In this document: positions 1 to 64,000 of the stretch, in pieces
Layout of the letters: each line of letters opens with the position of its first letter
Numbering within the stretch: position 1 is the stretch's first letter
IMG/VR virus record: IMGVR_UViG_3300046096_000464
Span: 1-64,000 of that record
From: a virus
Direction: 5' to 3' (one strand)
Length of the DNA: 64,000 nt
Notes under the pieces: generated by a model
The model's database searches: none
Seen by the model: the letters and a program-made list of their open reading frames with translations, nothing else
Told to the model about the DNA's origin: nothing
Made by a program: the position numbers and the translations under genes

Positions 1-1230
1 AAATTGAATATTAAACCATATGGCACCCCTCCTGTGTCACCAGATGAAGATATAGAAGCAAAAGATCATTGGGGCAAAGAAATAAATACTCCTGAATTAA
101 GATTTCAAAAAAAAGTCTCAAACGAAGATCCTTGGGAAACTCCTATAGAGAGAGCAGTAGCTATAAAAAATAATGTTAATACTAGACGAGTAAAAAGTGT
201 ATTATCTACTATTAAATCACCCCCCCCATCAAAATCAGAAATCCCTAGATTTACCACATCGGATTGGAAACCTAGAGGCGAAATAAAAAAGATTGTTCTT
301 CCGGATGAATGGAATAATACTTATACCAAAAAAGATGCTGATAATTATGATCTAAAACAGCGAACAAAAGGAAGACAAACATATAATGAAATTAGACAAA
401 AAATTAATAAAGAAACTAAAGCAAATATAAATAATCATGAACAATCTGTTATGAATGGTAAAATTCAAAAAAATATGCAATCTTACGCAGATTATGCTGA
501 ACAAAGAAAATTTATACCAGGAAAACCAAAACCTTTGCTTGGTGCTAATTTTACAACAATAAAAAAAGATGGCACCCCTGGGAAAACTCTTTTCCCATCA
601 TTATATAAAGTTAAATCTAAAAAATCATTGAAAGAGTTTGTGATGGAGACGATTAACTCCCCAGACCCCAATAAAGTTAGAGCAGATTTGAGAAACAGAA
701 ATGCAAAAATTAATAATCCACTATTTAGAGCAAAAAATGCTGTTAGTGGTGGGGTTAATGCTGTTAGTGGTGGAGTTAATGCGGTGAGGAATGCTGTTAG
801 TCCAACTAGAAATATTATTCCCAATAAAGCAACAGTGGGTACAGGCAATATAATTGCAGGAAGAGAATATACTAATAAAAAAACAGATTGGCGGAGTGGA
901 AATGACCCCTATTACTATAATCAAGATAAAGTAAATGCACGAATAAATACCGCGTATGCACCAAATTCATATAATCAAACATGGAATAATAGTAATTTAT
1001 TAAACGGAGATAATCTACAAAGACAAACTAATCAATCTAATCTAAAAAAAGAACAGGATAAAGCAAAAGCAGCACGAATGGCGCAACGTAGTGAATATTA
1101 TCAAAACACTTTGAAACCAGCGATTACACGAACTGCTTCTAATATTGCCAGAAAAGCAATGAGTCGCAATTATTGGCGTAAAGACATTAAACCAGCATTA
1201 AACACTATAGCCGACGCTTTTAGACGTTAA
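1..1230 (+). CDS. Hypothetical basic protein, 5'-partial
   Basis: The frame is open at the left edge, so the true start probably lies outside the window; the TTG at position 4 is only the first possible start seen. The visible 408 residues are strongly basic and polar, with no signal peptide or membrane segment. Around residues 245-265 there is a short direct repeat (NAVSGGV twice, then NAVRNAV). The C-terminus is rich in Arg and aromatic residues. It is followed by small genes and primase. I do not recognise the family. Length, basicity and repeats would suit an internal or structural virion protein, but that is inference. Confidence 0.7.
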   Translation, partial: KLNIKPYGTPPVSPDEDIEAKDHWGKEINTPELRFQKKVSNEDPWETPIERAVAIKNNVNTRRVKSVLSTIKSPPPSKSEIPRFTTSDWKPRGEIKKIVLPDEWNNTYTKKDADNYDLKQRTKGRQTYNEIRQKINKETKANINNHEQSVMNGKIQKNMQSYADYAEQRKFIPGKPKPLLGANFTTIKKDGTPGKTLFPSLYKVKSKKSLKEFVMETINSPDPNKVRADLRNRNAKINNPLFRAKNAVSGGVNAVSGGVNAVRNAVSPTRNIIPNKATVGTGNIIAGREYTNKKTDWRSGNDPYYYNQDKVNARINTAYAPNSYNQTWNNSNLLNGDNLQRQTNQSNLKKEQDKAKAARMAQRSEYYQNTLKPAITRTASNIARKAMSRNYWRKDIKPALNTIADAFRR

Positions 1231-1234
1231 AACT

Positions 1235-1411
1235 ATGACTATTACTGCAATCCTTTTATTAGTTGAAGTATTTTGGGCAGCCAATGGCGTATATGTAATG
1301 GCTATTTTATTTGCCGTTAGTGAGATATTAGCAATGGTGCCAAAAGTGAAGGAGAATTCCATGTTGGAATTTTTATTAAAGTTTATAATGTTAGTATCAA
1401 GAAAAGGATAA
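1235..1411 (+). CDS. Small hydrophobic membrane protein, 58 aa
   Basis: An ATG-started frame of 58 codons fills the gap between its neighbours exactly: it begins 4 bases after the upstream stop and ends 1 base before the next ATG. Residues 3-35 are almost wholly hydrophobic (ILLLVEVFWAANGVYVMAIL and following), predicting one long or two short membrane helices; a short basic tail follows. The tight spacing argues for translation in an operon. A holin-type or membrane-modifying role is possible but nothing in the sequence proves it. Confidence 0.55.
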   Translation: MTITAILLLVEVFWAANGVYVMAILFAVSEILAMVPKVKENSMLEFLLKFIMLVSRKG

Positions 1412-1412
1412 C

Positions 1413-1940
1413 ATGGGATTACCATTACACAAGATAAGTTCTATAAAATTGACAGACAATTCTAAAATTGTTGAAGATTTTAGTAGTGATGCGAATATTA
1501 GTGCAGGAGATATATTGAGTATTATGGGAGTAGATTATCAAATTGAAAAAATTGATGGTGACGACAAATTAATTTTGTATAAACCATATGTAGCGATTGG
1601 AGAACTAGTATCAGACCAATTAACGATAAAGATTTTACCTGGATATATAAAAAATCAGGTAAAACAATATGGTGAATTGGTATTGTTTACATTAGAAGAT
1701 ATGACACTAGATGCCACTAAAGGAATGGGAATTAAAACTCCTGGGTGGTGGTATATAAATAAATATGTGTCGAAAGGTATTACACGATATCGGAATGAAT
1801 TGTTAGTAGCAGTCAATCTTAATGATGAAATAGTTCCGGTTATGGAACCTATTAAACCTATTGAAATAGTTCCGGTTATGGAACCTATTAAACCTGTTAA
1901 ATCTACTAAATCTGATGTCAACGTATCTACCAAAAAATAG
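1413..1940 (+). CDS. Hypothetical protein with C-terminal Pro-rich repeat
   Basis: 175 residues. The first ~130 look like a compact mixed alpha/beta domain, with the conspicuous stretch TPGWWYINKYVSKGITRYRN near residues 108-128. A tail follows with two tandem copies of EIVPVMEPIKP (roughly residues 139-162), then a Lys/Ser-rich end. The nucleotide repeat is near-perfect, so it is a recent duplication. The stop overlaps the next start (TAGTG), implying translational coupling. The family is not recognised; a T4-type cyanophage conserved protein is likely. Confidence 0.7.
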   Translation: MGLPLHKISSIKLTDNSKIVEDFSSDANISAGDILSIMGVDYQIEKIDGDDKLILYKPYVAIGELVSDQLTIKILPGYIKNQVKQYGELVLFTLEDMTLDATKGMGIKTPGWWYINKYVSKGITRYRNELLVAVNLNDEIVPVMEPIKPIEIVPVMEPIKPVKSTKSDVNVSTKK

Positions 1941-2215
1941 TGTCCCCATTAAATGAAAATAATCTGATTATATATGCGTTAGAGAACTATCTATTAAAAG
2001 AGTCTGCTAATCGAACAATTTTTTTAGCAGACTTCGGCTTAATAAGAACATTTTCTAAGTATCTTGATAAAAATATTGAAAATCGTCCAGAGTTAGTGTA
2101 TAATAGAATGATGATCTTATTTAATTTATTTGAATATGATGCAATAATAATTATATTAAAATATATATTGGGGGATAAATATATATTAATATCAACATAT
2201 ATCAGAAATGTTTAA
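1940..2215 (+). CDS. Hypothetical protein, GTG start
   Basis: 91 residues starting at a GTG whose G is the last base of the preceding TAG, a one-base overlap typical of coupled phage genes. The protein is helical and hydrophobic toward the C-terminus (residues 65-90, YDAIIIILKYILGDKYILIS) and overlaps the next gene by 8 bases. No motif is recognised. Confidence 0.6.
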   Translation: MSPLNENNLIIYALENYLLKESANRTIFLADFGLIRTFSKYLDKNIENRPELVYNRMMILFNLFEYDAIIIILKYILGDKYILISTYIRNV

Positions 2216-2666
2216 TAATAATAATAGAGATAATAGAGTAGACTTTATAGAACAAAAGCTGGCATTTTTTGAGGGGTTGTCAAAGGAAATGTCCGTAGAA
2301 TTTAAAAAAGTTATTGAAAAATTAGTAGAGAACAACGCACAAGTTGCTACTCTCGTAACAAAACAAGATCTCAGAATTAATACCTTAGACATTAATGCTC
2401 AAACTATTGCATCAGATCTAAAAGATATTTCTCAAAAAATTGATGCTCAGAATTTGAAACAAGATAATAATATATCTATGATTCATATTAATATGACCGA
2501 TATGAATAATAAATTGGTTGAGTTGTACAATTTTCGTACAATTGTCACTTGGTCTGTCACCGCATTAGTGTTTTTTTTAGGGATAGCTGCATCTGCTGGA
2601 TGGCTATCCCCAGAAAAACTATCTACTCCCAAACCACAAATACAAGAACAAACAAAAGTAAATTGA
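2208..2666 (+). CDS. Coiled-coil protein with C-terminal membrane anchor
   Basis: 152 residues. Residues 10-110 have heptad-like spacing of hydrophobics among polar and acidic residues (long coiled coil). A single membrane helix follows at about 112-132 (IVTWSVTALVFFLGIAASAG), then a Pro/Lys tail. This resembles the XhlA-type or holin-accessory architecture, coiled coil then membrane segment, found near phage lysis genes. The assignment is by architecture only. It lies one base before the primase gene, so it is co-transcribed. Confidence 0.65.
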   Translation: MFNNNNRDNRVDFIEQKLAFFEGLSKEMSVEFKKVIEKLVENNAQVATLVTKQDLRINTLDINAQTIASDLKDISQKIDAQNLKQDNNISMIHINMTDMNNKLVELYNFRTIVTWSVTALVFFLGIAASAGWLSPEKLSTPKPQIQEQTKVN

Positions 2667-2667
2667 G

Positions 2668-3636
2668 ATGGATATAATAAGCGATTTGTCTTTAGTATTG
2701 GATAAATTCAAAAAAACTGGAGAATCTTATACATTTAGGTGTCCTATTTGTGGAGATAGCAACAAAAATAAGTACATCACTAGAGGCTACCTATTTCTGT
2801 CTAAAGAGCGGACTTATATCTACAAGTGCCACAACTGCGGAGTGTGTAAGTCTTTAAATAATTTTTTGAAAGACTCATTTCCTGATTTATATCACAAATA
2901 TCTGTACAGCAATTATACATCTCAACCTGAAACTAAAAGGATAGTTACCTTTAAGTCTCCTAATAGAATATATCGACCCATCATCTTTGAAGAATTACCC
3001 ACTATATCAGAACTTCATAAGAATCACGCTGCCAAGTTATATTTGCAACATCGCAAAGTACCAGAAGCATTTCTCAGAAATGCTTATTACACAGAGAATT
3101 GGAAAAAATTCGCAAATCAGTATAAGCACACTTATAATAATATAGATAAGGAGGAATCAAGGATTGTTATACCGTTGATCATAAATGATCAGGCAGTAGG
3201 GTTTCAAGCGAGACTGTTGGGAGTATCCGTGGGAATTAGGTACATCACAATCATGCTGGCGGACGCTCCTAAGATATACGGTCATGATCTAATTGATTGG
3301 AATAAGCCAGTATATGTTGTGGAGGGCGTGTACGATTCACTTTTTGTCCCAAATTGTATCGCAATGCTAGGTTCTAGCATAGATTTAGATTTTCTGAATT
3401 CCAAATCCAACACTAAATTTGTATTTCTGTATGACAATGAACCATATAATACACAGATTGTTAATCAAATGAAGAAAGTAGTGGATTTGGGGCATTCAGT
3501 TTGCATTTGGGACAAATCCTACAAAGAAAAAGACATTAATGATTGCCTCATTAATGGTACTGACATTAATCCTGTTATAAATAATGATTATTCTGGCACG
3601 AGAGCGAAATTAGAAATTAGTAATTTTATTAAATAA
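2668..3636 (+). CDS. 61: DNA primase (T4 gp61-like)
   Basis: 322 residues. The N-terminal zinc-binding domain has Cys pairs at 25/28 (FRCPICGD) and 54/57 (YKCHNCGVC), as in phage T4 gp61 and DnaG primases. Around residues 210-255 a TOPRIM core is visible: VYVVEGVYDSLF supplies the catalytic Glu and FLYDNEP the acidic pair. The enzyme would synthesise RNA primers for lagging-strand replication with a gp41-type helicase, which is not in this window. Length matches the family (~340 aa). The ATG directly follows the upstream gene. Confidence 0.9.
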   Translation: MDIISDLSLVLDKFKKTGESYTFRCPICGDSNKNKYITRGYLFLSKERTYIYKCHNCGVCKSLNNFLKDSFPDLYHKYLYSNYTSQPETKRIVTFKSPNRIYRPIIFEELPTISELHKNHAAKLYLQHRKVPEAFLRNAYYTENWKKFANQYKHTYNNIDKEESRIVIPLIINDQAVGFQARLLGVSVGIRYITIMLADAPKIYGHDLIDWNKPVYVVEGVYDSLFVPNCIAMLGSSIDLDFLNSKSNTKFVFLYDNEPYNTQIVNQMKKVVDLGHSVCIWDKSYKEKDINDCLINGTDINPVINNDYSGTRAKLEISNFIK

Positions 3637-4164
3637 TTGTGTTATAATGATGTTGTAATTAATATCACTAGTAGATTTGATATAAGGACAAATGGGCAAA
3701 ATGTAAAAATCTATGAACTAGTATATGGAGAAAAGACTAATCAAAACTATGTACTCAATCATTTAGATGACAATCCTAATAATAATAAGCTATGTAATCT
3801 AGAATTAGTCACTAATTGGTTCAACTCATCAATACAGAAGAAGTCATCTGGACTAGATATTGGTATAAACTATAATCGTGATAATCGTGTTGGCAGTTAT
3901 CAAACAAAAATTGCTATGCCAAGAGTAAATGGTAAGAGAATAACTTTTGGTTCACAATCTATTGATTATCTACAAAACTTACATTTCCAATTTGGAGTAA
4001 AGTCAGGATTAGTGTCTTCTGAACGATACTTACAAGAAGTACCTAATTGGTTGCCAGATCTAACTATCCAATTCAAACCAGAACATCAGATCAAACTAGA
4101 ACTACTAATTGAAGCACACATAGAGAATCAACTTACTTGGGATAAGCCGATTAGGTTGGCATAA
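3637..4164 (+). pseudogene. N-terminally deleted HNH homing endonuclease
   Basis: The 175-codon frame aligns with residues ~65-231 of the intact homing endonucleases at 35087-35782 and 63259-63957: the HNH core (NYVLNHLDDNPNNN, NLELVTNWFN) and the C-terminal half ending TWDKPI are retained, while the first ~65 residues are lost. The only possible start is a TTG lying inside a promoter-like TGTGTTATAAT (TATAAT at 3643-3648). That box is the same promoter that precedes the intact copy, so a deletion has joined promoter to mid-gene. In the HNH core Ile-Asp-Gly is changed to Leu-Asp-Asp. Probably not functional. Confidence 0.75.
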
Positions 4165-4185
4165 TCTCACTAAGTCTGTTATAAT
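4156..4185 (+). promoter_or_regulatory. Sigma70-like promoter
   Basis: TTGGCA at 4156-4161, an 18-base spacer and an extended -10 (TG-T-TATAAT, TATAAT at 4180-4185) lie just upstream of the 4214 gene. The same extended -10 recurs elsewhere in the window. Confidence 0.55.
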
Positions 4186-4213
4186 AAAAAGGAACAAAGC
4201 ATTACGACACAAA

Positions 4214-4582
4214 ATGAAATCGTTAGATCCAATTTTCAGCTTTTCCGATCATCCGTCATTAAAAGGCGACCCACGCAGCACGTTATATTGTTGCCCTGAT
4301 AGAAATAACCATATTAAATTCTACTATGCCAACTATGAAGAATTAGTAGAAATCGGATTGAGTAGTTTAGCTTATTGTAACATGGGCGAACCGTATCGAG
4401 TACTAGCCAGACTATATTTTATTAAATTTAATAATTGTCACAAAGAAACTATTAATATCTCAATGGAAGATGCAGTACGACTATACAAATATTTGCAAAA
4501 AATTAATATGATGGTATTAGTATCTAAAGATTTATTAACTGACAACACTTTTAAAAAATATTTAGAAGTATACGAAGATTAA
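4214..4582 (+). CDS. Hypothetical protein, 122 aa
   Basis: A cytosolic-looking alpha/beta protein of 122 residues with several aromatic residues and Cys (YCCPDRNNH near residue 26, LAYCNMG near 53). It has its own promoter and precedes the ribonucleotide reductase locus. No catalytic motif or known family is recognised. Confidence 0.65.
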   Translation: MKSLDPIFSFSDHPSLKGDPRSTLYCCPDRNNHIKFYYANYEELVEIGLSSLAYCNMGEPYRVLARLYFIKFNNCHKETINISMEDAVRLYKYLQKINMMVLVSKDLLTDNTFKKYLEVYED

Positions 4583-4611
4583 TTTTTAATTAAATACTTT
4601 ATATTATTAAG

Positions 4612-4656
4612 ATGATTCACTTTGATTATACAATCATCAGAAGACTAAATTTTTGA
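4612..4656 (+). pseudogene. N-terminal scrap of the HNH homing endonuclease family
   Basis: The short frame MIHFDYTIIRRLNF reproduces the family's conserved opening MIHF/MIHY plus the surrounding leader, then stops. The rest of the 104-base gap before nrdA shows no further gene. It is a footprint of a lost homing-endonuclease copy. Confidence 0.5.
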
Positions 4657-4686
4657 TTAAATATTAACCCACAACAGTAAAAAATA

Positions 4687-7600
4687 ATGCAAGTATTTAA
4701 AAGAGATGGCAGCATAGAACCATTAGATCTAGAAAAGATTCATACAATGGTATTTCGTGCATGTGAAGGGGTTGACGATGTGTCCCCTTCATTAGTAGTA
4801 ATGAATAGTAAAATTCAATTAACAGATGGGATTGCTACAGAATATATTCAAAATCTATTAGTGACATCTGCTAATAATTTAATTACTATCGAAGAACCAA
4901 ACTATCAGTACGTGGCAGCACGACTACTACTATTTGGACTATATAAATCTTTATATCCACAGTGGAAAACATTTGGGTTAGTACATATATATCACCATAT
5001 CACTAGATTCAAAAACAAGTATGATTCTATCTTATTTGACAGTTACTCTAAAGAAGATTGGGACGTACTAAATGAAGCAATTGACCATAGTAAAGATTAT
5101 AAATTTACATATGCGTCGTTACAACAATTAATTGATAAGTATCTAATTCAAGACAGATCTACTGGATTTGTATATGAGATTCCGCAGTATGCGTATATGC
5201 TGATTGCCGCCACAGTATTTCATGATTATCCAGTAGAAACTAGATTAGCTACGGTTATAGATTACTACCATGCAATCTCCGATCATGAAATTAATCTCCC
5301 TACGCCTATTATGAGTGGCGTGAGAACTAAACAACGCAATTTTTCTAGCTGTTTTCCTGCTGGACAATTAGTGCATACAAGTACTGGATTAAAGCCAATT
5401 GAAACTATTTCCGTTGGAAATATGGTGTTGACTCATGCTGGAAGAATGATGTCAGTATTAGCTACGAATGCTAAATATTTTGAACAAAAATATGTAGCTA
5501 TTGATACTTATTCTACTTTGAATGATCAATTTGTTTCAACTGATGATCATTTAATATTTGCGGCTAAGGATGTCGGATGTATTCGTGGTTCTGAACATCG
5601 TTCTTGTATATGCAGTCAGGGTATTTATAAATATTGTGAGAAATATCCCAGACAATATTCTGAAGATTGTATTAATTTATACAAAAATGATTTATTTGAA
5701 CCAAAATGGACACCAGCAAAAGAATTAGATGATAATTATTGGGTACATGTGGCATACAATAAATCTGTAGTAAATACTGAGTATTTAATTATATCAGATA
5801 TAATTGATATTGGTAGTCGATACGATATCAATGAAGAAGGATTGATACATTACAAAAGTTATAGATCTGATATATGGTATGTACCTAATAAAATTTATTT
5901 GAATGAAGAGTTATTCAGATTAATTGGGTATTATTTGGCGGAAGGACATGCTACTGATGGTGGCAGTATGGGATTTACCTTCGGCAACAAAGATAAATAT
6001 ATTATTGATGATTGTGTAAATATTATTCAAAACGTATTTGGGTATACAGTAATTCCCTCTAATAATCCTTACGACAATAGTACTAAAGTTAGTATATGCT
6101 CTAAAATTATTACTAACTTGTTTATCCGGCTGTGTAGCAATAAATTTGATAAAAAGTTTATTTGTTATGAATTAATGAATGCTTCTATAGAATTACAAAA
6201 GCAATTACTGATTGGAGTAATTCGGGGAGATGGTTGTGCGTATTCGCAGGGATTGCAGGTAGGGTTGTCTAATAAACAACTAATTTATCAATTATTTGAT
6301 ATATCTTTGCGATTAAAATTGTCACCAACTATAAATGTGCAAAAATATAATGATGGTATACGCCAAGACGTGTATACTATATATTTTCCTAGAAGTGCAA
6401 ATTATGATTTTATTATGGAAGTTGGTAAAGATGTACATAAAGTAAATTATACTAGTAAAACATACGCTTATGGGATATGGAAAGATGACAATTATTTTAC
6501 TAAAATAAAAAGCGTTAAAATTATTAATAGTATTGACGATAATATAGTGTATGATTTACAAATTGCTGGAGATGAAAGTTTTGTAGTTTCTGGATTATCT
6601 GTACACAATTGCGCTTTACTTGATTGTGACGATTCTACTTTATCTATATCTGCTAATAATCAAGCTACCGCTATGCTCACTGCCGCATCTAGTGGTATTG
6701 GTTTAAATGTGGGACGAATGAGGTCTATTGGTAGTAGTATCAGAAATGGTACAGTTATTCATCCTGGTATCGTCCCATTTTTGAAAATCTTTGAATCGAC
6801 AGGTAAGGCATTTAGTCAGGCGGCGAGAGGTGGAAAACTAACCTGCTATTACCATATTTTCGGATACGAGATCGAAACAGTCATTCAACTCAAGAACAAT
6901 CGTGCAAATGAAGTATCTTCGGTGAAGCATCTTGATTACTGTATTTGTATTTCAGAATTGTTTTATAAGAGATTTATAAATAACCAAAATATCACACTAT
7001 TCTGTAATAGTGATACACCAGGATTGTATGATGCTTTTGGCACCCCAGCATTTGATAAATTATATGAATATTACGAGAAAAAGGATGGGGTGAGAAAGAA
7101 AGTTGTATCTATGCAAAAACTGTTTGTAGATCTAATGGAACAACGATCTGAAACGGCGCGGATTTACATAATGAATGTCGATCATGCTAATACACATTCT
7201 CCGTACTTAGACGGAGTATATATGAGCAACTTGTGTGTTGCCCCAGAAACATTATTACTCACCAATAAAGGATATTTGCCAATTGGTACGCTAGAAGATC
7301 AATCAGTAACGATATGGAATGGATGGGAGTGGTCTGATACGGTAGTAAGAAAAACTGGAATTGATCAGAAACTAATCAATATTAAATTCCAAGATGATAA
7401 AGGTAATATTCATAACATAGAATGTACAGAATATCATAAGTTTTTTATACAATCCCGTAATGATGTAATTGAAGTTCGTGCAAACGATTTGATTGTTGGG
7501 CAATATATTCAGAATTGGAATCCTCCAGAATTTCTAATTGATTCTGATATAACTTTACATCAATATCATAGAGATTGGTGGGTATATAGCACACATAATA

Positions 7601-7827
7601 TCGAAAGATTATCTGATACTTATTGTCTTACCGAACCAAAAAGAAATAGAATGGTAATAAATGGGATTCTCTCTGGGCAATGTGTCGAAATCATCCAGCC
7701 AAGTCACCCAATATCCGATATCAATGATACTGGAATTCACGAACATACTGTAGCAGTTAAGAATAATAAATTAGACGAATTTATTAAGCTATCTCAAGAC
7801 AATGAGTTTCTTGAATTTCCTATCTAA
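4687..7827 (+). CDS. nrdA-a: Ribonucleotide reductase large subunit, N-terminal part, with two inteins
   Basis: 1046 residues. Residues 1-90 are an ATP-cone-like regulatory domain (MQVFKRDGSIEPLDLEKI). Extein sequence reads FSS|CALLDCDDS (first redox Cys, E. coli C225) and SNL|CVEIIQP (radical Cys, E. coli C439, with Asn and Glu neighbours). Intein 1 spans residues 222-641 and intein 2 residues 850-998; each lies immediately before a catalytic Cys. The frame stops at residue 1046, before the third active-site Cys (E. coli C462), which is in the next gene. Two splicing events and assembly with nrdA-b are therefore needed to reduce ribonucleoside diphosphates. Confidence 0.93.
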   Translation: MQVFKRDGSIEPLDLEKIHTMVFRACEGVDDVSPSLVVMNSKIQLTDGIATEYIQNLLVTSANNLITIEEPNYQYVAARLLLFGLYKSLYPQWKTFGLVHIYHHITRFKNKYDSILFDSYSKEDWDVLNEAIDHSKDYKFTYASLQQLIDKYLIQDRSTGFVYEIPQYAYMLIAATVFHDYPVETRLATVIDYYHAISDHEINLPTPIMSGVRTKQRNFSSCFPAGQLVHTSTGLKPIETISVGNMVLTHAGRMMSVLATNAKYFEQKYVAIDTYSTLNDQFVSTDDHLIFAAKDVGCIRGSEHRSCICSQGIYKYCEKYPRQYSEDCINLYKNDLFEPKWTPAKELDDNYWVHVAYNKSVVNTEYLIISDIIDIGSRYDINEEGLIHYKSYRSDIWYVPNKIYLNEELFRLIGYYLAEGHATDGGSMGFTFGNKDKYIIDDCVNIIQNVFGYTVIPSNNPYDNSTKVSICSKIITNLFIRLCSNKFDKKFICYELMNASIELQKQLLIGVIRGDGCAYSQGLQVGLSNKQLIYQLFDISLRLKLSPTINVQKYNDGIRQDVYTIYFPRSANYDFIMEVGKDVHKVNYTSKTYAYGIWKDDNYFTKIKSVKIINSIDDNIVYDLQIAGDESFVVSGLSVHNCALLDCDDSTLSISANNQATAMLTAASSGIGLNVGRMRSIGSSIRNGTVIHPGIVPFLKIFESTGKAFSQAARGGKLTCYYHIFGYEIETVIQLKNNRANEVSSVKHLDYCICISELFYKRFINNQNITLFCNSDTPGLYDAFGTPAFDKLYEYYEKKDGVRKKVVSMQKLFVDLMEQRSETARIYIMNVDHANTHSPYLDGVYMSNLCVAPETLLLTNKGYLPIGTLEDQSVTIWNGWEWSDTVVRKTGIDQKLINIKFQDDKGNIHNIECTEYHKFFIQSRNDVIEVRANDLIVGQYIQNWNPPEFLIDSDITLHQYHRDWWVYSTHNIERLSDTYCLTEPKRNRMVINGILSGQCVEIIQPSHPISDINDTGIHEHTVAVKNNKLDEFIKLSQDNEFLEFPI
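5350..6609 (+). other. Intein 1 of NrdA, 420 aa, with LAGLIDADG endonuclease
   Basis: Begins with Cys (CFPAGQLVHTSTGLKPIETI, intein block A) and ends VVSGLSVHN followed by Cys, the canonical His-Asn/Cys junction. Two dodecapeptide LAGLIDADG motifs are visible, LIGYYLAEGHA near residue 411 of the precursor and LIGVIRGDGCA near 508, so the homing endonuclease looks intact. Insertion is exactly before the redox-active Cys of NrdA. Confidence 0.93.
7234..7680 (+). other. Intein 2 of NrdA, 149-aa mini-intein ending in Gln
   Basis: Starts with Cys (CVAPETLLLTNKGYLPIGTL), has an EYHKF block-B-like His region and ends VINGILSGQ directly before the radical Cys of SNLC. At 149 residues it lacks an endonuclease. 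The last residue is Gln instead of the usual Asn, a variant reported for some inteins that changes the cyclisation step; here it abuts a catalytic Cys +1 residue. Confidence 0.85.
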
Positions 7828-7894
7828 TATCCTCTCAGACCCCTCTAGGATGCCCTACAACGTACGATAATTAAAAATATGACTACTGACATCT
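7828..7894 (+). repeat. Composite intergenic repeat inserted in nrdA
   Basis: Contains the module core at 7846-7864 (TAGGATGCCCTACAACGTA) preceded by CTCTCAGACCCCTC and followed by ATGACTACTGACATC. The last part matches repeats at 18,990, 38,375 and 46,190, so the ATG of nrdA-b and its first codons derive from the repeat. It separates two pieces of one ancestral gene. Confidence 0.8.
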
Positions 7895-8850
7895 TCCGCA
7901 TAGCAACAGACCGCCAATTCGATCCTAATACCGAAACATTAGTAGATGATGTAAAGATAATTGACAGACTGCCACCAGGCATCACATCTTGTGTATTAGG
8001 CGCAATCAGTTGGGATAAGTTATCTGACAACATGTCAGATAACTTTATCAAAATGAAACGATGGTGTGATTTAGAGATCAGATCATTAAATCAGATCATC
8101 GACATACAGGAATACAATATCCCTAGTACAGAGATAGCCACTAAATCCGCAAGATATTTGGGGGTAGGGATTAATGGTTATGCAACATTTGCTGCACGAT
8201 TAGGTTTATCATATAATCATAAAGAATTGTGGCAAATCACTCACGATCTTGCAGAAATGCAGATGTTTTGTCTATTATCTGCATCTAATAACTTAGCCAA
8301 AGAAGTAGGTGAATGTAAATGGTTTTATAAAACTAAATATTCACAAGGAATTCTACCTATCGATCACTACAGGAAAAGTGTAGATGATGTAGTTCCTAAT
8401 AATCTTAATATGGATTGGGAAGGGTTGAGAGAATCAATTTTGATGAATGGACTCAGAAACAGTGCATTTTCTGCGGTGATGCCTGTACAATCATCTTCTG
8501 TAATTAGTAACAGTACTAATGGAATCGAACTACCTCGCGCACCATTACAAATCATAAAGTCAAAGAATCGATTAATTCGACAAATAGTAAAAGATTTTAA
8601 AAAATTAGAAGATAATTATGAGTATTGTTGGGAAAAAAGTACAAATACAGGATATATCAATATTTGTGCCGTAATTCAAAAATTCTTCGACCAATCTATC
8701 TCAGCCAACTTGTATTACGATCCTAAATGGTTTTCAGACCAAACTATACCAATGGGTACGATGATTGGTGATGTCTTATATGCGTACAAGATGGGATTAA
8801 AAACATTGTATTATGCTAATTCAAATGACGGTCGAGATGATTATGAATAA
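7879..8850 (+). CDS. nrdA-b: Ribonucleotide reductase large subunit, middle/C-terminal part
   Basis: 323 residues continue NrdA where nrdA-a stops. TSCVLGAI (residues ~35-42) carries the second redox Cys (E. coli C462); MPVQSSSVISNSTNGIELPR and the TLYY radical-transfer tyrosines near the end are diagnostic. The first residues MTTDI come from the inserted repeat, so the start codon is recruited. The frame ends right after TLYYANSNDGRDDYE and lacks the C-terminal Cys pair that re-reduces the active site; that pair is in the next small frame. It must assemble with nrdA-a and NrdB. Split NrdA has a precedent in Aeromonas phage Aeh1, where a homing endonuclease sits between the halves. Confidence 0.92.
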   Translation: MTTDIFRIATDRQFDPNTETLVDDVKIIDRLPPGITSCVLGAISWDKLSDNMSDNFIKMKRWCDLEIRSLNQIIDIQEYNIPSTEIATKSARYLGVGINGYATFAARLGLSYNHKELWQITHDLAEMQMFCLLSASNNLAKEVGECKWFYKTKYSQGILPIDHYRKSVDDVVPNNLNMDWEGLRESILMNGLRNSAFSAVMPVQSSSVISNSTNGIELPRAPLQIIKSKNRLIRQIVKDFKKLEDNYEYCWEKSTNTGYINICAVIQKFFDQSISANLYYDPKWFSDQTIPMGTMIGDVLYAYKMGLKTLYYANSNDGRDDYE

Positions 8851-8913
8851 TCCAGTTAAATGTGTTAAAATAGATAAATAATTAATTACCCACCAATATA
8901 TAAATCAAGAACC

Positions 8914-9087
8914 ATGCCAGAACAACATCCAGAATTGCTAACCGAAATATTGCCATCACACCCATTACCAATTCCTCAGCCAGAATTGCTGACAGAAGTA
9001 CTGTCCACTTCTCCACATAAACGTAAGTATTGCACACCAATGATCATTAATGATGACACAGAAAGTTGCGAAAGTTGTAACGTTTAA
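8914..9087 (+). CDS. nrdA-c: Candidate free-standing NrdA C-terminal redox tail peptide
   Basis: 57 residues from ATG 8914. The end, NDDTESCESCNV, is a textbook NrdA swinging-arm tail (a Cys pair at the extreme C-terminus that shuttles electrons from thioredoxin or glutaredoxin), which nrdA-b lacks. The front is a duplicated low-complexity linker (PELLTEILPSHP then PELLTEVL). It is separated from nrdA-b by 63 bases including a TGTGTTAAAAT box and a stop. Either the tail works in trans or this is a relic of a C-terminus severed by rearrangement. Confidence 0.7.
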   Translation: MPEQHPELLTEILPSHPLPIPQPELLTEVLSTSPHKRKYCTPMIINDDTESCESCNV

Positions 9088-9114
9088 AAGGTATTAGGTA
9101 ATATAAATCCCACT

Positions 9115-9140
9115 AAATCCCACTAAATTTAGTGGGATTT
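9115..9140 (+). terminator. Hairpin between nrdA and nrdB
   Basis: AAATCCCACTAAA pairs perfectly with TTTAGTGGGATTT (13-bp stem, no loop bases needed beyond the centre). It lies after the nrdA tail and just before the AT palindrome at 9147-9164. Confidence 0.6.
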
Positions 9141-9146
9141 ATTAAA

Positions 9147-9164
9147 ATTATTAAATTTAATAAT
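9147..9164. repeat. AT palindrome ATTATTAAATTTAATAAT (reference copy)
   Basis: An 18-base perfect palindrome 3 bases before the nrdB ATG. Full or core copies occur at 13723-13739, 19267-19283, 26354-26367, 30077-30090, 30144-30155, 33627-33640, 35071-35084, 38431-38443, 38881-38894, 39153-39166, 44763-44779, 45211-45224, 47364-47377, 52836-52853, 55106-55121, 56547-56564, 58667-58682, 60365-60379 and 61934-61951. Many lie 2-10 bases before an ATG where no Shine-Dalgarno is obvious, others just after stop codons. Confidence 0.85.
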
Positions 9165-9167
9165 AAC

Positions 9168-11231
9168 ATGTCAGTAATAAATTTAGACAACTCAATCGAC
9201 TTCACGAAGCAAACTCAATTTTTCGATCAACAATTAAATTTACAACGATACGATAAGTATAGATATCCTCTGTTACATCAACTATACAAGACTCAAAAAT
9301 CATACTTTTGGAGTCCGACGGAGATAACATTACAGAAAGACAAAATAGACTATTCAAACTTGACCGAACAAGAAAAATTTATTTACACATCCAATTTAAA
9401 ATATCAAATTTTGTTAGATAGTGTGCAATCTAGAAGTACATTGTTAGCATTTTTGCCATTTGTATCTCTACCAGAATTAGAAAAAAATATAATTATTTGG
9501 GGATTTTTTGAGACTATTCATTCGGAATCATATACTCATATCATTGAGAATGTATATAATAAGCCATCTGAAATTTTTGATAATATTCTGAATATTCCAG
9601 AAATAGTAGAGCGAACCAAACAAGTCACTAAATATTATGATGAGTTTATTGATTTTTCTAGTAGTTGGAATACCTCTAGTATAAAGACATTATTAGTAGA
9701 CGGTAATGTTACCGCTAATCAAACATTATTAGAATTAAAACGTTCATTATATCTAGCTATAGTGAATGTGAATATCTTAGAAGGTATTAGATTTTATACA
9801 TCATTCGCTTGCTCATTTGCCTTTGCAGAAAATGCTAAAATGATTGGTTCTTCTGATATTATTAGTTTAATTGCCAGAGACGAAGCATGTTATACCACTG
9901 GACATGAAGCTTTGACGGATACTGGATGGAAACTAATTGAAGATATTACAAAAGAAGATAAAGTGGCACAATACACCAACAATAATGCAGTAGAATTTGT
10001 TCACCCCACTGCTATTATTAATAAACAATATATTGGTGATGTATATCAATTTATAGACGATTCCGGCAGAATTGAACAAATTGTTACTGCCGATCATCGA
10101 ATGGTGTGGCGTGAGTTATTTACAGGCAGAATGAAAGAATCGGTAGCAGCTACCACTAATTTTACATCAAGTAAGGCAATTGTGGTTAGTGGTATAGTTT
10201 TAGCAGGAGCAGTAGAATTAAGTCCTATAGAAATTTTAAATATATACACTGAATATTGTGGTACTGTTTTAGAAGTATTAGAACATAAATTAAAGGTGGA
10301 GTTTAATGTAAAAAATGAGACTAATTGGAGTAAATTGGGTAGATCTTTAGTTGCATTAGGAATTAGTTACGATTACTATATTACATATAAAACTGGAGTA
10401 TATACCATAACTTGCGAGATACCAACAGCTTCTTTACAAAAATATTTTAGTTGGGTGAATATCCAGGGTAAGTCTACATTATGGGCACAAAATTTAATAA
10501 ATTTATGTAGGGCGTTGAATGGTAACAAATCTTGTATGTCTTCCGTTCCTGGTAAGTTTAAATTTACTATCAATCATACTAAGAGTTTGAAAAAGTTACA
10601 ACAAGTGTTTGCTATTAGTAATTGGAAAATATATCATACTCACCCGTCAAAAAAATATGTTGGGTATAATATTAACGTATTGACTACTAGAAATTCTCAT
10701 ATTACTTCAAAAACAGAGAAGGTTAAACAAAATTATAGTGGCAAGGTTTATTGTTTATCTGTTCCTTCTGGTGCATTTTTTGTTAGATATAATGAAAAGG
10801 TTTCAGTTGGGGGCAATTGTCATACTCGACTTACTGAAACTATTATTAAGAATTGGCAAGCTGGTGAGGATAAAGATATTCTTAATATTATTAAAGAAGA
10901 AGAACAATTGGTATATACTATGTTTGATCTAGCAGTAGCGGCGGAAATAGAGTGGGCAGAATATCTTTTCAAAAATGGTAGTATATTGGGGTTGAATGTA
11001 GAACTATTATCACAATATATTAAATTTGTGGCGAATCGTAGACTTAAAGCGATCAATATGAAGCCACTGTATGACGATGTTTCTGTCAAGAATCCTTTGC
11101 CCTGGATCGATAATTATCTGAAGTCTTCTAATATAAGTGTCGCGCCACAAGAAACGGAGGTCTTATCATACCAAATTGGTAATATTGACAAAAATATAAG
11201 TGAAGGGCAATTCAGTAATTTTGAATTGTAA
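9168..11231 (+). CDS. nrdB: Ribonucleotide reductase small subunit with intein
   Basis: 687 residues from ATG 9168, placed just after the AT palindrome; an upstream in-frame GTG at 9132 lies in the terminator hairpin and is less likely. Di-iron ligands are visible: ETIHS (Glu, His), LEGIRFY (Glu) and ARDEA|CH (Glu, His). The tyrosyl-radical subunit would pair with the NrdA fragments. An intein occupies residues 241-550, between the Glu and His of the last ligand motif, so only spliced NrdB can bind iron. After it, CHTRLTETIIKNW to the FSNFEL C-terminus is normal extein. Confidence 0.93.
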   Translation: MSVINLDNSIDFTKQTQFFDQQLNLQRYDKYRYPLLHQLYKTQKSYFWSPTEITLQKDKIDYSNLTEQEKFIYTSNLKYQILLDSVQSRSTLLAFLPFVSLPELEKNIIIWGFFETIHSESYTHIIENVYNKPSEIFDNILNIPEIVERTKQVTKYYDEFIDFSSSWNTSSIKTLLVDGNVTANQTLLELKRSLYLAIVNVNILEGIRFYTSFACSFAFAENAKMIGSSDIISLIARDEACYTTGHEALTDTGWKLIEDITKEDKVAQYTNNNAVEFVHPTAIINKQYIGDVYQFIDDSGRIEQIVTADHRMVWRELFTGRMKESVAATTNFTSSKAIVVSGIVLAGAVELSPIEILNIYTEYCGTVLEVLEHKLKVEFNVKNETNWSKLGRSLVALGISYDYYITYKTGVYTITCEIPTASLQKYFSWVNIQGKSTLWAQNLINLCRALNGNKSCMSSVPGKFKFTINHTKSLKKLQQVFAISNWKIYHTHPSKKYVGYNINVLTTRNSHITSKTEKVKQNYSGKVYCLSVPSGAFFVRYNEKVSVGGNCHTRLTETIIKNWQAGEDKDILNIIKEEEQLVYTMFDLAVAAEIEWAEYLFKNGSILGLNVELLSQYIKFVANRRLKAINMKPLYDDVSVKNPLPWIDNYLKSSNISVAPQETEVLSYQIGNIDKNISEGQFSNFEL
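9888..10817 (+). other. NrdB intein, 310 aa
   Basis: Starts CYTTGHEALTDTGWKLIEDI, carries a block-B-like TADHRMVW, and ends YNEKVSVGGN followed by Cys-His of the extein. Its length exceeds a mini-intein by about 150 residues but no clear LAGLIDADG dodecapeptide is visible, so the endonuclease domain is divergent or decayed. Confidence 0.9.
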
Positions 11232-11257
11232 TTATTGTTCATAAATCACTATAGAAA

Positions 11258-11345
11258 AGAGCAATTATGGAGTTGCTCTGATTAACATGCTCTGAGAGGG
11301 GTGTAGAATGCTGTGTAACGCACAGAAATTATAAATAAGATTATT
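11258..11345 (+). promoter_or_regulatory. Hairpin, repeat module and late-type promoter
   Basis: AGAGCAA/TTGCTCT hairpin (11258-11279), then the repeat core at 11304-11322 and a perfect T4-type late promoter box TATAAATA at 11330-11337, 25 bases before the next ATG. It terminates nrdB and likely drives the following two genes. Confidence 0.55.
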
Positions 11346-11362
11346 ATTATCAAAATATAAAA

Positions 11363-11824
11363 ATGATCAAAGAATTGATGAAGATCAAAGATCTAACAGA
11401 ATTTGAATGCGATTGTGAAGGGGTTAGAGACAAACTATTCAATACTCCAGAATTATTGACAATAACAGAACTGATTTATTTTTTGAGGATGTCTAATAAT
11501 TTAGATTACTGGATCACTGGTACTCATTATGCAGTGATGAAATTAGTATCTTTATTAAGAATGCTCGAACCAGTTTATGGGGTATATAAGGAACAAGATA
11601 AAGAAAAAAATAGAATTATCACTAGTATTTGTTTAAATTTTATTAGCAGCGAGAAGGGGTCATTACAGTATGCTGCATTGGATTTGGTAGAGGCTGGGAT
11701 TTGTGCGGAGTATCAACCAATCGTTGATTTATTCCCCGTTATTGAGAAAATAATTATTGGTGACAGACATACCTCCAAATATGTATTATCTCATTTAAAA
11801 TTAATTAAGGATTCGCATATATGA
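11363..11824 (+). CDS. Hypothetical helical protein, 153 aa
   Basis: 153 mostly helical residues, with an N-terminal FECDCEGVRDKLF segment and no membrane helix. A late-type promoter lies 25 bases upstream, and the stop overlaps the next ATG by 4 bases (ATGA). Its job may therefore relate to the structural-looking downstream protein. Family not recognised. Confidence 0.65.
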   Translation: MIKELMKIKDLTEFECDCEGVRDKLFNTPELLTITELIYFLRMSNNLDYWITGTHYAVMKLVSLLRMLEPVYGVYKEQDKEKNRIITSICLNFISSEKGSLQYAALDLVEAGICAEYQPIVDLFPVIEKIIIGDRHTSKYVLSHLKLIKDSHI

Positions 11825-12384
11825 GAGAATTAGTAGAATCAGTTAAAGTATTTTATCTACTAACAGAAAGTGGAGATAGACCACCATCCAGTGAGATAGA
11901 ACACGACGAAAAGAATAAACATTTGAAAACAAAATTAACAAAATACGCATATTCATCTAAGTATAACCACCCAAATCATTTTTCTCCAGATTATTCAGGG
12001 ACATTTCATGGTGTATCTTGGAATACAGATCATGACACTGAAAAAATGGATAAAAACCAAAAAATAGGAATTGTACAAGATGCCATACACTTACAAAAAC
12101 ATTTTGTAAAAAATGTAGCAAAACCTGGCGATGTGCTACGAAGTATACCAGATGAAGATGATGATGGCGAAGGTGGTAATAAACGCGGAAAACTATATCA
12201 AAAAGTTGGTTTTGGTAAATTAGGAAATAGAACTTCTCAGTATGGAATAATTAAACAACATCCTCATGACCACGATGACGAAACTAAACGAGGACAACAT
12301 TATCTACATCCGTTAGAACACGAAGAAATAGAATTGTCTCGAAAAAAATATTACGAAGAACGTGCAAAAAATGGCACCAAATGA
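11821..12384 (+). CDS. His/Asp-rich protein, paralogue of 61126-61929
   Basis: 187 residues sharing an ordered set of motifs with the 267-residue protein 49 kb downstream: an opening MREL/MRKL..FY.L, a P-S-x-Y-H/N-x-D-YSG block, GD-V-RS with an acidic stretch, GEGGNKR/GEGNKR, QYGI-K, KRG and YLHPLEH. Many His, Asp and Lys residues suggest a metal- or nucleic-acid-binding protein, but no known fold is evident. The first ~20 residues resemble a leader (LVESVKVFYLLTESG) and could be a processed head-targeting peptide; that is speculation. Confidence 0.7.
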   Translation: MRELVESVKVFYLLTESGDRPPSSEIEHDEKNKHLKTKLTKYAYSSKYNHPNHFSPDYSGTFHGVSWNTDHDTEKMDKNQKIGIVQDAIHLQKHFVKNVAKPGDVLRSIPDEDDDGEGGNKRGKLYQKVGFGKLGNRTSQYGIIKQHPHDHDDETKRGQHYLHPLEHEEIELSRKKYYEERAKNGTK

Positions 12385-12393
12385 GTGCCATTT
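12369..12393 (+). terminator. Terminator hairpin
   Basis: AAATGGCAC pairs with GTGCCATTT around the stop codon at 12382-12384. It faces the convergent lysin gene and probably serves both strands. Confidence 0.6.
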
Positions 12394-12420
12394 AATAATT
12401 TAAGTGCAATTGGACGCACA

Positions 12421-12846
12421 TCACCCCCCATAAACCCAACGACGATTATCCCCTAAATCTAGATGAGTGAAAACACTACTATCACCTACGCCACCAATCC
12501 ATGTTTTAGATAATTTTTCGGTTACGTCACGAGGATTTACCCCAGAAATAATAATATCTACAGCATGTCCTTCAATATGTTTACTAAATCTAGCACCATT
12601 AACGGCACGATTAATGGCAGGTGGTCTATACCAACTGGTAATTGTAATAGAACGATCTTCAAAGTCCGAACGAACATCTTCCAATGCAGTAGCAATGCGT
12701 ATAATGTTGCGAGTAATAGTTTCATTTTCAGGGATTCTAGTACCACCTTTGGTGGCTTCCGCCCAAGTAAAATGTGGACTTTCTAGAGATATTGGAGCAT
12801 CTAATGCTACAATTTTAGATAATCCTGGTACTTTAATTGTTTTCAT
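12421..12846 (-). CDS. M15-family peptidase, putative endolysin
   Basis: 141 residues. SWYRPPAINRAV then SKHIEGHAVDI and VFTHLDLG are the signature of Peptidase_M15_3 (D-Ala-D-Ala carboxypeptidase-like) enzymes; zinc ligands are predicted at His90, Asp97 and His128. The expected activity is cleavage of peptidoglycan stem peptides. No signal peptide is present, so release would need a holin, or it may be virion-associated. It is the only minus-strand gene in this section, and its TATAAATATTCATG-like start region fits late expression. Confidence 0.85.
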   Translation of the reverse strand: MKTIKVPGLSKIVALDAPISLESPHFTWAEATKGGTRIPENETITRNIIRIATALEDVRSDFEDRSITITSWYRPPAINRAVNGARFSKHIEGHAVDIIISGVNPRDVTEKLSKTWIGGVGDSSVFTHLDLGDNRRWVYGG

Positions 12847-12998
12847 GAATATAAATATTATTTTTTAGTACGATATTATTTATCTCAACTAAAAAATACT
12901 TTTATCTTCACAAAATTACTAGACCTAATATTTCTTCAATAATCACAAGAAAAATTTGGACACACATTTAAAATAAATATTATAAATTAATTAAAAAT
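12847..12998. promoter_or_regulatory. AT-rich divergent promoter region
   Basis: 152 bases, nearly all A+T, between divergent genes. On the minus strand an ATAAATATTCATG-type box abuts the lysin start; on the plus strand AAATAAATATTATAAATT lies about 20 bases before ATG 12999. No repeat module is present. Confidence 0.4.
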
Positions 12999-13358
12999 AT
13001 GAAGACCAGTTCTGGTAAGGCCAAGGGGCGTGGATTTCAGCAAGATATTAGGGATGTAATATTAGAAGCATTTCCCACACTAGAACCCGACGATGTGAAA
13101 TCTACAGGTATGGGACAACAGGGCGAAGATATACAACTCTCCCCCCAAGCCAGAAGACTTTTTCCCTATAGCATCGAAGCGAAGCGGCACGAAAAATTAT
13201 CAATACCTGCGTGGTGGAGACAGACTATCACCAATATCAAAGAAAATACTAATCCGGTATTGATCTTTAGACAGTCTAGACAGAAAGCATTGGTGGTAAT
13301 AACCTTAGATCATTTTATGGAATTAGTTAAAGAAAATTACGAACTAAAAAACAGATAA
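12999..13358 (+). CDS. PD-(D/E)XK-like nuclease, phage Holliday-junction-resolvase type
   Basis: 119 residues. GRGFQQDIRDVIL (helix with Gln/Asp), GEDIQLSPQARRLFPYSIEAKRHEK (Asp...Glu-x-Lys active site) and the AWWRQT segment match small phage endonucleases of the restriction-like fold. Such enzymes act on branched DNA or DNA ends; the exact substrate is inferred only from family. Basic N-terminus; no membrane segment. Confidence 0.7.
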   Translation: MKTSSGKAKGRGFQQDIRDVILEAFPTLEPDDVKSTGMGQQGEDIQLSPQARRLFPYSIEAKRHEKLSIPAWWRQTITNIKENTNPVLIFRQSRQKALVVITLDHFMELVKENYELKNR

Positions 13359-13387
13359 ATAAAGATATAACCACTCAATAAATCATT

Positions 13388-13639
13388 ATGTCAAGCAAAG
13401 CAGAAAAGATTGTTACTATTATCGAATATTATAAAATCAAATCAGAAACATTTCCAGCGACAGATGTAGAAGAAGTTGTTGAATTGCGTAAGCGCGTTGC
13501 CGAATTGGTGAAAGAGTCTGACGAAATCCAAGCAGTTATTGATAAATATAACAAAGAAGTAGTTGAGGTTCCAGTAGAAGTGGTAGAACCAGTCGCAGTA
13601 CCACCCAATCCTTATGTCATTAAATATCCAACATTGTAG
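13388..13639 (+). CDS. Small acidic hypothetical protein
   Basis: 83 residues: a helical N-terminal half with coiled-coil-like spacing (EEVVELRKRVAELVKESDEI), then a Val/Pro/Glu-rich stretch (VVEVPVEVVEPVAVPPNP). It follows the nuclease gene by 29 bases with an AAATAAAG spacer. Function unknown. Confidence 0.6.
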   Translation: MSSKAEKIVTIIEYYKIKSETFPATDVEEVVELRKRVAELVKESDEIQAVIDKYNKEVVEVPVEVVEPVAVPPNPYVIKYPTL

Positions 13640-13890
13640 TGATGATAATTAATTACAATGGGGGGGGGGGTAATATCATGCTCTAGCTATCACACATCCT
13701 TTGCGGAGGATGTTTAACGAATTTATTAAATTTAATAATGACCTTCTAATTGATTTTAGAAGGTCATTATTTTTATGATTTGACACTAGTACTCATATTT
13801 ATAGTTTTTGTGCGTTGTAGAGCATTTTAGCGATGTCTGGCAATACATTAATAACTGTGTTATAATGATTATATAGTTTATATTAATAAA
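13640..13890. repeat. Composite intergenic module, reverse copy, plus promoter
   Basis: Non-coding. In order: an 11-base G run (13660-13670), a CATCCT/AGGATG hairpin, an AT palindrome (13723-13739), terminator AATGACCTTCTAA/TTAGAAGGTCATT (13737-13768), a minus-strand TATAAATA box (13796-13803), the reverse module core (13811-13829), and a plus-strand promoter TGGCAA-17-TATAAT (13838-13866). It is the clearest complete copy of the module on the reverse strand. Confidence 0.75.
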
Positions 13891-13956
13891 ATGATTCATT
13901 ACGATCCTATAGTAAATTTATATCAGGTAACATGGGAAGCACCAATTAAATTTTAA
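13891..13956 (+). pseudogene. Internally deleted homing endonuclease, 21 codons
   Basis: The frame MIHYDPIVNLYQVTWEAPIKF joins the family's first ~12 residues (MIHY...NLYQ) directly to its last residues (TWDAPIMF). Promoter and leader match the intact copy at 35782. A single deletion has removed about 210 codons. The 42 bases that follow, before rnh, hold nothing recognisable. Confidence 0.7.
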
Positions 13957-13998
13957 TTTAATACTAGCCTAAATATTTGATACAAGCTGATTAAAATT

Positions 13999-14508
13999 AT
14001 GAGTATTTTATGCGATAGTAATCAATTTTTGATAGGAATCCTGATTAATCAACAACAATATGACACAATAGATGTAGATTATGTAAGAAATCAATATATT
14101 AATCGATTGCAGAATTATTCTGCACATTTCTATAATTATGGGTCAGTAATTTTATGTTTTGATAATAATAATTACTGGCGGAAGGACGTGTTTCCTTATT
14201 ATAAGTATAGTAGAAAGGAAGATCGGAAAAAATCGACAATCGACTGGTCAAAAATATTTAATGACATCAATATGATTAAACAGGCATTAAAAAATACTTC
14301 ATATTCCGTAATGGAAGTAGATGGTGCCGAAGCCGACGATATTATTGCAGTTATCTCAAAACACGAATATATTAATAATACTAGCACTATGATTATCTCT
14401 GGTGATAAAGATTTTGTCCAGTTATTAAAGTATCCAACAGTTAGTATTTATAATAGTCAGAAAAATATTTTATTAAAGGGAAAAATTTGTGAAAACCAAT
14501 TTTTATGA
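13999..14508 (+). CDS. rnh: RNase H / 5'-nuclease, N-terminal part (split rnh)
   Basis: 169 residues of the PIN-like half of T4 RNase H: MSILCDSNQF (first Asp), VILCFDNNNYWRKDVFPYYK, VDGAEADDIIA and TMIISGDKDFVQLL give the acidic metal-binding residues. The frame ends at 14508, just before the helix-three-turn-helix half, which continues in another frame from 14489. In T4 the enzyme removes RNA primers and gp32-guided flaps. Here activity needs two polypeptides, a frameshift, or correction of a sequencing error. Confidence 0.85.
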   Translation: MSILCDSNQFLIGILINQQQYDTIDVDYVRNQYINRLQNYSAHFYNYGSVILCFDNNNYWRKDVFPYYKYSRKEDRKKSTIDWSKIFNDINMIKQALKNTSYSVMEVDGAEADDIIAVISKHEYINNTSTMIISGDKDFVQLLKYPTVSIYNSQKNILLKGKICENQFL

Positions 14509-14848
14509 TCAAGAACAATTGAGTGAACTACTATCATTACATATAGCTAAAGGTGATCGCAGTGATGGTATACCTAATATTCATTCAGATGACAATACAT
14601 TTGTTGATAAAATAAGACAGGTTCCTGTAACCAAAAAAATTCTAAGTAAATTTCATATAGACCCTGAGCAATATTGTCAGGATTGTGATATAATAGATAA
14701 TTATCGGAGAAATAAATTATTAATAGATTTCTCTATGATTCCAGACGAGATAGAACAGACTATCTTAGAGGAATACAAAAAGACTAAAAAGCCAAAATTA
14801 CTAAAATCAAAAACATATGACTTCCAAAAACATAAATCCAGCATCTAA
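14489..14848 (+). CDS. rnh: RNase H / 5'-nuclease, C-terminal part
   Basis: 119 residues beginning with GTG 14489, 20 bases inside the upstream frame and in the +1 frame. LLSLHIAKGDRSDGIPNI is the conserved H3TH DNA-binding segment of T4 RNase H. AAAGGGA lies 8 bases before the GTG and could act as a ribosome-binding site, favouring independent translation of a second subunit over a dead gene. The stop overlaps the next gene by 32 bases. Confidence 0.8.
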   Translation: MKTNFYDQEQLSELLSLHIAKGDRSDGIPNIHSDDNTFVDKIRQVPVTKKILSKFHIDPEQYCQDCDIIDNYRRNKLLIDFSMIPDEIEQTILEEYKKTKKPKLLKSKTYDFQKHKSSI

Positions 14849-15368
14849 TGATCTGCTATTCCCAGAAATATTTGCTAAAATTTCTAAAGTAGTAGGGAAT
14901 AAAAAAAAAGCAGACCTAATTACAGAATTTCGCAATTCTGTTCATGGAGATGCCTTAAAAACGTTAGTATTATTGATCTATAATCATGAATTGAAATTTC
15001 GTTTACCAGAAGGAGAACCACCCTATACTCCTAATGTAGTCCCTATTGGCACCGATCATTCTCGGTTATTGGTAGAACACCGAAATTTATATCGATTTAT
15101 AGTTGGTGGTGCCCCTCAACTATCTCAAAATAAAATTGAAATGCTGTATATCGAATTATTAGAATCTCTACATGAATCAGAATCAGATCTGCTGATCCGA
15201 ATTTTCAATCGGTCATTTGATACTATCTGGAAAGGTACTCGCAAGTATGTCATTCCATTTGATGCTATTAAATTAGCATTTCCTGAGATCCAATGGAAAG
15301 AACCTCCACTTAAAGAGCGATTAATTGACGCAGAAATTATTCGAGATTACTCACCAGAATCTGTATGA
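14817..15368 (+). CDS. Conserved T4-type cyanophage protein (DUF6433-like)
   Basis: 183 residues. The pattern LPEGEPPYTPN (near residue 64) and an N-terminal LLFPEIFAKI helix match my recollection of a protein conserved beside rnh in T4-type cyanophages, annotated DUF6433. Mostly helical and without catalytic motifs. It overlaps rnh and is co-translated with it, suggesting a replication-associated accessory role (inferred from position). Confidence 0.6.
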   Translation: MTSKNINPASNDLLFPEIFAKISKVVGNKKKADLITEFRNSVHGDALKTLVLLIYNHELKFRLPEGEPPYTPNVVPIGTDHSRLLVEHRNLYRFIVGGAPQLSQNKIEMLYIELLESLHESESDLLIRIFNRSFDTIWKGTRKYVIPFDAIKLAFPEIQWKEPPLKERLIDAEIIRDYSPESV

Positions 15369-15381
15369 TTTCCTAAATTTG

Positions 15382-15422
15382 TGCTATAATAAAAGAAGAA
15401 AGATATAGATATCTTTCTTCTT
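15382..15422 (+). promoter_or_regulatory. Extended -10 promoter with perfect palindrome
   Basis: TG-C-TATAAT (TATAAT 15385-15390) is followed at once by AAGAAGAAAGATAT (15393-15406) and its complement (15409-15422), a 14-bp stem with a 2-base loop. Transcripts would begin inside the hairpin; it could be a leader structure, an operator or a terminator for the upstream gene. Confidence 0.5.
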
Positions 15423-15453
15423 TCCCCCAAAATTATTAATTCTAATAAAACAA

Positions 15454-16293
15454 ATGACCCCAGACTTAATGTTGGATGAATTGCTGAGAATTACTCAGTA
15501 CAATAAAGATAACGGTATTGTTGATGTTAGTATATTAGCAGATAGTATTAGTGAACATGGGGATAGAATTACATCATTTTTACTGCATAGATTTGCGAAA
15601 GGGCATTGTCAAGCGGAATTGAATAAATCAAGAACTGTTGCTAATAATAGCTTTTCTTCTCGTGCGGTAAATAAACAGAAATTTATTGATAATATTGTTG
15701 CGGATTGTTATATTCCCATCTGGACATCAGATCGTCCTGGTATGGTTGGTGATATAATAGTAGATCGGAAGCAAATAGATGACTTAAATTCTTCTTACCT
15801 CACTAAGATGTATAGTGATATTGAATATATAAAAAATAATTATAGTGGTATACACAAACAAGACACTAATTCGCAATTAGATGGTTATGCCAGAATCCCT
15901 ATTATTGTAACCTCTACTAATTTCCCATATTTCTTCAGGTTACGTTGTGCAGATGGAGTAAAGCCAGAATTTAGAAGGATTGCTTTAATTATGGAAGAAT
16001 TATTTAACAATTCTTCCCCAAAATTGACTGATTGGCATCTCCCTTGGATAAAACCAGAAGAAGAGTCGATGAACTTGGGGGACAAGTTGACTATGTGTGC
16101 CGCTCGTAGTGCATGGCTGAGTTATTCCAATCACAATAAGCAATGTTCTATAGATGCTGCTAAAAAATTAGTTGATAAGTTGATTGGGTCTAAGCACTAT
16201 AGCGTTTTCGATCATGCTGCATATGTCGATAGTGGTAGAGTTGGGGGTATATATAAAGGTTGGCGTGAACATAGACAATTAATTTTATATTAA
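15454..16293 (+). CDS. thyX: Flavin-dependent thymidylate synthase
   Basis: 279 residues. HRFAKGHCQAELNKSRTVANNSFSSRAV corresponds to the ThyX region normally reading RHRxxSxNxxSxR, followed by the usual P.W..-.PGM; the C-terminal AARSAWLSYSNH, HYSVFDHAAYV and YKGWREHRQ segments are conserved in phage ThyX. It methylates dUMP using methylene-THF and FAD for dTMP supply, fitting the nearby ribonucleotide reductase. The signature is degenerate (RHR became KSR), so activity deserves testing. It has its own promoter and is followed after 4 bases by nblA. Confidence 0.85.
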   Translation: MTPDLMLDELLRITQYNKDNGIVDVSILADSISEHGDRITSFLLHRFAKGHCQAELNKSRTVANNSFSSRAVNKQKFIDNIVADCYIPIWTSDRPGMVGDIIVDRKQIDDLNSSYLTKMYSDIEYIKNNYSGIHKQDTNSQLDGYARIPIIVTSTNFPYFFRLRCADGVKPEFRRIALIMEELFNNSSPKLTDWHLPWIKPEEESMNLGDKLTMCAARSAWLSYSNHNKQCSIDAAKKLVDKLIGSKHYSVFDHAAYVDSGRVGGIYKGWREHRQLILY

Positions 16294-16297
16294 AAAA

Positions 16298-16501
16298 ATG
16301 GAAAATAAAGATACAACGTATGATAATCGAACAATAGAACAAAAGTTTGCTCAAATAACATTTGAAAAACAAGTGAATCAAATGAGTCACAAACAAGCAC
16401 AGCAATTTTTGATATATATGCACAAAATGAATACTATCAAAGAAAACAGTTATCAGGCTATGTTAAAGCAATCTTGGTTCAAAGATTTTGTCCATGACTA
16501 A
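16298..16501 (+). CDS. nblA: NblA-like phycobilisome degradation protein
   Basis: 67 residues. IEQKFAQITFEKQVNQMSHKQAQQFLIYMHK...SYQAMLKQSW follows the NblA pattern (LEQQFSIR.F..QV..MS...A..FL..L....-..Y..LLK.-W) along its whole length. NblA is a small cyanobacterial proteolysis adaptor that binds phycobilisomes and targets them to Clp protease during nutrient stress; copies are known in Microcystis phage Ma-LMM01 and Planktothrix phage PaV-LD. It overlaps the next ATG by 8 bases and sits next to thyX, i.e. an infection-metabolism operon that would free amino acids. Confidence 0.88.
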   Translation: MENKDTTYDNRTIEQKFAQITFEKQVNQMSHKQAQQFLIYMHKMNTIKENSYQAMLKQSWFKDFVHD

Positions 16502-16781
16502 AAGAAGAACTATTTTTCAAGTAATATGCTTTGAACATGAATATTTGGTCGTTAGTCGTCCTTCTATGGATGAAAATGAACTGATCCGTATACTACTACA
16601 CACATTGAGTGAGGAATTTAAGAATAAAGTCTCTAAGGGATTAGTAGACTGGATTGAAGGGGTATACTTTGTCGCTAAATTAGAGGATGCCGCTGGTTTT
16701 GATAAGGTATACCACATCACCAATATCGAGGAAGATATATTCCCAGTGCCTAGTTGGGAAGAACTATTTTTAAGAGGATAA
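16494..16781 (+). CDS. Hypothetical protein, 95 aa
   Basis: Start taken at ATG 16494, overlapping the nblA stop (ATGACTAA). A compact alpha/beta sequence with AAGFDKVYHI and a C-terminal FPVPSWEELFLRG. Translationally coupled to nblA and 4 bases before the RNA ligase gene. Family not recognised. Confidence 0.6.
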   Translation: MTKRRTIFQVICFEHEYLVVSRPSMDENELIRILLHTLSEEFKNKVSKGLVDWIEGVYFVAKLEDAAGFDKVYHITNIEEDIFPVPSWEELFLRG

Positions 16782-16785
16782 AATC

Positions 16786-17625
16786 ATGACAGAAGCAGTA
16801 CATTATCCATTTCCCAAGATCGCACAATTTAGAAATGTAGTAAAGTTGGCACAAAAAAACTTTGATACATTCATGCCAACCGTAGTACCTTATATTGGAA
16901 GAATTAAAACTAACGGTTCCAACTCAAGCATTGTGATCAATAAAGATGGTAGTTTTTATGCACAATCTCGAAAAAAAATTATTCATCCAGATAATGATAA
17001 TTATGAATTTGCCAAATGGGTGTTTGCTAATATTGTAGAAATACAAGAGGTAGTAAAAAATGATATTATTAATACATTTGCTGATGTAGAAAGTGTAGTT
17101 CTATATGGAGAATGGATAGGTAATGGTGTCCAGTCTGGGGTAGCAGTATCAAAAATTCATAAAACATTCATAGTATTTTCTATCAAGGTGATATACCCCA
17201 ATGAGTTAGAACATTTTTATAATAACTTTATTGAATTTGAACCAAACCGTGAGATAGGATTGTACCATATAGACAACTTTCCAACTTACGAGATAGATGT
17301 TGATTTTAAAAATCCACAAGCAGCACAAGATTTATTGGTACAATATACTAAAGAAGTAGAAACCCATTGCCCAGTCGGTGCATATTTTGGAGTCGATGGT
17401 ATTGGTGAAGGATTAGTATTTTCACCAAAATATGCTTATTCTCACCTTACTGATTTTGATTATGTATTTAAGTCCGTAGGGGAAAAATTTTCTGGTCTGG
17501 GTATTACTAATTATTTATCTGGGATTAAATTGACGGCAGCAGATGAACAAAAATTAATCAATCTCTGTCTTCAAAATAATATTAAAGATTTTGATTTTTC
17601 CTTTTATGAAGACCACGTTTGTTAA
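16786..17625 (+). CDS. RNA ligase (Rnl2-like), C-terminally disturbed
   Basis: 279 residues. The nucleotidyltransferase motifs appear in order: I, RIKTNGSNSS with nucleotide-accepting Lys41; III, VLYGEWIG near 111; IV, GIGEGLVFS near 207; V, FKSVGEKFS near 228. Such ligases seal nicks in RNA, for example repairing host-cleaved tRNA. The last residues, SFYEDHVC, run into the 3' end of an opposite-strand HNH gene (44-base overlap), so the original C-terminus seems to have been replaced by the insertion; VAFPLWL encoded on the plus strand just past the HNH gene (around 18370-18393) may be the lost end. Confidence 0.85.
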   Translation: MTEAVHYPFPKIAQFRNVVKLAQKNFDTFMPTVVPYIGRIKTNGSNSSIVINKDGSFYAQSRKKIIHPDNDNYEFAKWVFANIVEIQEVVKNDIINTFADVESVVLYGEWIGNGVQSGVAVSKIHKTFIVFSIKVIYPNELEHFYNNFIEFEPNREIGLYHIDNFPTYEIDVDFKNPQAAQDLLVQYTKEVETHCPVGAYFGVDGIGEGLVFSPKYAYSHLTDFDYVFKSVGEKFSGLGITNYLSGIKLTAADEQKLINLCLQNNIKDFDFSFYEDHVC

Positions 17626-18367
17626 CTCTTCCGTTACTTTTAAATGAAAATCCATTGCTACCATCTTTACATCTTTTATTAATCTGATAACGGGATAATT
17701 TATCTTTGTTTAATTCTGACATCGATGCTTGGTTTGGGGAATCAAATATACCAAAAGGTGTAATAAATTCTCCAAGAGAAGTAATTTGTCTAATTAGTTG
17801 AGTGTGTTCTTTAGTTTGTGGACGAGGAACACCTGAATATAAATCACTGAGTCTTTTGATTCCTTCTGGGGAAATATTATTAACCCCTTTTCTAGATTCA
17901 CTTTGTTTTTTTCTTAATTCAACACCTTTAGGAGATTGTCTATAAATTTTAAAAGATTCTTTCATTTTAGCAACGGTACTGGGATCGTGCATTGGATTTG
18001 TTAATCTCATTGCTGCTGAGTTGGCAATTCTAGCTTGCTCAAATAACTTAGAAGATACATTTAATCTACCGGAATTACATTCACCAACTCTACTCATGCT
18101 ACCAAATGCTTTTAACATTAAAAATCTTTGTCTGTTCTTGGTAAATACTTTAGATAGAATCCAATGTGCAATAAAATGTTGTCTGGCGGTAAGTTTTACT
18201 AAATTTTTAGGTTCTAATCTAAATTCAGAAAATATGCTTATTGGCAAAATATGATGATTTTCTGAGTAATCATTCAGATCTGATTTACAATTTATAATGA
18301 ATTTTAAGTATCGGTTTAAATAGTGATAGTTTACCTCAAATGAATTGAATAACATTAAATAATCCAC
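17582..18367 (-). CDS. HNH homing endonuclease with NUMOD-type repeats
   Basis: 261 residues. ENHHILPISIFSEF...NLVKLTARQHFIAHWIL is an HNH core of the phage HNH type (His-His, Asn, His). After it come NPMHDPSTVAKMKES-type NUMOD3 DNA-binding segments and a C-terminal specificity helix. It is antisense to and overlaps the end of the RNA ligase gene, the typical position of a free-standing homing endonuclease that has invaded a gene. Not related to the smaller HNH family scattered elsewhere in the window. Confidence 0.85.
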   Translation of the reverse strand: MDYLMLFNSFEVNYHYLNRYLKFIINCKSDLNDYSENHHILPISIFSEFRLEPKNLVKLTARQHFIAHWILSKVFTKNRQRFLMLKAFGSMSRVGECNSGRLNVSSKLFEQARIANSAAMRLTNPMHDPSTVAKMKESFKIYRQSPKGVELRKKQSESRKGVNNISPEGIKRLSDLYSGVPRPQTKEHTQLIRQITSLGEFITPFGIFDSPNQASMSELNKDKLSRYQINKRCKDGSNGFSFKSNGRVNKRGLHKRKNQNL

Positions 18368-18431
18368 CGTGGCATTTCCCCTTTGGTTATAAAGTATTAA
18401 TTATATTTATAGTAAATTAGTAGGAGAATAT

Positions 18432-18836
18432 ATGAGATTATTAATTAAACAAAGTAATAAAGAATTTATTCTAGAAAATGTAGAATTGAATAATAATCCT
18501 CTAGCGGGGAAAGGAACTTTCTATGCTGGAAATAACGTTTCTACTATTGGTAAAGTACAAATTGAAGGAATTGAAGATATTAATGCGATGGTTACTTGGT
18601 TACTAGATACTTCATCAGAAAACCGAGTTGCACAACAACTTCGGATATTGAAAGAATTGGGAACGCCTATGGATGACATTAAATATATCAAATGTTTAAT
18701 TGACGCAGTATTAGATGATATTGATTCAGATCATAAGGATGACATTATCAGTTCAGGATTACCTAATAAAGTAATTTATGGAAAATTAACTAAAAGAATT
18801 AAAGAATATTACCAAAATACTTTGCAAATTTGGTAA
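18432..18836 (+). CDS. Hypothetical protein, 134 aa
   Basis: 134 residues with an AGGAG-type ribosome-binding site (GTAGGAGAATATATG). N-terminal beta-rich segment (MRLLIKQSNKEFILENVELN), C-terminal helices. No motif recognised; flanked by the HNH gene and a strong promoter/terminator pair. Confidence 0.65.
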   Translation: MRLLIKQSNKEFILENVELNNNPLAGKGTFYAGNNVSTIGKVQIEGIEDINAMVTWLLDTSSENRVAQQLRILKELGTPMDDIKYIKCLIDAVLDDIDSDHKDDIISSGLPNKVIYGKLTKRIKEYYQNTLQIW

Positions 18837-18850
18837 AGTTGTGTTATAAT
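18822..18850 (+). promoter_or_regulatory. Sigma70-like promoter
   Basis: TTGCAA (18822-18827), 17-base spacer, extended -10 with TATAAT at 18845-18850. It starts only 12 bases before the terminator hairpin, so it may express a very short RNA. Confidence 0.6.
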
Positions 18851-18866
18851 AAAAAAGGATTGTGGC

Positions 18867-18932
18867 GACGGCGATTGAAGATATACTTAGTGATAAAGTA
18901 ATTTATCACTATATCTTTAATCGTCTTTTTTA
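18867..18932 (+). terminator. Long terminator hairpin
   Basis: GACGGCGATTGAAGATATA pairs with TATATCTTTAATCGTC, with a nested TGATAAA/TTTATCA stem and a T run. Together with the promoter 15 bases upstream it frames a possible ~75-nt attenuated or small RNA. Confidence 0.7.
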
Positions 18933-18956
18933 TTCTGATAAACATATCAGACATAC

Positions 18957-19031
18957 GTTGATAGGGGGTTAGAATGCCCTACAACGCATGACAACTTAAA
19001 TAATGACTACTAGTACTAAATCATAAAACTA
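18957..19031 (+). repeat. Composite intergenic module, forward copy
   Basis: Core at 18970-18988 preceded by GTTGATAGGGGG, which can pair with CCCTACAAC, then ATGACTACTAGTAC and an AAATCATAAAA tail directly before ATG 19032. Confidence 0.75.
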
Positions 19032-19259
19032 ATGCCAACCTACTGCTTCCGAGATACTAATACTCATGAAAGAACGGAAAAGTTCTTACGAATTGCAGAA
19101 TTAGATCAATACAAAGAGGACAATCCACATTTAATACAAACTCCAGTGATCCTGAATGCCGTCGGGCAAATTGGTGGGATAAAGATGGATGACGGATTTA
19201 AGGATCTAATGAATAACATCAAGAGAAATACTCCGGGCAACTCTATGAATAGCTTTTAG
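19032..19259 (+). CDS. FmdB-like small protein without zinc cysteines
   Basis: 75 residues. The opening MPTYCFRDTNTHERTEKFLRI and the glycine-rich GQIGGIKMDDGFKDLMNNIK follow a small protein common in T4-type cyanophages and related to FmdB-like zinc ribbons, but the Cys pairs are missing (one Cys only). Probably regulatory; role unknown. Starts directly after a repeat module. Confidence 0.55.
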   Translation: MPTYCFRDTNTHERTEKFLRIAELDQYKEDNPHLIQTPVILNAVGQIGGIKMDDGFKDLMNNIKRNTPGNSMNSF

Positions 19260-19284
19260 GCGAGATTTATTAAATTTAATAATT

Positions 19285-19947
19285 ATGACCATAGAATTGG
19301 ATTTTTGGAATAACCAGCATTACGAAAGAATAGATATTGATGGGGTGCGGCATTATGACATATCTGGTCAATATTACCCATCAGTTACTAGTATAGTTGG
19401 GGAATTTGGTAAGGATAAATTAAACAAATGGAGGAAACGAGTAGGAGAAGTAGAAGCGCAACGAATATGTGATGTCGCTTCTGCCAACGGTACTTATATT
19501 CATCACTTAGCAGAACAATATCTATTGGGTAATCCAATAGATCATAAAGATTCTACTGGATTACAAAAGATGGTATTTGGTAAATTTAAAGAGTCTATCA
19601 ATAAGATCTCTAAAGTACATTTGCTTGAACATACTTTATATTCGCATAAACTTAAATTGGCGGGAACTGTTGATTGTGTTGGCTATTACAATGGTGTATT
19701 GTCTGTGATTGACTTCAAGACAAGCAAAAAAGAAAAACCAATTGAATGGATTGAAAATTATTTTGTACAAACTTGTATCTATGCTATGTGCATTTATGAG
19801 ATGTATGAAATATGGATTTCACAAATTGTATTATTGTTCGCATGTAGTGATCTTACCACACCAATTGTTGTAAAACAAATTGATCGCGAACTTATAGAGT
19901 TAACCAAAAAATATTATTATCATTATAAAAATAATCATGCTAAATAA
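19285..19947 (+). CDS. RecB/Cas4-like PD-(D/E)XK exonuclease
   Basis: 220 residues. YYPSVTSIVGEF (substrate-entry motif), HHLAEQYL (motif I helix, His-Leu-Ala-Glu), LAGTVDCVGYYNGVLSVIDFKTSKK (motifs II and III: Asp, Asp-x-Lys) and FVQTCIYAMCIYEMY (QhxxY motif) are all in order. Such exonucleases are common in T4-type cyanophages and process DNA ends in recombination or host-DNA breakdown. The ATG lies just after an AT palindrome (19267-19283). Confidence 0.85.
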   Translation: MTIELDFWNNQHYERIDIDGVRHYDISGQYYPSVTSIVGEFGKDKLNKWRKRVGEVEAQRICDVASANGTYIHHLAEQYLLGNPIDHKDSTGLQKMVFGKFKESINKISKVHLLEHTLYSHKLKLAGTVDCVGYYNGVLSVIDFKTSKKEKPIEWIENYFVQTCIYAMCIYEMYEIWISQIVLLFACSDLTTPIVVKQIDRELIELTKKYYYHYKNNHAK

Positions 19948-19960
19948 AAAAGGAATAGAT

Positions 19961-20197
19961 ATGTTACTAACAGATACACTACTTATTGCGGACAAATTTA
20001 ATAATATTATCGAATTTAATCGACATAAATTTGATAATTATCTAGAAACAATTCTCAATTATTGTATCGAGTATAATATGGAAATGATCCACGTTAAAAA
20101 ATTATTGAATCCGCAGATTTTGTCCAAAATGACAGCAGAATGCGAATCGGATAATTTAATCACTAGAACATCAAATACAGTATCACTGTTCGATTAG
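19961..20197 (+). CDS. 33: Late-transcription coactivator (gp33-like)
   Basis: 78 residues from ATG 19961, chosen over 19937 because AAGGA stands 8 bases before it. The pattern YLETILNYCIEYNMEMIHVKKLLNPQILSKM...N...RTS matches the short late-promoter accessory proteins of T4-type cyanophages. Position directly before gp59 and gp32 supports it (in T4 these genes are also adjacent). It would bridge host RNA polymerase to the sliding clamp at TATAAATA late promoters, several of which are visible here. Confidence 0.7.
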   Translation: MLLTDTLLIADKFNNIIEFNRHKFDNYLETILNYCIEYNMEMIHVKKLLNPQILSKMTAECESDNLITRTSNTVSLFD

Positions 20198-20209
20198 GAA
20201 GGATTATTT

Positions 20210-20806
20210 ATGGCAATGATGGGATATACGGCATACATTACATATATTGGGATCAAAACCCATTTCTGTAACAAATCTTATAACTATTTTAGACACAAAG
20301 GTGCAAAAATTACAGAAGGTGCGCTACAAAAACATCGAGATCGGTATTGGTTCATTCGATTGCAAGATCGATATAGTGATAAGGAGTTAGAAACATTCTT
20401 TCTGTCTCAATTCACTCAATACAATCATTCATATTGGGTGGGGGACTCCTTTTGTGATGTATGTCAAGATTCGTACACCAATCATAAGAAAAAGATTGCC
20501 AACCTCACCAGAACATTTAATCGAGAAATGAGAGATTTTTATGAAAAATTTCCAGATTGTGAAACTATGTATCAAACTACATCTGGATACCCAAAAATAA
20601 TCACTGAGTATATGGCAGATAGACTGTCACTAGAGACAGTGATTATGTTAGATGACATAAATGCCTGGACAGTAAATAATCCTAGCTTAGAGGGCATTCT
20701 AGGTGCGCCTATATTGAATAAAATTAACAAGTATCGACCATTTTTAAACTACAATATAGATCCTGTAAGAAAAAATTATAACGAATTAAATTTTGCAAAG
20801 CAATAA
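20210..20806 (+). CDS. 59: Helicase loader (gp59-like)
   Basis: 198 residues. KSYNYFRHKG then QKHRDRYWFIRLQDRYSDKELETFF...YWVGD align with T4 gp59 (QKRRDKYFFQKLSEKYKLKELALIF...AWIGD), and length is close (T4 217 aa). gp59 loads the gp41 helicase onto gp32-coated forks. AAGGA precedes the ATG, and gp33 and gp32 flank it as in T4. Confidence 0.88.
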   Translation: MAMMGYTAYITYIGIKTHFCNKSYNYFRHKGAKITEGALQKHRDRYWFIRLQDRYSDKELETFFLSQFTQYNHSYWVGDSFCDVCQDSYTNHKKKIANLTRTFNREMRDFYEKFPDCETMYQTTSGYPKIITEYMADRLSLETVIMLDDINAWTVNNPSLEGILGAPILNKINKYRPFLNYNIDPVRKNYNELNFAKQ

Positions 20807-20896
20807 TGGTACTATTTCAAAAAAACTTTTAAAGTAATTGTATAATTAGATTCATTTATATGATATTATTGATGTATACACAAACAAAAAAAATTA

Positions 20897-21085
20897 ATGT
20901 TAGTAATTGCTTGGATTCTTTCGGGAGTAATATTGAATGTGTTCATGATTAATAATAATGAACACGAAAATAATATTCTGATTATATTATTAGCATTCAC
21001 TACTAATATGATATTTTCTCCAATTTTATTGGTAACAAATATTTCGGCAAAAATTGCAAAAGAATCAAATTTTGTGTTAAAATAA
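20897..21085 (+). CDS. Small membrane protein, 62 aa
   Basis: Two hydrophobic segments (residues 2-17 and 27-50) separated by a polar NNNEHEN loop. It lies between gp59 and gp32 with a TATAATTAGATT box about 60 bases upstream. Could be a short integral membrane protein; no family recognised and coding status is not certain. Confidence 0.45.
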   Translation: MLVIAWILSGVILNVFMINNNEHENNILIILLAFTTNMIFSPILLVTNISAKIAKESNFVLK

Positions 21086-21115
21086 GATAACTTCCAACAA
21101 ACAAAAATATCTATT

Positions 21116-22027
21116 ATGGCTTTAGATTTACAATCATTCAAAACAAGACAACGCGCAACTAGTCTAAGCAACATTACTGATTCATTTGCACCAAAGAGTT
21201 CGGCGTATACTGATTCTCGTTATTGGAAAATCACTACTCCTGATAAAAAGGATGGCGCGGCAAATTCCGCTATTATTCGCTTTCTGCCCTCACATAATCC
21301 CGAAAAACCATTTGTTTCATCATTCAGCTATTCGTTTACTGGAGTAGGTGGGCAATATATTGAAAATAGTTTGGAATCTATTGGACAACTCGATCCAGTC
21401 AAAGAGTACAATACTAAACTTTGGAATAGTGGCGACCCAGAAAAAAAAGAAGACACAAAAAAACGTAATCGCAAACTACATTATATTGGGAATATCTTGG
21501 TGGTCAATGATGTAAGTCATCCCGAAAATAATGGAAAGGTGTTTTTGTATCAGTTTGGTTCCAAAATCATGGCTAAAATCACTGCCATCATGACTGGGGA
21601 TCCAGCAGTTTCTCAACCACCAGTAGATATTTTTGATTTTGATAACGGTGCTAATTTTTATTTAAAAATGCACTATGAGGGGAAAAGTGGATTTTATTCT
21701 TACGATTCCTCCCATTTTAATCGGGAATCATCTATTGGGGAAGAAGCATATCAATCTTCTATCATTCAACAGATTTATGATCTAGATAATTGTGAACCAG
21801 TAAAGTATAAACCATATGAAGAACTTCAGACTCGGTTCCGATTGGTAATGTGTCCGCCAAAAGTAGAAGATGAGTTTGGTCTGGCATCTCCCCCCCCTTC
21901 TCAAGTAGTGATCCCTACCCCACCAACTACCCCTCTAGTTAAAGTATCCATACCCCCAACTTCTTCGTCATCAACTGATGATGAGTTCTCTGATTTTGAC
22001 TCTCTGATTGACAACATTCCGTTCTAA
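21116..22027 (+). CDS. 32: Single-stranded DNA-binding protein (gp32-like)
   Basis: 303 residues. The basic N-terminal arm (LQSFKTRQRATSL), the OB-fold core (AIIRFLPSHNPEKPF, EYNTKLWNSGDPEKK, RKLHYIGNILVVNDVSHPENNGKVFLYQFG) and a Ser/Pro/Asp-rich acidic tail match T4-type gp32. It coats replication and recombination intermediates. Cys residues that bind zinc in T4 gp32 are absent: the CPVCEYN-type segment of relatives reads DPVKEYN here, so the zinc site is lost. A hairpin terminator follows at once. Confidence 0.9.
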   Translation: MALDLQSFKTRQRATSLSNITDSFAPKSSAYTDSRYWKITTPDKKDGAANSAIIRFLPSHNPEKPFVSSFSYSFTGVGGQYIENSLESIGQLDPVKEYNTKLWNSGDPEKKEDTKKRNRKLHYIGNILVVNDVSHPENNGKVFLYQFGSKIMAKITAIMTGDPAVSQPPVDIFDFDNGANFYLKMHYEGKSGFYSYDSSHFNRESSIGEEAYQSSIIQQIYDLDNCEPVKYKPYEELQTRFRLVMCPPKVEDEFGLASPPPSQVVIPTPPTTPLVKVSIPPTSSSSTDDEFSDFDSLIDNIPF

Positions 22028-22030
22028 TAT

Positions 22031-22060
22031 AAAAAGGATACTCATTGAGTATCCTTTTTT
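22031..22060. terminator. Bidirectional terminator
   Basis: AAAAAGGATACTCA pairs with TGAGTATCCTTTTT between convergent gp32 and gp53. A/T runs on both sides suit termination in both directions. Confidence 0.8.
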
Positions 22061-22668
22061 TAAATTTCTTCAAATTTGGTACCATCTTCAGTAAGTATAT
22101 TTGTATTATACCTGATAAGATTACCAAATTCGTCATCCATATTAAATACTATTGATGGGTTTAGTAATAGTATTTTTCGTTTGTTTTCATTCTGTTCTAC
22201 AAAATCTTCTCGGTATGTGATAGATGTTTTAGTAGTACTACCTTGATATAGTACTCCATCTATAGTTACAGAAAAGTCCGAATTGACTATTAGATTAGCA
22301 GGGATAATTACTTTTCCATTACTATTTTTTATCTCTACCGTTTTATAAAATTTAATAGCATTTTGATTAGGTAGTGTATATAATAATTTTTCCACTTGTT
22401 CACTATTGACCACCCAATCATTATTACTGGTGATATTATTGAATAGTAGAATAGACCAGTAATACTTAGTGTCTCCATAATAATTAAATGCTATCTGTTC
22501 TGGTCTTTCCTCATCTTTTACATAATATGTTGTATAGAATTGTTTGTTATTTTTTAATTCTTTTATGGTGATGAGTAATCGTCGAAATATATCCGTTACC
22601 TTTACATCTTCACCATTAATAGGATTAGTGATAGTGATTTTAGGATACTCGGTGAAATATGAAGTCAT
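22060..22668 (-). CDS. 53: Baseplate wedge subunit (gp53-like)
   Basis: 202 residues. MTSYFTEYPKITI, a DIFRR segment and the strongly diagnostic RPEQIAFNYYGDTKYYWSILLFNN identify the gp53 family (LysM-like wedge protein closing the T4 baseplate). Minus strand, last of a tail gene cluster reading leftward. A minus-strand TATAAATA box at 22705-22712 inside a repeat module lies 37 bases upstream and probably drives it late. Confidence 0.9.
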   Translation of the reverse strand: MTSYFTEYPKITITNPINGEDVKVTDIFRRLLITIKELKNNKQFYTTYYVKDEERPEQIAFNYYGDTKYYWSILLFNNITSNNDWVVNSEQVEKLLYTLPNQNAIKFYKTVEIKNSNGKVIIPANLIVNSDFSVTIDGVLYQGSTTKTSITYREDFVEQNENKRKILLLNPSIVFNMDDEFGNLIRYNTNILTEDGTKFEEI

Positions 22669-22689
22669 ATAGTGGATATAATAAATTTT

Positions 22690-22757
22690 TGATACCAGTA
22701 GTCATATTTATAGTTTTCCTGCGTTGTAGGGCATTCTAGTCCCCTATCAACGCATAT
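22690..22757 (-). repeat. Composite intergenic module, reverse copy with late promoter
   Basis: Minus-strand core at 22720-22738; TGCGTTGATAGGGG on that strand can pair with CCCTACAACGCA. The TATAAATA at 22705-22712 points toward gp53, showing that modules carry promoters. Confidence 0.75.
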
Positions 22758-22777
22758 TAATACCCGTTTAATTCTAC

Positions 22778-23803
22778 TTAGTATCCTTGATCGCATTCTA
22801 CACTGGTGATAATTTCGACCTCATGAAATGATAGGACAATTTCTATAGCCGCAGGAGCAGGTGTAAGTCTTCTAGTTGTTGTATCCTGACGATCATTTTC
22901 AGTGAGATGAGTCACCCATGCTCCATCTGGAGTATAATTAGTAGAGATTCCAGTTATGATCATTGGTTTTAATTTTGGTAGATGAAAAATTTCATCAGCA
23001 CCCTCAAACATAAATCTAACATCACAAACGTTAGGAGTAGTAAGCCAACGATCACCTAACGACGACAACAGATTGTTTGGGTTATCCTGATTTTCTTTGG
23101 TCAATCCTTGTCTACTATAATTAGGTAGTGCATTCATTCTTAATTTTTTAATTATATTGTAAATACTGCGTTGTTCAATTTGATTTCTGGGGACAAGCTT
23201 ATACTTTGCCGAAAAGGATCTTGGTTCCAATCCCTTGAAAATTTGTTCATGGTACGGATTTAAAATCTTACCTGCAAATCCTTGAGTGATAGCTTGTCCA
23301 GATGAGAATACGTTCAAGCCTTCGATTATACCTATGATTCCTTCAGGGATACCAGATGATGCCAATGATGCTAATGTTTCTGCGGTATTAGTTTGATCCC
23401 CCCCCCTAGCAAATTGTTCCGCGATAGTTGGAGCAAATCTGCCTATTGTTCTCAGATCCTCAAGGTTCCAGGCAATAGTGTCGTCGAACTGAATACTATC
23501 TGGCATAGGCAATCGAAATATATCAATCACATTACCTTTAATAAATCTTTCTCTCGCAATTCCTCTACCACCATTATCTTCACCAAATGGTGTTCTTTTG
23601 ATTACACTAGGAGGAGGTGCCCCTGGGATGGGTATTAATGGTGGGGTGTCTGTGGAAACAAAAAATTCTGATAAAGATACATATTTATATGTCTTTATTC
23701 TCATTTCATCTCCATACTCGGATAGGTTGTCTGGATAAGTATATATATTACTGTTTGGTCGAGTTTGAGGGGGGGTTTTCGATGATGCTAATATTTGTGG
23801 CAT
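22778..23803 (-). CDS. Baseplate tail-tube cap protein (gp48/gp54-like)
   Basis: 341 residues. The C-terminal half, NPYHEQIFKGLEPRSFSAKYKLVPRNQIEQRSIYNIIKKLR...FMFEGADEIFHLPKLKPMIITGISTNYTPDGAWVTH, is the gp48/gp54 tube-cap signature of T4-type phages. N-terminal 100 residues are Pro-rich. The protein would cap the baseplate hub and start tail-tube polymerisation. I cannot separate gp48 from gp54 by eye. Three bases separate it from the gp4 gene upstream. Confidence 0.8.
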   Translation of the reverse strand: MPQILASSKTPPQTRPNSNIYTYPDNLSEYGDEMRIKTYKYVSLSEFFVSTDTPPLIPIPGAPPPSVIKRTPFGEDNGGRGIARERFIKGNVIDIFRLPMPDSIQFDDTIAWNLEDLRTIGRFAPTIAEQFARGGDQTNTAETLASLASSGIPEGIIGIIEGLNVFSSGQAITQGFAGKILNPYHEQIFKGLEPRSFSAKYKLVPRNQIEQRSIYNIIKKLRMNALPNYSRQGLTKENQDNPNNLLSSLGDRWLTTPNVCDVRFMFEGADEIFHLPKLKPMIITGISTNYTPDGAWVTHLTENDRQDTTTRRLTPAPAAIEIVLSFHEVEIITSVECDQGY

Positions 23804-23805
23804 AA

Positions 23806-24246
23806 TTATACTCCTAATTCTTGTTCTGTAATTATTTTAAATTCCATATTTTTGGATCTACCGTACTCTTTTGCTGCATTCCATTTAGCTATATTTTTAT
23901 TATATAATACTAATGATTCGACATAACTTTTGGATATTCGTTTTGGCTTCTTAGGTGGCAAAGTTTGGTTCAAAGGCTTCACTTCGATCAGTATTAATTT
24001 TTCGATGCCATCTTTGGTTAATATTTTTATTAGGAAATCTACATAATAATTATGCGGAGTATTATTCTCGTCCAAATATGGGATCTTTACCCCTTCAGAA
24101 TTCCAACTTAATACATTTGGGTTAGTATCACATAAAACGCAGAACTTTCGCTCCCAGCTTGATCTGCATTTGATCGATTTTGTACCTACATACTTTTCTG
24201 GGTGTTTTGGTACATATATGGATTGGTGATAGTGCTTCCGACTCAT
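23806..24246 (-). CDS. 4: Head completion nuclease-like protein (gp4)
   Basis: 146 residues. KYVGTKSIKCRSSWERKFCVLCDTNPNVLSWNSEGVKIPY followed by YYVDFLIKI and LILIEVKP match T4 gp4 closely, with the Glu, Asp and Glu-x-Lys residues of the TnsA/PD-(D/E)XK fold. gp4 acts on packaged DNA at the portal during head completion. Adjacency to gp53 and to a gp2-like gene repeats T4 order. Confidence 0.9.
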   Translation of the reverse strand: MSRKHYHQSIYVPKHPEKYVGTKSIKCRSSWERKFCVLCDTNPNVLSWNSEGVKIPYLDENNTPHNYYVDFLIKILTKDGIEKLILIEVKPLNQTLPPKKPKRISKSYVESLVLYNKNIAKWNAAKEYGRSKNMEFKIITEQELGV

Positions 24247-24305
24247 TTTTCTGACAAATATTAATATAAAAAAAGGAAAAATTTGGAAACATGTAATAGT
24301 TTAAA

Positions 24306-25190
24306 TTACTTTTGAAACCATTGTACTAAAGGCAACATTACAGCAACTCTTATCTCACTAGCGTCAATAGTATAAAGTGGCGATCTCAAATATTTTTGAT
24401 CTAGCAAATACGTGTGCCACATGTCATCTGGGAATGGAATATTAGTATTTCCAGATTCAATCTCATCAATCAGGTCAAATGCTATATTATTACTCACTGC
24501 CCAATGGAAGTTAATTCCAGTGAACCTATCGCCGTCAACAGAAGTTACATATACTAAAGGAGAACGATCAAATTTTGGTAGAGTATTCCAGTTTTTGGCA
24601 AAATATCTAAAACTCATATAACTACCTACTACTGGGCGATCATAGATGATTCTTCTATTATTCTCTACATATGATCTAGTGGTAGATAATCCACTATATT
24701 GATTAAATGCCCGACGATAGGCAAAAATATCATTAGCTGGACTGATATTTTTCACAAAGGTGAATATATTTTTTTCTGTTCTTTGAGAAGGAGGTGCTAG
24801 TCGTTCGGCTTCTTTTTCTTCTCTTTTTTTCTCTCTTTTGTAAAAGTTTTGAATATTTGTAAATTCTGCACTTTTTTGAGCATAAGTTTTGCTATCTTTA
24901 TCTTTTTCTACGTCTCGATCTACTTTTAATTTATCCTTTCGTTCTTTTCTGAAGCCATCAATAATATCTTTGACCCCTTTAGCCTTTTCTTGATATGTAG
25001 CATTATCAAGGAATGATTCTTCCTCTGTGGAATTCATACCCTTGATAATCTGATCGACCATATCAATTTTTTGTCTATAAGTATATCGCTTAGTCGGGTC
25101 GAACGCATTCATCACTGCATCGTCTGTTTCTAATTTTGCTCTGATTCTTGCTCTAGCATCTGCCAATTGTCTATTATTGAGTTTAGCCAT
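24306..25190 (-). CDS. 2: DNA end protector (gp2-like)
   Basis: 294 residues. The first ~130 are charged and helical. The C-terminal domain contains YFAKNWNTLPKFDRSPLVYV and DRFTGINFHWAVSN, the pattern (YYDRFPL...GLNLHYLPP) I associate with gp2 of T4-type cyanophages. gp2 protects packaged DNA ends from RecBCD. Location next to gp4, as in T4, supports the call. The long N-terminal extension is unusual. Confidence 0.65.
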   Translation of the reverse strand: MAKLNNRQLADARARIRAKLETDDAVMNAFDPTKRYTYRQKIDMVDQIIKGMNSTEEESFLDNATYQEKAKGVKDIIDGFRKERKDKLKVDRDVEKDKDSKTYAQKSAEFTNIQNFYKREKKREEKEAERLAPPSQRTEKNIFTFVKNISPANDIFAYRRAFNQYSGLSTTRSYVENNRRIIYDRPVVGSYMSFRYFAKNWNTLPKFDRSPLVYVTSVDGDRFTGINFHWAVSNNIAFDLIDEIESGNTNIPFPDDMWHTYLLDQKYLRSPLYTIDASEIRVAVMLPLVQWFQK

Positions 25191-25191
25191 T

Positions 25192-25914
25192 TTATGATAT
25201 TACCTCTAGTTCTGGTTTAAGATTACTATTGCTAGAATATAGTGGATATTCGTATTTGAATGTAACAGACACTCTATTCAATTGACTACTTCCACTATTT
25301 AATGGAATAGAACTAATAGTTGTAGGATAAGCATTGTGTAATATTGTAGTATACTTTAACACATTATTAGGCATAGTTGATTTAGGACTACCAGGGATTA
25401 CTGGAACTGTAGGTATAGCATTTTTCGTCGGTATTATTATTTTTCCATTACCATATCTTTCGTACTTTTCAATGGTGATATTTGACACATACTCATCTCG
25501 ATAACGCAGTCTCATTCTCCTAAAACTAGTGGGTTGATTGGATATTGGTTTTATAAATTCTATCCATTTGTCAAATATTTTTTTCTGAGATAGATAGGCA
25601 TCCAATATGAATGTAATGCTTATTTCTGGATATACTATATCAGTGGCATAACTGTATGCGGGGGAATTATTTATTTTGTATGTACTAGTAGTCACTTGTT
25701 CTCCTGGTAATGTCACTTCATCTGTATAGAATTGAAGCCACTGGCTTGGGTTATATGTTAGCGTATCGGTTGCAAATTGTGTTTTAAGATTTTTAAATAA
25801 ACTGGAAGAATTAGTTTCTTCTATTCTCCCGAAGTTAATGTCGTATATATTCGATGAAGATATTCCATTTTCTTGAATTAAATTTTGAAACGACGCGAAG
25901 GTGGGATATGCCAT
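25192..25914 (-). CDS. Tail-tube-fold protein (gp19-like)
   Basis: 240 residues. TDIVYPEISITFILDAYLSQKKIFDKWIEFI, a YRDEYVSNITIEKYE strand and ILHNAYPTTISSIPLNSGSSQLNRVSVTFKYE are typical of the T4 gp19/gp54 tube fold. It may be a tube-initiator or tail-completion relative. It begins one base after the gp2-like gene and is the first gene of this leftward operon. Confidence 0.7.
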   Translation of the reverse strand: MAYPTFASFQNLIQENGISSSNIYDINFGRIEETNSSSLFKNLKTQFATDTLTYNPSQWLQFYTDEVTLPGEQVTTSTYKINNSPAYSYATDIVYPEISITFILDAYLSQKKIFDKWIEFIKPISNQPTSFRRMRLRYRDEYVSNITIEKYERYGNGKIIIPTKNAIPTVPVIPGSPKSTMPNNVLKYTTILHNAYPTTISSIPLNSGSSQLNRVSVTFKYEYPLYSSNSNLKPELEVIS

Positions 25915-25991
25915 AGAATGATGTTATATAATCTATTGGTATTTATTCAATAACTGTGCTATATTGATTAAATATTTTATATTATTGTAAT

Positions 25992-26347
25992 ATGAGACAT
26001 TTCAATTCGATGCTCAATCTTTGGCAATTTGATCGACCTCACCATGATTCAATGTATGTCAAACTATTAGTGGTAATAGCTATTTAATACAAATTTGTTT
26101 ACCAAGAATAAATAAACTTGTAAGTTTTGGTTCTAAAGATCTTAACTACCTTCAAAATCTGCATTACCAATTTGCTACTAAATCAGGATTAGTTACTTCT
26201 GAACGATATCTCCAAGAACTACCAAACTGGCTACCTGACCATAATATCCAATTTACTCCAAAACATCAGAACAAACTAGAACAATTGATTGAAGCGCACA
26301 TAGTAAATCAACTTATGTGGGATAAGCCAATTATCCTCACTAAATAA
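25992..26347 (+). pseudogene. Degraded HNH homing endonuclease
   Basis: Fragments in differing frames match the intact family: start-like NLWQFDRPHHDS, then (after a large deletion of the HNH core) RINKLVSFGSKDLNYLQNLHYQFATKSGLVTSERYLQELPNW and a C-terminus near LMWDKPI. A TGTGCTATATT promoter relic lies at ~25955. This explains most of the 460-base gap between the divergent operons; nothing else is seen there. Confidence 0.8.
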
Positions 26348-26376
26348 TAAATATATTAAATTTAATAATTTAACTG

Positions 26377-27102
26377 ATGAAACTCCCACAAATTGCATAC
26401 CAGACTTACGAGATGACCTCCGCTATCTCTAAAAATAAAATTAAATATCGTCCATTTTTGACTGGGGAAGAAAAAATATTATATTTAGCACAAAAAACTG
26501 GAGATAATAAACAGATCAAAGATGCGGTGATTCAAGTTTTGAATAATTGTATCATCACCCCAGGAGTGATTGCGGAAGAATTGTCTGTATTTGATTTGGA
26601 GAAACTGTTGTTATCGGTTCGGGCAAAGGCTGTTGGTGAAGTAATTGATGTACAGATTCCCTGCGATTTAGAACCAGAGGATAATGGTCAACCAGTATAT
26701 GTGCCAGTTAAGATCAACATCGAAGATATCCTAGTACATATTCCCCCAGATCATACAAATAAAATAGAAGTTAATGAAAATACTACATTAGTGATGAAAT
26801 ATCCAGGGTTGGATGATTTTTTGTTGGATAACTTTATTGATGAAGATAGTCAAAAAAATATGTTTGAAATTACCTTATTGTGCTTGGATAAATTAGTAGT
26901 AGGAGATGAGATATATGATTTTAATGATGCGTCTGATGACGATTTGAATGGATTTTTAGACAGTATGCCAACTAAAATATTTGATAAAATTACTAACTTT
27001 TTCACCAACCCGCCGAAATTATATCATGATGTAGTTGTTTATCACCCTGTTTCGGGCAATATTACAAAATTGCGTTTAGAGGGTATACAAGCTTTTTTTT
27101 AA
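26377..27102 (+). CDS. 26: Baseplate hub assembly protein (gp26-like)
   Basis: 241 residues. KYRPFLTGEEKILYLAQKTGDNKQIKDAVIQVLNNCI and EKLLLSVRAKAVGEVIDVQIPC identify the T4_baseplate (gp26) family, a chaperone-like factor for the hub. Its 3' end runs over eight consecutive T residues into a stop (27100-27102). A -1 shift there would add 61 codons ending at 27284, which is gp51-like; see the next entry. The AT palindrome at 26354-26367 stands 10 bases before the ATG. Confidence 0.85.
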   Translation: MKLPQIAYQTYEMTSAISKNKIKYRPFLTGEEKILYLAQKTGDNKQIKDAVIQVLNNCIITPGVIAEELSVFDLEKLLLSVRAKAVGEVIDVQIPCDLEPEDNGQPVYVPVKINIEDILVHIPPDHTNKIEVNENTTLVMKYPGLDDFLLDNFIDEDSQKNMFEITLLCLDKLVVGDEIYDFNDASDDDLNGFLDSMPTKIFDKITNFFTNPPKLYHDVVVYHPVSGNITKLRLEGIQAFF

Positions 27103-27284
27103 TCGCATTTGGTTATAATAGTTTAGAAAATATTTTCCAGAGAAATTTTGATTTGTTATATATACATAAAATCTCAGCGGAATTTGTTGAATTTAGTGTC
27201 CCTTGGGAATTAGATGTCCATATGCAGAGGATCGCACAATATCAAGATGACCTAAAATATCAAAGAGATACTGCTAATAATTAA
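27099..27284 (+). CDS. 51: gp51-like extension reached by -1 frameshift
   Basis: In the -1 frame from the T8 tract the reading is LIAFGYNSLENIFQRNFDLL... to QYQDDLKYQRDTANN, 61 codons with no usable internal ATG or ribosome-binding site near the start. In T4, gp26 is followed by gp51. The arrangement recalls programmed frameshifts in tail-assembly chaperones (lambda gpG/gpGT type). A simple -1 indel or sequencing error in the T run is the alternative. Confidence 0.65.
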   Translation, partial: LIAFGYNSLENIFQRNFDLLYIHKISAEFVEFSVPWELDVHMQRIAQYQDDLKYQRDTANN

Positions 27285-27290
27285 ATTTAA

Positions 27291-27316
27291 TCCCCCTCTA
27301 ATTAATTAGAGGGGGA
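27291..27316. terminator. Terminator hairpin
   Basis: TCCCCCTCTAATT/AATTAGAGGGGGA, a 13-bp perfect stem after the gp26/51 frame and facing the convergent giant gene. Confidence 0.75.
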
Positions 27317-27317
27317 T

Positions 27318-27374
27318 TATCATATTTATGATTTTCGTGCGTTGAGGGGCATATTAACGGCATCTGAGATTATA
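27318..27374 (-). repeat. Composite intergenic module, reverse copy
   Basis: Core variant at 27338-27356 (TGCGTTGAGGGGCATATTA) with a TATTTATG box; it abuts the stop codon of the minus-strand giant gene. Confidence 0.65.
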
Positions 27375-30074
27375 CTAGACGAAAATACTGTCCGTAACAT
27401 CTCCACGTATACTAGATATTGCCGTGAATCTGTGCAAATCAGAGGAAAAATTGAAATTTGCGGTGGAATACACAGTTTTATTAGCAGTATTGATGACATC
27501 ACCTCCGATGATTGTATTGCTGTTTATTGGATTCGCAGATAGCGTAGGGAGTGGAGTAACTTTAGGGACAGTTTTGTATGGTGTATTGGGTGTTGAAAGT
27601 GGGGTAACTTTAGGGACAGGGTTATATGATGGAGAATTGAATGTGGGGGGGGTTGGGACTGGTGTATATACTGGGGATATATTTTTTAATTTAGTGCTCT
27701 TTTTCTTACCACTGCCACTATTAGGAGTCATACTTTTCTTGCCAGTACCACTGCTATCTGGATTATCCATTATAGTTTCCATATTTACATTAGGTAGTGG
27801 AGTTACTTTCGGAACAGGATTATATCCACTGGGAGTATCTTTGTATGTTAATTTGTTTTGTTCTGGAATAGGTTCTATATCTTTACCTTTACCTAACCCC
27901 AACATTTGTGTAAGAGTAGTAAATGCCCCACCTACTTTTCCATAATCAATATTGCGTGTAGTAGCTACTGGAGCAACAGGAGTAGGAGTAGTATTTGTAG
28001 GATTTGTAGTAGGGGTACCGAGAGCAGTATTATTATTATTATCTAATAATCTTACGGCTTGGGCAAATTTTAATACTTCGCCATTTTTGCCATTACTGCC
28101 ACTAGTTCCTGTATTTATTCTGGTTCCAACTTTTTTACTATGGTGCCAATATCTCCCATCTCCCAAATATATGCCAACGTGGGTTATTTCTCCATCATTT
28201 TTTATTCCATTTATACCAGCATAGGTATCTTTCCACTGAACAATATCCCCACGTTTTATTTTAGCTTTATCATATATTATCTGATTTGGGGCACCAAAAC
28301 TGTTTGCTCTTGCCGGATTAGTTTGTTTTCCTATACCCGTAAGGGCAAAATCTGCTGGAGTATCTGTTATTCCCATATCAATATTTAATTTTTTTCCTAT
28401 ATTTCTGACGGAATTTGCACATTGTACTGGTATGCCTTTATATAATCCTAAAGTTTTTTCCGCAGTACTAGCAATTTTTTCATTTATATCAGATACTACC
28501 CCCCCCTTACTATATCCATTTACCCCCATACTTCCATCAGTTTCTAATACATTACTCGCCATATTAGGTACATCATATCCCTTATCAATAGCTTCCTTTA
28601 TCCTAATACTGGTTAAATTTTTATTGGTCTTGGTGGCTGGAGTATCATATGGAATTACAAAACTACTGTCATTGGTTTTATGCTTACTCACGTATTCGCT
28701 ACCATGTCCAATAAAACTAGTACTTTTGCCCCCATTTAATGATACCGGATATCCATTATAACTACCACTAATCCAACCACTACCTTTACCAGATACACTA
28801 CCACCAATAGACTTAGTGGGTAATGGTGTGTCACTTGGAATTTTACTAATAAAGGCATTTAATATATCTGCTAATAATCCTCTAACTGTTGTGTCATTAG
28901 AACTTTGGAATGTACCTTCTCCGCCTACACTATCTATATTGGGATTAGATGTACCTATTATCTTATCTAAACTGTGATTATTGTTTGTAGATGGACTGAT
29001 TTTTCCTAGGTGCAGTTCAGTTTTTGTATCTCCTATGGGAACATCAAACATCTTCCCTATGCTATTGATTAGTGGAAATAATGTGTTACTAGAATCTGGA
29101 TTGTCTTTCATGGAAGATTTCAATATACCAACAATGCTACTTCCTATAATAGAAAATGGCAATTTCATTAAATCATGAAATTTTGGTGCGATGCTTTTTA
29201 TATCCTTATTAAAAGTTTCATTATTAGTGACTCCAGTTAATAATGAATTTAATGGTTTAATATTATTTTTTTGTGATGTATTTTCTACCACTCCACCTTT
29301 GGCGAGTTTTGGTAAATTTGGATTTATATCTTTTTTAGTGGAGTCGGGGTTAGTTAGATTAACTAATGATTGTGGTTGAACTGGTGTTTCTGGTACAGTT
29401 GGTTGACTAAAAATTTCTGGGTTTGGTTCAGATTTTTGTGTTGGTGCTAGATCAGTTACACCTTGTTTTATCGTTTTGTTCGCAGCTTCTACTGATTTTT
29501 CTGCAACACCACCTAAATTTTTATTGATTCCTTCTAATAATCCATTAAACGCTTTACTTATAGTTTTTGGTGTGTCTGTTATTATCTTACCAATGCTATA
29601 TAAAGGAGAAACCAATACTTTAATAAATCCGACTGTACCATTAAAAAAATCTCCAAATACTTTACCAAGCTTGAGTAGATTAGATATACTACCTCCTACC
29701 CACCAAAACACCCCATCAACAAAATTTAATATAAACTTGCCGATGTTATAAAATCCCTTCAGGATATTAGCTAGTTTTTTTGTATTTTTTGGATTTGCGA
29801 CCCATTCTGCAATTTTATATGCCGCAAATAGTGTTCCAATTTTTCCGATAAAGTTTAGGAAGTCACTAATTATCCCTCCCGATTTTTTTGATTCTCTGTC
29901 GTACTTTGTGTTGTACGTTTGTTTTGCAATATTTTCTTCTTTTTCTGCGGTTTTGCTTTGGTATTTTTCCTTTTTTTTATTTCTGTATTCGTAATCTTTT
30001 TGTTCAAGTGATATTAGTTTATCAATATTTTTATTTAATTTTTCTATCTGTGGTATACTGATGTTAATGGACAT
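27375..30074 (-). CDS. Tape-measure-like tail protein with CHAP/NlpC-type hydrolase
   Basis: 899 residues. Residues 1-70 are charged helix; 70-190 hydrophobic, tape-measure-like (FLNFIGKIGTLFAAYKIAEWV); 200-540 low-complexity with KLAKGGVVEN. Residues ~545-665 form a Cys-His amidase-type domain: PVQCANSVRNIG supplies Cys and ITHVGIYLGDGRYWHH the His. The C-terminal 150 residues hold repeats of YNPVPKVTPLP and then VIGGDVI. It shares its N-terminal layout and a NIDYGKVGGAFTTLTQMLG segment with the divergent gene at 30159, so they are paralogues. A minus-strand TATAAATA box at 30102-30109 fits late expression. Confidence 0.8.
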   Translation of the reverse strand: MSINISIPQIEKLNKNIDKLISLEQKDYEYRNKKKEKYQSKTAEKEENIAKQTYNTKYDRESKKSGGIISDFLNFIGKIGTLFAAYKIAEWVANPKNTKKLANILKGFYNIGKFILNFVDGVFWWVGGSISNLLKLGKVFGDFFNGTVGFIKVLVSPLYSIGKIITDTPKTISKAFNGLLEGINKNLGGVAEKSVEAANKTIKQGVTDLAPTQKSEPNPEIFSQPTVPETPVQPQSLVNLTNPDSTKKDINPNLPKLAKGGVVENTSQKNNIKPLNSLLTGVTNNETFNKDIKSIAPKFHDLMKLPFSIIGSSIVGILKSSMKDNPDSSNTLFPLINSIGKMFDVPIGDTKTELHLGKISPSTNNNHSLDKIIGTSNPNIDSVGGEGTFQSSNDTTVRGLLADILNAFISKIPSDTPLPTKSIGGSVSGKGSGWISGSYNGYPVSLNGGKSTSFIGHGSEYVSKHKTNDSSFVIPYDTPATKTNKNLTSIRIKEAIDKGYDVPNMASNVLETDGSMGVNGYSKGGVVSDINEKIASTAEKTLGLYKGIPVQCANSVRNIGKKLNIDMGITDTPADFALTGIGKQTNPARANSFGAPNQIIYDKAKIKRGDIVQWKDTYAGINGIKNDGEITHVGIYLGDGRYWHHSKKVGTRINTGTSGSNGKNGEVLKFAQAVRLLDNNNNTALGTPTTNPTNTTPTPVAPVATTRNIDYGKVGGAFTTLTQMLGLGKGKDIEPIPEQNKLTYKDTPSGYNPVPKVTPLPNVNMETIMDNPDSSGTGKKSMTPNSGSGKKKSTKLKNISPVYTPVPTPPTFNSPSYNPVPKVTPLSTPNTPYKTVPKVTPLPTLSANPINSNTIIGGDVINTANKTVYSTANFNFSSDLHRFTAISSIRGDVTDSIFV

Positions 30075-30158
30075 TTTATTAAATTTAATAATTTATACCA
30101 ATATTTATAATAATAGTCTATTTTCTAAATATTGATATCAAGCATTAAATTTAATAAA
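30075..30158. promoter_or_regulatory. Divergent promoter region of the two tape-measure-like genes
   Basis: 84 bases carrying two AT palindromes (30077-30090 and 30144-30155), each next to a start codon, and a minus-strand late box at 30102-30109. The symmetry suggests the two giant genes are co-ordinately expressed. Confidence 0.5.
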
Positions 30159-33017
30159 ATGTTATTTTCCGCAATCAATACAAAATTTGATAGATTAGTC
30201 AAGATCAAAGAAAAACAAATAAAATTAAATCTATATCGACAAGAAAAATATCAGATAGAGCAAGAAGAACAAAAAAAAGTAGTAACTATAACAAAGATAA
30301 AGCGAAATGGATTCAGAGAATCATTATTAGATAAAATAATTAAATTTGGTGTGATGTATGGTGCAGTTAAAGTCGCACAATTTGTAGCAGACAAGAAAAA
30401 TATTGGAACAGTTGCAGGAATATTGAAAACAGCTAAGGGGTTGTTTGATGTAGCAACCGCAGTGGGAGAATTTGGTGCGGGGAATTTGATGGATGGATTA
30501 AGCAAAGTAGCAGGTGATAAAACAATATTAGCTAAATTTTCTGGAGGTATACAGGCGGCAGTAGGATTTATCTCACTCAGATGGTTAATAAACCCATTCA
30601 AAATAATTAGTGATATCAAATCTTTACCTTCTTTGTTAGGTAAAGTTAATCGTGCTGCTAAATTTTTGAGTATGAGTTTATCGGATTTAGCAAGTTGGTC
30701 AAAAATATTTGTCAAAGGATTGTTTAAAGGTATAGATCAATTTTTTAGTAGAGCAATATTAAAGGTATTTGGTAAACCAATTTGGAGTTATTTGCGTAGA
30801 TTGGTGAATGGATTATATAAAACTGTGGGAGGAGCAGTAGGTGGTGTGATTGGTAAAGCAAGTGCTGGAGTTGGGCAATTAGCAAGTAAATTTATACCTA
30901 AAGCAGTAATCCGAGCAGCCGGATCATTTTTAACTAAAATTCCAATAGTAGGTTCATTATTAGGATTCGGGATAAATTTAATATTGGGAGATCCCATACA
31001 AAAAGCCGCATTTAAACTAGGAACATCTACAGCAGGTGCAGCATTAGGTGGAGCAGTGGGGTTAGCATTTCCTCCAGCAATACCATTTACCGCAGCTATA
31101 GGTGGATTTTTGGGGGATTGGTTAGGCGATACATTGTATGATAAATTTATCCCACCAAAGTTAGCATTAGGTGGTGTGGTATCCCATACTTCTAAGAAAG
31201 GGACTCATGTAATCGTAGCAGAAAATGAGGATGAGGTAGTTATTCCACTATCAATGCTGACAATGAATAATGATATTGGTGCTAAATTATTTGAACCGAT
31301 TAAACTAGTTGCATCAAATATTTTGGGTGCTATTGATTCGGTAATTGATAAAAATGACACTATATATGGTAATATAAGTTCTGATATTACTAATTCTTTA
31401 GTAACATTGACAAATACATTTGGTTCTGCTACAGTAGTTAGTAAGTCTATAACCTCACCATATATCGATACAAATAATAATGAAGTAAATAATTCAAAAT
31501 CAACTAACACAAATTCAGACATATTTGGTACAGAAAATATAAACCAAGTTTCTCAATCAGACACATTAAGTACTATAAATAATAATACCAGTGTCAGAGG
31601 ATTATTACGTTCAATATTGGATGTAATGGTAAATACTGATGCTATAGGAGGAAATTTTATGAATATTAGTCCGGCTGGTGGTATTACTCCACCTCCAGCA
31701 ATAGTCCAAAGTTATTCGGCTAGTGCAGATGTACCAGGTACATTAATTGCTACTGGTAGAGCAACATATTATGATCCATATGACCCCACCGATAAAACTT
31801 CTGGAGGGAAAAAATTATCTACGGGGGGGTATTATAGTCGTACGGAATTTGAGGGTGCCGTATTCCCAGATCTCATATTGAGATTACCAGAAAGATATAC
31901 TGCGCGTACCAATGAACGACCAGCATATTTTAGAGGTAAGACTATCAAAAAGCCTTTTATGGTTAAATTGGTACATAAGAAAACTGGTAAACAGGCGTAT
32001 GTTAAGATAAACGATGTCGGTATTGGTAAGAAGGGAGATACTAGTAGACTAATTGACATGAATAGTACCACCAAACAATATTTTGGTGGAGATAGTGGGG
32101 GGATAGAAGTATATTTGGCACCAGATGATGCTAAACCTGGTGCATTACCAGATCTGCCAAAATTTGAACAAGGTGGAGAATATGTATATAATGAATTACC
32201 ACATAAAAGATGGGCGGGAAAAAGGCGCGCAGGGAGAAAACATGCAGGCGAAGATATTGCTATGCGTACCGATGGAACATTCCAGAGTTTTGTTGGTGGT
32301 AAAGTGATGTTCAAGGGATTCCAAGCTGGTAAGAATAAATATGGTCATTATATCGATATATATAATGACAAATTGAAGGTTACAGAAAGAATCGCAGAAG
32401 CTGGTCAATTTTTTGTGAAGCCAGGAGATTTAGTAAAACCTGGACAAATAGTATCTACTGGGACAAGTACTGGGATGATCCACTACGAAATAAGACCAAC
32501 TCCAAAATACACTATTCCACAATATTATTTTGCAGGCACCGTCGATCCAGTAAAATATCTACAATCTGTTGGGGCATTGACAATTGCTAGTAACACTATT
32601 AAAAATAATGGTCTACAGTCTTTATTGGATGGGACTACCCTTACTGCTAACATGGATAGTAGTACTGTTATGGCTACTCCTGGTGCGACTGCTTCTACTG
32701 CCAACATGGATAGTAGTACTGTTATGGCTACTCCTGGTGCGACTACTTCTACTGCTGCTACGGCACCAAAGCCGATCCCAATTGACTATAGTAAGATCGG
32801 CAAAGCATTTACCGATCTTACGCAAATGCTGGGGGTGAATAGTACTCAGCAGGTAGCCGCACAACCGAAGGCAAACAACAAATCTACCACTGCCAATAAA
32901 AACCTGATTAACAATATTAATTTGATCAGATCTGGCAACAGTGCTAATGTGATCACGGTGGAACAGAAAATAATTACACCCACTAAACAACCGGACGCGC
33001 GATTAAGAAGTCTTTAG
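30159..33017 (+). CDS. Tape-measure-like tail protein with RlpA-like and M23-like domains
   Basis: 952 residues from ATG 30159 (just after an AT palindrome; an upstream TTG at 30132 is less likely). Residues 1-60 charged helix; 60-330 hydrophobic and Gly/Ala-rich; LALGGVVSHTSKKGTHVIVAENEDEVVIPLSML near 336 is a classic tape-measure motif. GRATYYDPYDPTD...VKINDVG...RLIDM near 530-640 is an RlpA-like double-psi barrel. Residues ~690-785 are an M23 peptidase-like domain (KHAGEDIAM, YGHYIDIY, TSTGMIHYEIR); the first His of the usual HxH is Met, so catalysis is doubtful. Two tandem ANMDSSTVMATPGAT repeats precede the C-terminal IDYSKIGKAFTDLTQMLG, shared with the divergent paralogue. Confidence 0.8.
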   Translation: MLFSAINTKFDRLVKIKEKQIKLNLYRQEKYQIEQEEQKKVVTITKIKRNGFRESLLDKIIKFGVMYGAVKVAQFVADKKNIGTVAGILKTAKGLFDVATAVGEFGAGNLMDGLSKVAGDKTILAKFSGGIQAAVGFISLRWLINPFKIISDIKSLPSLLGKVNRAAKFLSMSLSDLASWSKIFVKGLFKGIDQFFSRAILKVFGKPIWSYLRRLVNGLYKTVGGAVGGVIGKASAGVGQLASKFIPKAVIRAAGSFLTKIPIVGSLLGFGINLILGDPIQKAAFKLGTSTAGAALGGAVGLAFPPAIPFTAAIGGFLGDWLGDTLYDKFIPPKLALGGVVSHTSKKGTHVIVAENEDEVVIPLSMLTMNNDIGAKLFEPIKLVASNILGAIDSVIDKNDTIYGNISSDITNSLVTLTNTFGSATVVSKSITSPYIDTNNNEVNNSKSTNTNSDIFGTENINQVSQSDTLSTINNNTSVRGLLRSILDVMVNTDAIGGNFMNISPAGGITPPPAIVQSYSASADVPGTLIATGRATYYDPYDPTDKTSGGKKLSTGGYYSRTEFEGAVFPDLILRLPERYTARTNERPAYFRGKTIKKPFMVKLVHKKTGKQAYVKINDVGIGKKGDTSRLIDMNSTTKQYFGGDSGGIEVYLAPDDAKPGALPDLPKFEQGGEYVYNELPHKRWAGKRRAGRKHAGEDIAMRTDGTFQSFVGGKVMFKGFQAGKNKYGHYIDIYNDKLKVTERIAEAGQFFVKPGDLVKPGQIVSTGTSTGMIHYEIRPTPKYTIPQYYFAGTVDPVKYLQSVGALTIASNTIKNNGLQSLLDGTTLTANMDSSTVMATPGATASTANMDSSTVMATPGATTSTAATAPKPIPIDYSKIGKAFTDLTQMLGVNSTQQVAAQPKANNKSTTANKNLINNINLIRSGNSANVITVEQKIITPTKQPDARLRSL

Positions 33018-33048
33018 TTGACAGCCACATTCATATATGATATAGTTA

Positions 33049-33417
33049 ATGGAGAAAGTAAATCGAAACAATACCCACATGAAGACCATTAAATATCAGC
33101 AACTCGTTAGTGCCCATATCGATTATCTAGATTCAAATGTATATGATGTAGCACCAGAACTACTTTTTTCATTCAAACCAAAAATGAAAAAAGTAACTTG
33201 CAATATGTATGTTCAAAAATTCCCAGAACAAGATGATATGTTTAAATCTTATCAAATAGTGGTATCTGGTGAGATTATTATGGGAACTAAGAATTGGTTA
33301 GAAAAATACCCATCTAGCAGTTATTTTTTAGAATTGCATGTATTACCAGAATACAATGATAAAATTCAATGTGATTTTGATGATAATGAGGAGGAACTAA
33401 AGACAGAAATAGTGTAG
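33049..33417 (+). CDS. Hypothetical protein, 122 aa
   Basis: 122 residues (an internal ATG at 33079 is an alternative start). Beta-rich middle and a strongly acidic C-terminus (DFDDNEEELKTE). It follows the giant tail gene by 31 bases and ends at a terminator, so it is the last gene of that unit. Possibly a tail-assembly accessory; family not recognised. Confidence 0.6.
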   Translation: MEKVNRNNTHMKTIKYQQLVSAHIDYLDSNVYDVAPELLFSFKPKMKKVTCNMYVQKFPEQDDMFKSYQIVVSGEIIMGTKNWLEKYPSSSYFLELHVLPEYNDKIQCDFDDNEEELKTEIV

Positions 33418-33425
33418 ATATCAGA

Positions 33426-33460
33426 TTAGAGGCATCAAACAGATGTCTCTAAATTTTTAT
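33426..33460 (+). terminator. Terminator hairpin
   Basis: TTAGAGGCATC pairs with GATGTCTCTAA, followed by ATTTTTAT. Confidence 0.7.
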
Positions 33461-33596
33461 CAAATTAATAAACTTGCAAATAACATATGATTCGGTAATT
33501 TATTATATGTTTCCAAGACAATATAATATGTTTGGCAAACCTAATTATATAACTGCCTATCTAGATTATTATGAGTAATTTAATATGATTCACGAT

Positions 33597-33640
33597 ATAG
33601 TCCTACTCATAAATATTAGTAGGACTATTAAATTTAATAA
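33597..33640 (+). promoter_or_regulatory. Leader hairpin and AT palindrome before gp27
   Basis: ATAGTCCTACT/AGTAGGACTAT (33597-33628) with CATAAATATT in its loop, then the AT palindrome (33627-33640) 2 bases before the ATG. The loop contains a late-box-like CATAAATA. Confidence 0.5.
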
Positions 33641-33642
33641 TT

Positions 33643-34971
33643 ATGCAGTTTGTTGGGGATTACTCATTAACCAATGTATTTTTATCAAACAAAGATAAAA
33701 TAATAGATATCAAGGAGATGATCGCAGAGATCAATATATATGAGTCGGTCAATAGTGTAGCTATCAGTGCAGATCTTACTATATCTGATAATAAGAATAT
33801 ATTAGAATCATTTCCTATAGTTGGTGGGGAATTTATTACTATATATGTTGGTACAAATAATGACAAATATGTATTAGATTTTGTAATATATAAAATAGAT
33901 TCAAAAGTAATCTCAGAAAAAAGTCAAGTATACATTTTACGACTTTGTACTAAGGATACCATCACTAATGAAACTAGTAGGTTTAGTAGAAGATTCAAGA
34001 ATAAATTTAGTGATGAGGTGACTAAAGACCTACTAAAAAATTATATTAAAACTACTAAAAAGATTGATGTTGACCAAACCATTTACCCACTAAATTTTGT
34101 ATCACCTAATTGGCGGGTGTTCGATCTTATTACTTGGATGGCTAGGAAAAGTACAAGTATAAAGAATGTTCAATCTGCTGGATACCTTTTTTATGAAGGA
34201 CTTGATTCTTACCACTACAAAAGTATAGATAATTTGTTTGCTCAAACAAGTAAGAATGAGAACATACCATTTACTTATGTTCCTGCAAAAACAAGTACGG
34301 ATGCTGATAAAAACTATAGAATCGTTAAATATGTGAGCGATTCATATTTTGATGTATTAGAACAATCCAGGATGGGGGCACTGTCCCATTTTAATGAGCG
34401 AATAGATTTTACTAGTAGAACCAAAACTCTTACAAAAAGTACACTTAGTAGTATTTGGAAACACCAATCACACTTAGGTGGTGGTAATATTCCAGCACAG
34501 ATAAACAATTTATTATTTGCTAATCCGTCAAGAGTAATATATACTCCAATAATTAATCAATTGTTTGGTGAATCTATTGTGTATGACGGAGACGACGATA
34601 AAATTAATAAGCTAATAAATCGCAGTGTATATAGATATACATCGATGGATTTCTTTACTATTAATATTGAGATCGCTGGTAATTTGGGTATTAGAGCGGG
34701 TGCTGTTTACACACTGAATATCCCTTCCCCCAACCCAGATTCAAATGCCAACAGGAATAGACAAACAGATAATGATCTTAGTGGCAATTGGATGTGCCAC
34801 AGCATAAAGACATCAATAAACCGTACTTCTACTACCAGTATAGTAAGATTATGTAGGGACAGTGTAGGTGGAACAAAAATTCCTATTATAGGTACTTCTG
34901 CTAAAAGTATTAATAATGTAGATAGAAGTATTATTGATACTGATATTAGGGAACTTAAAAATATAGTCTGA
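33643..34971 (+). CDS. 27: Baseplate central hub protein (gp27-like)
   Basis: 442 residues. IIDIKEMIAEINIYESVNSVAISADLTISDNKNILESFPIVGGE and FVSPNWRVFDLITWMARKS...AGYLFYEG are conserved in gp27 hubs of T4-type phages. gp27 forms a trimeric torus that receives gp5 and links to the tail tube. gp5 is the next structural gene, though a homing endonuclease lies between them. The ATG directly follows an AT palindrome. Confidence 0.87.
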   Translation: MQFVGDYSLTNVFLSNKDKIIDIKEMIAEINIYESVNSVAISADLTISDNKNILESFPIVGGEFITIYVGTNNDKYVLDFVIYKIDSKVISEKSQVYILRLCTKDTITNETSRFSRRFKNKFSDEVTKDLLKNYIKTTKKIDVDQTIYPLNFVSPNWRVFDLITWMARKSTSIKNVQSAGYLFYEGLDSYHYKSIDNLFAQTSKNENIPFTYVPAKTSTDADKNYRIVKYVSDSYFDVLEQSRMGALSHFNERIDFTSRTKTLTKSTLSSIWKHQSHLGGGNIPAQINNLLFANPSRVIYTPIINQLFGESIVYDGDDDKINKLINRSVYRYTSMDFFTINIEIAGNLGIRAGAVYTLNIPSPNPDSNANRNRQTDNDLSGNWMCHSIKTSINRTSTTSIVRLCRDSVGGTKIPIIGTSAKSINNVDRSIIDTDIRELKNIV

Positions 34972-35084
34972 GCGGGGTCTAGAATGCTCTACAACGCATG
35001 ATAACTCAAATAATGACTATTAGGACAACTCATAAAAATAATGACCTTCTAATTGATTAGAAGGTCATTTTATTAAATTTAATA
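34968..35084 (+). repeat. Complete composite module, forward copy
   Basis: Core 34980-34998, ATGACTATTAGG block, terminator AATGACCTTCTAA/TTAGAAGGTCATT (35040-35069) and AT palindrome 35071-35084. It starts at the gp27 stop codon and ends 2 bases before the homing-endonuclease stop, showing the full order core-terminator-palindrome. Confidence 0.8.
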
Positions 35085-35086
35085 AA

Positions 35087-35782
35087 TTAGAACATAATAG
35101 GTTTATCCCAAGTAAGCTGATTTTCTATGTGTGTAGCAATTAATTGGTCTAGTTTTATCTGATGTTCTGGTTTGAATTGAATGGTAGAATCTGGCAACCA
35201 ATTGTGAACTTCTTTGAGGTATCGTTCTGGACTGACTAATCCAGATTTTACTCCAAACTGATAATGCAAGTTCTGGAGATAATTCATATCTTCAGAACCA
35301 AAATTTATTCTCTCACTATTTCTAGGCATATGAATTTGTGTTCTATAGCTACTACTACCATTATTATATATTGCACCAATAGGTAGTCCAGATGACTTCT
35401 TTCGTAATACTGTATTAAACCAATTAGTAACTACTTCTAAATTAGTAAGTTTATTATTACTAGGATCGCCATCTATATGATTAATTACATAGTTATTATT
35501 AGTCTTGACTCCAAATACTAATTCATGAATATATGTAGTTTGTCCATCTTTATGAGTATGAAATCTACCTCCACTATCAGGATTAAAATTATATAGTTTT
35601 AACAATTCTACTTTATCAAGATCTATAGAATTAGTATATAATTTACCAGATTTAGTATTGAGTAGATGTAATAGATCATCTACAAATAATTGATTATATG
35701 TAAGTTTTTGATTACTTTTATTGAGATTATGGTGAGGTTGATCGAATTGATAGAGATTTAAAATTTTACAGAAATGAATCAT
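35087..35782 (-). CDS. HNH homing endonuclease, intact family member
   Basis: 231 residues. HNH core: YVINHIDGDPSNNKLTNLEVVTNWFN (His, Asn, His-like residues). The N-terminal 70 residues (MIHFCKIL...FDQPHHNLNKSN) and C-terminal DNA-recognition half (YLQNLHYQFGVKSGLVSPERYLKEV, TWDKPIMF) define a family with decayed copies throughout the window. It sits antisense between gp27 and gp5, within the baseplate cluster. Its promoter is at 35809-35814 (minus-strand TGTGTTATAAT). Confidence 0.85.
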   Translation of the reverse strand: MIHFCKILNLYQFDQPHHNLNKSNQKLTYNQLFVDDLLHLLNTKSGKLYTNSIDLDKVELLKLYNFNPDSGGRFHTHKDGQTTYIHELVFGVKTNNNYVINHIDGDPSNNKLTNLEVVTNWFNTVLRKKSSGLPIGAIYNNGSSSYRTQIHMPRNSERINFGSEDMNYLQNLHYQFGVKSGLVSPERYLKEVHNWLPDSTIQFKPEHQIKLDQLIATHIENQLTWDKPIMF

Positions 35783-35808
35783 TTTAATACAATATAAACT
35801 GTATAATC

Positions 35809-35818
35809 ATTATAACAC
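35809..35818 (-). promoter_or_regulatory. Extended -10 promoter of the homing endonuclease
   Basis: Minus-strand TGTGTTATAATGATTATA, TATAAT at 35809-35814, with a short leader to the ATG. Relics of the same promoter-leader mark decayed copies at 3643, 13861 and 38479. Confidence 0.55.
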
Positions 35819-35858
35819 AGATTTCATAAATATGAATAGAATTACCAAATCATTGTAA

Positions 35859-38318
35859 ATGAATCCCAACTTCAATCACACAAATAACTTAACCCAAAGC
35901 AACTTTTTCTATGGCGTAATCGAAAGTACATCTGATGCCAGTGGGTTGCATAGAGTAAAAGTAAGGATCGTCGGTGTACATAGCGATGATAGAAAAATGT
36001 TACCTACTGAGGATCTACAGTGGAGTTTAGTCGCCAACAGTACAAACTCCACCGGAAAGCATACACTTAAACCAGGGAATTTTGTTGTATGCACATTTCT
36101 TGATGCAGATATGCAACAAGCTATTGTGCTATTTTCATTATTAAGTAAAATCAAACAAAAGGGGGTAGTACTGAACAGTATTCAAGATGCCCAAACCCCA
36201 GGGGGAGTATTCATAAACTACAATTCTCCGCCATCGCCATCTACAGATAGCGATCAATCTATATATACAGGAACTATACCAGTAGAAACAATAGCCAAAT
36301 CTCAAGATGGGGCAAATATAGGTAATCCGTTCGGCAAGAACACCCAAGCAATCGCAGCTAATGGTAAAAATGGTGGTACAGGAATGTTTGCCGATATCGA
36401 ACGAGAAATCATCTCGTTGGGTAATATATTCAAACACGTAGTGTTGTATGATACTGACGACATTACCTTATCCGCAGACATAGATAGCGAAATAGGTATC
36501 ATACCACTGAGTAGAGTAAACAACATTCCAAAATCAGGAATTATAAAAATCGGCGACGAAATAATCACTTATTCTGGTATAGCTGATACAGGATTGTCAG
36601 GGCAAATATTGAGAGGAAGTCCAGATAGAAATAGTATAATATCTACCAAAAAAGCAGAACATAAAGCTGGAGACATAGTAACTTGGATATACCCAAAAGT
36701 AAAGAACGACAAAGCACCATTATTTTATAGTCAACTCACCGGACAAGCTATAGATTTCGCCAAAGAGATCAAAAAAAGGATGTCAGTAGTCAATGGATAC
36801 ATTACATGGTTAGTAAATAAAATTTCTAGTCAGATTGTATCTACATTAAGTGAATTAATTGCTGGCATAACATTAGCACTCAAAACTCCTACTGCATTGA
36901 TTGGTAAGATCATAGTAGATGCACTACTATTGGTTCTATCTCAAGTATTATGTTCTTTTGATAAGGCAACTGTTGACTCATTAGTACTATCAATAGAGCA
37001 ATATATTACAGATCAAGTAACTACATTAATTAGGAGTTTTTATGAAAATGCCACAGCTATTCAACAGTTCATCAGTGATTGTACTAATAAAATATTTGAT
37101 GCCGTATTACAATTTGCTAGTATTATTCAATCTATTGGCAACCTAATTACAAATATTACAAGGATATTCCCTGGTGCTAGTGGCGAAGCTATTAAGGTAA
37201 TCGACACTAATTCAGAACCGGATACTTTGAATAAGGATAAGGTAAATGGTATATCATTTCCGGATCTAACCAATACTGCAAATATCGTAGCAAAATTATT
37301 AAATTTTTTAGGATTGGGTTGTAAGCAAGAAGTTGGGGAAAATATTAATGTTCCTGAATGTGTGACTACTGGATATTTCCCACCAGCTAATTTATGCGAT
37401 CCTAATCCTGACCTTATATCAGCACTGAATAATTTGTGGCGACCTTTACCTCAGTTTATCACTAATTATGACTTTGGTGGTGGTCTGAAGGCTGAGTATG
37501 ACGGTACGCCAGGGGTAGAGAGGACGTTATTGTCATCTCCTGCGGGTACTTATACAGAAGTGTTCAATGATGGAACTAGTCGCACAGTAATTTCCAAAGA
37601 TTCGTATACACTCATTTTGAATGATAACAATATCGAGATAAAAGGCAATTGCAATTGGAAAGTTGATGGTAATTTCGGTTTAAAAGTATCTGGGAATCTA
37701 GATTTGGAGGTTGGTAAAGAATTACGAATGTCTATCGGTGGTAGTAGCAAGATTACATATGGCGGTTCACATAATACAATTTACGGTGGGGACAGTGTGA
37801 TAAATGCGACAAATAAGTTGAATATAACTGGAAGTCAAATTGGGTTAGTTGCTTCTGGTGTAGTAGACATCAAAGGTGGAGTATTCGATGTACTTACCAG
37901 TGAGATCAATCTTACATCATCTGGTAGTTTGAGTTTGATTTCATTGCATAGTAATTTTGTTAGTGGGGTATCGCATAAGGAGATACATAGCGGAACCGTA
38001 GATAAACTTGTGGTTGGTTCGCAGAAAAAGATTAATCTTGGTAGTTACGTTGGTGACGCTATAGGAAATCATCAAACTAATTATATGAGTACTAAGACCT
38101 CTAACGTGGCAGGAATTCATACAATTACTAACAATTCTTTGTACACCATTAGTAGTAATATTAAAACAGAAAAAGTAGAGCAATTAAGTACATTTAATAC
38201 AAAAGTACTACAAATTAACGCAAATAATAAAATTGAGACAATCAACGGTAGTAGTCTTAACTATGCAAATGGCTTGGCATTGCGTCAAACTAGTGGGGGT
38301 ATAAACATGGATTCCTGA
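35859..38318 (+). CDS. 5: Baseplate hub / tail spike protein (gp5-like)
   Basis: 819 residues. Residues ~15-100 are the gp5/VgrG OB-fold (FFYGVIESTSDASGLHRVKVRIVGVHS, LKPGNFVVCTFLD). The middle is hydrophobic and helical (270-400). The C-terminal 250 residues are a repetitive beta-helix needle (NCNWKVDGNFGLKVSGNLDL, NIEIKG, KITYGGSHNTIYGG). T4 gp5 carries a lysozyme domain between these parts; none is visible here, and wall-cleaving domains are instead in the two tape-measure-like proteins. Pairs with gp27. Confidence 0.85.
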   Translation: MNPNFNHTNNLTQSNFFYGVIESTSDASGLHRVKVRIVGVHSDDRKMLPTEDLQWSLVANSTNSTGKHTLKPGNFVVCTFLDADMQQAIVLFSLLSKIKQKGVVLNSIQDAQTPGGVFINYNSPPSPSTDSDQSIYTGTIPVETIAKSQDGANIGNPFGKNTQAIAANGKNGGTGMFADIEREIISLGNIFKHVVLYDTDDITLSADIDSEIGIIPLSRVNNIPKSGIIKIGDEIITYSGIADTGLSGQILRGSPDRNSIISTKKAEHKAGDIVTWIYPKVKNDKAPLFYSQLTGQAIDFAKEIKKRMSVVNGYITWLVNKISSQIVSTLSELIAGITLALKTPTALIGKIIVDALLLVLSQVLCSFDKATVDSLVLSIEQYITDQVTTLIRSFYENATAIQQFISDCTNKIFDAVLQFASIIQSIGNLITNITRIFPGASGEAIKVIDTNSEPDTLNKDKVNGISFPDLTNTANIVAKLLNFLGLGCKQEVGENINVPECVTTGYFPPANLCDPNPDLISALNNLWRPLPQFITNYDFGGGLKAEYDGTPGVERTLLSSPAGTYTEVFNDGTSRTVISKDSYTLILNDNNIEIKGNCNWKVDGNFGLKVSGNLDLEVGKELRMSIGGSSKITYGGSHNTIYGGDSVINATNKLNITGSQIGLVASGVVDIKGGVFDVLTSEINLTSSGSLSLISLHSNFVSGVSHKEIHSGTVDKLVVGSQKKINLGSYVGDAIGNHQTNYMSTKTSNVAGIHTITNNSLYTISSNIKTEKVEQLSTFNTKVLQINANNKIETINGSSLNYANGLALRQTSGGINMDS

Positions 38319-38319
38319 T

Positions 38320-38443
38320 AACATACGCTGAGAGGGGGATAGGATGCCCCTCAACATATGAAAAACAGAAATATGACTACTGGCATCAAATCATAAAAAT
38401 AATGACTTCCTAATTAATTTTAGAAGGTCATTATTAAATTTAA
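38320..38443 (+). repeat. Complete composite module, forward copy
   Basis: Core variant 38340-38358 (AGGATGCCCCTCAACA, GAGGGGG pairing with CCCCTC), ATGACTACTGGCATC, terminator 38401-38432 and palindrome 38431-38443. Closest relative of the copy that splits nrdA. Confidence 0.8.
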
Positions 38444-38455
38444 TATTTAATAATG

Positions 38456-38484
38456 TTGCATACATCCAATAAATGTGTTATAAT
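38456..38484 (+). promoter_or_regulatory. Promoter relic of homing endonuclease
   Basis: TTGCAT-17-TATAAT (38456-38484) with the TGTGTTATAATGATTATA signature, but no endonuclease frame follows. The remaining 180 bases to ATG 38667 show a weak second TATACT box near 38618 and nothing else. Confidence 0.55.
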
Positions 38485-38666
38485 GATTATAACCTACGCC
38501 AGTCTTACATGATTGTCTTAAAAGTGAGAAAATCTGTCAACAACATTATTAACAACCATTATTGGTTTCCTAAAATTTTGTATCAGATCGGCACCAGCAA
38601 AATTAAAATTTATATGTTATACTAGTAGCATATCGAAAAAATAAGCAAATTATATGTATATACCCC

Positions 38667-38873
38667 ATGACAGAAGATACAGCCATACTAGAACGAGTGA
38701 TATTCGACATTTCATTAAGAGAGGTATGTTTTATCTCAGATACAGCAAACCCACGATATATATCATGGAATAATACAGAAGAATTTATGAGAATATGGCG
38801 TGAGTGTCAAAGTATTAAAGATAATGTTGAGATCTCATATACCTTTCGCACAAAGGATAGGCCGACTAAATAG
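38667..38873 (+). CDS. Hypothetical protein, 68 aa
   Basis: 68 residues, charged, with a single Cys-rich patch (LREVCFISDTANPRYISW). TATACTAGTAGCATA ~50 bases upstream may be its promoter. Short spacing (26 bases) to the next small gene. Function unknown. Confidence 0.55.
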   Translation: MTEDTAILERVIFDISLREVCFISDTANPRYISWNNTEEFMRIWRECQSIKDNVEISYTFRTKDRPTK

Positions 38874-38899
38874 TATATATTATTAAATTTAATAAAACT

Positions 38900-39079
38900 A
38901 TGGCTAAGAAGGTTGCTACAATTAATATCAAGACATATGAGGTAGAGGTGTTCGATCATAATGCCTCAGTAGGAAAACGAAAGGGGACAATTGCTATCAG
39001 CCATGCTAATGAATTTGTGTCAATCGTAAAATCATTACAAAAGAATGATACTGAGTACCAATTGAAGTACGTTAGATAA
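38900..39079 (+). CDS. Small basic protein, 59 aa
   Basis: MAKKVATINIKTYEVEVFDH to EYQLKYVR, 59 residues with alternating beta pattern and a KRKGT turn. ATG stands 5 bases after an AT palindrome (38881-38894), and a hairpin terminator follows 19 bases after the stop; both support coding. Possibly a small nucleic-acid-binding protein. Confidence 0.6.
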   Translation: MAKKVATINIKTYEVEVFDHNASVGKRKGTIAISHANEFVSIVKSLQKNDTEYQLKYVR

Positions 39080-39097
39080 TCTTTATTATCTCTTAAA

Positions 39098-39197
39098 ATA
39101 CTCACTCTACATTTAGTGTAGGGTGAGTATTTTTAATAAATAGGAATATACATATTAAATTTAATAAACCCGTTCTAGAATGCGTTAGAACGGGTTT
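39098..39197 (+). terminator. Two hairpins flanking an AT palindrome
   Basis: ATACTCAC(T)CTACA/TGTAG(G)GTGAGTAT at 39098-39130 with a following T run, palindrome 39153-39166, then AAACCCGTTCTA/TAGAACGGGTTT at 39166-39197. The first is a good terminator for the small genes. Confidence 0.65.
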
Positions 39198-39208
39198 ATT
39201 TTTATATT

Positions 39209-39262
39209 TTAATACTAGTAGTCGTATTTATGGTTATCATGCCTTGTAGGGTATACTAAAAC
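39209..39262 (-). repeat. Composite module, reverse copy (degenerate)
   Basis: ACTAGTAGTCGTATTTATGGTTATCATGCCTTG: minus-strand late-like CATAAATA and core variant 39240-39258. Confidence 0.6.
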
Positions 39263-39357
39263 CATCTTAAAGTATAATCGGTTTGCTCCAATATAAATTA
39301 TATAATAATTATAACATAAATATAGTTAATGCAATTAAATATATATATACATATAAT

Positions 39358-42300
39358 ATGAGTATAAGTCGGATACCACCAGAAGGACTGGAATCAGGAA
39401 ATAAAGTAAATTTATCAAATATTAATGCTTCTGCTCCAAATATAGTACCACCAATTAATTTTTTCAATGATCTTGGTACTGGTATATTTTCACCAGAACC
39501 AGGAGTAGTAGGAGTGGCATCACAAGGGAAAGAGTTACTGCGGTTTACTCCTGCTGGTATTACTGCTGGTGGATCTATCTACGGTGGGCAAAATCCTGAC
39601 TTCACTAGCAGTAATGTAGTATTATACGTGAATATTGGCGACAAGAATTGTACTGATTCTGTACTGAATACTGGTGGTAACTTGAATGCTCCATTTAAAA
39701 CTATTGAACGGGCATTACTAGAAGCAGCAAAACGGTCATTTGTATCTGGATTAAATAATGATAAAAATAATGGGTATACTATAATAGTGTATCCTGGGGA
39801 ATATTTGGTAGATAACCGACCAGGATTAAAGTCACAAACATTGATTGCAAATATTGTAAATTTAGAAACAGAACTGTATAAATTTAACCCCGTAGGTGGT
39901 GGGTTAATTGTCCCCAGAGGTACGTCTATAATCGCCATAGACCCACGGAAAACAGTTATTAAACCTAAGTATGTACCAGATCCTACCGTGACGGTGCCAG
40001 GGGTCATGTTTGATGGGGCGAATCTGATTGAAAAAAATAGAGGATATATAATAGAACAAACATATCTACAAATATTGCAAGACTATCCATCAATAGTAAA
40101 TATAAATCTAACATGTAAACGAGATATAGGATTTATATTGACCGCGATAACTGAAGATTTAAAAAATGGTGGTAATACTAATAGTTTTATGGCTGGAGAA
40201 GCCTATATAGATGGCACCAGTATCGTATATTTGAGTGGTAGTGAAGTGCTAGTAACTATCGCAGCAATAGAAAAAATAAAACAATTAGCTATAGCTACTG
40301 TATTAAATAACTGGACATCTGTAGTAGAAATAACAGTAAACAAAACTATTAATAGATATGTGCCAACAGTAGTAATAGATTATGCTGCTAATGGGGATTG
40401 TTCATCTGTGGCATCAGCAATTGATAGTTTAAGTAATATTATCATTGGAATTATATCAGATCCAGTTGGTTATGCTAGTACATTTGTTAAGACTAATGGT
40501 ATATATGATTCTACTCCAATTTTTAAAGTAACTGGTTCCACCTACTTTGCAAATCTAACATTTAGTGATGCCAAAATAACACCATACAAAGCTGTATCAT
40601 ATACTGGTGATATTCCCGCATTTGTGATTGCTACGAATGCACAATATTCACATAATAAACTAGTAGCATTCGGTTTTGTAGAACAAAGAAATGCCTATGG
40701 TGAATTGACAGAATATTATAAAAAAATTAATACTTGGGATCTAGTTGTTGACGGTGGCGGCAATAGAGAAGTATTAGTGGATGAATATACAATTGTATCC
40801 AAATTATCATCACCAAACTCTGTTAAAGGTGCATCCCCCTATGTATTTGGTTGTGCAGTCAGATCGATATATGGGTTAAATGGATTATTAGTAGATGGTA
40901 AAAAAGTAGCAAATGATAGTTTTAAATCATTTGTACTTGCTCAATTCACCACCATCTCATTGCAATTAGATCCGAATGCTTTTATTGGCGATCCTACTGA
41001 TGCGATAGATTCTACCAATTATGCGCCAAATTATAAACATTACGCTTATAAAGTAATAAATAATGCTTATGCCCAAATAGTAAGTTGTTTTGCAATTGGA
41101 CAAGCACAACAATTTGTAACGGAAACTGGTGGAGAAGTAAGTATTAATAATAGTACTTCCAACTTCGGTGGAGTATCTTTATATTCTTCTGGCAATTCTC
41201 CATATCCATTAAATCAAGATATTGGTCATAATATTCTGAAATTGATTCCCCCAAAATTGATTGGTAGTGATTATAGAAGATTAGTTGTTGGTGGATTAGA
41301 TACAACAAGTACTAATCTGTTTCAATTATATGTAAATAATTTGAATGACAATAATGGGAATATTATATTCCCACTGAATTCTTACTTTTATGTGGCAGTA
41401 CCGAATCCACAAAATCCTTCCCAAATATTGAAATTACAAGTTAAATTAAATGCAACTGGGTCAAATTCTGGTATTTTTTCTGTTTATGATTATGGAGATT
41501 CAAATACAGAAAATACTTTAGCCTTGTATATGTTTTGTGTTGGGGGTTATCGATTTGAATCTTCTTGGTACGATTCTAATGATCCAAGACCTATTGGAGT
41601 TCAAGCGGCTAGCGAAAGTGATAGACGCAGACAAGAAATTAATAATAGTGATGTTTTTGTAGAAAGATTAGTAGATGACCGAACAGTAGATGAAAAAAAT
41701 TATTCGTTTTTAGTAGTATCACCATCTACTATCAGATTGCCTACCAACAACTATATTGTTTCTCAATTGTCCGTGGATAATAATACGGTTGTCAATAAGT
41801 ATTTTGTTACAAATATTGCGGCAGTAGCAGCTAACCAAGTCACTAACAATTATACTACTCAAGGTAATTTGACTACATTGAAAATATTACGAGCGAACAG
41901 ATTCTCTACACTTAACGATCAATATCCTGATAACATTGCAGATCTTAATCCTAGTAGTGCGTATACATTGCTGACTAATAATCTCGATCCACGATTATAT
42001 ACTGATACTACTGCGGTTTCTATAGACAATACAAATATTAGTTATCTGAGTGTAAAGCAATTACTTTTAGATTTTGGATATTCTACTATTGATGTGGACA
42101 CATTGTTATTACCAAATGGAGGTACAACATTACTGACCAGAGTTAGAAGTTTTATTACTAATGGTAACACTAATAGTACACTCACTGGAGCAGCTATTAA
42201 ATTTAATATGTTGAAACCATCGATATTGAGATGTAGTAATCATACATGGGAATATGTAGGATATAAAAATTATACTACCGCATTACCTCAGCTACAAGTA

Positions 42301-43098
42301 AATATTCTATCAACTGCTGCTAAGTATAAAGCTATTCAGACATCTGTTAATGGGGGAGTAGTATATGCAACAGGTATGGATGAGGTTGGTAATTTATATC
42401 AAGGCAATAGTGTAATCAGTCTTGCTGACGGAAGTACTAATGATGTTAGATTTGATGGGGTGGTTAATAGTGTTGGTACAGGTAGTGCTAATAAATACTT
42501 CACTGATATAGTAGTCAACAATACTGCTAAAATCAATATTGCTAGTATTAACACATTGACTAGTACTTTATTGCAATTTAATTCATCTTCGGCATTGAAA
42601 ATGAATCTTGGTGGGGTACTTTCTGATCTGGTTGATACAAATATTCCTATAGGATTAAGAGCAACTGCTGATAAATATGGATTGGTTCGTAAAGCAACTG
42701 CGGTAGAATTATCAACTAATACTGGTGGTGGCTACGTGACTCCACCAGATATAGCTGGTGTTGCTAGGGGAATTACATACGGTAGTTATCATTTTATATT
42801 TGGTAACATACAGATGATATGGGGGGAAATGTATATGGAGAGAGATAATGTTAGGGATAATGGTGGTGCCCCTTGGGATGATGGTGGCGCAGCATTATGG
42901 GGCGGACTTTATAATAGTCCTGGGATGCAACCATTTATTGACGTACTATCTGTTTCTGGTACATCAGATAAATTAATTGTACTTCAGGTTGTGCCAGGAT
43001 TAACGGGGTTAACTGGATATGGGGATTCAGTTAACGGGGTTAATCAAGGAAGTGGTGCTGTCTTTAAATATTTTGTGGTTGGTACAATTGCATTATAA
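39358..43098 (+). CDS. Large virion structural protein, tail-fibre/baseplate type
   Basis: 1246 residues from ATG 39358 (a TTG/ATG choice 25 codons upstream exists but lies in promoter-like TATAA sequence). Near residue 100-140 it reads NIGDKNCTDSVLNTGGNLNAPFKTIERALLEAAKRS, a hallmark of a large structural protein conserved in T4-type cyanophages, probably beta-helical. The middle is rich in Asn, Ser and Thr; the C-terminal 130 residues (SYHFIFGNIQMIWGEMYMER) look like a separate distal, possibly receptor-binding, domain. Followed closely by two more fibre genes. Confidence 0.75.
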   Translation: MSISRIPPEGLESGNKVNLSNINASAPNIVPPINFFNDLGTGIFSPEPGVVGVASQGKELLRFTPAGITAGGSIYGGQNPDFTSSNVVLYVNIGDKNCTDSVLNTGGNLNAPFKTIERALLEAAKRSFVSGLNNDKNNGYTIIVYPGEYLVDNRPGLKSQTLIANIVNLETELYKFNPVGGGLIVPRGTSIIAIDPRKTVIKPKYVPDPTVTVPGVMFDGANLIEKNRGYIIEQTYLQILQDYPSIVNINLTCKRDIGFILTAITEDLKNGGNTNSFMAGEAYIDGTSIVYLSGSEVLVTIAAIEKIKQLAIATVLNNWTSVVEITVNKTINRYVPTVVIDYAANGDCSSVASAIDSLSNIIIGIISDPVGYASTFVKTNGIYDSTPIFKVTGSTYFANLTFSDAKITPYKAVSYTGDIPAFVIATNAQYSHNKLVAFGFVEQRNAYGELTEYYKKINTWDLVVDGGGNREVLVDEYTIVSKLSSPNSVKGASPYVFGCAVRSIYGLNGLLVDGKKVANDSFKSFVLAQFTTISLQLDPNAFIGDPTDAIDSTNYAPNYKHYAYKVINNAYAQIVSCFAIGQAQQFVTETGGEVSINNSTSNFGGVSLYSSGNSPYPLNQDIGHNILKLIPPKLIGSDYRRLVVGGLDTTSTNLFQLYVNNLNDNNGNIIFPLNSYFYVAVPNPQNPSQILKLQVKLNATGSNSGIFSVYDYGDSNTENTLALYMFCVGGYRFESSWYDSNDPRPIGVQAASESDRRRQEINNSDVFVERLVDDRTVDEKNYSFLVVSPSTIRLPTNNYIVSQLSVDNNTVVNKYFVTNIAAVAANQVTNNYTTQGNLTTLKILRANRFSTLNDQYPDNIADLNPSSAYTLLTNNLDPRLYTDTTAVSIDNTNISYLSVKQLLLDFGYSTIDVDTLLLPNGGTTLLTRVRSFITNGNTNSTLTGAAIKFNMLKPSILRCSNHTWEYVGYKNYTTALPQLQVNILSTAAKYKAIQTSVNGGVVYATGMDEVGNLYQGNSVISLADGSTNDVRFDGVVNSVGTGSANKYFTDIVVNNTAKINIASINTLTSTLLQFNSSSALKMNLGGVLSDLVDTNIPIGLRATADKYGLVRKATAVELSTNTGGGYVTPPDIAGVARGITYGSYHFIFGNIQMIWGEMYMERDNVRDNGGAPWDDGGAALWGGLYNSPGMQPFIDVLSVSGTSDKLIVLQVVPGLTGLTGYGDSVNGVNQGSGAVFKYFVVGTIAL

Positions 43099-43104
43099 GA
43101 ATTA

Positions 43105-43112
43105 TATAAATA
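43105..43112 (+). promoter_or_regulatory. Late-type promoter box
   Basis: TATAAATA, 28 bases before ATG 43140. Identical boxes occur at 11330-11337, 45193-45200 and 46757-46764 before late-type genes, matching the T4 late promoter. Confidence 0.55.
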
Positions 43113-43139
43113 TTAATATTAATATTAAAAATATAAAAT

Positions 43140-44753
43140 ATGGCAGTCAACTCAAGATTTAAAATTAGAAGAAGTACCACATATAATGGTGCTGTATCAG
43201 CTATCCCCGCAGCAGTCGCGGAACTAGTTCACATTACCACCAACGCCAACAACTATGTCACTAGAGTAGGACATAAATTGTATGTTGGTGTGGGTACTGA
43301 AATTGCCGGACAAGCATCCGAATTTGAGTCTATTGGTGGACAGTACTATACTCAGCTTCTAGATGGTGTAGCTGGGGTTCTCAATCCTTCTGCTGCAATT
43401 ATTACTGATGCAAATAGTCGCATTTCTGGCTTGAATATTGCTAGTGCTGGTACACTGGCACTCAACAACACTGCAAACACCTTTAGCACCACAATTAAAG
43501 CTGCTCCTGGTCTAGCTGCAAACTATGCACTAACCCTACCTACTGTAGTTGGTTCTCCTGGGCAAGCACTATTGACTGATGGTACAGGTATATTATCTTG
43601 GGGTGCCCCAGCAAACAACATTAACAGCACTATTCCTCTTAACACTACTGCTGCGTATGTATTGGCTGACACTGGTGCTAATACATATTTACAAATTAAT
43701 ACTAACACTGGTGCTAATGCTATCACCATTGGTAACATCATTACTACTCAAGGTACTGTAGTAAAACCAAATACCACTGCTGCGTACACGATTACTGATG
43801 GTACAAATACCTTTTTAAGAATCAATACCACTACTGTAACACCATTAACTATTCTGGGTTTTGGTAACGTAGATGTAACCAACACCTTAACTGTTACTGG
43901 TGGTGTCCTTGCAACTGGTGCCGCTACCTCTAGCGTATTCAATACTGTAGCTACCACATTATCTATTGGTGGTGCTGCTACATCTGTAAGTATTGGTGCT
44001 GCTACTGGCACTACTACTGTTAATAACGGGTTATTTATTGGTCTTGGTAGTATTACTACACTAGCTACCACTGCTTCTGTTTTTAATACTACTGCTATTA
44101 CCTTAAACATTGGTGGTGCAGCTACCGTTGTCAATATTGGTGCGGTCACTGGCACCACTACCGTAAGAAATAATTTGGCTGTGACTGGTGGTGGTATTAG
44201 CACTACTGCTCTTACCGCTAGTGTTTTTAACACTACCGCTACTACAGTAAACCTTGCTGGTGCGGCAACTACCGTAACTATTGGTGCGGGTACTGGTACT
44301 ACTTCTGTTAATAACAACTTAGTGGTAGCGGGGAACTTAACTGTTAGTGGGACAACTACTACATTTAATGCAGTCAATGTTTCTGTTCAAGATAGCATCA
44401 TTCAACAAGGTCTAGTTGGTGGTGCTGCTCCTACAGTAGCTACTACATTTGATTTAGGTGCCAAATATAGTTATTTTGATACTACTGCTAAAAATTCTGC
44501 TTTTTTCTTCCAGCGGACTAGTAGACGATTTGTATTAGCGAATAACTCTACGGAAGCGGCCAGTGTCATTTCTGTCGCTACTCCAACAATCAGCAACACC
44601 GATTATGCTCCCCTTGTACTCGGTTCTCTGTATTTGAACGATGAGGCGTGTTCGGTGTTAGGAACGGCGGAACCAGTGATCGCATACCGGACAAATAATG
44701 GTGTAACTGGCAGATTTTTGGATGGAGTAATTTTAGACGCGGGGATTTTCTAG
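43140..44753 (+). CDS. Repetitive tail fibre protein
   Basis: 537 residues. The N-terminal ~70 (SRFKIRRSTTYNGAVSAIPAAVAELVHI...HKLYVGVGTE) is an attachment domain seen in cyanophage fibres. Residues ~230-410 hold at least four imperfect repeats of about 35 residues, each including SVFNTTA-TLNIGGAAT-V-IGA-TGTTTV-NN. The tail (FFFQRTSRRFVLANNS to GRFLDGVILDAGIF) closes the shaft. Internal nucleotide repeats make length variation likely. Role: host contact, inferred. Confidence 0.8.
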   Translation: MAVNSRFKIRRSTTYNGAVSAIPAAVAELVHITTNANNYVTRVGHKLYVGVGTEIAGQASEFESIGGQYYTQLLDGVAGVLNPSAAIITDANSRISGLNIASAGTLALNNTANTFSTTIKAAPGLAANYALTLPTVVGSPGQALLTDGTGILSWGAPANNINSTIPLNTTAAYVLADTGANTYLQINTNTGANAITIGNIITTQGTVVKPNTTAAYTITDGTNTFLRINTTTVTPLTILGFGNVDVTNTLTVTGGVLATGAATSSVFNTVATTLSIGGAATSVSIGAATGTTTVNNGLFIGLGSITTLATTASVFNTTAITLNIGGAATVVNIGAVTGTTTVRNNLAVTGGGISTTALTASVFNTTATTVNLAGAATTVTIGAGTGTTSVNNNLVVAGNLTVSGTTTTFNAVNVSVQDSIIQQGLVGGAAPTVATTFDLGAKYSYFDTTAKNSAFFFQRTSRRFVLANNSTEAASVISVATPTISNTDYAPLVLGSLYLNDEACSVLGTAEPVIAYRTNNGVTGRFLDGVILDAGIF

Positions 44754-44762
44754 TAATATATA

Positions 44763-44879
44763 ATTATTAAATTTAATAAACCCCCTCTAGATGATTCTAG
44801 AGGGGGTTTATTTATGATTTGATACTAGTGTCATTATTCTAGTTTCTATGCTCTACAAGTCATCCTAGACCCCTCTCAG
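44763..44879. repeat. Palindrome, strong terminator and module copy
   Basis: AT palindrome 44763-44779, terminator AAACCCCCTCTAGA/TCTAGAGGGGGTTT (44778-44809) and a module copy (GATACTAGTGTCATTATT... to CCCCTCTCAGCAC, 44818-44880). Confidence 0.75.
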
Positions 44880-45180
44880 CACATAATAGGTTTATCCCAT
44901 GTAAGCTGATTTTCTAAGTGTGCTTCTATTAATTGATCTAGTTTTGTTTGATGTTCTGCTGGGAATACAATATTAGGATCTGGCAACCAATTATCTACTT
45001 CTAATAGATATCTTTCTGGACTGACTAAACCAGATTTTACTCCAAACTGGTAATGAATGTTTTGTAAGTAATTAATTAAGATCTTTTGAACAAAAATTTA
45101 TTCGTTTCTTTATTCTTGGTCTAGCAATTCGTGTTTCATAGCTATTAATATATTGTCAGAATACTCTAGAATACTTTAGA
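44880..45180 (-). pseudogene. Decayed C-terminal half of HNH homing endonuclease
   Basis: Minus strand matches the intact family from the SYETRIA/RPRI strand through SYLQNIHYQFGVKSGLVSPERYL and LPDPNIVFPAEHQTKLDQLIEAHLENQLTWDKPI, with a frameshift near 45075 and no N-terminal HNH half. With the preceding repeats it explains the 475-base gap between fibre genes. Confidence 0.8.
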
Positions 45181-45228
45181 ATCGATAGTAACTATAAATA
45201 TGAATAGAAATATTAAATTTAATAAGAC

Positions 45229-46140
45229 ATGGCTGCTATACAATTATTAAGAAAAAGTAGTACTAATGGAGTAATACCTACTACTGCTCAATTATTATTA
45301 GGAGAATTGGCGATCAATACATTTGAGGGGAGATTATTCAGTAAAAAAAATAACGGCATAGAATCAATCACTGAGTTTGTAAGTACTACCGGAAATTTTA
45401 TAGGTACAATAGATACGATACCCATTGGTAGAGGTACTGGAGGATTAGCAGGAAATATTAGAATAGGTATCGGAGCATTAGCAAATAATACAGGAAGTAC
45501 CTCAAATATAGCGGTAGGAACAAATGCACTAGCCAGTCTTAATGTGGTTAATACTGGCAATAATATTGGATTGGGACAGAATACCCTAACTGCCAATATT
45601 AGTGGTACGGATAATATAGCAATAGGTACAGGCGCATTATCCGCCAATACAGTAAGTGGTGGTTTGGCAATAGGTGTCAATGCAGGTAGTAACAGTACTA
45701 TTGGTGCGGGAAATATATTTTTGGGAAACAATACTACATTAGCTGCTGCTGCTAACACTAATTCAATCGTAATTGGCAATGGTACGGCTGGATTAGGTAA
45801 TAATACTACTGTCATCGGGACTACTGCTACGACATTTACTAAATTGTGGGGAAAATTATCACTAGATAGTACAATTGTTACTGTTGCTGCTACTACATTT
45901 ACTATTAATAAACCAGCAGGAATTCTTCTTTGTTCTGTGGGCAACGCAATCATTACCGTAAATAATAGTTTGGTGACAGTTAATAGTATAGTGTCAGTAC
46001 AGTTAAGAAATATTCCTTCCCCGACTACTGCTGTTATCCGTAATGTGGTAGTCAATAATGGGTCATTTACCATCAACTTTGCGGCAACTCCTACAGTCAC
46101 CCAACCAAGAATATCATTTATTGTTATTGAGACAATCTAA
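45229..46140 (+). CDS. Tail fibre with YadA-like head repeats
   Basis: 303 residues. N-terminal AIQLLRKSSTNGVIPTTAQLLLGELAINT is a fibre attachment motif. Residues ~80-200 carry repeated NIAIGTGAL/GLAIGVNAG/NIFLGNNT units of the left-handed beta-roll seen in trimeric adhesin heads. The C-terminal 90 residues form a different beta domain. A TATAAATA box (45193-45200) and an AT palindrome (45211-45224) precede the ATG. Confidence 0.8.
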   Translation: MAAIQLLRKSSTNGVIPTTAQLLLGELAINTFEGRLFSKKNNGIESITEFVSTTGNFIGTIDTIPIGRGTGGLAGNIRIGIGALANNTGSTSNIAVGTNALASLNVVNTGNNIGLGQNTLTANISGTDNIAIGTGALSANTVSGGLAIGVNAGSNSTIGAGNIFLGNNTTLAAAANTNSIVIGNGTAGLGNNTTVIGTTATTFTKLWGKLSLDSTIVTVAATTFTINKPAGILLCSVGNAIITVNNSLVTVNSIVSVQLRNIPSPTTAVIRNVVVNNGSFTINFAATPTVTQPRISFIVIETI

Positions 46141-46215
46141 ATATACGCGGAGAGGGGTCTAGACTGCCTTACAACGCACGAAAACTCCAAATATGACTAC
46201 AAGTACCAGATTACC
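46141..46215 (+). repeat. Composite module, forward copy
   Basis: GGAGAGGGGTCTAGACTGCC with core 46160-46178 and AAATATGACTACAAGTACC; terminator part absent. Confidence 0.75.
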
Positions 46216-46243
46216 TAAATAATTAATATTAATAATAAAAATT

Positions 46244-46747
46244 ATGTCATTATTACAAACATTAGAAATAGTAGATTTGATTAGTAACAGTATTAATCAA
46301 ATCTCTAACACCAAAATTGCTTTATCGAATCAAGTCGATCAGTTACTAATCAAATTAGAACACCCAGATGTATTAAAATCGATTAGCAATGAAGAATTGC
46401 AACGATGTATCGATGTAATTAATGATGCTGGAGTAGTACTGAATAGAACTTATCCTAATAAAATTGTTCCTTACCCCCGCCCCATTGAATTTAAAAAATA
46501 CTGTACTAATAAGGCGAACCCAGTATACACAGTGTATCAGAAAATTATGTATGCTGCTACTAAAGATCTGGCTAAATTCTCCGCATTATATATATTTTCC
46601 GAGTTGCTCTGGTATGATGTGTATGAGGTGGATAGAGTTGAGCAATCTTTAAAGTACGTGTTATCATTAATTCCGCTTTCTTCCGAGGAATTACAGATAA
46701 TGCAGTTAGCTTGTGATAAGCATTATTTAAACATTAATTTAAGCTAA
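46244..46747 (+). CDS. Hypothetical helical protein, 167 aa
   Basis: 167 residues, helical, with NRTYPNKIVPYPRPIEFKKYC mid-sequence. Last genes of the tail-fibre block, so a fibre-assembly or structural role is possible. Stop precedes a late-type box (46757-46764) for the next gene. Confidence 0.65.
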   Translation: MSLLQTLEIVDLISNSINQISNTKIALSNQVDQLLIKLEHPDVLKSISNEELQRCIDVINDAGVVLNRTYPNKIVPYPRPIEFKKYCTNKANPVYTVYQKIMYAATKDLAKFSALYIFSELLWYDVYEVDRVEQSLKYVLSLIPLSSEELQIMQLACDKHYLNINLS

Positions 46748-46798
46748 TTTTTTGATTATAAATAATAATAATAATAATACAATTGCAAATAATATATC

Positions 46799-47044
46799 AT
46801 GAAATTACAAGAATTCCGCGATGACTTTCAATTACAACTACAACAAGTATCACAAAAAATTCAAGAATTGACTACTGAGTTGCAAGGCTTACAACAGCAA
46901 GCTTTGAAGCTTCAAGGGGCATGTGAGGCGGTAGATCTAATTGATCAAAATATGGATTTAGTAGTACCACAAGTAGTGGATTTTGAAGAACCATCCATTA
47001 TTGATGTAGAATCCACACCAATTAAACGAACTACTAAGAAATAA
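46799..47044 (+). CDS. Small coiled-coil protein
   Basis: 81 residues. Residues 1-45 form a regular coiled coil (LQLQQVSQKIQELTTELQGL), then an acidic segment and a basic KRTTKK end. Such Gln-rich coiled coils with a GACEAVDLI turn occur beside tail genes of cyanophages. TATAAATA lies 35 bases upstream. Precise role unknown. Confidence 0.65.
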   Translation: MKLQEFRDDFQLQLQQVSQKIQELTTELQGLQQQALKLQGACEAVDLIDQNMDLVVPQVVDFEEPSIIDVESTPIKRTTKK

Positions 47045-47049
47045 TAAAT

Positions 47050-47289
47050 ATGGATGTATCTAAACTGCTGGAATCTATTGATACTTTGTCTACTCAAGCC
47101 ATGACCACAATTAGTAATACATTTGATAGTGCCGGAATTACTAATGACCAACTTGCTACTACAAGAATGGCAACTTGTGTTAATTGTCCTCATTTTGTAT
47201 CATCTTCTGCCAAGTGTAGTATTTGTGGGTGCTACATGAAACTCAAATGTAGGTTAATTGGTGCAAAATGTCCAGAAAATTTGTGGTAA
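47050..47289 (+). CDS. Zinc-binding protein (DUF6171-like)
   Basis: 79 residues. The C-terminal half shows TCVNCPHF...KCSICGCYMKLKCRLIGAKCPENLW: paired Cys motifs (CVNC, CSIC-GC, KC, KCP) of a short zinc-finger family common in tailed phages and sometimes labelled DUF6171. Five bases after the coiled-coil gene, so probably one transcript. Function unknown. Confidence 0.75.
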   Translation: MDVSKLLESIDTLSTQAMTTISNTFDSAGITNDQLATTRMATCVNCPHFVSSSAKCSICGCYMKLKCRLIGAKCPENLW

Positions 47290-47318
47290 CTATTCCCTAA
47301 TGTTCTCTCAGATGCCCC

Positions 47319-47548
47319 TAGAATGCCTTGTAAGGTCTTTTGGGGCATTTTGATATAAATCCATATTAAATTTAATACCATGTTGCTGTAGCCAATTCTC
47401 GTTAGACTTAATGTTATTACAAATCTTTCAAAAGAAATATCAAAAAAGATCGAATATCCTCTTGACATTCGATATTCGATAATGTTAGCTTTAGTGCATG
47501 GGGAAAACAAACACCCCAACTAACCACTAAACAGCTAAACGAAATTAT
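47319..47548 (+). promoter_or_regulatory. Module copy, palindrome and operator-like promoter of parB
   Basis: Module core 47319-47337, AT palindrome 47364-47377, then ATCGAATATC (47449-47458) and its perfect inverse GATATTCGAT (47471-47480) bracketing a consensus TTGACA (47462-47467). A weak -10 would fall near 47485. The arms flank the -35 box like an autoregulatory operator. 69 bases separate it from the parB ATG. Confidence 0.6.
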
Positions 47549-48778
47549 ATGTCAATCGAAGTCGTAAACCATACTACAGCAACAGCAACAGGTAAAGTAA
47601 AAAGTCCTTCTGCCTACCTCAAATCTATTACAGACGCAAAGAAAATTGGCGAATTTTTCACAATTCCTTTATCAGCCTTAGAAATATACCCAAACTTCAA
47701 CAAGCGCACTGACTATAAACTCGATGAATTGAAATTATTTATTGAACAAAACAGTGTTAGTGCATTACCAGCTATCAAGCTAATGTATATCGATGGCAAA
47801 TTGTATGTAGAAGAAGGGCATCGGCGACAAAAAGCTTGTGTTGAACTGGACTTGCCCCCAGAAACCCCAATCAAAGTATTTATTGGGGAACCATCATCTT
47901 CCGCAGAAAGACTAGCGCGCCAAATTTCCAGTAATTCTGGGGAGAAATATAATTTTGTAGAGATGGTGGCGGTGGTTAAAGAGTTGATTCAAAAGGAAGG
48001 TATGACCCAGACTCAAGTAGCCAAGATGATTGGTAAAACTCAAGGTTCTGTAAGTCAGATGTCTTTGTTCTTCAATTACAGCAATCTCTTGCTGCTCGAA
48101 ATTCAACATGGTTCCATCAAGTATACACGAGTAATGGAATTACAAAAATCTGGTTATACCGAAGAACAGATTTTAGAAGTAATCAAGAAAAGTACTCATA
48201 ATTCTACTTCAGATAAAGCACCAGTACCACCAATAAATCCTGATTCTGATAAATTAAACCAATTGTTAGGCGACGATCATCCGATAGATGATAAAAATAC
48301 ATCTGGTGGTAAGCGGAAAGGTAGTAAATCTGGTGGTAAGCAGAAAGGTAGTAAATCTGGGGGTACGCGGAAAGGGGATGAACCCGTAGAAGAGGATCTG
48401 ATTAATGCGGAATCCCTAGAAAACCCAGAAGAGGATCTGATTAATGCGGAATCCCTAGAAAACTCAGAAGAGGATCTGATTAATGCGGAATCCCTAGAAA
48501 ACTCAGAAGAGGATCTGATTAATGCGGAATCCCTAGAAAACTCAGAAGATTATGATGACGAAGAACTAAAAAAAGCGGTAATACTCAAAGATAGCGGTGT
48601 TGCTCCCAATAAACCAACTGCAACAGAGACTAGTATTAAAAAAGTTAATGTAAAATTGGTGTTGGTCAATTTCTTCATTGATGCCAAGATTGTTGATAAT
48701 GGCGATGGTACTGTTTCATACAACATCACCCAAGAACAGCACGCTGAGTTTCAGCGTAATTGTATGAATATCCAGTAA
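47549..48778 (+). CDS. parB: ParB/Noc-like DNA-binding protein with acidic repeats
   Basis: 409 residues. Residues 38-130 are a ParB/Srx-like N-terminal domain (FTIPLSALEIYPNFNKRTDY, LYVEEGHRRQKACVEL with the GxxR-type motif, SAERLARQISSN). Residues 150-190 are the ParB helix-turn-helix (GMTQTQVAKMIGKTQGSVSQMSLF). A KGSKSGG basic linker is followed by four near-identical 13-residue EEDLINAESLENS repeats (about 48389-48547). No ParA is visible. It may regulate transcription or segregate replicons. Its promoter carries an inverted repeat that could be its own site. Confidence 0.85.
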   Translation: MSIEVVNHTTATATGKVKSPSAYLKSITDAKKIGEFFTIPLSALEIYPNFNKRTDYKLDELKLFIEQNSVSALPAIKLMYIDGKLYVEEGHRRQKACVELDLPPETPIKVFIGEPSSSAERLARQISSNSGEKYNFVEMVAVVKELIQKEGMTQTQVAKMIGKTQGSVSQMSLFFNYSNLLLLEIQHGSIKYTRVMELQKSGYTEEQILEVIKKSTHNSTSDKAPVPPINPDSDKLNQLLGDDHPIDDKNTSGGKRKGSKSGGKQKGSKSGGTRKGDEPVEEDLINAESLENPEEDLINAESLENSEEDLINAESLENSEEDLINAESLENSEDYDDEELKKAVILKDSGVAPNKPTATETSIKKVNVKLVLVNFFIDAKIVDNGDGTVSYNITQEQHAEFQRNCMNIQ

Positions 48779-48784
48779 TTTAAT

Positions 48785-48812
48785 AAGGGAACGCTTGATA
48801 CCGATCCCTTTA
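48785..48812 (+). terminator. Weak hairpin after parB
   Basis: AAGGGA pairs with TCCCTT across a 14-base loop. Modest stability, with no clean T run. Confidence 0.35.
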
Positions 48813-48873
48813 ATGACAAGAAGGTATTAAGTCAAACTACTTCAATTTTAACCTTTTTTTAACCATTTACTAC

Positions 48874-48903
48874 TTGACTTATTAACGTCGTATGTACTAT
48901 ACT
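48874..48903 (+). promoter_or_regulatory. Strong sigma70-like promoter
   Basis: TTGACT (48874-48879), 18-base spacer, TATACT (48898-48903). It implies transcription from about 48910, which fixes the next start codon at 48959. Confidence 0.7.
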
Positions 48904-48958
48904 AACTGTAATGAGTCTAAAACTCACGTCTTCTAACCCAAACAAGGAATATCGAAAC

Positions 48959-49177
48959 ATGAACGCTAAAGATATGATCATTTCATCGGTAGACTCTAAT
49001 GGAGATGTCACTATTCTTGCCACTAAGTACGATCCCACAATTCTCCACCCTATCACGGTGTTTGCCAACACTGGATTTTACGGGTGGATTCTAAAAATCC
49101 ACGACAACAAAACTACGATTAATAATGATGCTCCTACCAGCATCTTAAATCGAGTATATAACTTAATCACTTGGTAG
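48959..49177 (+). CDS. Hypothetical early protein, 72 aa
   Basis: 72 residues from ATG 48959, which has AAGGA upstream; the in-frame ATG 48911 would lie at the transcription start. Mainly beta, with a hydrophobic-aromatic middle (VFANTGFYGWILKIH). Own promoter and a very strong terminator downstream make this a one-gene transcript, typical of an early host-takeover gene. Family not recognised. Confidence 0.65.
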   Translation: MNAKDMIISSVDSNGDVTILATKYDPTILHPITVFANTGFYGWILKIHDNKTTINNDAPTSILNRVYNLITW

Positions 49178-49193
49178 ATTCTATGTCCAATCC

Positions 49194-49225
49194 AACTAAG
49201 TCCACACATTTGTGTGGACTTAGTT
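49194..49225 (+). terminator. Strong terminator hairpin
   Basis: AACTAAGTCCACACA pairs base for base with TGTGTGGACTTAGTT (15 bp, 2-base loop). Confidence 0.8.
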
Positions 49226-49316
49226 GATGCTACTTTAGTATTATAAACTTTCTTCTCTGTTTCTGTTTACCCACTTCAAAAAAAAAATATAACTAAAAAG
49301 TTATCTTTTTTTTGTT

Positions 49317-49465
49317 ATTGGGATAAGCCAATTATGCTCTCAGATCCGTCTAGAGTGCCCCTCAACGCACGAAAACTAGAATAATGACTTACTATATCAA
49401 ATTACAGCTGTCGTGCCTTACAGAGCATTCTAGAGGGATATTAAATTTGATATAGTAAGTCATCA
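49317..49465. repeat. Two opposed module copies within a 20-bp inverted repeat
   Basis: Begins with a homing-endonuclease C-terminal relic (WDKPIML, 49320-49337), then a forward core (49351-49369) and a reverse core (49413-49431). ATGACTTACTATATCAAATT (49384-49403) is repeated in perfect inverse at 49444-49463. The inner 40 bases hold the reverse core. With the promoter below, this covers the 395-base gap after 49177. Confidence 0.8.
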
Positions 49466-49512
49466 TATTAATATTGGGATATCCGCCATTGTGCTTAATC
49501 TGTTAAAATGGC

Positions 49513-49541
49513 TTGCAATTAGATCGGATTAGTGAGATAGT
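49513..49541 (+). promoter_or_regulatory. Early cassette promoter (TTGCAA-17-GATAGT)
   Basis: One of five near-identical promoters; others at 53063-53091, 55308-55336, 56788-56816 and 59179-59208 (18-base spacer). The conserved block runs from TTAAAAT upstream through AGATCGGATTAGTG to GATAGT and a GAGGTAAGCAAAC leader. Confidence 0.6.
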
Positions 49542-49572
49542 TAAAACAGTTAAACAAGACAACCAAAATAAT

Positions 49573-49665
49573 ATGACATATCTTGAATTATACGATGTAT
49601 TACACAAGCTGTTCCCAGATCTGGTAGGAGAACTCAACAATCTAGATTATCGGAGATTTGGGTAA
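49573..49665 (+). CDS. Short early gene interrupted by the TnpB element
   Basis: MTYLELYDVLHKLFPDLVGELNNLDYRRFG, 30 residues directly behind an early cassette promoter and leader, ending where the TnpB element starts. A continuation SNTNICINIEVSIVS lies in an open frame right after the element's right end (~50988), so the original gene may have been about 45 codons. Confidence 0.45.
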   Translation: MTYLELYDVLHKLFPDLVGELNNLDYRRFG

Positions 49666-49704
49666 AAACCCCGTCCTGAAGGACGGCTTTCTTCTAATTG
49701 CTCC

Positions 49705-49733
49705 TTGACTTTCTATATTTTCTCCGCTATACT
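49705..49733 (+). promoter_or_regulatory. tnpB promoter
   Basis: TTGACT-17-TATACT inside the left end, 27 bases before the tnpB ATG. Confidence 0.7.
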
Positions 49734-49759
49734 ATATACATATCCCATTAATCAATACA

Positions 49760-50896
49760 ATGCTTTCTCGCTATAATTATCGATTTTATCCAACTCCTCA
49801 CCAACAGTTGCGCCTTGCGCATACTTTTGGTTGCTGTCGTTTTGTTTATAATCATATTTTAGCGATTATTAAATCTAATACTCTCAAATTTACTTCTGCT
49901 TACGATCTAATTAAACTTGTTACTTTACTTAAATCTGAGCACACTTTTCTGAAAGATGTCTCGTCTGTTGCTCTTCAACAATCTGTTTCTAATTTAGGTA
50001 GTTCGTTTAAAAACTTTTTTGATTCCCTGAAAGGGAAACGCAAAGGTCAAAAAATAGGTTTCCCTAAATTTAAAAAACGTACTAATTCTCAAAGTTGTAC
50101 ATTTCAATCTAATGGGTATCAATTACTAGCAAATGGCGAAATATCTATAGCTAAAATCGGTACGATTAAACCTATATATTCTCGCGAATTGCCTTCTACC
50201 CCTACTTCTTGCACGATTACTAAAGATTGTGCAGATAGATATTTTATCAGTTTTGTCGTACAAGTAGAACCAGTACAAATATATAGCGAATCACCGAGTA
50301 TCGGTATCGATTTAGGTATTCAAACTTTTGCTATTTGTTCTGATGGGACTGCATATAAATCTCCTAATACCTATAATAAACTCTATGACAAGATTGCTAA
50401 AGCACAACATAAACATGCTAAGTCACAACCAGGATCTAAACGTAGAAACAATCTTAGGCTTTCGATAGCAAAATTACATAACAAAATTACTGATATTCGT
50501 AAGGATTTCCATCATAAAGTAAGTACTTTAATTTGCAGCAAAAACCAAACTGTAAGTTTAGAACATCTGAATGTAAAAGGAATGCTTGCTAATCGAAAAT
50601 TGTCGAAAGCAATAAGTAGACAAGGGTGGAGTAATTTTGTAGTACTAATTAAAGCTAAATGTGATAAATTTGGGAGAGAATTTGTACAGATAGGGAGATT
50701 CTATCCAAGCAGTCAGATATGTAACGAGTGTGGATACCGATGGGGTTCGCTAGACTTGTCCATAAGGACGATTAAATGCGAAAGATGCGGAGTAATACAC
50801 GATAGAGACATAAATGCAGCAAAGAATATAGATAAAGTCGGCATCGGTCATGGGCACGACTATAAATGTGCGGTGAGAGCAGGTAAGACTAGATAG
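49760..50896 (+). CDS. tnpB: TnpB RNA-guided nuclease
   Basis: 378 residues, full length for compact TnpB. N-terminal helix-turn-helix-like YRFYPTPHQQLRLAHTFGCCRFVYNH; RuvC residues in GIDLGIQ (Asp ~184), SLEHLNVKG (Glu ~267) and HDRDINAAKNI (Asp ~350); a zinc finger CNECG...CERCG between the last two. All catalytic residues are present, so it is probably active. TnpB uses an omegaRNA from the element's right end to cut DNA next to a TAM and so retain the element. Confidence 0.93.
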   Translation: MLSRYNYRFYPTPHQQLRLAHTFGCCRFVYNHILAIIKSNTLKFTSAYDLIKLVTLLKSEHTFLKDVSSVALQQSVSNLGSSFKNFFDSLKGKRKGQKIGFPKFKKRTNSQSCTFQSNGYQLLANGEISIAKIGTIKPIYSRELPSTPTSCTITKDCADRYFISFVVQVEPVQIYSESPSIGIDLGIQTFAICSDGTAYKSPNTYNKLYDKIAKAQHKHAKSQPGSKRRNNLRLSIAKLHNKITDIRKDFHHKVSTLICSKNQTVSLEHLNVKGMLANRKLSKAISRQGWSNFVVLIKAKCDKFGREFVQIGRFYPSSQICNECGYRWGSLDLSIRTIKCERCGVIHDRDINAAKNIDKVGIGHGHDYKCAVRAGKTR

Positions 50897-51005
50897 TAAC
50901 CCTTACGGGGTAATTGTGTAGCAATTGTTCTGAGAAACGCAAAGGAATCCCTGAGAGAAGCGATGCTTTAGCACAGGGAGGTATGTCAAATCTAACACAA
51001 ATATC
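50830..51005 (+). ncRNA. Putative omegaRNA overlapping the tnpB 3' end
   Basis: By analogy with characterised TnpB systems the guide RNA runs through the end of tnpB and the right-end hairpins (50897-50988, several GC-rich stems) and its guide is the ~16-20 bases after TATGTCAA (from 50989). Inferred from element structure, not from any promoter. Confidence 0.45.
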
Positions 51006-51064
51006 TGTATTAACATTGAGGTTAGTATAGTAAGTTGAATAACATTCCTACCAGGCACATATTA

Positions 51065-51571
51065 ATGTCATTCCCCAAAAATTGTTATCGAATTCGCGCT
51101 ACCGTACCATCATTCGGCACTCATCTAATTTCGGAATTACAAGAATTTTTTAATATTACCAGAGACATAATAAAAGCAGATCTATTACATTATGTCACAA
51201 ATATTAAAAAAGAATACGAATTTATGCGGTTTAGTATATCAGAAATAGCCGAAGATGGCTATGATGAACAATTTAGTATTATAAAATATTTCAAGTTAGA
51301 TGACGACAATCGAGTAATTTATGTAAAAGAATTATTCAATGATCCGCAAGCTATAATAGATTTTGCGGATAATACGATAGGTGTAACCGAGTTAGTAGAT
51401 ACACTTGCTGAGGTTCTATATAGGTATATTTCCATACCACCAAAATTATTACTTTTTGTTGAGTATTTGAATGAAAATGAGTATTACACAATGTTTCCTT
51501 GGGAAACATTGTCAGAGTATTTTATTCGGCACCATCATATACTAGACCGATATCATTTAACTAGTAAATAA
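51065..51571 (+). CDS. Hypothetical early protein, 168 aa
   Basis: 168 residues from ATG 51065; an in-frame TTG at 51035 is an alternative. Helical and acidic with many Tyr and Phe residues (PWETLSEYFIRHHH at the end). First gene after the TnpB element, now separated from the early promoter at 49513. No family recognised. Confidence 0.6.
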   Translation: MSFPKNCYRIRATVPSFGTHLISELQEFFNITRDIIKADLLHYVTNIKKEYEFMRFSISEIAEDGYDEQFSIIKYFKLDDDNRVIYVKELFNDPQAIIDFADNTIGVTELVDTLAEVLYRYISIPPKLLLFVEYLNENEYYTMFPWETLSEYFIRHHHILDRYHLTSK

Positions 51572-51669
51572 ACAAACATTCCTCAAAATAGCCTATAGAC
51601 AATTCAGAACGGATCGAATAAAATACTATATGAGTTGAGCAAACATAATTCTACCAAAATGGAACTAAA

Positions 51670-51987
51670 ATGAATTACAGAATTTTAATTAAACCAGAGT
51701 ATGATGGCGATACCGATCCTGGGCAGTTTGGGGATTGTACCGACGAAACTGTCCAATGGATTAAGGAACAATTATGGAATAATAATGTTTGGGCATGGTG
51801 TACCGTCACAGTTAGTATAGATTTTCCATATTTGGGGATTTTTTTGAGTGAGTCAATTCGTACATGTAGTTATGAGTCAGAAGAGGACTTCAAAAACAGT
51901 AGATGCTACGATAGTATGGTGGTTATGCTCAAACAACGTGTAGTGGATGCGTGTACCATACTCACAAACGAACTGGTAATACAATAA
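51670..51987 (+). CDS. Hypothetical early protein, 105 aa
   Basis: 105 residues. The CTDETVQWIKEQLWNNNVWAWCTVTVSI segment is distinctive: it is an alpha-then-beta unit with paired Trp-Cys. Acidic, soluble. Behind it the leader motif CTATGATGTAAACATACT begins. Family not recognised, though I recall similar small proteins in cyanobacterial genomes. Confidence 0.6.
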   Translation: MNYRILIKPEYDGDTDPGQFGDCTDETVQWIKEQLWNNNVWAWCTVTVSIDFPYLGIFLSESIRTCSYESEEDFKNSRCYDSMVVMLKQRVVDACTILTNELVIQ

Positions 51988-52044
51988 TCAGCTATGATGT
52001 AAACATACTTAATTAGACCTAAACTATGTATGACGGGATAAAAA

Positions 52045-52194
52045 ATGAAAATTATTAATTGTGTAGTAGCGTGGATTGATTGGAGATTGTCTGATATACA
52101 GTGCGGATTTTGCAAAATTAAGTGGAAATATCAAGTCTGGAACTTGACTATTATAAAAAGGGACAATTTGGGTAGTTTGTTTGACTACATGTAA
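52045..52194 (+). CDS. Small protein, 49 aa
   Basis: MKIINCVVAWIDWRLSDIQC to GSLFDYM, 49 residues, Trp- and Cys-rich (CGFCKIKW). It fills the space between two larger early genes with a short AT leader. Too short for any family call. Confidence 0.4.
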   Translation: MKIINCVVAWIDWRLSDIQCGFCKIKWKYQVWNLTIIKRDNLGSLFDYM

Positions 52195-52202
52195 GTCAAT
52201 TG

Positions 52203-52231
52203 GCGGATAGACAACCATAGAATCTATCCGC
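52203..52231 (+). promoter_or_regulatory. Leader hairpin with GTAAACATACT motif (type example)
   Basis: GCGGATAGA/TCTATCCGC, followed by CTATGATGTAAACATACT and AGAGG before the next ATG. Analogous hairpins with different stems precede other early genes: 53443-53470 (GCTGATGTG), 53844-53872 (GCGGATTG), 54193-54221 (GCTGATAGA) and 55628-55657 (AGCTGAT). Stem sequences covary, so the structure is conserved. Confidence 0.6.
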
Positions 52232-52265
52232 TATGATGTAAACATACTAAATAGAGGTTAATAAC

Positions 52266-52829
52266 ATGACGGACACAAAAGTAGTTTTGCTTCTTTTCTT
52301 TTCTGGCACATACGACACTATATGGGCACCACCATATCCTACAGACGACAATGGTGACGAACTATTAGGCGATCTAGACTTTGGATTATATATGAATTAT
52401 ATATCACACGGTATTACATTAGAAGTAGACAAATTGCTACCATTTGCTGATGGGGATGTAGTATTTCAGTCGTGTCACGTACCAAAAGAATACAATAGTG
52501 TCACTGACACTATTATAGTGACATTAAAGAACTACCGAAATAACATAAATTATCTACGTGGATATGCAGCATATCACAAAAAATACTTCCAAAAGTATCT
52601 CAACAGTAATTTTAAATCCTGTGATGGATTTATTTCATACTACTCTGATAATTATGATTTTTGGGCACAACAATATTCTGAAGATCTTGATGAAGTGGAA
52701 GTTGGAACATACTTGTCATTCTATCTGATAAGTGAAGTATCTGTAGATTTGAACGAATACATTTTTGATTCAGTGGCTACAGATGTAAGAGAATGGGTAT
52801 CGGACAACTTCACTTATGAGTCTGAATAG
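52266..52829 (+). CDS. Hypothetical acidic early protein, 187 aa
   Basis: 187 residues, very acidic and Tyr-rich (TYDTIWAPPYPTDDNGDELLGDL, YYSDNYDFWAQQYSEDLDE). Such composition is shared by most proteins of the 51-60 kb region and would suit DNA-mimic or host-protein-binding inhibitors; this is inference from composition. Preceded by a structured leader and followed by a palindrome and terminator. Confidence 0.65.
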   Translation: MTDTKVVLLLFFSGTYDTIWAPPYPTDDNGDELLGDLDFGLYMNYISHGITLEVDKLLPFADGDVVFQSCHVPKEYNSVTDTIIVTLKNYRNNINYLRGYAAYHKKYFQKYLNSNFKSCDGFISYYSDNYDFWAQQYSEDLDEVEVGTYLSFYLISEVSVDLNEYIFDSVATDVREWVSDNFTYESE

Positions 52830-52835
52830 ACTACA

Positions 52836-52886
52836 ATTATTAAATTTAATAATCTTAGCCGATCTGATTAGATCGGCTATTTTTTA
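52836..52886 (+). terminator. AT palindrome plus GATC-type terminator
   Basis: Palindrome 52836-52853, then TAGCCGATC/GATCGGCTA with TTTTT (52856-52885). The same pair ends other cassettes: 55106-55146, 56547-56596, 57806-57837, 58351-58381, 59761-59796 and 60365-60410. A module-core relic (AAAATGCCCTATAAG) follows at 52923. Confidence 0.75.
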
Positions 52887-52954
52887 TGCCAGATCGATCT
52901 CACTCCTCTCTACTGTGCCTAAAATGCCCTATAAGACGGATCTAACTGATTTTA

Positions 52955-53125
52955 GGTATATCTCACCTACACCAAAAATACAATGTATAAATTGTAGGTG
53001 AAAACAAATGGCTGAGACACAATGTAATCTCTAAGCCATTATGCCCAATCTCTTGAAATAGCTTGCTATTAGATTCGATTGGTGAGATAGTAAAGAGGTA
53101 AGCAACAAATCGAACCATATAAAAA
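52955..53125 (+). promoter_or_regulatory. Early cassette leader, copy with promoter
   Basis: CAATGTATAAATTGTAG, a hairpin AATGGCTGAGA/CTAAGCCATT, and promoter 53063-53091 (TTGCTA-17-GATAGT), then GAGGTAAGCAAC. Same order in the cassettes at 55190, 56690 and 59080. Confidence 0.65.
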
Positions 53126-53396
53126 ATGACTTGCCCCCTACGCCGCTCTAACGTTTACTCACTATCTGCAACAATTAATTTTGACAATATCGATTATGAT
53201 CGGGGGAGAATTAGAGTCCAATTGGGTATCATTTATATATGGGTGGCTAACTCATATCCGACAAAATTATACTATCAACAATGATATTGGATTTATTACT
53301 TTTGTTGGTAAAGATTATTATGGTCATATAACTTATACTCGCACTCGCCGAATTTATTTAAATAGTTCCCGATTGTATATTAAAACGTTAATATAA
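53126..53396 (+). pseudogene. Frame-disrupted early gene
   Basis: ATG 53126 sits where cassette genes start but its frame ends after 52 codons (53284), while an overlapping frame from TTG 53181 runs to 53396 (71 codons, MTISIMIGGELE to RRIYLNSSRLYIKTLI). Neither is a convincing full gene; together they look like one gene broken by a +1/-2 shift near 53180-53280. Coding status uncertain. Confidence 0.4.
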
Positions 53397-53515
53397 AACC
53401 TATACTATCTATTAATAAACATCTCAGTAGTTAAGTAATTTGGCTGATGTGTATATATCCTCACATCAGCTACCATCTAATCAGTCAATCTAAACATATA
53501 CAAAAGGTAAACAAA

Positions 53516-53830
53516 ATGAGTCTTGAAACATTAAATGATACTTTCGGATTGCCACAAGATGCTACATTAGAAGATATACAAGTATTTTTTAAACAAAATA
53601 GTGTGTCTTACCAGATATTTACCCGTCCGCACGATAAGAATGGTGATCGGTGCTACATAATAGCAGTATATATGACTACTGGTAAGGTATACGGCTTTAA
53701 AACTTATAACACTAGTATTTGTCTATCAATGTTTAAATTTTGTAATAAACTACCAATACAATTAGAATTATCCCCAGCTAATTTTAAATTTTTAGATAAA
53801 CATCAAATAGATTTTGTATTTCATTGTTAA
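53516..53830 (+). CDS. Hypothetical early protein, 104 aa
   Basis: 104 residues from ATG 53516, after AAAGGTAAACAAA and a leader hairpin; a longer frame to 53447 would run through the hairpin. DTFGLPQDATLEDIQVFFKQN and RCYIIAVYMTTGKVYGFKTY suggest an alpha/beta fold. Unlike its neighbours it is near neutral. Family not recognised. Confidence 0.6.
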   Translation: MSLETLNDTFGLPQDATLEDIQVFFKQNSVSYQIFTRPHDKNGDRCYIIAVYMTTGKVYGFKTYNTSICLSMFKFCNKLPIQLELSPANFKFLDKHQIDFVFHC

Positions 53831-53906
53831 TCTCAGTCATCTGGCGGATTGAATATACCAAACCCAATCCGCTATCATGTAAACAACAAATAAATAGAGA
53901 CATAAC

Positions 53907-54170
53907 ATGAAATTAACCGAATATATCAATCCTTGGATCATATGGTATGCAGATGGCGAAATAATAGAAACGCAACATAACTCACGACCATTAGCTGAGT
54001 CTTTTCATAAAATATGTACGGTTTATCCTGGAATAAATATGAAGTATTTGCAACATATATTTGATTCGTACGATATAGAAAACTTAGCAGATCCTATCTA
54101 TGTTGAAAACATTTTTTGCGAAAAATTAGCACTATATCACGACGAACTATACCCATACTCAGAGGATTAA
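53907..54170 (+). CDS. Hypothetical early protein, 87 aa
   Basis: 87 residues, acidic, with MKLTEYINPWIIWYADGEIIETQ at the start. Leader hairpin 53844-53872 and AGAGACATAAC before the ATG. No family recognised. Confidence 0.6.
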   Translation: MKLTEYINPWIIWYADGEIIETQHNSRPLAESFHKICTVYPGINMKYLQHIFDSYDIENLADPIYVENIFCEKLALYHDELYPYSED

Positions 54171-54266
54171 GTAGACTATATTGCGACAATTGGCTGATAG
54201 ACAAATACTCACTCTATCAGTTAAAGTTGAAACATACCAAATCGAATCATAACTAGGTAAACAAAA

Positions 54267-55106
54267 ATGGCAACTGCAATCGAATCAATTACAGAATCTT
54301 ACAATTTAGTCGATGGTAATATGGAGATATGCCCTAAAAATAAAGGTAAGTGGATCACATCTGACATGTTGCGCATCGGTGACTATGACAATAGTACCGA
54401 TGTACAGCGTGCTAATGTATCATACATTTTGGAACATTATGCGTCAAATCGTTATCATGAAACACATTTAGGGTATGGTCATCATCAAATATTTCTTAAA
54501 TTTACCGAAGTAAACGCAGCATTGGTATGTGATCTAGAGGATTATCCTACCATCTGTGATTCGTACTACTATGACTGGCAACAAAAACATTCTAAGGAAT
54601 ACTTCAATGATAGTGATATATCATATTATCCTGTAATCGAGCAAGCATTAAATCGACTACATGAAGATACAGATTGGACTGTATCAGATCGGATCTATGG
54701 TGCTATACTACATTTTTCTGACTTATGGTGTGGCGGAGAATCTTATCATTGGAGCGGTTCATCATACTACTTCACTCTGCAAGATAGTAATTATGCTTCT
54801 GATGACAATATAAATGAAGTAGTTTTATACTTTATCGATAACCCACCATACTCAAAAAAAGATCTTAACCCAAATACAATTGATAACATAATACAAAATG
54901 TAACTCCTGGCATATATACCCTAGTTGCTACTAGTTATAATGACTTAGAATTACATGGTGGTGGTATAGACTACATGACTACTCACGATTATCCTATGCA
55001 AGAGATTACAATATATGACGGCGATGACATTAAATCCATAATACAAGACGCATACAATGAAATAGTCGAATACAATTTTGAATATCTCGATTATGCACCT
55101 ATATAA
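54267..55106 (+). CDS. Hypothetical early protein, 279 aa
   Basis: 279 residues, the largest of the early block: acidic and Tyr/Asp-rich. It begins MATAIESITESYNLVDGNMEI and includes a His-rich HETHLGYGHHQIFLKF stretch and the cluster DLWCGGESYHWSGSSYYF. No membrane segment or known catalytic motif. AGGTAAACAAAA precedes the ATG; palindrome and hairpin terminator follow directly. Confidence 0.65.
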   Translation: MATAIESITESYNLVDGNMEICPKNKGKWITSDMLRIGDYDNSTDVQRANVSYILEHYASNRYHETHLGYGHHQIFLKFTEVNAALVCDLEDYPTICDSYYYDWQQKHSKEYFNDSDISYYPVIEQALNRLHEDTDWTVSDRIYGAILHFSDLWCGGESYHWSGSSYYFTLQDSNYASDDNINEVVLYFIDNPPYSKKDLNPNTIDNIIQNVTPGIYTLVATSYNDLELHGGGIDYMTTHDYPMQEITIYDGDDIKSIIQDAYNEIVEYNFEYLDYAPI

Positions 55107-55189
55107 TTATTAAATTTAATATCTAGATCGATTATCCGATCTAGATATCATCTCTATGACCGCTAGAATGCCCCAGAACTGCTCTAATC

Positions 55190-55350
55190 ATCAAACTAGA
55201 CTCGTACTCGTCTCAATCATTACGACACTGTATAAATTGTAGTAGGAAACAAATGGCTTAGACACAACGTAATCTCTAAGCCATTATACTGAATCTCTTA
55301 AAATAGCTTGCAATTAGATCGGATTAGTGGGATAGTTAAGAAGTCGAGCA
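55190..55350 (+). promoter_or_regulatory. Early cassette leader and promoter
   Basis: CATTACGACACTGTATAAATTGTAG, AATGGCTTAGA/TCTAAGCCATT hairpin, promoter TTGCAA-17-GATAGT at 55308-55336 and a GAGCAAACAACA leader to ATG 55366. Confidence 0.65.
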
Positions 55351-55365
55351 AACAACACAACAACA

Positions 55366-55614
55366 ATGATAACTCAACTGTATCTTATTAAACGAATCTG
55401 TTCAGACTATACCAAATCTAAATCAGTCTACTATAATTATGGTAGTATCGATGATGCGATATCAACTACTAAGAATACTTGTGAGACTATATTTAATTAT
55501 AACCATGTAGCAGAATCATCTATATTTGAAATATGGGCAGATGATAGTAAATTAGTGACAATAACAACTAATTTGGTAGATTTTTGTCCAGATACTATGG
55601 TTACTTTTCATTAA
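55366..55614 (+). CDS. Hypothetical early protein, 82 aa
   Basis: 82 residues: MITQLYLIKRICSDYTKSKSVYYNYGSIDDAI, then IFEIWADDSKLVTITT. Compact alpha/beta protein, first gene of its cassette and driven by the 55308 promoter. Function unknown. Confidence 0.6.
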   Translation: MITQLYLIKRICSDYTKSKSVYYNYGSIDDAISTTKNTCETIFNYNHVAESSIFEIWADDSKLVTITTNLVDFCPDTMVTFH

Positions 55615-55702
55615 ACTTCCGCAATTTAGCTGATGTGTAACTATCCTCATATCAGCTACCATGTAAACATACTCAATCGAAACACATACAAGGTAAACAC
55701 CA

Positions 55703-56065
55703 ATGTCCAATACCTCTAACAGTAAATTTGTCCTAGATTCTGTACGGAATCATGTTACACAATCTGTATCTATTGATGGTACTGTTCCATCATTCTCTGC
55801 TGCGGCTGTCTATGTTTGGCATGAATTCATACGAGTTACAAATAATGATTATTATAAACATCATTTTCCCAACTTGCAAGATCGGTTTAGTAATTATCTC
55901 GATGGCTTACCTCACTCATTTTTAATTTATTATAATGAGATGGAAACCTATCTAGATACACTCGGTCTTAACAATAATTCCAAGACTAAATTTAGTGAAG
56001 ACAAAATACATAAAATGTATCACTTTCTTATCTATAAAGTAATATATCGCGAAATTTCAAAATAA
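55703..56065 (+). CDS. Hypothetical early protein, 120 aa
   Basis: 120 residues, helical, with a basic C-terminus (KTKFSEDKIHKMYHFLIYKVIYREISK). Unlike its acidic neighbours it could bind nucleic acid. Leader hairpin 55628-55657 with GTAAACATACT precedes it. Family unknown. Confidence 0.6.
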   Translation: MSNTSNSKFVLDSVRNHVTQSVSIDGTVPSFSAAAVYVWHEFIRVTNNDYYKHHFPNLQDRFSNYLDGLPHSFLIYYNEMETYLDTLGLNNNSKTKFSEDKIHKMYHFLIYKVIYREISK

Positions 56066-56130
56066 TACATTATTGGCGATCTGATATTACAGATCGCCGT
56101 AACTACTCACTCACCTAACCTTAAAATACA

Positions 56131-56538
56131 ATGAATCATTCTAAACTACAATCTATAGAATTTGACGGATCTATTGCATTTAATGATGCTACTGAATTAC
56201 TAGAATACGTTCAATTACTTACTGGCATCATACCAGATGATAATGAGCATTGTATTATTAATGGTGAGAAATACTACTACAATGATGTGATAACTCCACT
56301 ATTCGATATCTTTGCCGCAATTTTACTAGCATTCCCTACACTCACATCAGAACAACAAAATACAATCTCACTACTTGAAGATTACAGTGACTTAAATAAA
56401 TATCGTATCGGTAGCTGTGGTATTACATTAGATGACATTTATGATCATGACGAAAATAATTTTCATTATGGCATTCGCCATATCTATGAACTATTAGGGG
56501 GGATTGCCCCAACTACTGATGATGCTGAAGCTGAATAA
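56131..56538 (+). CDS. Hypothetical early protein, 135 aa
   Basis: 135 residues, acidic, helical; LLSEQQNT-like turns and a C-terminal GGIAPTTDDAEAE. It closes this cassette and is followed by palindrome 56547-56564 and terminator. Function unknown. Confidence 0.6.
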   Translation: MNHSKLQSIEFDGSIAFNDATELLEYVQLLTGIIPDDNEHCIINGEKYYYNDVITPLFDIFAAILLAFPTLTSEQQNTISLLEDYSDLNKYRIGSCGITLDDIYDHDENNFHYGIRHIYELLGGIAPTTDDAEAE

Positions 56539-56635
56539 CACTACAAATTATTAAATTTAATAATACAAAAGCCGTTCTCATCAGATCGGCTTTTTTGGTT
56601 TATAGCAGTTCTACTCGATCCTTAACATCATCTCT

Positions 56636-56845
56636 AAGGTGCCCAGAATGCCCTATAACGAATCAAACACTCAAACTAGACTCATAATCACCTTACTAAT
56701 TACGACACTGTATAAATTGTAGTGATACACAAATGGCTTAGACCTATCGTAATCAATACGTCATTATGCTTAATCTCTTAAAATAGCTTGCAATTAGATC
56801 GCATTAGTGGGATAGTTGAGAGGTAAACAAATAGCCGCTAATCAA
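56636..56845 (+). promoter_or_regulatory. Module-core relic, cassette leader and promoter
   Basis: Core-like GCCCAGAATGCCCTATAACG (56641-56660), CACTGTATAAATTGTAG, a degenerate AATGGCTTAGA hairpin and promoter 56788-56816 (TTGCAA-17-GATAGT). Confidence 0.6.
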
Positions 56846-57082
56846 ATGATTCCACTAATCCGACTTAAAAATATGATAGCTACCGAACAAAAGGTTTATG
56901 CTACCTGGAATAAACAAAGAATTACTATCAATAATGTATTACTTTCTGAAATATTTTTTAGTATACATGGTAGTTCTATATTCAATCAATTACATCATAC
57001 TACAATAGATCACTTATCCGATATAAGTTATGATATAGTCCCTAATAAATATCAGCCATTTGGCCGTTCCTATCTATCCTAA
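56846..57082 (+). CDS. Hypothetical early protein, 78 aa
   Basis: 78 residues from ATG 56846; the longer TTG-started frame from 56816 would begin inside the promoter. Moderately basic (KNMIATEQKVYATWNKQRITIN). First gene of its cassette. Function unknown. Confidence 0.55.
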   Translation: MIPLIRLKNMIATEQKVYATWNKQRITINNVLLSEIFFSIHGSSIFNQLHHTTIDHLSDISYDIVPNKYQPFGRSYLS

Positions 57083-57136
57083 GATCGGCTACCATATAAA
57101 CATAACAAGCAAACCGCCACTAAGGGAACAGAGAAC

Positions 57137-57778
57137 ATGAATTTTCAAACCACTACAACTAATTTCAATCTATTTCTTACCACTAATGGGTACCCTACAT
57201 CAGAAAATACAATGTATCTTTTGTCTAAGTCTTATGATGTTTTCCTGACAACTAATTCATACGATCATTTTGTAGATAAAATGCTACAATATGTCTCAGA
57301 ATCCTATAATACAGAGTTAGATCGTATAGAACAATGTTTCGATATATTAGGTGATGAGGTATTACTATCTCCCACTATATTCATAGATCTATTGTATGGA
57401 TTTTATAAGATCCAACAAATACTCGATCTTAACACTAGTGACAATCTATTACTAATGACTCAGTATGATATACTAACCTTAACTCTAAGTGTCCTTAATT
57501 TTTGTGAATATGGTAGCACTTTTATCGATTTTGCAAAAATCATATCGATCTGTGATACAGCTTGTGACATAACTTTACTACAACATGACTTTATTGTGTG
57601 GTATACATTACAATTATATCCATATACTACCCAAAAATTCACTTTATCCGAATTTCGTGATACAATGTGTAATCTAGATATAGTAGCATCTCGTAAAGTA
57701 CCCTATGGATTAAATAATACACTTCTCAATTTTGGCTGTTTCAAAAATATTAATGGTATATACATTCAACTACCATAA
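57137..57778 (+). CDS. Hypothetical early protein, 213 aa
   Basis: 213 residues with repeated Leu/Tyr helices (LLYGFYKIQQILDL, LLMTQYDILTLTLSVLNF); composition acidic. AAGGGAACAGAGAAC stands before the ATG, giving a fair ribosome-binding site. Last in its cassette, ending at terminator 57806-57837. Its size and Tyr-rich helices resemble the 59252 protein, which may be a distant relative. Confidence 0.6.
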   Translation: MNFQTTTTNFNLFLTTNGYPTSENTMYLLSKSYDVFLTTNSYDHFVDKMLQYVSESYNTELDRIEQCFDILGDEVLLSPTIFIDLLYGFYKIQQILDLNTSDNLLLMTQYDILTLTLSVLNFCEYGSTFIDFAKIISICDTACDITLLQHDFIVWYTLQLYPYTTQKFTLSEFRDTMCNLDIVASRKVPYGLNNTLLNFGCFKNINGIYIQLP

Positions 57779-57952
57779 CCCTACTATCTATTACCTTTAA
57801 TAACACAGCCGATCTGATTAAGATCGGCTGTTTTTTTGTTCTTAATTTACGCGATCGTTCTCACTACTCTATTACTATCTTCTCTATTACCGCTATTATG
57901 CCATCAGATTACGACATTGTAGTGAGAAACATAAGCTATTATGCTTAACTTC

Positions 57953-57981
57953 TGGCAGACTGCTAGATATCTCGTTATAAT
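57953..57981 (+). promoter_or_regulatory. Second-type early promoter (TGGCAG-17-TATAAT)
   Basis: Conserved with 59980-60008 (TGACAA-17-TATAAT), sharing CTGCTAGATATCTCGT and AAGAGTAAACAGAT around it. It drives the two genes whose products start MTTST. Confidence 0.65.
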
Positions 57982-58013
57982 TTAAGAGTAAACAGATTTC
58001 GGAGATACGACTC

Positions 58014-58340
58014 ATGACTACTTCTACTCATTATGTATTACTAACTCATTGTCTAGAATATTCCTATAATGACTACGAATCAGATGAATCAGATGAATCA
58101 TACTACACATACGAATTGATTGTACCACACTCATTCGCTGATGTGGTAGAAACTGCTTTAGATTATGGTAATGTAAGCTACAGTTGGAACTGCGAATATA
58201 ATGATTGCCAACACTATGTTTTAGATGAGACTCCAGCAGATGACAATGAATGGAAAAAAGTGACAGATCGATTATCGATGATAATGTCTGAATTTTGTAT
58301 AGATTACCATCATGACCTAATCTGCTACCATATTTATTAA
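58014..58340 (+). CDS. Hypothetical acidic early protein, 108 aa
   Basis: 108 residues, extremely acidic (YESDESDESYYTYELI, DETPADDNEWKK), with several His and Cys. The first residues MTTSTHYVLLTH resemble MTTSTTTLELID of the 60041 gene, which shares its promoter and leader; the downstream parts differ. Candidate DNA-mimic or sequestering protein, by composition only. Confidence 0.6.
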   Translation: MTTSTHYVLLTHCLEYSYNDYESDESDESYYTYELIVPHSFADVVETALDYGNVSYSWNCEYNDCQHYVLDETPADDNEWKKVTDRLSMIMSEFCIDYHHDLICYHIY

Positions 58341-58722
58341 CTTTAATACCACAGCCGATCTTAATCAGATCGGCTGTTTTTTTGTACCTGAATTCACCAC
58401 AAAATACTACATTATTTGGTAGGCACACTCTATTATAACAATTTGTTATAACATCAAATATTAATGAATGTTATAATAAATTGTTATAACATTCATTTTG
58501 TAGTATTGTTTGGGTGGATATAGAAATCACTCCAAACCCATACACAGCACTACATTCAGCCATTTCAAAAACTACAAAAGTGACACCACTTTGACACCAC
58601 TTTTTGTAAGACTTATGGTAAAATCTACTATAACTTCTTACATATTAGGCTACAAATCTACTACACATTATTAAATTTAATAGTCTACTGAGCGATCGTT
58701 CTCAATGCTAGGTCAACCCCTT
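58341..58722. other. Non-coding region with terminator, inverted and direct repeats
   Basis: Terminator 58351-58381; inverted repeat AATGAATGTTATAA/TTATAACATTCATT (58463-58497) with two further TTGTTATAACA boxes; tandem TGACACCACTT (58580-58601); palindrome 58667-58682. No convincing gene on either strand. The clustered TTATAACA boxes could be protein-binding sites. Confidence 0.55.
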
Positions 58723-58950
58723 ACAAAAAGTCATTAAAAGGACTACAAACCTATTGGATACGTCATTATGCACTACTGATTATGTATGTCTATCTTGCTA
58801 CCTAATGTAATAAAATCCAGATCTGGAGATTGTAACTCCCAAACACTATACTCTGTAATATGTGTAGCGGTGGTATATACATTATCTAGTCAGTCTTTTG
58901 TAGACAAAAAGTCATTAAAAGGACTACAAACCCATTGGAGATCGATCGCC
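58723..58950 (+). repeat. 180-bp tandem unit, locus 1
   Basis: A unit of about 180 bases starting ACAAAAAGTCATTAAAAGG and ending TCAGTCTTTTGTAG (58723-58902), followed by the first ~48 bases of a second unit. It matches locus 2 at 60420-60720 closely. It contains CCTAATGTAATAAAATCC and CTATACTCTGTAATATG, which are promoter-like. The short open frames here look incidental. Confidence 0.75.
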
Positions 58951-59251
58951 ACAAATTACAGTTTATTGCAGTATGTGGTATGACTGGAGATCGATCGCTA
59001 CCACGCCGATCCCTAATATGCTCTGAGAGGTGCCTAGAATGCCCTCAGACAGTCCAGACAGTCAATCTAGACATATACTCACTTCACTCATTACGACAAT
59101 GTAGAAATTGTAGTGAGAAACAAATGGCTGAGAGACAATGTAATCCCTCAGCCATTATGCCTAATATCTTAAAATTGCTTGGAATTGGATCGGGATTAGT
59201 GGGATAGTAGAGAGGTAAGCAAACAACAACCGATAAGGGAACATAATACAA
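58951..59251 (+). promoter_or_regulatory. Module-core relic, cassette leader and promoter
   Basis: TCTGAGAGGTGCCTAGAATGCCC (59022-59044), CAATGTAGAAATTGTAG, perfect hairpin AATGGCTGAG/CTCAGCCATT (59124-59157), promoter TTGGAA-18-GATAGT (59179-59208) and AAGGGAACATAA before ATG 59252. Confidence 0.65.
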
Positions 59252-59686
59252 ATGAATATATTCACTATAGAATTACAACGTATTATTACTGCCAGAACCG
59301 GATGTACTAGTTTTAGTAGTGCTAAACTAGTCACATATCTAGATAGTCATATAGATACAGTTAATCTATATGATACAGTTGTAATTTTGGAGCATCTGAT
59401 AATCTCAGATATTGCACCAGAACAATGTATTATCTCTATAGTATGGCTAAAATTATGTAAGCTTTACCCTAAACAATCGATATTGTTTAGCTGGGATTAT
59501 GTTACAGCATTGTATCATTTTTGTATTGATGAATGTTGCTGTAACAATAACAACATTGATGATGTATTATACTCAATATTATCAATGTACTACATTGATG
59601 ATGATAATGTATTTTGTGTTGCAAATACACTTAATATGCTACAATGTCAGTTTGTCACATATTGGATTGATATACCTACTAGATAA
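59252..59686 (+). CDS. Hypothetical early protein, 144 aa
   Basis: 144 residues, Cys-rich (DECCCNNNNIDD) and acidic, with long Leu/Ile helices. AAGGGAAC precedes the start. It is the only gene of its cassette and shares helical composition with the 57137 product. Family not recognised. Confidence 0.6.
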   Translation: MNIFTIELQRIITARTGCTSFSSAKLVTYLDSHIDTVNLYDTVVILEHLIISDIAPEQCIISIVWLKLCKLYPKQSILFSWDYVTALYHFCIDECCCNNNNIDDVLYSILSMYYIDDDNVFCVANTLNMLQCQFVTYWIDIPTR

Positions 59687-60040
59687 TCAGTGGTTAGTTA
59701 ATGGCGATAAAATATTAGTTTGTAAATTAGCATAACACTACAATCTAATTATTAACTTTAATAACACAGCCGATCTAGTGAGATCGGCTGTGTTATTTTG
59801 TTTATGCCAGATCGCCCGATCTGCTAATATCCTCTCTATGGTGTTTAAAAATGCCATACAATCGATCGAACTGCCAAACTAGACATATACTCACTTCACT
59901 CATTACGACAATGTATAAACTGTAGGAGTTTTAAATGGCTGAGATACAGCGTAATCACTAAGCTATTATGCTTAACTTCTGACAAACTGCTAGATATCTC
60001 GTTATAATTAAAGAGTAAACAGATTCGAGGTTACGACATT
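59687..60040. promoter_or_regulatory. Terminator, core relic and second-type promoter
   Basis: Terminator ATAACACAG.../...CTGTGTTAT at 59761-59796, degenerate core AAAAATGCCATACAATCG (59846-59863), CAATGTATAAACTGTAGG, hairpin AATGGCTGAGA/CTAAGCTATT and promoter 59980-60008. No gene seen in these 354 bases. Confidence 0.6.
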
Positions 60041-60358
60041 ATGACTACTTCAACTACGACTTTAGAATTAATCGATCTACATGATGTGTATGGTGATAAT
60101 TTAGCGGAATTGTTTGTAGACATACAAAATGAGTCTTCTGGATCGATAGAGTACGAAAATGATACAATAGCGTATTATATATTACTTAGTGATGGTATAT
60201 TGTATTACGACTATGCAGAAAACATCACAAACGGTGACAAAATGTTACCGTATGCTTATATATATCTACCTTGTAATCCTAGTGAGTTACTAGTAGTTAA
60301 TACAGTTGTATCTGCTTATAATACACTAGTTGCTGAAAAATTACCATTAGTAAGTTAA
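60041..60358 (+). CDS. Hypothetical acidic early protein, 105 aa
   Basis: 105 residues, acidic, starting MTTSTTTLELIDLHDVYGDN. YYILLSDGILYYDYAEN mid-sequence. Shares promoter, leader and N-terminal codons with the 58014 gene, suggesting a duplicated cassette front joined to a different body. Function unknown. Confidence 0.6.
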   Translation: MTTSTTTLELIDLHDVYGDNLAELFVDIQNESSGSIEYENDTIAYYILLSDGILYYDYAENITNGDKMLPYAYIYLPCNPSELLVVNTVVSAYNTLVAEKLPLVS

Positions 60359-60364
60359 CTACAA

Positions 60365-60410
60365 CTATTAAATTTAATACCTTAGCCGATCTATTAGATC
60401 GGCTTTTTTT
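60365..60410 (+). terminator. AT palindrome plus GATC-type terminator
   Basis: Palindrome 60365-60379 and TAGCCGATCTA/TAGATCGGCT with a T run, ending the last early cassette. Confidence 0.75.
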
Positions 60411-60419
60411 GTATCAGTC

Positions 60420-60720
60420 AAACACTATACTCTGTAATATGTGTAGCTGTGGTATATACATTATCTAGTCAGTCTTTTGTAGGAGAAAAGTCATTAAAAG
60501 CACTTCAAACCTATTGGATACGTCAAAGAGTATTATTATGCACTACCGATTATGTATGTCTATCTTGCTACCTAATGTAATAAAATCCAGATCGGAGATT
60601 GTAACTCCCAAACACTATAGTCTGTAATATATGTAGCTGTGGTATATACATTATCTAGTCAGTCTTTTGTAGACAAAAAGTCATTAAAAGGACTACAAAC
60701 CCATTGGAGATCGATCGCTA
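60420..60720 (+). repeat. 180-bp tandem unit, locus 2
   Basis: Last third of a unit (60420-60482), one full unit (60483-60672, starting GAGAAAAGTCATTAAAAGC) and the first 48 bases of a third (60673-60720), all nearly identical to locus 1. Total organisation implies unequal crossing-over. Confidence 0.75.
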
Positions 60721-61125
60721 CCTACCTCAGCTTAGTTACTAACATCCTCTCAAACTGCGCTAGAATGCCCGATCGACAGTGTTTGTAGTGTAGTGGTAGT
60801 GAAGTGTAGTTGTTGCCTGTGTTGTCATGTAATATACTACATCAGGAAGGACAAAAAGACAGTGTGTGGTTGTAGTGTAGTGAAGTATGCTGGATATGCC
60901 TGACTTTTTTACTCATCGACTTCGCATGATTTAAAATAGGGGGTAGGGGGTTTCCTATAAGAATTTGACTTCTAAGACAGTGCATTTGACGGATATATTT
61001 ACCAATCTTTTTAAAATTTTTTTAGAATTTTTTTTTTTGAAAAGGTCTTTAGATTTGCCAGCTATATTTACAAATCTTTTAAAATTTTTTTTAATAATAA
61101 ATAAATAAACAAATAAATTTATATT
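60721..61125. other. Non-coding region with duplicated AT block
   Basis: Contains a core relic (GCTAGAATGCCCGATCG, 60767), a GTAGTG-rich stretch (60780-60890), GGGGGTAGGGGG (60938-60949) and two ~40-base near-copies beginning ATTTGACGGATATATTTACC (60983) and ATTTGCCAGCTATATTTACA (61052), each ending in AAAATTTTTTT. No gene on either strand. The AT block may be the promoter region of the next gene. Confidence 0.5.
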
Positions 61126-61929
61126 ATGAGAAAATTATATCAACAAATTACAGAATTTTATGAATTGCAAGAAGCATTGAGCAAAATGCCATCATCGGAT
61201 ATAATTTCCGATGAAGGATATCATCAAACAAAACTTACGCATTATCAGGGAGATGCGGAATTTACACCAAGTAGATATCACCAAGATTATTCAGGGGTTA
61301 CACATAGTGTAGCGTGGATGAATAAAAAAAAGGGTAACAGCAGTTCGATAACAGACAAAAAGAACACATTACATGATGCAGCACATTTACATAATCATTA
61401 TATACAGAATAACACAGATATTGGAGATGTAGTCAGATCTGATACTATGCCAGATGCGGATGGCGAAGGAAACAAACGAGCAAGAATATATGGAAAAATG
61501 GCAGGATTTGGGGGACTAAATAAAGCGGGGGAACAATATGGAATCGTAAAAAAACACGCAGACGATCATCCAGAAGAACACAAACGAGGAAAAAAATATT
61601 TACATCCGTTAGAACATGATGAAATAAACGCGCATGGAGATAAACCTAGTGCTGGTTCGACTGATGGAAAAATTCGTACTATGAGTAGAGATTATGGAGA
61701 AGGGGGGAAATTACATATCACTCGAAGAAATAGAGTAATGCACGGAACTGCAATAAATGCAGATGGGAGCGAATCCGAACATATGACAGATACAGAATCC
61801 GATCATCCAGACAATGAAAAACATTTAGCAGAACTACATAGTCATCACAAAGATTATGTAAATTCTAAACAAAAATCTAAAACTCCAGCAATTGATGCGC
61901 TAATTACGAAGTTAAAAACTAAAAAATAG
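61126..61929 (+). CDS. His-rich protein, paralogue of 11821-12384
   Basis: 267 residues. Shares with the 187-residue paralogue the opening MRKLYQQITEFYELQEA, YHQDYSGVTHSVAWM, GDVVRSD...DADGEGNKRARIYGKMAGFGG, EQYGIVKKHADDHPEEHKRGKKYLHPLEHDEI, then adds ~90 His/Asp-rich residues (SDHPDNEKHLAELHSHHKDY). No known fold seen. Presence of two copies in different genome regions implies a virion-related or dosage-dependent role (inferred). Confidence 0.75.
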   Translation: MRKLYQQITEFYELQEALSKMPSSDIISDEGYHQTKLTHYQGDAEFTPSRYHQDYSGVTHSVAWMNKKKGNSSSITDKKNTLHDAAHLHNHYIQNNTDIGDVVRSDTMPDADGEGNKRARIYGKMAGFGGLNKAGEQYGIVKKHADDHPEEHKRGKKYLHPLEHDEINAHGDKPSAGSTDGKIRTMSRDYGEGGKLHITRRNRVMHGTAINADGSESEHMTDTESDHPDNEKHLAELHSHHKDYVNSKQKSKTPAIDALITKLKTKK

Positions 61930-61933
61930 AAAA

Positions 61934-62070
61934 ATTATTAAATTTAATAATGACCTTCTAAAATCAATTAGAAGGTCATTATTTTTATAATTTGGTACTA
62001 GTAGTCATTATTTAGATTATCATTCGTTGTAGGGCATCCTAGAGGGGTCTGAGAGCATAATATAGGTTCC
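61934..62070 (-). repeat. Complete composite module, reverse copy
   Basis: Palindrome 61934-61951, terminator AATGACCTTCTAA/TTAGAAGGTCATT (61949-61980), TACTAGTAGTCATT, minus-strand core 62023-62041 and GAGGGGTCTGAGAGCAT. Confidence 0.8.
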
Positions 62071-62071
62071 C

Positions 62072-62458
62072 CTAATATGTGTCATTATTAAAAAGAATAT
62101 TATAAATTTGAATGAGTGGAATAAATCTGTGATAATATGTCACAGGGGTACTATTAATCACTTCTACCGTCTTCTGGGTTTGGATTGCCATAAATATCAC
62201 CAACTCTTTGTAAATTATATCGCATTTCAATCTATTTGGGTGTATACAACTTAGAATAGTTTCAAGAACATCAAATGGGGGGTTTGGTGACTGTTCATAG
62301 ATACCATCTTCATTTTCAGTGAATGAGATGAGATGTGAGTGATGAACATAATCGAAGTCTATTTTCTCATCAGCACAAAACTCATGAGGATCCCATATTG
62401 TTCCAATAGAACTGGTTAACAAATGCTGAAATTTGTTATAAAAATCTTGGTATGCCAT
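62072..62458 (-). CDS. Hypothetical protein, tandem duplicate A
   Basis: 128 residues. MAYQDFYNKFQHLLTSSIGTIWDPHEFCADEKIDFDYVHHSHLI aligns along its length with the neighbouring 126-residue protein (MTYTEFYNKFEHLLTNSVGTLWDPHEF). The genes overlap by one base (TGATG), so they are a recent tandem duplication translated together. Conserved HHxH and WDPHEF patches may be functional. No known family. Confidence 0.7.
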   Translation of the reverse strand: MAYQDFYNKFQHLLTSSIGTIWDPHEFCADEKIDFDYVHHSHLISFTENEDGIYEQSPNPPFDVLETILSCIHPNRLKCDIIYKELVIFMAIQTQKTVEVINSTPVTYYHRFIPLIQIYNILFNNDTY

Positions 62459-62838
62459 CAGTATAAAAATAGTAAATTGTAGAACTGTCTGATATGAATG
62501 AAGTGGTGCAAAATGGTAGTAGGTACACGATTAACCCAACCAAGAGTTTTTTGATGTCGAATAGACATATAAACTTCAATTTCTTTAAGTTTTATATCAT
62601 TGTTCATTCTTCTACCAGAATGGACAGCATTAAATATTTCTTCTAGTTCATCAAATATAGGTTCGGGGGGTTGTGTAAGTATAGTATCAACTCCTTTAAT
62701 AGTATAAATAGGATGGTTATGGTGGATAAAATCGAAGTTAATTTTCTCACTAGCATCGAATTCGTGAGGATCCCACAAAGTGCCGACAGAATTAGTGAGG
62801 AGGTGTTCAAATTTGTTATAAAATTCGGTGTAAGTCAT
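62458..62838 (-). CDS. Hypothetical protein, tandem duplicate B
   Basis: 126 residues, paralogue of the adjacent downstream gene, with the same FYNKF..LL, GT-WDPHEF, FD-.HH.H and PFDVLE/IFDELE segments. Divergence is moderate, so both copies are probably maintained. Four bases follow the next gene upstream. Function unknown. Confidence 0.7.
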   Translation of the reverse strand: MTYTEFYNKFEHLLTNSVGTLWDPHEFDASEKINFDFIHHNHPIYTIKGVDTILTQPPEPIFDELEEIFNAVHSGRRMNNDIKLKEIEVYMSIRHQKTLGWVNRVPTTILHHFIHIRQFYNLLFLY

Positions 62839-62842
62839 ATTT

Positions 62843-63205
62843 TTATAATCCTCGCAATAATGAGTTTAAATTAGACAAATCTTCAGAAGATAGTGTATAT
62901 GTCTCAATATAAGTGTTGTTACAGTGTTCAATTTTGATGGTTATTTCGGCACCAAAACGAATAAGAGTTAATTTGTGGGGATAAGCATTACGACAGATTG
63001 TAATAGTCCGAGTATTTTTTACAAAAGAGCGTTTGTGAAAGTATTGAATTTTGCCGTTAGGTACAAGTTTATTATTACAACCAGGAACAGAATCTGTCAA
63101 TACTTGATATACAGGAACTAGTAATACATCACTAGTCATTTGTTCTGTTAAGTGGTACAATTTGGCATCAACAAGAGAATCAAAAATTTTAGTATCAGAA
63201 GACAT
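62843..63205 (-). CDS. Hypothetical protein, 120 aa
   Basis: 120 residues, beta-rich and basic in the middle (KRSFVKNTRTITICRNAYPHKLTLI), acidic at the C-terminus. First gene of the three-gene minus-strand unit with the tandem duplicates; upstream lies a module-core relic (63238) and a homing endonuclease. Function unknown. Confidence 0.6.
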   Translation of the reverse strand: MSSDTKIFDSLVDAKLYHLTEQMTSDVLLVPVYQVLTDSVPGCNNKLVPNGKIQYFHKRSFVKNTRTITICRNAYPHKLTLIRFGAEITIKIEHCNNTYIETYTLSSEDLSNLNSLLRGL

Positions 63206-63258
63206 AGTTAATTTGGTGAGAATATGTAAGTGGTGTAGTAAGGCATTCTATGGGCATC

Positions 63259-63957
63259 TCAGAACATAATCGGGGCATCCCAAGTAAGTTGATTCTCTAG
63301 ATGTGCTTCGATCAATTGGTTTAGTTTTGATTGATGTTCTGGAGTAAATTGTATAGTAGAATCAGGCAACCAATTAGGTACTTCTTTGAGGTATCGTTCG
63401 GGAGATACTACCCCTGATTTAGTGGCAAACTGATAATGAATGTTTTGAAGGCAATTCTGATCTTTTGAACCAAAATTTATAAATTTGTCATGTATTCTTG
63501 GCATACGGATTATTGTTTGATAGCTAGTACCACCACGATTATATTTTATACCTATAGGAAGTCCCGATGACTTTTTCATTAATGCTATATTGAACCAATT
63601 TGTCACTAATTCTAAATTAGATCTTGTATTATTACTAGGATCGCCATCTATATGATTGATCACCCAATTTTGATTAGTCTTCAATCCAACTATTAATTCA
63701 TAAATTTTTACATTTTTTCCATTTTTCTTTGTACTAAATCTGCCTTCACAATCCGGACACCAATTATATAGTTTTAATAGATCTACTTTATCAAGATCGA
63801 TAGTATTAGTATATAATCTACCAGTATTAGTATTGAGTACATGTAAAGTTTCATCTACAAACAATTGATTAAAAATTAATTTATAATTACTTTTATTTAC
63901 ATTATGATGAGGTAGATCGAATTCCCATTTATTAGTAGTGTTGGTATAATGAATCAT
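63259..63957 (-). CDS. HNH homing endonuclease, intact family member
   Basis: 232 residues from ATG 63957, chosen because the family begins MIHY/MIHF; a longer frame reaches the window edge. HNH core WVINHIDGDPSNNTRSNLELVTNWFN; N-terminal FDLPHHNVNKSNYKL and C-terminal TWDAPIMF as in the 35087 copy (high identity overall). A zinc-like Cys pair (CPDCEGR) lies near residue 60 in place of the other copy's NPDSGGR. A GGTATAATG box overlaps the start. Confidence 0.85.
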   Translation of the reverse strand: MIHYTNTTNKWEFDLPHHNVNKSNYKLIFNQLFVDETLHVLNTNTGRLYTNTIDLDKVDLLKLYNWCPDCEGRFSTKKNGKNVKIYELIVGLKTNQNWVINHIDGDPSNNTRSNLELVTNWFNIALMKKSSGLPIGIKYNRGGTSYQTIIRMPRIHDKFINFGSKDQNCLQNIHYQFATKSGVVSPERYLKEVPNWLPDSTIQFTPEHQSKLNQLIEAHLENQLTWDAPIMF

Positions 63958-64000
63958 ACAGTTTGTCTCATTCGCAAATAAAGGATAGTAGGTAAGCATA

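Follow-up and report, generated by a model that had tools for sequence, protein, structure and literature searches.

A probable class Ia ribonucleotide reductase of a T4-like phage, with three active-site inteins and a dispersed promoter-like repeat at the break in nrdA

Among essential enzymes that remain active although a free-standing endonuclease has divided them, the most thoroughly studied is NrdA of the Aeromonas phage Aeh1, where insertion of mobE left two chains, NrdA-a and NrdA-b, whose tails at the break are reportedly, according to the original paper on this system, essential for assembly. The split enzyme is functional (PMC2988022, PMC3653736). Another kind of interruption is described for the Listeria phages A511 and P100, in which nrdA is broken by a stretch similar to repeats that are scattered through Brochothrix phage A9 (PMC3653736). 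Ribonucleotide reductases are also hosts of inteins: splicing has been shown for the NrdB intein of Aquifex aeolicus, with higher iron loading obtained from the intein-bearing construct (PMC8772380), and the title of reference 23 in the same paper indicates that this intein splices without a penultimate His. Inteins that end in Gln or lack the penultimate His are known to splice, among them the Gln-ending reductase intein of Chilo iridescent virus, which does so efficiently (PMC4031507). Here, we describe a phage locus in which both kinds of interruption, inteins and breaks of the coding sequence, are found together.

The window analysed, 64,000 bases long, corresponds to bases 1-64,000 of an IMG/VR virus record of 109,315 bases in total. 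Its proteins match PHROGs families of a DNA end protector, a baseplate tail tube cap, a baseplate hub with tail lysozyme, a single-strand binding protein and an RNA ligase, and T4 RNase H is also matched, which marks the source as a T4-like myovirus. The gene order primase-nrdA-nrdB is common to this phage and the cyanophages P-SSM2 and S-8S55, and the closest NrdA proteins, at about 50% identity, belong to cyanophages and similar contigs. Three further IMG/VR contigs carry an identical nrdAB region (four contigs in all), which is therefore not an obvious assembly error. The preliminary description had counted a second intact nrdAB in the genome against its reading; the 109-kb record, which may be incomplete, yielded no other nrdA, and a search of the same record for NrdD was likewise negative. 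The features of the locus are as follows.

3637-4164, plus strand: ORF of a free-standing HNH endonuclease (PF13392, HNH_3), lying before nrdA and belonging to the ~12-copy HNH set of this genome
4687-7827, plus strand: NrdA-N precursor, 1046 aa, comprising the ATP cone, the all-alpha domain and the beginning of the barrel; it holds both NrdA inteins and closes with a non-native tail
5350-6609, plus strand: intein 1, 420 aa, LAGLIDADG-type (CFPAG...SVHN, then Cys), between FSS and the C225-equivalent Cys
7234-7680, plus strand: intein 2, a 149-aa mini-intein (CVAPE...LSGQ, then Cys), between SNL and the C439-equivalent Cys
7732-7824, plus strand: C-terminal tail of NrdA-N, 31 codons, GIHEHTVAVKNNKLDEFIKLSQDNEFLEFPI, missing from normal NrdA
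7822-7893, plus strand: dispersed-repeat copy with the T4-late-promoter-like core TAAAAATA, enclosing the NrdA-N stops and the NrdA-C start codon
7879-7983, plus strand: N-terminal head of NrdA-C, about 34-35 codons, mostly non-native by alignment
7879-8850, plus strand: NrdA-C, 323 aa, rest of the barrel (Ribonuc_red_lgC 224-522/523, E=3e-53)
8848-8913, plus strand: second gap, with four in-frame TAA (8848, 8857, 8866, 8875) and AT-rich promoter-like sequence
8914-9087, plus strand: 57-aa ORF ending TESCESCNV, most likely the detached NrdA redox arm (C-terminal motif, codon usage)
9116-9139, no strand assigned: terminator-like hairpin AATCCCACTAAA/TTTAGTGGGATT separating nrdB from the arm ORF, found by inspection of the sequence
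9168-11231, plus strand: 687-aa precursor of NrdB, interrupted by a single intein (Ribonuc_red_sm E=9e-49; PRK09101 over its cut-off)
9888-10817, plus strand: NrdB intein, 310 aa (CYTTG...VGGN, then Cys), between the Glu238- and His241-equivalents

The explanation that we prefer, with a probability of roughly 60% for the whole of it, is that this is a class Ia ribonucleotide reductase locus (nrdA-nrdB) expressed as split precursors, in which a unit of HNH gene and promoter split nrdA and later lost its nuclease, the chains assembling non-covalently after three splicing events. NrdA-N matches the Pfam families ATP-cone, Ribonuc_red_lgN, Ribonuc_red_lgC (positions 2-213 of 523) and Intein_splicing. 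In NrdA-C, the Cys equivalent to C462 is present together with the YY pair of radical transfer, but the C-terminal Cys pair is not. Freed of its inteins and of the two tails at the split site, NrdA aligns with E. coli NrdA over residues 3-736 (E ~1e-204), and NrdB freed of its intein aligns with E. coli NrdB over residues 11-377, nearly the full length (1e-104); T4 NrdA was aligned as well. The expectation that joining the exteins at the splice junctions recovers the family alignment is thereby borne out, as the exteins run end to end with both E. coli proteins and are free of frameshifts over ~740 (NrdA) and 377 (NrdB) residues. The FSSC and SNLC.E motifs, the C462-type Cys and the YY pair are in register with E. 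coli NrdA, and the equivalents of C225, C439, C462, N437, E441 and Y730/Y731 are all present when E. coli, T4 and P-SSM2 NrdA are compared. In NrdB, the six di-iron ligands and the radical Tyr are all in register with the E. coli protein; its homology begins with MSVINLD at ATG 9168, which we take as the start in place of the GTG at 9132 given earlier, a codon lying inside the terminator-like hairpin. As to NrdA being "cut into three frames", the three pieces (4687-7827, 7879-8850 and 8914-9087) do exist, but all belong to frame 1 and are separated by stop codons, with TAA 7825 and TAG 7846 following NrdA-N.

Coding potential was expressed as codon log-odds per codon, for which in-frame 33-codon coding stretches give a median of 0.48 and off-frame ones a 95th percentile of -0.29. 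The exteins score +0.35 to +0.37 in frame, the NrdA-N tail +0.58 and the NrdA-C head +0.45, while the 51-nt gap between NrdA-N and NrdA-C has, unlike the tail and the head, no coding signature (-0.43). These values bear on the view that nrdA is a decaying pseudogene, with a host reductase serving instead and the inteins being mere passengers. Two independent breaks, common to no close relative, and the lost covalent redox arm agree with such decay, for which degenerating nrdA genes of Campylobacter phages provide a parallel (PMC3653736); against it stand ~1,000 extein codons kept without frameshift or internal stop, intact catalytic residues, an nrdB devoid of stops and frameshifts, a codon usage of the coding type throughout all pieces and their tails, and the functional Aeh1 NrdA being split at the same site (PMC2988022, PMC3653736). 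We consider decay unlikely.

For the reductase to work, three splicing events and the assembly of several chains would be necessary, as proposed previously. The placement of the inteins is as described there: the junctions at 5350-6609 and 7234-7680 put intein 1 directly before the redox Cys (FSS/C) and intein 2 directly before the radical Cys (SNL/C), each restoring the extein alignment, and the junction at 9888-10817 puts the NrdB intein between Glu and His of an iron-ligand motif. All three have Cys1 (starts CF, CV and CY), Cys at +1 and a block B TxxH (TDDH, TEYH and TADH), and they end in His-Asn (intein 1), Gly-Gln (intein 2) and Gly-Asn (NrdB intein), the last two endings being variants with which other inteins are known to splice (PMC4031507). 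Intein 1 matches Pfam Intein_splicing and LAGLIDADG_3, with further LAGLIDADG matches. In intein 2 no endonuclease domain was seen, and its residues 1-72 match TIGR01445 intein_Nterm at E=1e-4, slightly under the curated cut-off. The NrdB intein shares 32% identity with the intein that phage PA-SR01 has at this site and 25% with that of phage PTm1; the ADG motif of those two reads YCG here, and its endonuclease is apparently degenerate. Single-sequence searches of IMG/VR for relatives of two of the inteins returned the same phage only.

The first break falls 48 codons downstream of intein 2. A split intein, known as a "fractured gene", was rejected as its cause, both NrdA inteins being complete and the break lying outside them. 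All 77 loci long enough for comparison among the 80 nearest phage NrdA loci are continuous across this position. The gap holds no endonuclease gene, its 51 nt containing the repeat copy only. When compared with a model built without it, this copy scores 58.4 bits (nhmmer, E=9e-17), and the first codons of the NrdA-C head derive from it. The repeat occurs in ~22 copies in the phage genome; the core of other copies is TATAAATA, the sequence of the T4 late promoter, and intergenic occurrences of this core often stand 32-44 bases before gene starts. Should TAAAAATA be used as a late promoter, transcripts would start downstream of the NrdA-C ATG, and NrdA-C would therefore need an upstream transcript and re-initiation. 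No Shine-Dalgarno sequence precedes this ATG, as is the case for most genes of the phage.

The genome holds ~12 HNH endonuclease genes, some complete and some partial (tblastn), and ~7 of these 12 genes or remnants end directly at a repeat copy; the same adjacency of HNH gene and repeat is seen in a second phage contig, ~60% identical. The NrdA-N tail matches HNH C-termini, in the register to be expected, when anchored at the right end (p=0.018; 3.1 bits unanchored), suggesting that it may be what is left of the 3' end of such a gene. The AlphaFold model of the read-through region 7681-8847 is uninformative for the tails, which fall below pLDDT 50.

The surroundings of the first break can also be read as a small self-splicing intron (~7733-7971) that removes the break between NrdA-N and NrdA-C from the mRNA, the tails being read-through into it. 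With 7733-7971 omitted, the spacing returns to the 12 residues of the native protein (DINDTPPGITSC), and the ends of this segment are group-I-like, with T before and G at the end. The search with cmscan gave no intron family at E<=5, a weak test because the published A511 nrdA interruption likewise gave none; the predicted RNA fold is no better than that of shuffled sequences (z=+0.42), and 72 of the 239 nt are the dispersed promoter-like repeat. A stronger argument than the intron search is the in-frame codon bias of tail and head, and on this evidence an intron seems quite improbable. Translational bypass of the stops, by readthrough or ribosome hopping and yielding one long NrdA, was also considered, given that all three pieces share a frame and that bypass is known among phages from gene 60 of T4. 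However, two stops and then four would need passing, NrdA-C has its own ATG, and the gap lacks a coding signature and is a generic intergenic repeat, other copies of which stand between unrelated genes; bypass can hardly be expected here.

Past the four stops of the second gap lies a separate ORF holding the C-terminal Cys pair that is absent from the barrel chain. This 57-aa ORF ends CESCNV, and since C-[ED]-[SA]-C-x-I is the terminal motif of NrdA in near relatives, the ORF most likely represents the detached C-terminal redox arm of NrdA; its codon log-odds are +0.22 in frame and negative in the other frames. Such an end is in the same ORF as the rest of NrdA in 80 of the 80 nearest phage NrdA ORFs, and a detached arm was found in none of these relatives. 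A search of the 109-kb record for a phage glutaredoxin or thioredoxin able to replace the arm was negative. A bolder variant supposes that the free CESC peptide acts in trans on an NrdA core of two chains and re-reduces its active site, so that the class Ia reductase would consist of four polypeptides, split by the dispersed promoter repeat and with tails that are domesticated mobile-element sequence; this we hold to be doubtful, and the loss of the covalent arm could equally mean decay.

In the preferred scheme of split precursors, an HNH homing-endonuclease gene together with its associated late-promoter-like repeat would most likely have inserted into nrdA at the first break, the endonuclease being lost later and the repeat and the tails staying behind, and a second interruption would have separated the CESC arm into its own 57-aa ORF. 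Two cis-splicing inteins would leave NrdA-N and one would leave NrdB; NrdA-N and NrdA-C, meeting as separate chains between the C439 and C462 positions, would then assemble non-covalently as in Aeh1, each using its short non-native tail at the break. If so, the general route from insertion through tails to loss of the element becomes testable, and promoter-like repeats scattered through a phage genome can cut a gene in two and provide the second part with its start codon. That a split recurs at the Aeh1 site, with no endonuclease in it, suggests that the loop tolerates cutting, and a detached arm would, provided that it works in trans, be a direct test of the need for a covalent one. With three catalytic-site inteins, several post-translational steps would be required for the dNTP supply of the phage.

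Compared with described inteins, those of this locus are of known kinds, as two of the three sites are confirmed in other genomes (Aquifex, PA-SR01 and PTm1) and Gln-ending or His-lacking inteins splice. The emphasis of the preliminary description on the density of active-site inteins was thus overstated, the NrdB and intein 1 sites being used elsewhere. The Aquifex NrdB (R2) intein occupies the same position, with the Glu ligand of the iron on one side and the His ligand on the other and with Cys at +1 (PMC8772380), but has 346 aa with a LAGLIDADG endonuclease, against 310 aa of degenerate appearance here. Homologous NrdB inteins stand at this site in Pseudanabaena phage PA-SR01, whose NrdA is, unlike ours, unbroken and intein-free, and in Tenacibaculum phage PTm1, whose NrdA carries a further intein at the C225 site, starting where intein 1 does; PTm1 NrdA is annotated as two ORFs, the first ending inside its intein and not at the Aeh1 site. 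Intein 2 shares its terminal Gln with the Chilo iridescent virus intein, whose host protein is that of an insect virus.

Among broken nrdA genes, that of Vibrio phage 6E35.1a, labelled "fragmented", was set aside since it is broken elsewhere, near the C-terminal third. A511 and P100 resemble our phage in having nrdA coding parts split by a short non-coding stretch similar to interspersed repeats (PMC3653736), and the A511 break falls just past SNLC; they belong to a different phage family, their stretch matches an intron of phage A9, and tails are undescribed. The closest likeness is to Aeh1, also a class Ia NrdA of a T4-like phage with extra tails on both chains at the break, which lies between the C439 and C462 positions in either case (Ribonuc_red_lgC 221/222 in Aeh1, 213/224 here). 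Homology of the tails is not established, as their similarity is not significant overall (p~0.03-0.05 for the tail, 0.23-0.33 for the head), and a search of the phage collection with the Aeh1 tails gave a convincing match to Aeh1 itself only. The window enzyme differs from Aeh1 in its three inteins, in the second break detaching the CESC arm, whereas Aeh1 NrdA-b keeps CDVCKV, and in a gap without endonuclease, filled instead by 51 nt of dispersed late-promoter-like repeat. What is new in this locus is therefore its fragmentation: a split at the Aeh1 site in which a dispersed promoter-like repeat takes the place of the endonuclease.

The repeat of about 90 bases resembling a late promoter (CTAGAATGCCCTACAACGCACGATAACTATAAATATGACTACTAGTATC), one copy of which occupies 7822-7893 in the gap between NrdA-N and NrdA-C, recurs at about 21 further sites over the 109-kb record, many of its copies being followed by the hairpin AATAATGACC...GGTCATTATT; within the copy at 103346-103444 of the record a perfect hairpin, GCTCTGAGAGGGG...CCCCTCTCAGAGC, is found. 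In the copies at 7826 and 62060 CCCC stands in place of the GGGG run, looking as if a portion of the repeat had been inverted. A second family of direct repeats (four copies of about 200 bases each, 52902-59215) is located between small ORFs. One HNH endonuclease family is represented by about 12 full or partial copies within this single phage genome, and a transposase-family gene is also encoded.

3637-4164; 35087-35782; 63259-64008; about 9 more sites: HNH endonuclease family copies
13999-14508: RNase H ORF with the N-terminal domain
14489-14848: RNase H ORF with the C-terminal domain
49760-50896: transposase-family gene, phrog_506

T4-type RNase H is likewise distributed between two overlapping ORFs in different frames (13999-14848). 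This arrangement is unchanged in the other contigs carrying the same nrdAB region, so the split is no obvious assembly error. Against two other contigs, the window has a single extra base in the G homopolymer at 13660-13670, and no other difference was seen in the stretch compared.

Two ORFs are also annotated for nrdA of Tenacibaculum phage PTm1 (504-3916 of L006, the sequence of this comparison phage), the first stopping within the intein, and this annotation may reflect either a real split or a sequencing error.

Follow-up and report, generated by a model that had tools for sequence, protein, structure and literature searches.

A putative free-standing redox tail in the class Ia ribonucleotide reductase locus of a T4-like phage

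The ribonucleotide reductase locus and its signals

The window analyzed here covers 64,000 nucleotides of a 109,315-bp virus record (IMGVR_UViG_3300046096_000464) whose T4-like genes include those for a primase and a baseplate hub. The ribonucleotide reductase (RNR) locus, at 4687-11231, is organized in the order nrdA-a, nrdA-b, a 57-amino acid open reading frame (ORF), and nrdB (Table 1). A PF02867 search detected this as the only class I or class II large-subunit locus of the record; no additional PF02867 locus was found that would indicate a second NrdA or a further tail elsewhere. Other ORFs of this T4-like phage include a ParB-like partition protein (window positions 47549-48778, phrog_1033) and, inside the phage record, a transposase (49760-50896, phrog_506, E 1.5e-112).

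The locus is also present in three further IMG/VR contigs from sister metagenomes. These are 99.99-100% identical to the window, with an identical tail region, the sole difference being a G-run at 13660, and an assembly error can thus be ruled out. As the three contigs belong to the same phage, they confirm the sequence, yet do not constitute independent lineages.

Table 1. Features of the RNR locus, with the evidence used to assign them.
Feature	Position	Strand	Basis
nrdA-a, encoding the N-terminal portion of the large subunit of the class Ia RNR	4687..7827	+	PF03477, PF00317, PF02867; alignment to intact relatives
First nrdA-a intein, inserted at the Cys equivalent to C225 and containing a LAGLIDADG homing domain	5350..6609	+	Pfam Intein_splicing, Hint_2, LAGLIDADG_3
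Second nrdA-a intein, a mini-intein, inserted at the Cys equivalent to C439	7234..7680	+	Alignment; weak PT-HINT match
Copy of dispersed promoter/leader-like repeat, in nrdA-a/nrdA-b gap	7832..7885	+	Aligned copies
nrdA-b, C-terminal barrel part	7879..8850	+	PF02867 positions 224-522 of 523; tblastn; alignment
AT-rich gap, 63 nt	8851..8913	+	In-frame TAA codons; no stable fold
Putative free-standing NrdA redox tail, 57 aa	8914..9087	+	Motif scan, tail profile, codon usage
Hairpin, 16-bp, directly 3' of the tail ORF	9103..9142	+	Fold -21.6 kcal/mol, z -4.2
12-bp palindrome ATTAAATTTAAT before nrdB	9150..9161	.	23 copies in window
nrdB, class Ia small subunit	9168..11231	+	Pfam PF00268, NCBIfam PRK09101
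nrdB intein	about 9888-10817	+	Limits by eye from translation

The nrdA-a gene, in which two inteins are inserted (limits taken from alignment to relatives), encodes the ATP-cone, the all-alpha domain, and the beginning of the barrel, and its 3' end is a 30-aa add-on, IHEHTVAVKNNKLDEFIKLSQDNEFLEFPI, identified by alignment to Aeh1 and to the related contig L014 (IMGVR_UViG_3300031952_001355). The product of nrdA-b, which gives tblastn matches to more than 4700 phage NrdAs, carries the C462 equivalent and the YY pair after an N-terminal add-on of about 34 aa. The nrdB reading frame is already open from a GTG at 9132. The single RNR operon, thus, contains three inteins (two in nrdA-a, one in nrdB), those of nrdA being located at active-site cysteines. 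The active-site cysteines (SSC, SNLCVE, ITSC) and the YY residues are all retained, as is the C-terminal NFEL peptide of NrdB. Retention of these residues suggests an enzyme under selection, even though its body lacks the tail.

Several potential regulatory signals surround these genes. The hairpin 3' of the 57-aa ORF is likely the terminator of the nrdA unit, although a terminator consensus scan did not pick it up. Since nrdB has its own upstream palindrome and the hairpin follows the tail ORF, nrdA-b and the tail ORF probably form one transcript, ending at the hairpin. The palindrome itself is a candidate regulatory site. Its copies are found at 9150, 13725, 19269, 26355, 30144, 33627, 38882, 45212, and 61937, among other positions; several lie a few bases 5' of start codons, and several adjoin a hairpin. 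The dispersed repeat, which provides the first codons of nrdA-b, may be a phage promoter or leader, and is regarded here as a candidate. About ten additional copies occur in the record, on both strands and often just 5' of genes: at 11290, 18970, and 34966 (+) and at 22738 and 62055 (-) in the window, and at 74853, 87965, 94502, 103382, and 105777 beyond it, being intergenic where checked. Its consensus is about TAG(A/G)ATGCCCTACAACGnAnGAnAA..AAAT(A)ATGACTACT.

The break within the NrdA barrel

The break separating nrdA-a from nrdA-b lies between the C439/E441 and C462 equivalents. On alignment, this is the point at which NrdA is split in phage Aeh1, where the gene order is nrdA-a, mobE, nrdA-b and where the fragmented class I NrdA is functional by experiment (PMC3653736, PMC2988022, PMC3267527). 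The initial annotation had not remarked on this correspondence. Aeh1 has mobE between the two halves, whereas the phage described here has a 51-nt gap containing the dispersed repeat instead of an endonuclease. The Aeh1 NrdA-a ends in ...EIALPTVPMGKKEKMLFKVKKSEVDKFKLMVATDQYKSLRY, and a short add-on followed by EISLC is found at the start of its NrdA-b.

In L014, nrdA is broken at the same site, with similar add-on ends and with the tail on NrdA-b. When aligned, the add-on ends of Aeh1 (KMLFKVKKSEVDKFK), L014 (KMKVKVKKDKVEDYK), and this phage (HTVAVKNNKLDEFIK) are alike, but for this phage the similarity is marginal (shuffle p 0.06 with Aeh1 and 0.01 with L014; L014 and Aeh1 give 0.007). Between the nrdA halves of L014, at the mobE break point, lies a 254-aa ORF (3223-3987 of that contig), which by eye looks like a GIY-YIG endonuclease and had no match in NCBIfam. 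This suggests that different endonucleases have used a single nrdA site in L014 and in Aeh1. In the phage studied here, an ancestral endonuclease insertion would presumably have split nrdA as in Aeh1, and would later have been lost.

In Aeh1, the tail (...SSCDVCKV) has remained fused to NrdA-b, whereas here nrdA-b ends in DDYE* and the tail constitutes a third piece. As the tail has been kept on NrdA-b in both Aeh1 and L014, tail fission is a separate second event. With the Aeh1 split point shared and the tail present as an extra ORF, NrdA appears to be encoded as three pieces in this phage, tail fission being the new part.

The 57-residue ORF downstream of nrdA-b

The stop codon of nrdA-b is found directly after the conserved YYAN that ends the barrel (YYANSNDGRDDYE), at a position where relatives run on into the redox tail. 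The initial annotation had noted that nrdA-b lacks the C-terminal Cys pair, and this is borne out by its C-terminus, ...GLKTLYYANSNDGRDDYE*. The next ORF starts with an ATG and is translated as MPEQHPELLTEILPSHPLPIPQPELLTEVLSTSPHKRKYCTPMIINDDTESCESCNV. It carries two copies of PELLTE(I/V)L, then NDDTESCESCNV at its very end, with NDDTES-CESC-NV as the terminal motif. It, therefore, has the Cys pair among its last residues, after an acidic stretch, as is typical of class I NrdA tails, and a linker motif (PELLTEIL and PELLTEVL, versus KPELESLLNDIM in L014). The linker duplication, also recognized in the initial annotation, is borne out by CCAGAATTGCT at 8929 and, 51 nt further on, at 8980. Across the linker core of eight codons, the copies differ by four codon changes, three of which are synonymous, the fourth exchanging Ile and Val.

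The reading of this frame as a NrdA swinging arm was supported by a motif scan and a profile search. An NrdA-type Cys-pair end was found in one of the 239 ATG ORFs of at least 30 aa in the window, namely the tail ORF, and in two ORFs from 100 windows simulated with a first-order Markov model. The only other ORF of the window with a loose CxxC end, at 52816, was rejected because the motif is absent. With a profile built from the tails of 78 relatives, the tail ORF was the top real ORF of the window; its score is modest (11.9 bits), and was exceeded by one in 5000 shuffles of its own residues. No match was obtained for it in Pfam or NCBIfam.

Codon usage offers a further view on translation. The tail ORF scores 0.10 per codon, compared with 0.115 for nrdA-b, which is the best of the six frames and is matched by 0.35% of nucleotide shuffles. 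Codon usage, the synonymous linker changes, and the profile match together point to translation and are suggestive, the numbers being small. The start context is mediocre, as 33% of all ATGs score equally well or better, and no Shine-Dalgarno motif was seen before the ORF, nor before nrdA-b.

These observations bear on whether the ORF could be a decaying remnant, left after a recent insertion, deletion, or stop cut the tail off. NrdA-b would then work poorly, or be reduced directly by small thiols or other redoxins, and tail-less RNRs are indeed reducible by DTT in vitro (PMC4520616). The weak start context and the occurrence of the arrangement in one phage species would both fit such a relic. 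Nevertheless, the frame is open from its ATG to the natural end of the tail (57 stop-free codons are expected by chance with a probability of about 0.012), its codon usage is gene-like, its motif is intact, the differences between its linker copies are mostly synonymous, and the remainder of the enzyme is intact. We consider a relic unlikely.

The two genes could also be joined during expression. A frameshift or a readthrough linking the ORF to nrdA-b, which the initial annotation had named as evidence against a separate peptide, was looked for and not found. As the tail ORF is in the nrdA-b frame, joining the two would need no frameshift, and the tail could become fused by readthrough or by a bypass of 63-75 nt past the nrdA-b stop, of the T4 gene 60 type. 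A GAA codon before this stop, and a second one just past the tail ATG, would suit a bypass. However, the tail has its own ATG and lies past four in-frame TAA codons, and neighboring genes end in TAA, which indicates that this codon is not recoded. The gap folds less well than its shuffles (z-score +1.3 to +1.5), and comparison with shuffles revealed no take-off hairpin at the nrdA-b stop. Recoding is, thus, highly improbable.

Splicing is another way in which nrdA-b and the tail could be rejoined, if the gap belonged to an intron or to an element resembling an intein. Mobile elements are indeed abundant at this locus, with its three inteins and its Aeh1-type split. However, a group I or group II intron would not fit into 63 nt, an Rfam search of 4000-12000 gave no match to an intron or any other RNA family, and the gap contains stops, so it cannot be an intein. 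This explanation is barely credible. Together, the four TAA codons and the lack of structure in the 63-nt gap speak against all three of readthrough, bypass, and an intron.

Comparison with relatives, which the initial annotation had advised, was based on three sets of viral sequences. Among the matches listed, about 280 relatives whose ends can be read (the rounded total of the three sets, between which some contigs overlap) have the tail fused, with one likely frameshift exception, and this phage alone has it separate. In the first set (86 loci), the end is complete in nearly all cases and includes the Cys pair as an in-frame fusion; one NrdA (L058) is cut by the contig end. In the second (99 stretches), leaving aside one chance match and two contig-end cases, every complete NrdA has a fused tail, except the copies of this phage. 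The third contains 117 fused tails out of 120, two NrdAs open at the contig end, and one (L229) that had seemed to be a split tail but has it in another frame, and looks like a frameshift. Two other candidates were rejected: L104, a chance pattern match, and S-RIM12, in which an apparently truncated NrdA has its tail intact and fused.

Searching 50,697 phage records by tblastn with the 57-aa peptide returned chance matches only (E 3-8). The tail of a relative matched 380 records, of which the 60 listed were NrdA-annotated or unannotated, barring one match at chance level (Morganella phage vB_Mm5). The class Ia tails of cyanophages and other T4-like phages resemble that of the phage studied here, with an x-L-x-x-L(L/I)-x-x-(I/L) linker, an acidic stretch, and C(D/E)(S/A)C plus two residues, but they are always fused to the barrel and have a single linker motif, whereas here the tail is separate and the motif duplicated. 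Among the relatives listed, the free tail so far appears unique to this single phage species.

Thiol exchange in trans

In class I RNRs, the disulfide formed in the active site is reduced again by the C-terminal Cys pair, which thioredoxin or glutaredoxin reduces in turn (PMC9669993, PMC9531940). For the phage enzyme, the sequence evidence makes it fairly likely that a class Ia RNR operates with a three-polypeptide large subunit, in which the 57-aa peptide, NrdA-c, works in trans as the thiol-exchange arm. NrdA-a and NrdA-b would form the barrel, probably associating via their add-on ends, as in Aeh1, and NrdA-c would be the redox tail. Once a turnover is complete, non-covalently bound NrdA-c would use its CESC pair to reduce the disulfide between the C225 and C462 equivalents in the active site, and would itself presumably be re-reduced by host thioredoxin or glutaredoxin. 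No phage thioredoxin or glutaredoxin was found on the 109-kb record, which is possibly incomplete; this counts against the proposal. The likely docking element is the linker, of which relatives have one segment and this phage two, and we hypothesize that the duplicated motif strengthens non-covalent binding. The gene layout, the identity of the tail, the intact catalytic residues, the lack of a fused tail, and the coding signal are read directly from the sequence; the translation of NrdA-c, its binding, its action in trans, and its host reductant are what we infer.

AlphaFold models of an intact relative showed the tail to be disordered (pLDDT below 50) apart from a short helix that coincides with the linker motif, and those of NrdA-b read through to the tail showed it almost entirely disordered (pLDDT below 50). 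As the arm is flexible in these models, the fold does not need covalent continuity. No confident docking of the linker motif was obtained for the relative or for NrdA-b plus tail, so its docking is likewise something we infer. Binding may be weak, as the peptide is 57 aa long and lacks a folded domain.

A tail could, alternatively, be lent by the host NrdA in mixed dimers, the phage ORF being irrelevant. In yeast, the tail of one Rnr1 monomer reportedly serves the neighboring monomer, an observation attributed to Zhang et al. in 2007. Such host help would leave the conserved tail motif and the coding signal of the phage ORF unexplained, and we regard it as a very remote prospect compared with NrdA-c acting in trans.

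RNRs in which reducing equivalents are supplied by a rearranged system have been described. The nearest precedent is the class II RNR of Pseudomonas aeruginosa, in which a separate subunit, NrdJb, carries out thiol exchange in trans and is indispensable in vivo (PMC4520616). The redox Cys pair is, there too, on a separate polypeptide, but NrdJa is a class II, AdoCbl-dependent enzyme, whereas the tail partner here is a class Ia NrdA with NrdB; NrdJb also has IscU-like and Zn-finger domains, whereas the phage peptide has 57 aa and none of the database matches. Facklamia ignava has a glutaredoxin domain fused to its class I NrdB (PMC6187632), which likewise rearranges how a class I RNR receives its reducing equivalents; a reductase domain has been gained on NrdB there, whereas the phage has undergone fission of the NrdA tail.

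The initial annotation had held that a reducing tail working in trans would be new for this enzyme. RNR fragmentation by mobile elements and thiol exchange in trans are already known, and as NrdJb is a trans-acting thiol-exchange subunit of class II, the principle is not new. For class I NrdA, novelty holds as far as could be found: a family-wide analysis describes split redox tails for class II only (PMC9669993), and no free class I NrdA redox tail was found in the relatives listed or in the literature examined. We lean, by a narrow measure, towards a diffusible or docked class I redox-tail subunit, with the covalent arm replaced by a peptide of 57 residues whose docking motif is duplicated.

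If true, RNR turnover in this phage would depend on, and possibly be controlled by, a separate gene product. Because the NrdA tail is normally tethered, it is hard to ask how it reaches the active site; tethering also obscures whether the tail acts within or between monomers, and whether a tether is needed. A natural separate arm would open these questions to experiments in which the peptide is added, left out, or altered. Phage RNR fragmentation would go from two pieces, as in Aeh1, to three, and the free tail would be the class I counterpart of the class II NrdJb.

Follow-up and report, generated by a model that had tools for sequence, protein, structure and literature searches.

Kyanoviridae-type phages rank with the most abundant phages of the ocean; their tape measure carries no clear annotation, and the genes at the locus considered here are filed as endolysins. 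Two large, divergent genes in a 64,000-nucleotide stretch of viral DNA (positions 1 to 64,000 of IMG/VR record IMGVR_UViG_3300046096_000464; hereafter the window) raise the question of what this pair of proteins does. An earlier note, made from the sequence alone, had described two tape-measure-like paralogues of about 900 residues on opposite strands, sharing their N-terminal architecture, glycine motifs and a C-terminal LTQMLG element, and carrying different wall hydrolases. Here we follow that description through paralogy, gene order, enzymatic domains and protein length.

Paralogy and family of the two proteins

The two genes, which we call N (27375–30074, minus strand, 899 aa from an ATG) and M (30159–33017, plus strand, 952 aa), diverge from an 84-base gap at 30075–30158. 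The longest plus-strand reading frame for M opens at a TTG at 30132; we judged the ATG at 30159 the better start, giving 952 aa. BLASTP aligns N with M in three collinear matches, at the N-terminus (E 3e-10), in the middle around GGVV/NNTSVRGLL (E 1e-6), and at the C-terminus around IDYxKxGxAFxxLTQMLG (E 8e-6), and profile-profile alignment of the N-termini of the M and N families gives E 2.4e-27 over 204 columns. M and N are true paralogues, as the earlier note had it, and the shared architecture that it described is what these matches trace.

N runs from a helical, tape-like N-terminus through a conserved block and an NlpC/P60-type domain to the C-terminal LTQMLG element that it has in common with M (27894–27950, minus strand, IDYGKVGGAFTTLTQMLGL). 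M has a helical N-terminus, a hydrophobic segment at residues 257–276, a tape-measure-type glycine motif of the form GGVV...EDEVVIPL (31155–31253, plus strand, residues 333–365, LALGGVVSHTSKKGTHVIVAENEDEVVIPLSML; aligned with GGLVTKPTQALIGEKGPEAVIPL of S-CREM1), DPBB and M23 domains, and its own copy of the C-terminal element (32781–32837, plus strand, IDYSKIGKAFTDLTQMLGV). The block of N (28554–28802, minus strand, residues 425–507, GWISGxxxGYPVSLxGG...FIGHGxEYV...FVIPFDTPATK) is near-invariant in 36 of 36 relatives. Structure prediction, proposed by the earlier note as a check, was informative in this block, which AlphaFold models confidently as beta-rich (pLDDT above 90 at about residues 460–500), but not for the whole proteins, whose models (mean pLDDT 50–52) are too weak for fold assignment; Foldseek searches with them matched convincingly only cyanophage homologues, and a search by sequence for a solved homologue of the core found none.

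N matches phrog_1200 (E 3e-50) and phrog_2588 (E 4e-38), and M matches phrog_17500 (E 6e-11) and phrog_2588 (E 2e-9); these families, named "endolysin" or unknown, occur in Kyanoviridae cyanophages. A search of viral contigs with P0002 alone gave no match, and a search with the family alignment found 468. The "endolysin" pairs of Kyanoviridae (PHROGs 1200, 2588, 790 and 17778), such as S-CREM2 ORF208/209, S-SM1 SSM1_015/016 and S-P4 gp190/191, belong to the same families as M and N, and likewise consist of two paralogues with exchangeable hydrolases between gp51 and a gp27-like gene. The window differs from them in that N is inverted and precedes M, and in its set of hydrolases (NlpC/P60-type, DPBB and a degenerate M23). 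M and N are ancient sister proteins, present as a pair in most T4-like marine relatives.

Gene order, inversion and promoters

To the left of the pair lie the T4-type tail genes gp53, gp48, gp4, gp2, tail tube and gp26, and to its right a gp27-like gene and gp5. The immediate left neighbours are a gp26-like baseplate hub gene (26377–27102, plus strand, phrog_150) and, between it and N, a small gp51-like gene (27114–27284 with a tentative start codon, plus strand; tblastn E 2e-4 with S-SM1 gp51); the right neighbour is a gp27-like baseplate hub gene (33643–34971, plus strand, phrog_350 E 2e-94), whose phiM12 homologue is annotated as an HHpred hit to gp27, followed by a gp5-like spike without a lysozyme domain (35859–38318, plus strand). 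The pair thereby occupies its usual position in Kyanoviridae, between gp26-gp51 and the gp27-like gene.

The usual order in Kyanoviridae-type T4-like phages is gp26-gp51-M-N-gp27-like-...-gp5, all on one strand. Profile searches on 80 IMG/VR loci, which were selected by the N block and are not all independent, found both genes in 76: 71 in the order M-N, four in the order N-M (L071, L073, L101, L102), and a single locus in which N is turned round, L023, whose contig is also that of the metagenomic relative L009. The pair is thus in tandem in 75 of these 76 loci, again not all independent. In the window N precedes M and is inverted, gp51 keeping its place on the plus strand; the one-strand layout, which is usual without defining the proteins, is absent here, and the inversion is found only in the window and L009. 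Because the gp27 tree groups these two with L071, one inversion event, affecting N in an ancestor with the N-M order, is enough to account for the arrangement. The divergent arrangement, which the earlier note had treated as a defining feature, is a minor local variant of a family-wide tandem pair, and on account of its rarity we reject a functional role for divergence as such.

The 84 bases between the genes (30075–30158) hold two divergent T4-type late promoters with their leaders. N is preceded by TATAAATA at -35 and M by CTAAATAT at -34, each followed by the leader ATTAAATTTAATAAAATG. The matching palindromes reported earlier in a shared promoter are real as a dyad of 92 bp, which matches itself at 72 of 92 positions against 36.6 +/- 6.2 in shuffles, but the promoters are two and their elements ordinary: the same promoter and leader stand 5' of other late genes, for example at 33643 and 45229 in the window, and also in other parts of the record. 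The dyad consists of a late promoter with its leader, of the kind usual in this phage, present twice and facing outwards; we reject a shared palindromic operator on these grounds, and N has a promoter of its own because an inverted gene needs one.

Several neighbouring features are recorded here as observations. A 122-aa reading frame without a PHROG match lies between M and the gp27-like gene (33049–33417), and in the relatives viewed the gp27-like gene follows the pair directly, with no such intervening frame. A free-standing HNH endonuclease gene (35087–35782, minus strand) sits between the gp27-like gene and gp5, and in L009 two mutually similar reading frames (10146–10841 and 13295–14029) flank gp5. 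Both ribonucleotide reductase subunits of the window (4687–7827 and 9132–11231) carry internal insertions of about 400 and 310 aa that split their PHROG matches and look like inteins. In the 109-kb fragment that forms the phage's record, psbA gave no match, and gp23 gave none in a search run without a working control.

Virion presence in relatives and exchangeable wall-hydrolase domains

The orthologues are structural proteins. In S-CREM2, ORF208 and ORF209, annotated "endolysin" and lying directly 5' of the gp27-like gene, yielded 73 and 71 unique peptides (PMC10665884, Table 3). From that table we calculate 0.047 and 0.049 unique peptides per residue, close to the hub proteins (gp27-like ORF210, 0.059; spike ORF211, 0.049) and well under the value for the sheath (0.32); such counts are a rough guide only to copy number, and the level of the pair is low and hub-like. 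Both pair genes of S-SCSM1 are likewise annotated as virion proteins from mass spectrometry (method in PMC9602691). The earlier note had named absence from virions as evidence against its reading; in both of these relatives both partners are present. Judged from homology, M and N are very likely tail proteins with murein-hydrolase modules.

The module of N is a putative cysteine hydrolase of NlpC/P60 or CHAP type (28104–28475, minus strand, residues 534–657), with catalytic Cys552 and His632 present; its Pfam match (E 8e-4, 19.8 bits) falls below the cut-off of 23, and the same domain occurs in pair members of S-CREM1 and S-CREM2. NlpC/P60 and CHAP share one fold superfamily, so the Cys/His, CHAP-like domain of the earlier note is recovered, by way of a weak match. 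At the equivalent place the N homologue of L009, the nearest relative (3505–5898, minus strand), has by eye a YkuD-like H...GC motif, a recent exchange of enzyme.

M carries a DPBB/RlpA-like domain (31755–32123, plus strand, residues about 533–655, with Asp619 in KINDVG), in which the M proteins of the window and L009 are 37–39% identical by BLAST to the second gene of Synechococcus phage RB11-B, itself a weak match to Pfam DPBB_1. Behind it lies an M23-type domain (32238–32501, plus strand, residues 694–781; Pfam 30.7 bits, cut-off 28.7) that keeps the zinc ligands His695, Asp699 and His775. Met773 replaces the first His of its HxH motif, and there is no second catalytic His; in alignment with the intact domain of RB11-B, both catalytic histidines are missing from the window and from L009 and present in RB11-B. 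Since both are missing, the M23 domain of M may bind without cutting and may be inactive as an enzyme. The RlpA-like and M23-like domains noticed earlier are thus there, but a hydrolase role for the latter is doubtful.

Across 35–36 relatives the enzymes vary widely around a constant core: M23, VanY/M15, tail lysozyme, GH19 and C39/CHAP in M; amidase, SLT, glucosaminidase, lysozyme, M23, M15 and NlpC in N. No Pfam lysozyme was matched among the gp5 proteins scanned in this group, that of the window at 35859–38318 included. Phage_lysozyme (PF00959) matches T4 gp5 and T4 lysozyme; in three cyanophages, S-SM1, S-CREM2 and S-N03, it lies in the second pair member and not in gp5. From this placement wall cutting appears to have moved from gp5 to the pair, in agreement with what had been proposed from the lack of lysozyme in the window's gp5.

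Tail length and the tape-measure reading

The locus itself points to a tape measure: HTVC008M and phiM12 each have one annotated tape measure at the same place, after gp26-gp51. Those proteins differ from the pair in being encoded by one gene, preceded by a small gene, with no hydrolase domain noted, and BLAST found no similarity between them and M or N. The T4 gp29 profile (phrog_1283) recovers T4 itself at E 3e-252 and found no homologue in the record of the window, nor in the complete genomes of S-CREM1, S-SM1, S-CREM2, S-N03 and HTVC008M. T4 gp29 and gp5 nevertheless occupy a corresponding position among the tail genes, and would serve like functions (length control and wall cutting at the gp27/gp5 hub), although T4 has one gene in place of two, no detectable gp29 homology to the pair, and its lysozyme in gp5. 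The tape-measure model phrog_167 matched 10 of 35 M and 10 of 36 N proteins; because it also matched 14 of 14 control genomes, we count such matches as weak evidence and set this one aside as proof of identity.

The lengths of M and N covary across 44 non-redundant phages (r 0.85, permutation p 5e-5), and do so in independent contrasts (r 0.85; 0.78 without S-CREM2 and P-SSM2); neither length correlates positively with that of gp27 in the 44 phages. By contrasts, M length correlates with the segment of N that precedes the conserved block (r 0.45) and with the segment that follows it (r 0.49, less robust to dropping the strongest contrasts). Partners within one phage are also more alike than between phages, at the N-terminus (p 2e-4) and at the C-terminus (p 0.03), as would be seen if the two were in contact or shared a binding partner; this points to co-evolution or gene conversion.

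S-CREM2, with the longest known cyanomyovirus tail, has a tail of 418 nm and a pair of 1565 and 1456 aa, against 138 nm with 933 and 722 aa in S-N03 and 129 nm with 936 and 735 aa in S-H34, both relatives in its cluster. The segment added to S-CREM2 ORF209 (L106, 9185–13555) consists of some 25 repeat units of 13 residues, a Phe being fixed in each; tandem repeats with Phe or Trp at fixed positions are frequent in tape measures (PMC3271669). Summed pair length correlates with tail length over six phages with published tail lengths (r 0.97; 0.72 without S-CREM2, which dominates), and the slope exceeds what a single helix could give. The tail of S-CREM2 is 280 nm longer than that of S-N03, its pair proteins only 632 or 734 residues longer each; as an alpha-helix rises about 0.15 nm per residue, this is far too little for one tape, and the lengthening fits only a pair in series or chains almost fully extended. 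One other candidate, the giant virion protein ORF124 of S-CREM2, would come near 418 nm at that rise with its 2668 aa; it is ruled out by position and size, since a structural protein of 2476 aa sits at the corresponding place in S-N03, whose tail measures 138 nm (the two equated by position and size, without alignment).

In our judgement it is fairly likely that M and N, products of a duplication, form a pair of tail tape measures with wall-cutting domains in T4-like phages of the Kyanoviridae type. The helical N-terminal part of each would occupy the tail tube, seated on the gp27/gp5 hub, and the two would set tube length between them; their C-terminal parts would be exchangeable murein-cutting domains that reach the cell wall when the tail contracts and act in place of the T4 gp5 lysozyme. 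In the window's phage N has been inverted and has a late promoter of its own, which adjoins that of M in the opposite orientation. The tape-measure character proposed by the earlier note gains from locus, length covariation and the virion presence of relatives. Whether two paralogues, assembled in parallel or end to end in one tube, jointly fix its length as a two-component tape measure is nearly an even call. Tape measures with murein hydrolase domains are found in mycobacteriophage TM4 and in T5 (pb2). Enterococcal phages have them too (PMC10194240). All of these combine tape and wall hydrolase in one polypeptide, as M and N would, but they are single tape measures; here there are two paralogues with different enzymes and lengths that change together.

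It is unlikely that only one partner is the tape measure and the other a paralogue turned lysin cargo, bound to hub or lumen, with no part in length. S-CRM01 has a single 864-aa gene in place of the pair (L109, 9410–12004), similar to both partners of S-N03, so that the pair is not essential; this may be a single-copy state, and it favours a lone tape, as do the single tape measures of HTVC008M and phiM12 and the length of S-CREM2, which neither protein supplies in a simple helical way. But with phylogeny allowed for, the partners' lengths still change together, S-CREM2 has longer versions of both, and its virion contains the two at equal, hub-like levels. We find it less probable again that neither protein is a tape measure, both being tail-tip peptidoglycan hydrolases in a tail whose length an unrelated protein sets. 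No other tape candidate emerged, ORF124 apparently being the S-N03 2476-aa protein, and in P-SSM2 both genes persist as short forms (529 and 516 aa) in which PHROG matched no hydrolase, so that the core seems functional without enzymes; the diversity of hydrolase domains, the database name and the shortfall of S-CREM2 at 0.15 nm per residue weigh the other way.

That M and N serve host lysis late in infection as genuine endolysins, the role under which PHROGs and GenBank records annotate them, is very improbable: their relatives are virion proteins in S-CREM2 and S-SCSM1, the genes lie within the baseplate-hub operon, about 400–500 non-enzymatic, largely helical residues precede the enzyme, and S-CREM1 encodes a lysozyme domain in another reading frame, of 401 aa, elsewhere. 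Contrary to the database label, M and N are probably joint tape measures and wall drills.

If this is right, the tape measure of T4-like marine phages would have a name, and their breach of the cell wall without a gp5 lysozyme would be explained; they would also offer a case of tail length seemingly set by two covarying paralogues, with S-CREM2 against S-N03 and S-H34 making the question of length directly testable. Were the two-component arrangement to hold, each partner's wall-cutting head could be exchanged independently, and wall specificity could change without touching the spike.

Follow-up and report, generated by a model that had tools for sequence, protein, structure and literature searches.

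A repeated, stop-codon-locked intergenic module linked to HNH endonuclease genes in a T4-like phage

A 68-nt element with the consensus TAATATGCTCTGAGAGGGGTCTAGAATGCCCTACAACGCACGAAAACTATAAATATGACTACTAGTATC, hereafter called the module, was found in 32 copies at gene junctions of a T4-like phage. On balance, the module is probably an inserted intergenic regulatory cassette, which was spread largely together with a multi-copy family of free-standing HNH endonuclease genes and was kept as their tail after decay of the nuclease. The repetition of the module, its insertion state in comparison with a related phage, its linkage to HNH genes, the occurrence of broken HNH genes beside intact modules and the rules of its placement were observed directly and form the basis of this reading.

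The analysed window spans positions 1 to 64,000 of an IMG/VR virus record of 109,315 bp (phage A), which is T4-like according to its tail, baseplate, RNR, ssDNA-binding and gp33-like genes, the gp33-like late co-activator gene being located at 19937-20197. Judging from the sampling series, the repeats and the complementary gene content, IMGVR_UViG_3300046340_000088 is probably a second contig of phage A bearing its head genes, and the 32 module copies are drawn from both contigs. A relative from another metagenome (phage B; contigs 3300037882_001756, _001894 and _002148) was used for comparison and shares 75 reciprocal best hits with phage A in mostly collinear order. Additionally, a third, closer relative (phage C) was represented by the short contig 3300046357_000036. 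A related-locus search with a tail protein as query yielded no relatives.

The core TAGAATGCCCTACAACGCA gave 10 matches at ≤3 mismatches, with 0.00 expected from shuffles, and ATGCYCTACAACGCA gave 17 matches at ≤2 mismatches in the 109-kb record, compared with 0 for the reversed pattern. A 68-nt profile HMM was built from 13 copies and then rebuilt from its own hits. At E<1e-3 it detected 32 copies, 27 of them in the 109-kb contig and the other 5 in the second, and 24 copies are full length; the window alone contains 18 copies at this threshold, with both strands represented, and the best score against reversed DNA was only E=4.5. A preliminary description of this DNA had reported a module repeated in both orientations and had proposed a genome-wide alignment of all copies. 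The profile recovers the copies listed there on both strands, and the alignment yields a 68-nt element whose 32 copies are beyond chance. At 56644 the match is marginal (E=0.05), and the copies at 47319, 59033 and 63271 consist of the 5′-half only (47298-47335 (+), 59014-59045 (+) and 63238-63271 (-)). The module is composed of block 1, TAATATGCTCTGAGAGGGGTCTAGAATGCCC, and block 2, TACAACGCACGAAAACTATAAATATGACTACTAGTATC, and block 1 is also found without block 2, as at 59014, where the repeat block attached downstream is a different one, of the D1 family. Conservation within the module is highest in the inner core CTAGAATGCCCTACAACGCACGATAACT; the core is conserved at the DNA level between phages A and B and might, as a guess, be a protein-binding DNA site. 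The AT palindrome TTAAATTTAA, previously regarded as part of the module, turned out to be a separate, more abundant element, which is not module-specific; phage A has 52 copies of it, often placed 5-8 nt ahead of an ATG, and phage B almost none. The stop-codon locking, the HNH link and the fractured nrdA gene described below were not mentioned in the preliminary description.

The module was not found in the 50,697 phage records searched, and the IMG/VR searches showed it only in these related phages. An origin as a host or general phage repeat was rejected, a 128-nt consensus matching the phage collection only once, weakly and by chance; matches of degenerate patterns in bacterial genomes and most 17-mer matches in IMG/VR were likewise attributed to chance. 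Terminal inverted repeats, as known for transposons or MITEs, common to the copies were not found in the module alignment, and the only near-repeat at the nrdA junction, TAATATG/AAATATG, does not amount to a target-site duplication. A conserved short peptide, MTTS(I)KS, starting from the module ATG was considered and dismissed, because substitutions judged by eye were mostly non-synonymous. Decay of the late box in terminator-type copies, also counted by eye, was dropped as the copies are too few for a claim.

The modules are located at gene junctions, and the location between genes or at gene ends noted earlier proved to be stricter than stated. In 13 of 30 copies the upstream stop codon ends within module nt 0-14, compared with 5% expected at intergenic positions (p=6e-10, an optimistic value, the HNH-linked copies being related and not independent). 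Two stops are used, TAA at module nt 1-3 and TGA at nt 11-13. The module at 34959-35026 (+; 61.2 bits), for example, contains the TGA stop of the tail gene 33643-34971, the module at 46139-46206 (+) is located at the stop of gene 45229-46140, the one at 27310-27377 (-) at the stop of the endolysin-like gene 27375-30074, and the one at 38319-38386 (+) directly after the stop of the gp5-like baseplate hub gene. Other copies are found at some distance, for instance 51 nt past the nrdB stop (11283-11350 (+)) and 9 nt past the stop of gene 62072-62458 (61995-62062 (-)).

A T4 late-type box, TATAAATA or a variant of it, is part of the full modules; it is intact in only some of them and degenerate in many, such as TCAAATAA in the module at 34959. 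Late boxes, including the module boxes, cluster 33-37 nt before ATGs: the TATAAATA box of module 11283 (11330-11337) lies about 34 nt before the ATG at 11363, and the box at 45193-45200 of module 45146-45213 (+) lies 37 nt before the ATG at 45229 of a structural gene. A late box (22705-22712) is also present in the module between the gp54-like tail tube cap and gp25-like wedge genes (22692-22759 (-)), and the module at 18949-19016 (+) is located 16 nt ahead of gene 19032. The claim that several copies carry a TATAAATA box facing a late gene holds in part: some modules have the intact box, and upstream of genes in phage A the word is biased to the sense strand (24 vs 7, p=0.003), but in the window as a whole it is not enriched (19 seen, 21.9 expected). 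The gp33-like co-activator gene would be in keeping with late promoters in this phage; no gp55 gene was identified.

A terminator had also been assigned to the module. Hairpin arms of 11-12 nt were found in 13 of about 24 full copies, the remainder being without, and their occurrence follows the orientation of the next gene: the hairpin is absent in all nine modules with a co-directional ATG ≤40 nt downstream and present in 9 of 10 modules facing a convergent gene (p=1.2e-4). A terminator-like hairpin AATGACCTTCTAA..TTAGAAGGTCATT at 35037-35074 is located between convergent gene ends next to module 34959, and another at 38398-38435 follows module 38319. The module at 13783-13850 (-), which has TATAAATA, faces a convergent gene end and is next to a hairpin at 13734-13771; module 61995, convergent with gene 61126-61929, has its hairpin at 61946-61983, and in module 27310 the hairpin ATCCCCCTCTAA.. 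overlaps the module. Both the position of the late boxes and this terminator and orientation rule are consistent with a regulatory role of the modules, for which promoter and terminator activity would be predicted.

The comparison with phage B revealed near-empty orthologous junctions, with gaps in phage A and phage B, respectively, of 51 and 1 nt (TAA-T-ATG) between nrdA-N and nrdA-C, 109 and 1 nt between gp54 and gp25, 103 and 4 nt at 46139, 857 and 52 nt at 88025, 373 and 64 nt at 94563, and 496 and 32 nt at 105832. At these sites phage A contains either the module or an HNH gene together with the module. The view of a composite, repeated and inserted element, for which a comparison of gene order in relatives had been proposed, thereby gained support. 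Gain by insertion in the phage A lineage would be the simpler reading than loss in phage B, because searches of other phages did not turn up the module. Other junctions (34959, 38319, 44888, 103446 and phosphoesterase/gp19) are filled by HNH and/or module in both phages; overall, co-occupancy of junctions in phages A and B was not significant (p=0.10). Concerning the exchange of flanked genes, what the comparison showed is insertion relative to phage B.

The nrdA gene of both phages is divided where mobE splits that of Aeh1 (T4-like NrdA residues about 444/452). The first half (4687-7827 (+)) contains a LAGLIDADG-type intein and a second intein-like insert, and the second half (7879-8850 (+)) encodes 323 aa. 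In phage B the halves abut, and in phage A the module between them (7825-7892 (+)) provides the stop of the first half (TAA) and the start of the second (ATG). In Aeh1, an intergenic HNH gene likewise lies beside an essential gene at the same nrdA split position, and the split NrdA enzyme is described as functional (PMC2988022); an HNH gene may once have sat at the nrdA split in the present lineage. Transcription of nrdB in T4 is maintained by a middle promoter that lies between mobE and nrdB (PMC2988022). The present system differs from the T4 mob genes and Aeh1 mobE in that about 13 related copies occur in one phage, and in that a module with a late-type promoter box is still present at loci with a broken HNH gene or none. 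The IC-UTS of phage 44RR, as described, is also similar, being a non-coding intercistronic sequence found where the essential gene 43 is divided (PMC2988022), whereas the module in nrdA belongs to a set of about 30 dispersed copies.

The HNH protein linked to the module has 231 aa, an HNH_3 domain (Pfam PF13392, E=7e-7), matches to PHROG HNH families and the conserved motif NHIDGDPSNN; members of its family, full or partial, number about 13 in phage A and 11 in phage B. At 8 of the 13 phage A loci the module adjoins the HNH stop codon, its first 14 nt being the last HNH codons (shared letters ..CC TATTATGCTCTGA), and gene gaps are common to modules and HNH genes more often than otherwise (8/17 vs 3/39, p=0.0016). 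In the window, a full-length HNH gene (63259-63957 (-)) has the half module 63238 overlapping its stop, and an HNH fragment (44882-45143 (-)) is flanked by two divergent modules, 44821-44888 (-; hairpin 44775-44812) and 45146. Members without an adjoining module are the full-length gene at 35087-35782 (-), which has none at its own stop, a gene lacking the N-terminal part after the primase gene (3637-4164 (+)), at a junction that contains an HNH gene in phage B too, and a fragment at 26069-26341 (+). Phage B also has an HNH gene at the junction of module 38319 and after nrdB.

Most of the eight module-ended HNH genes are broken and the module has survived: fragments are found at 44888, 77886, 94563 and 105832 and a frameshift in the second-contig copy 29911, and the modules beside broken copies still score 44-69 bits. 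The three phages can be compared at one orthologous locus: in phage C an intact module accompanies an HNH gene with 4 in-frame stops, in phage A an intact module accompanies an HNH fragment, and phage B has neither. Moreover, HNH C-terminal codons are retained upstream of two HNH-less modules, 39212-39279 (-; p=0.0007; hairpin 39165-39200) and 49330-49397 (+; probable 3′-end remnant, p=0.004; inverted partner copy 49401-49440); at about 24 of the 26 modules without an HNH gene no HNH remnant was seen. The idea that HNH-less modules mark phage B HNH sites gained no statistical support (1/9 vs 6/47 other gaps, p=0.73). The intergenic HNH genes at 88025, 94563 and 105832 have HNH-free alleles in phage B, and the linked genes appear to behave like free-standing mob endonucleases.

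In phage B, the module is found at only 2 of 11 HNH genes, and the HNH-module junction there uses TAA at nt 1-3, compared with TGA at nt 11-13 in phage A. Since the junction frames differ and so few phage B genes are involved, HNH genes and module may have been joined on two separate occasions, the module having been there first. Several phage B HNH genes are followed by a sigma70-like TTGACT-N-TATAAT, which suggests, at the level of sequence, that such HNH genes generally travel with a promoter for the downstream gene.

According to the preferred explanation, an HNH gene, the module or both would enter a gene junction, where the first 14 nt of the module would supply the stop codon of the upstream gene, viral or HNH, and its last part a late promoter of T4 type, placed about 34 nt ahead of the next start codon; where the next gene is convergent, a hairpin terminator would follow the module instead. 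The junction broken by the insertion would be re-punctuated by the module, and homing would be the engine of spread. The nuclease gene would then decay by stops, frameshift and deletions, and the module would be retained, presumably under selection.

The main rival, which we regard as rather unlikely, is that the module is an autonomous recombination cassette resembling the PeSLs (Arbiol 2010; Comeau 2014), spread by homologous recombination between copies, with genes including HNH shuffled in as passengers or late arrivals. PeSLs are short repeated promoter and terminator cassettes between genes of T4-type phages and were proposed to mediate module exchange (PMC4503421). As far as the cited account describes them, they are the nearest analogue by function, and the resemblance pointed out earlier stands as a functional analogy; they combine an early promoter with a stem-loop (PMC4503421), whereas the full modules have a late-type box, a hairpin only at some copies, and are HNH-linked and stop-codon-locked. 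An autonomous cassette would be favoured by HNH-less copies outnumbering the HNH-linked ones, mostly without HNH remnants, by the 5′-half copies joined to other downstream blocks, by the module being scarce in phage B and by the unlike HNH-module junctions in the two phages, as well as by the phosphoesterase stop, which is followed directly by a module in phage B and by an HNH gene plus module in phage A. It is countered by the sharing of gaps between modules and HNH genes far above chance, and by the HNH fragments and coding remnants adjoining modules; a case of gene swapping at a module pair was not seen.

The DNA-level conservation of the core in phages A and B, beside a late box and unsupported by RNA structure, could alternatively mean that the module holds the binding or homing site of the HNH enzyme itself, the core being kept by repeated invasion or by I-TevI-like autorepression over the late promoter. 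Such autorepression is documented for I-TevI, whose site overlaps a late promoter (PMC2988022), and provides a precedent, and both module-bearing lineages have this HNH family; but an intact core at HNH-occupied loci would leave the phage's own genome cleavable, and 9 of 11 phage B HNH genes have no adjoining core, which makes this explanation improbable. A conserved structured RNA kept at gene ends as a 3′-UTR or leader element is more improbable by far. Some copies fold into strong hairpins (103446, 108701 and 22759), but pairing was 56.7% compared with 57.4% in shuffles, and RNAalifold gave no consensus structure; the RNA reading was rejected because neither covariation nor an Rfam family match was found.

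The preferred explanation, spread of the module largely with the HNH family, links two phenomena usually treated apart, mobile promoter/terminator cassettes and selfish homing genes. Tentatively, and with appreciably less confidence, it can be extended to the idea that homing endonucleases carry a replacement junction, consisting of stops and a phase-specific promoter (of late type in phage A and, it seems, of sigma70 type in phage B), which makes the insertion harmless and is domesticated after the death of the nuclease, so that much of the late-gene punctuation would be such remains; the PeSL cassettes of other T4-type phages might share this HNH-tail origin. The three-phage series of an empty site, a broken HNH gene with module and an HNH fragment with module makes the preferred explanation directly testable. 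If true, it would explain how intergenic homing genes invade compact operons without silencing essential genes downstream, and it would provide a source for the repeated regulatory cassettes in T4-type phages.

The palindrome TTAAATTTAA was found 52 times genome-wide in phage A, the T4-like virus of the window, mostly in intergenic regions (for example at window positions 35080-35092) and often with an ATG 5-8 nt 3′ of it; it is nearly absent from the mostly collinear relative phage B. Besides the module, the 68-nt element repeated at gene junctions, the window contains a second repeat family of about 198 nt, in which the 5′ half of the module is joined to a different conserved block (52902-53099, 55147-55344, 56627-56824 and 59018-59215), as well as 39-bp tandem repeats inside an ORF (48349-48582) with encoded units EEDLINAESLENS. 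Terminator-like hairpins of the form AGCCGATCT..AGATCGGCT are arranged as an inverted pair at window positions 57799-57846 and 58336-58383, and similar hairpins are present in phage B.

In the first half of nrdA (window 4687-7827), a LAGLIDADG-type intein occupies about residues 222-641 and is absent from phage B, while a second, intein-like insert at about residues 854-987 is common to both phages. The nrdB gene (window 9168-11231) carries a large insert at about residues 255-560, for which no Pfam match was obtained; the protein is of similar length in phage B.

Among the HNH genes, a multi-copy homing-endonuclease-type family, broken members were also observed. In a relic at record positions 94563-94830 (L002), an unrelated insert (AAAACCCCTTACGGGGTAATT...), about 130 nt long and richer in GC, takes the place of most of the gene. 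In phage C, a closer relative, the reading frame of an HNH gene (L121:734-1440) followed 3′ by an intact module is interrupted by four stop codons, each of which apparently stands where a glutamine is expected.

The large terminase of phage A seems to be encoded in two parts on opposite strands, an intein-bearing ATPase half and a nuclease half (L002:17557-19968, record 100857-103268, minus strand; L003:1444-2667, record 104544-105767, plus strand), with an HNH gene and a module between them. This arrangement was also found in phage B.
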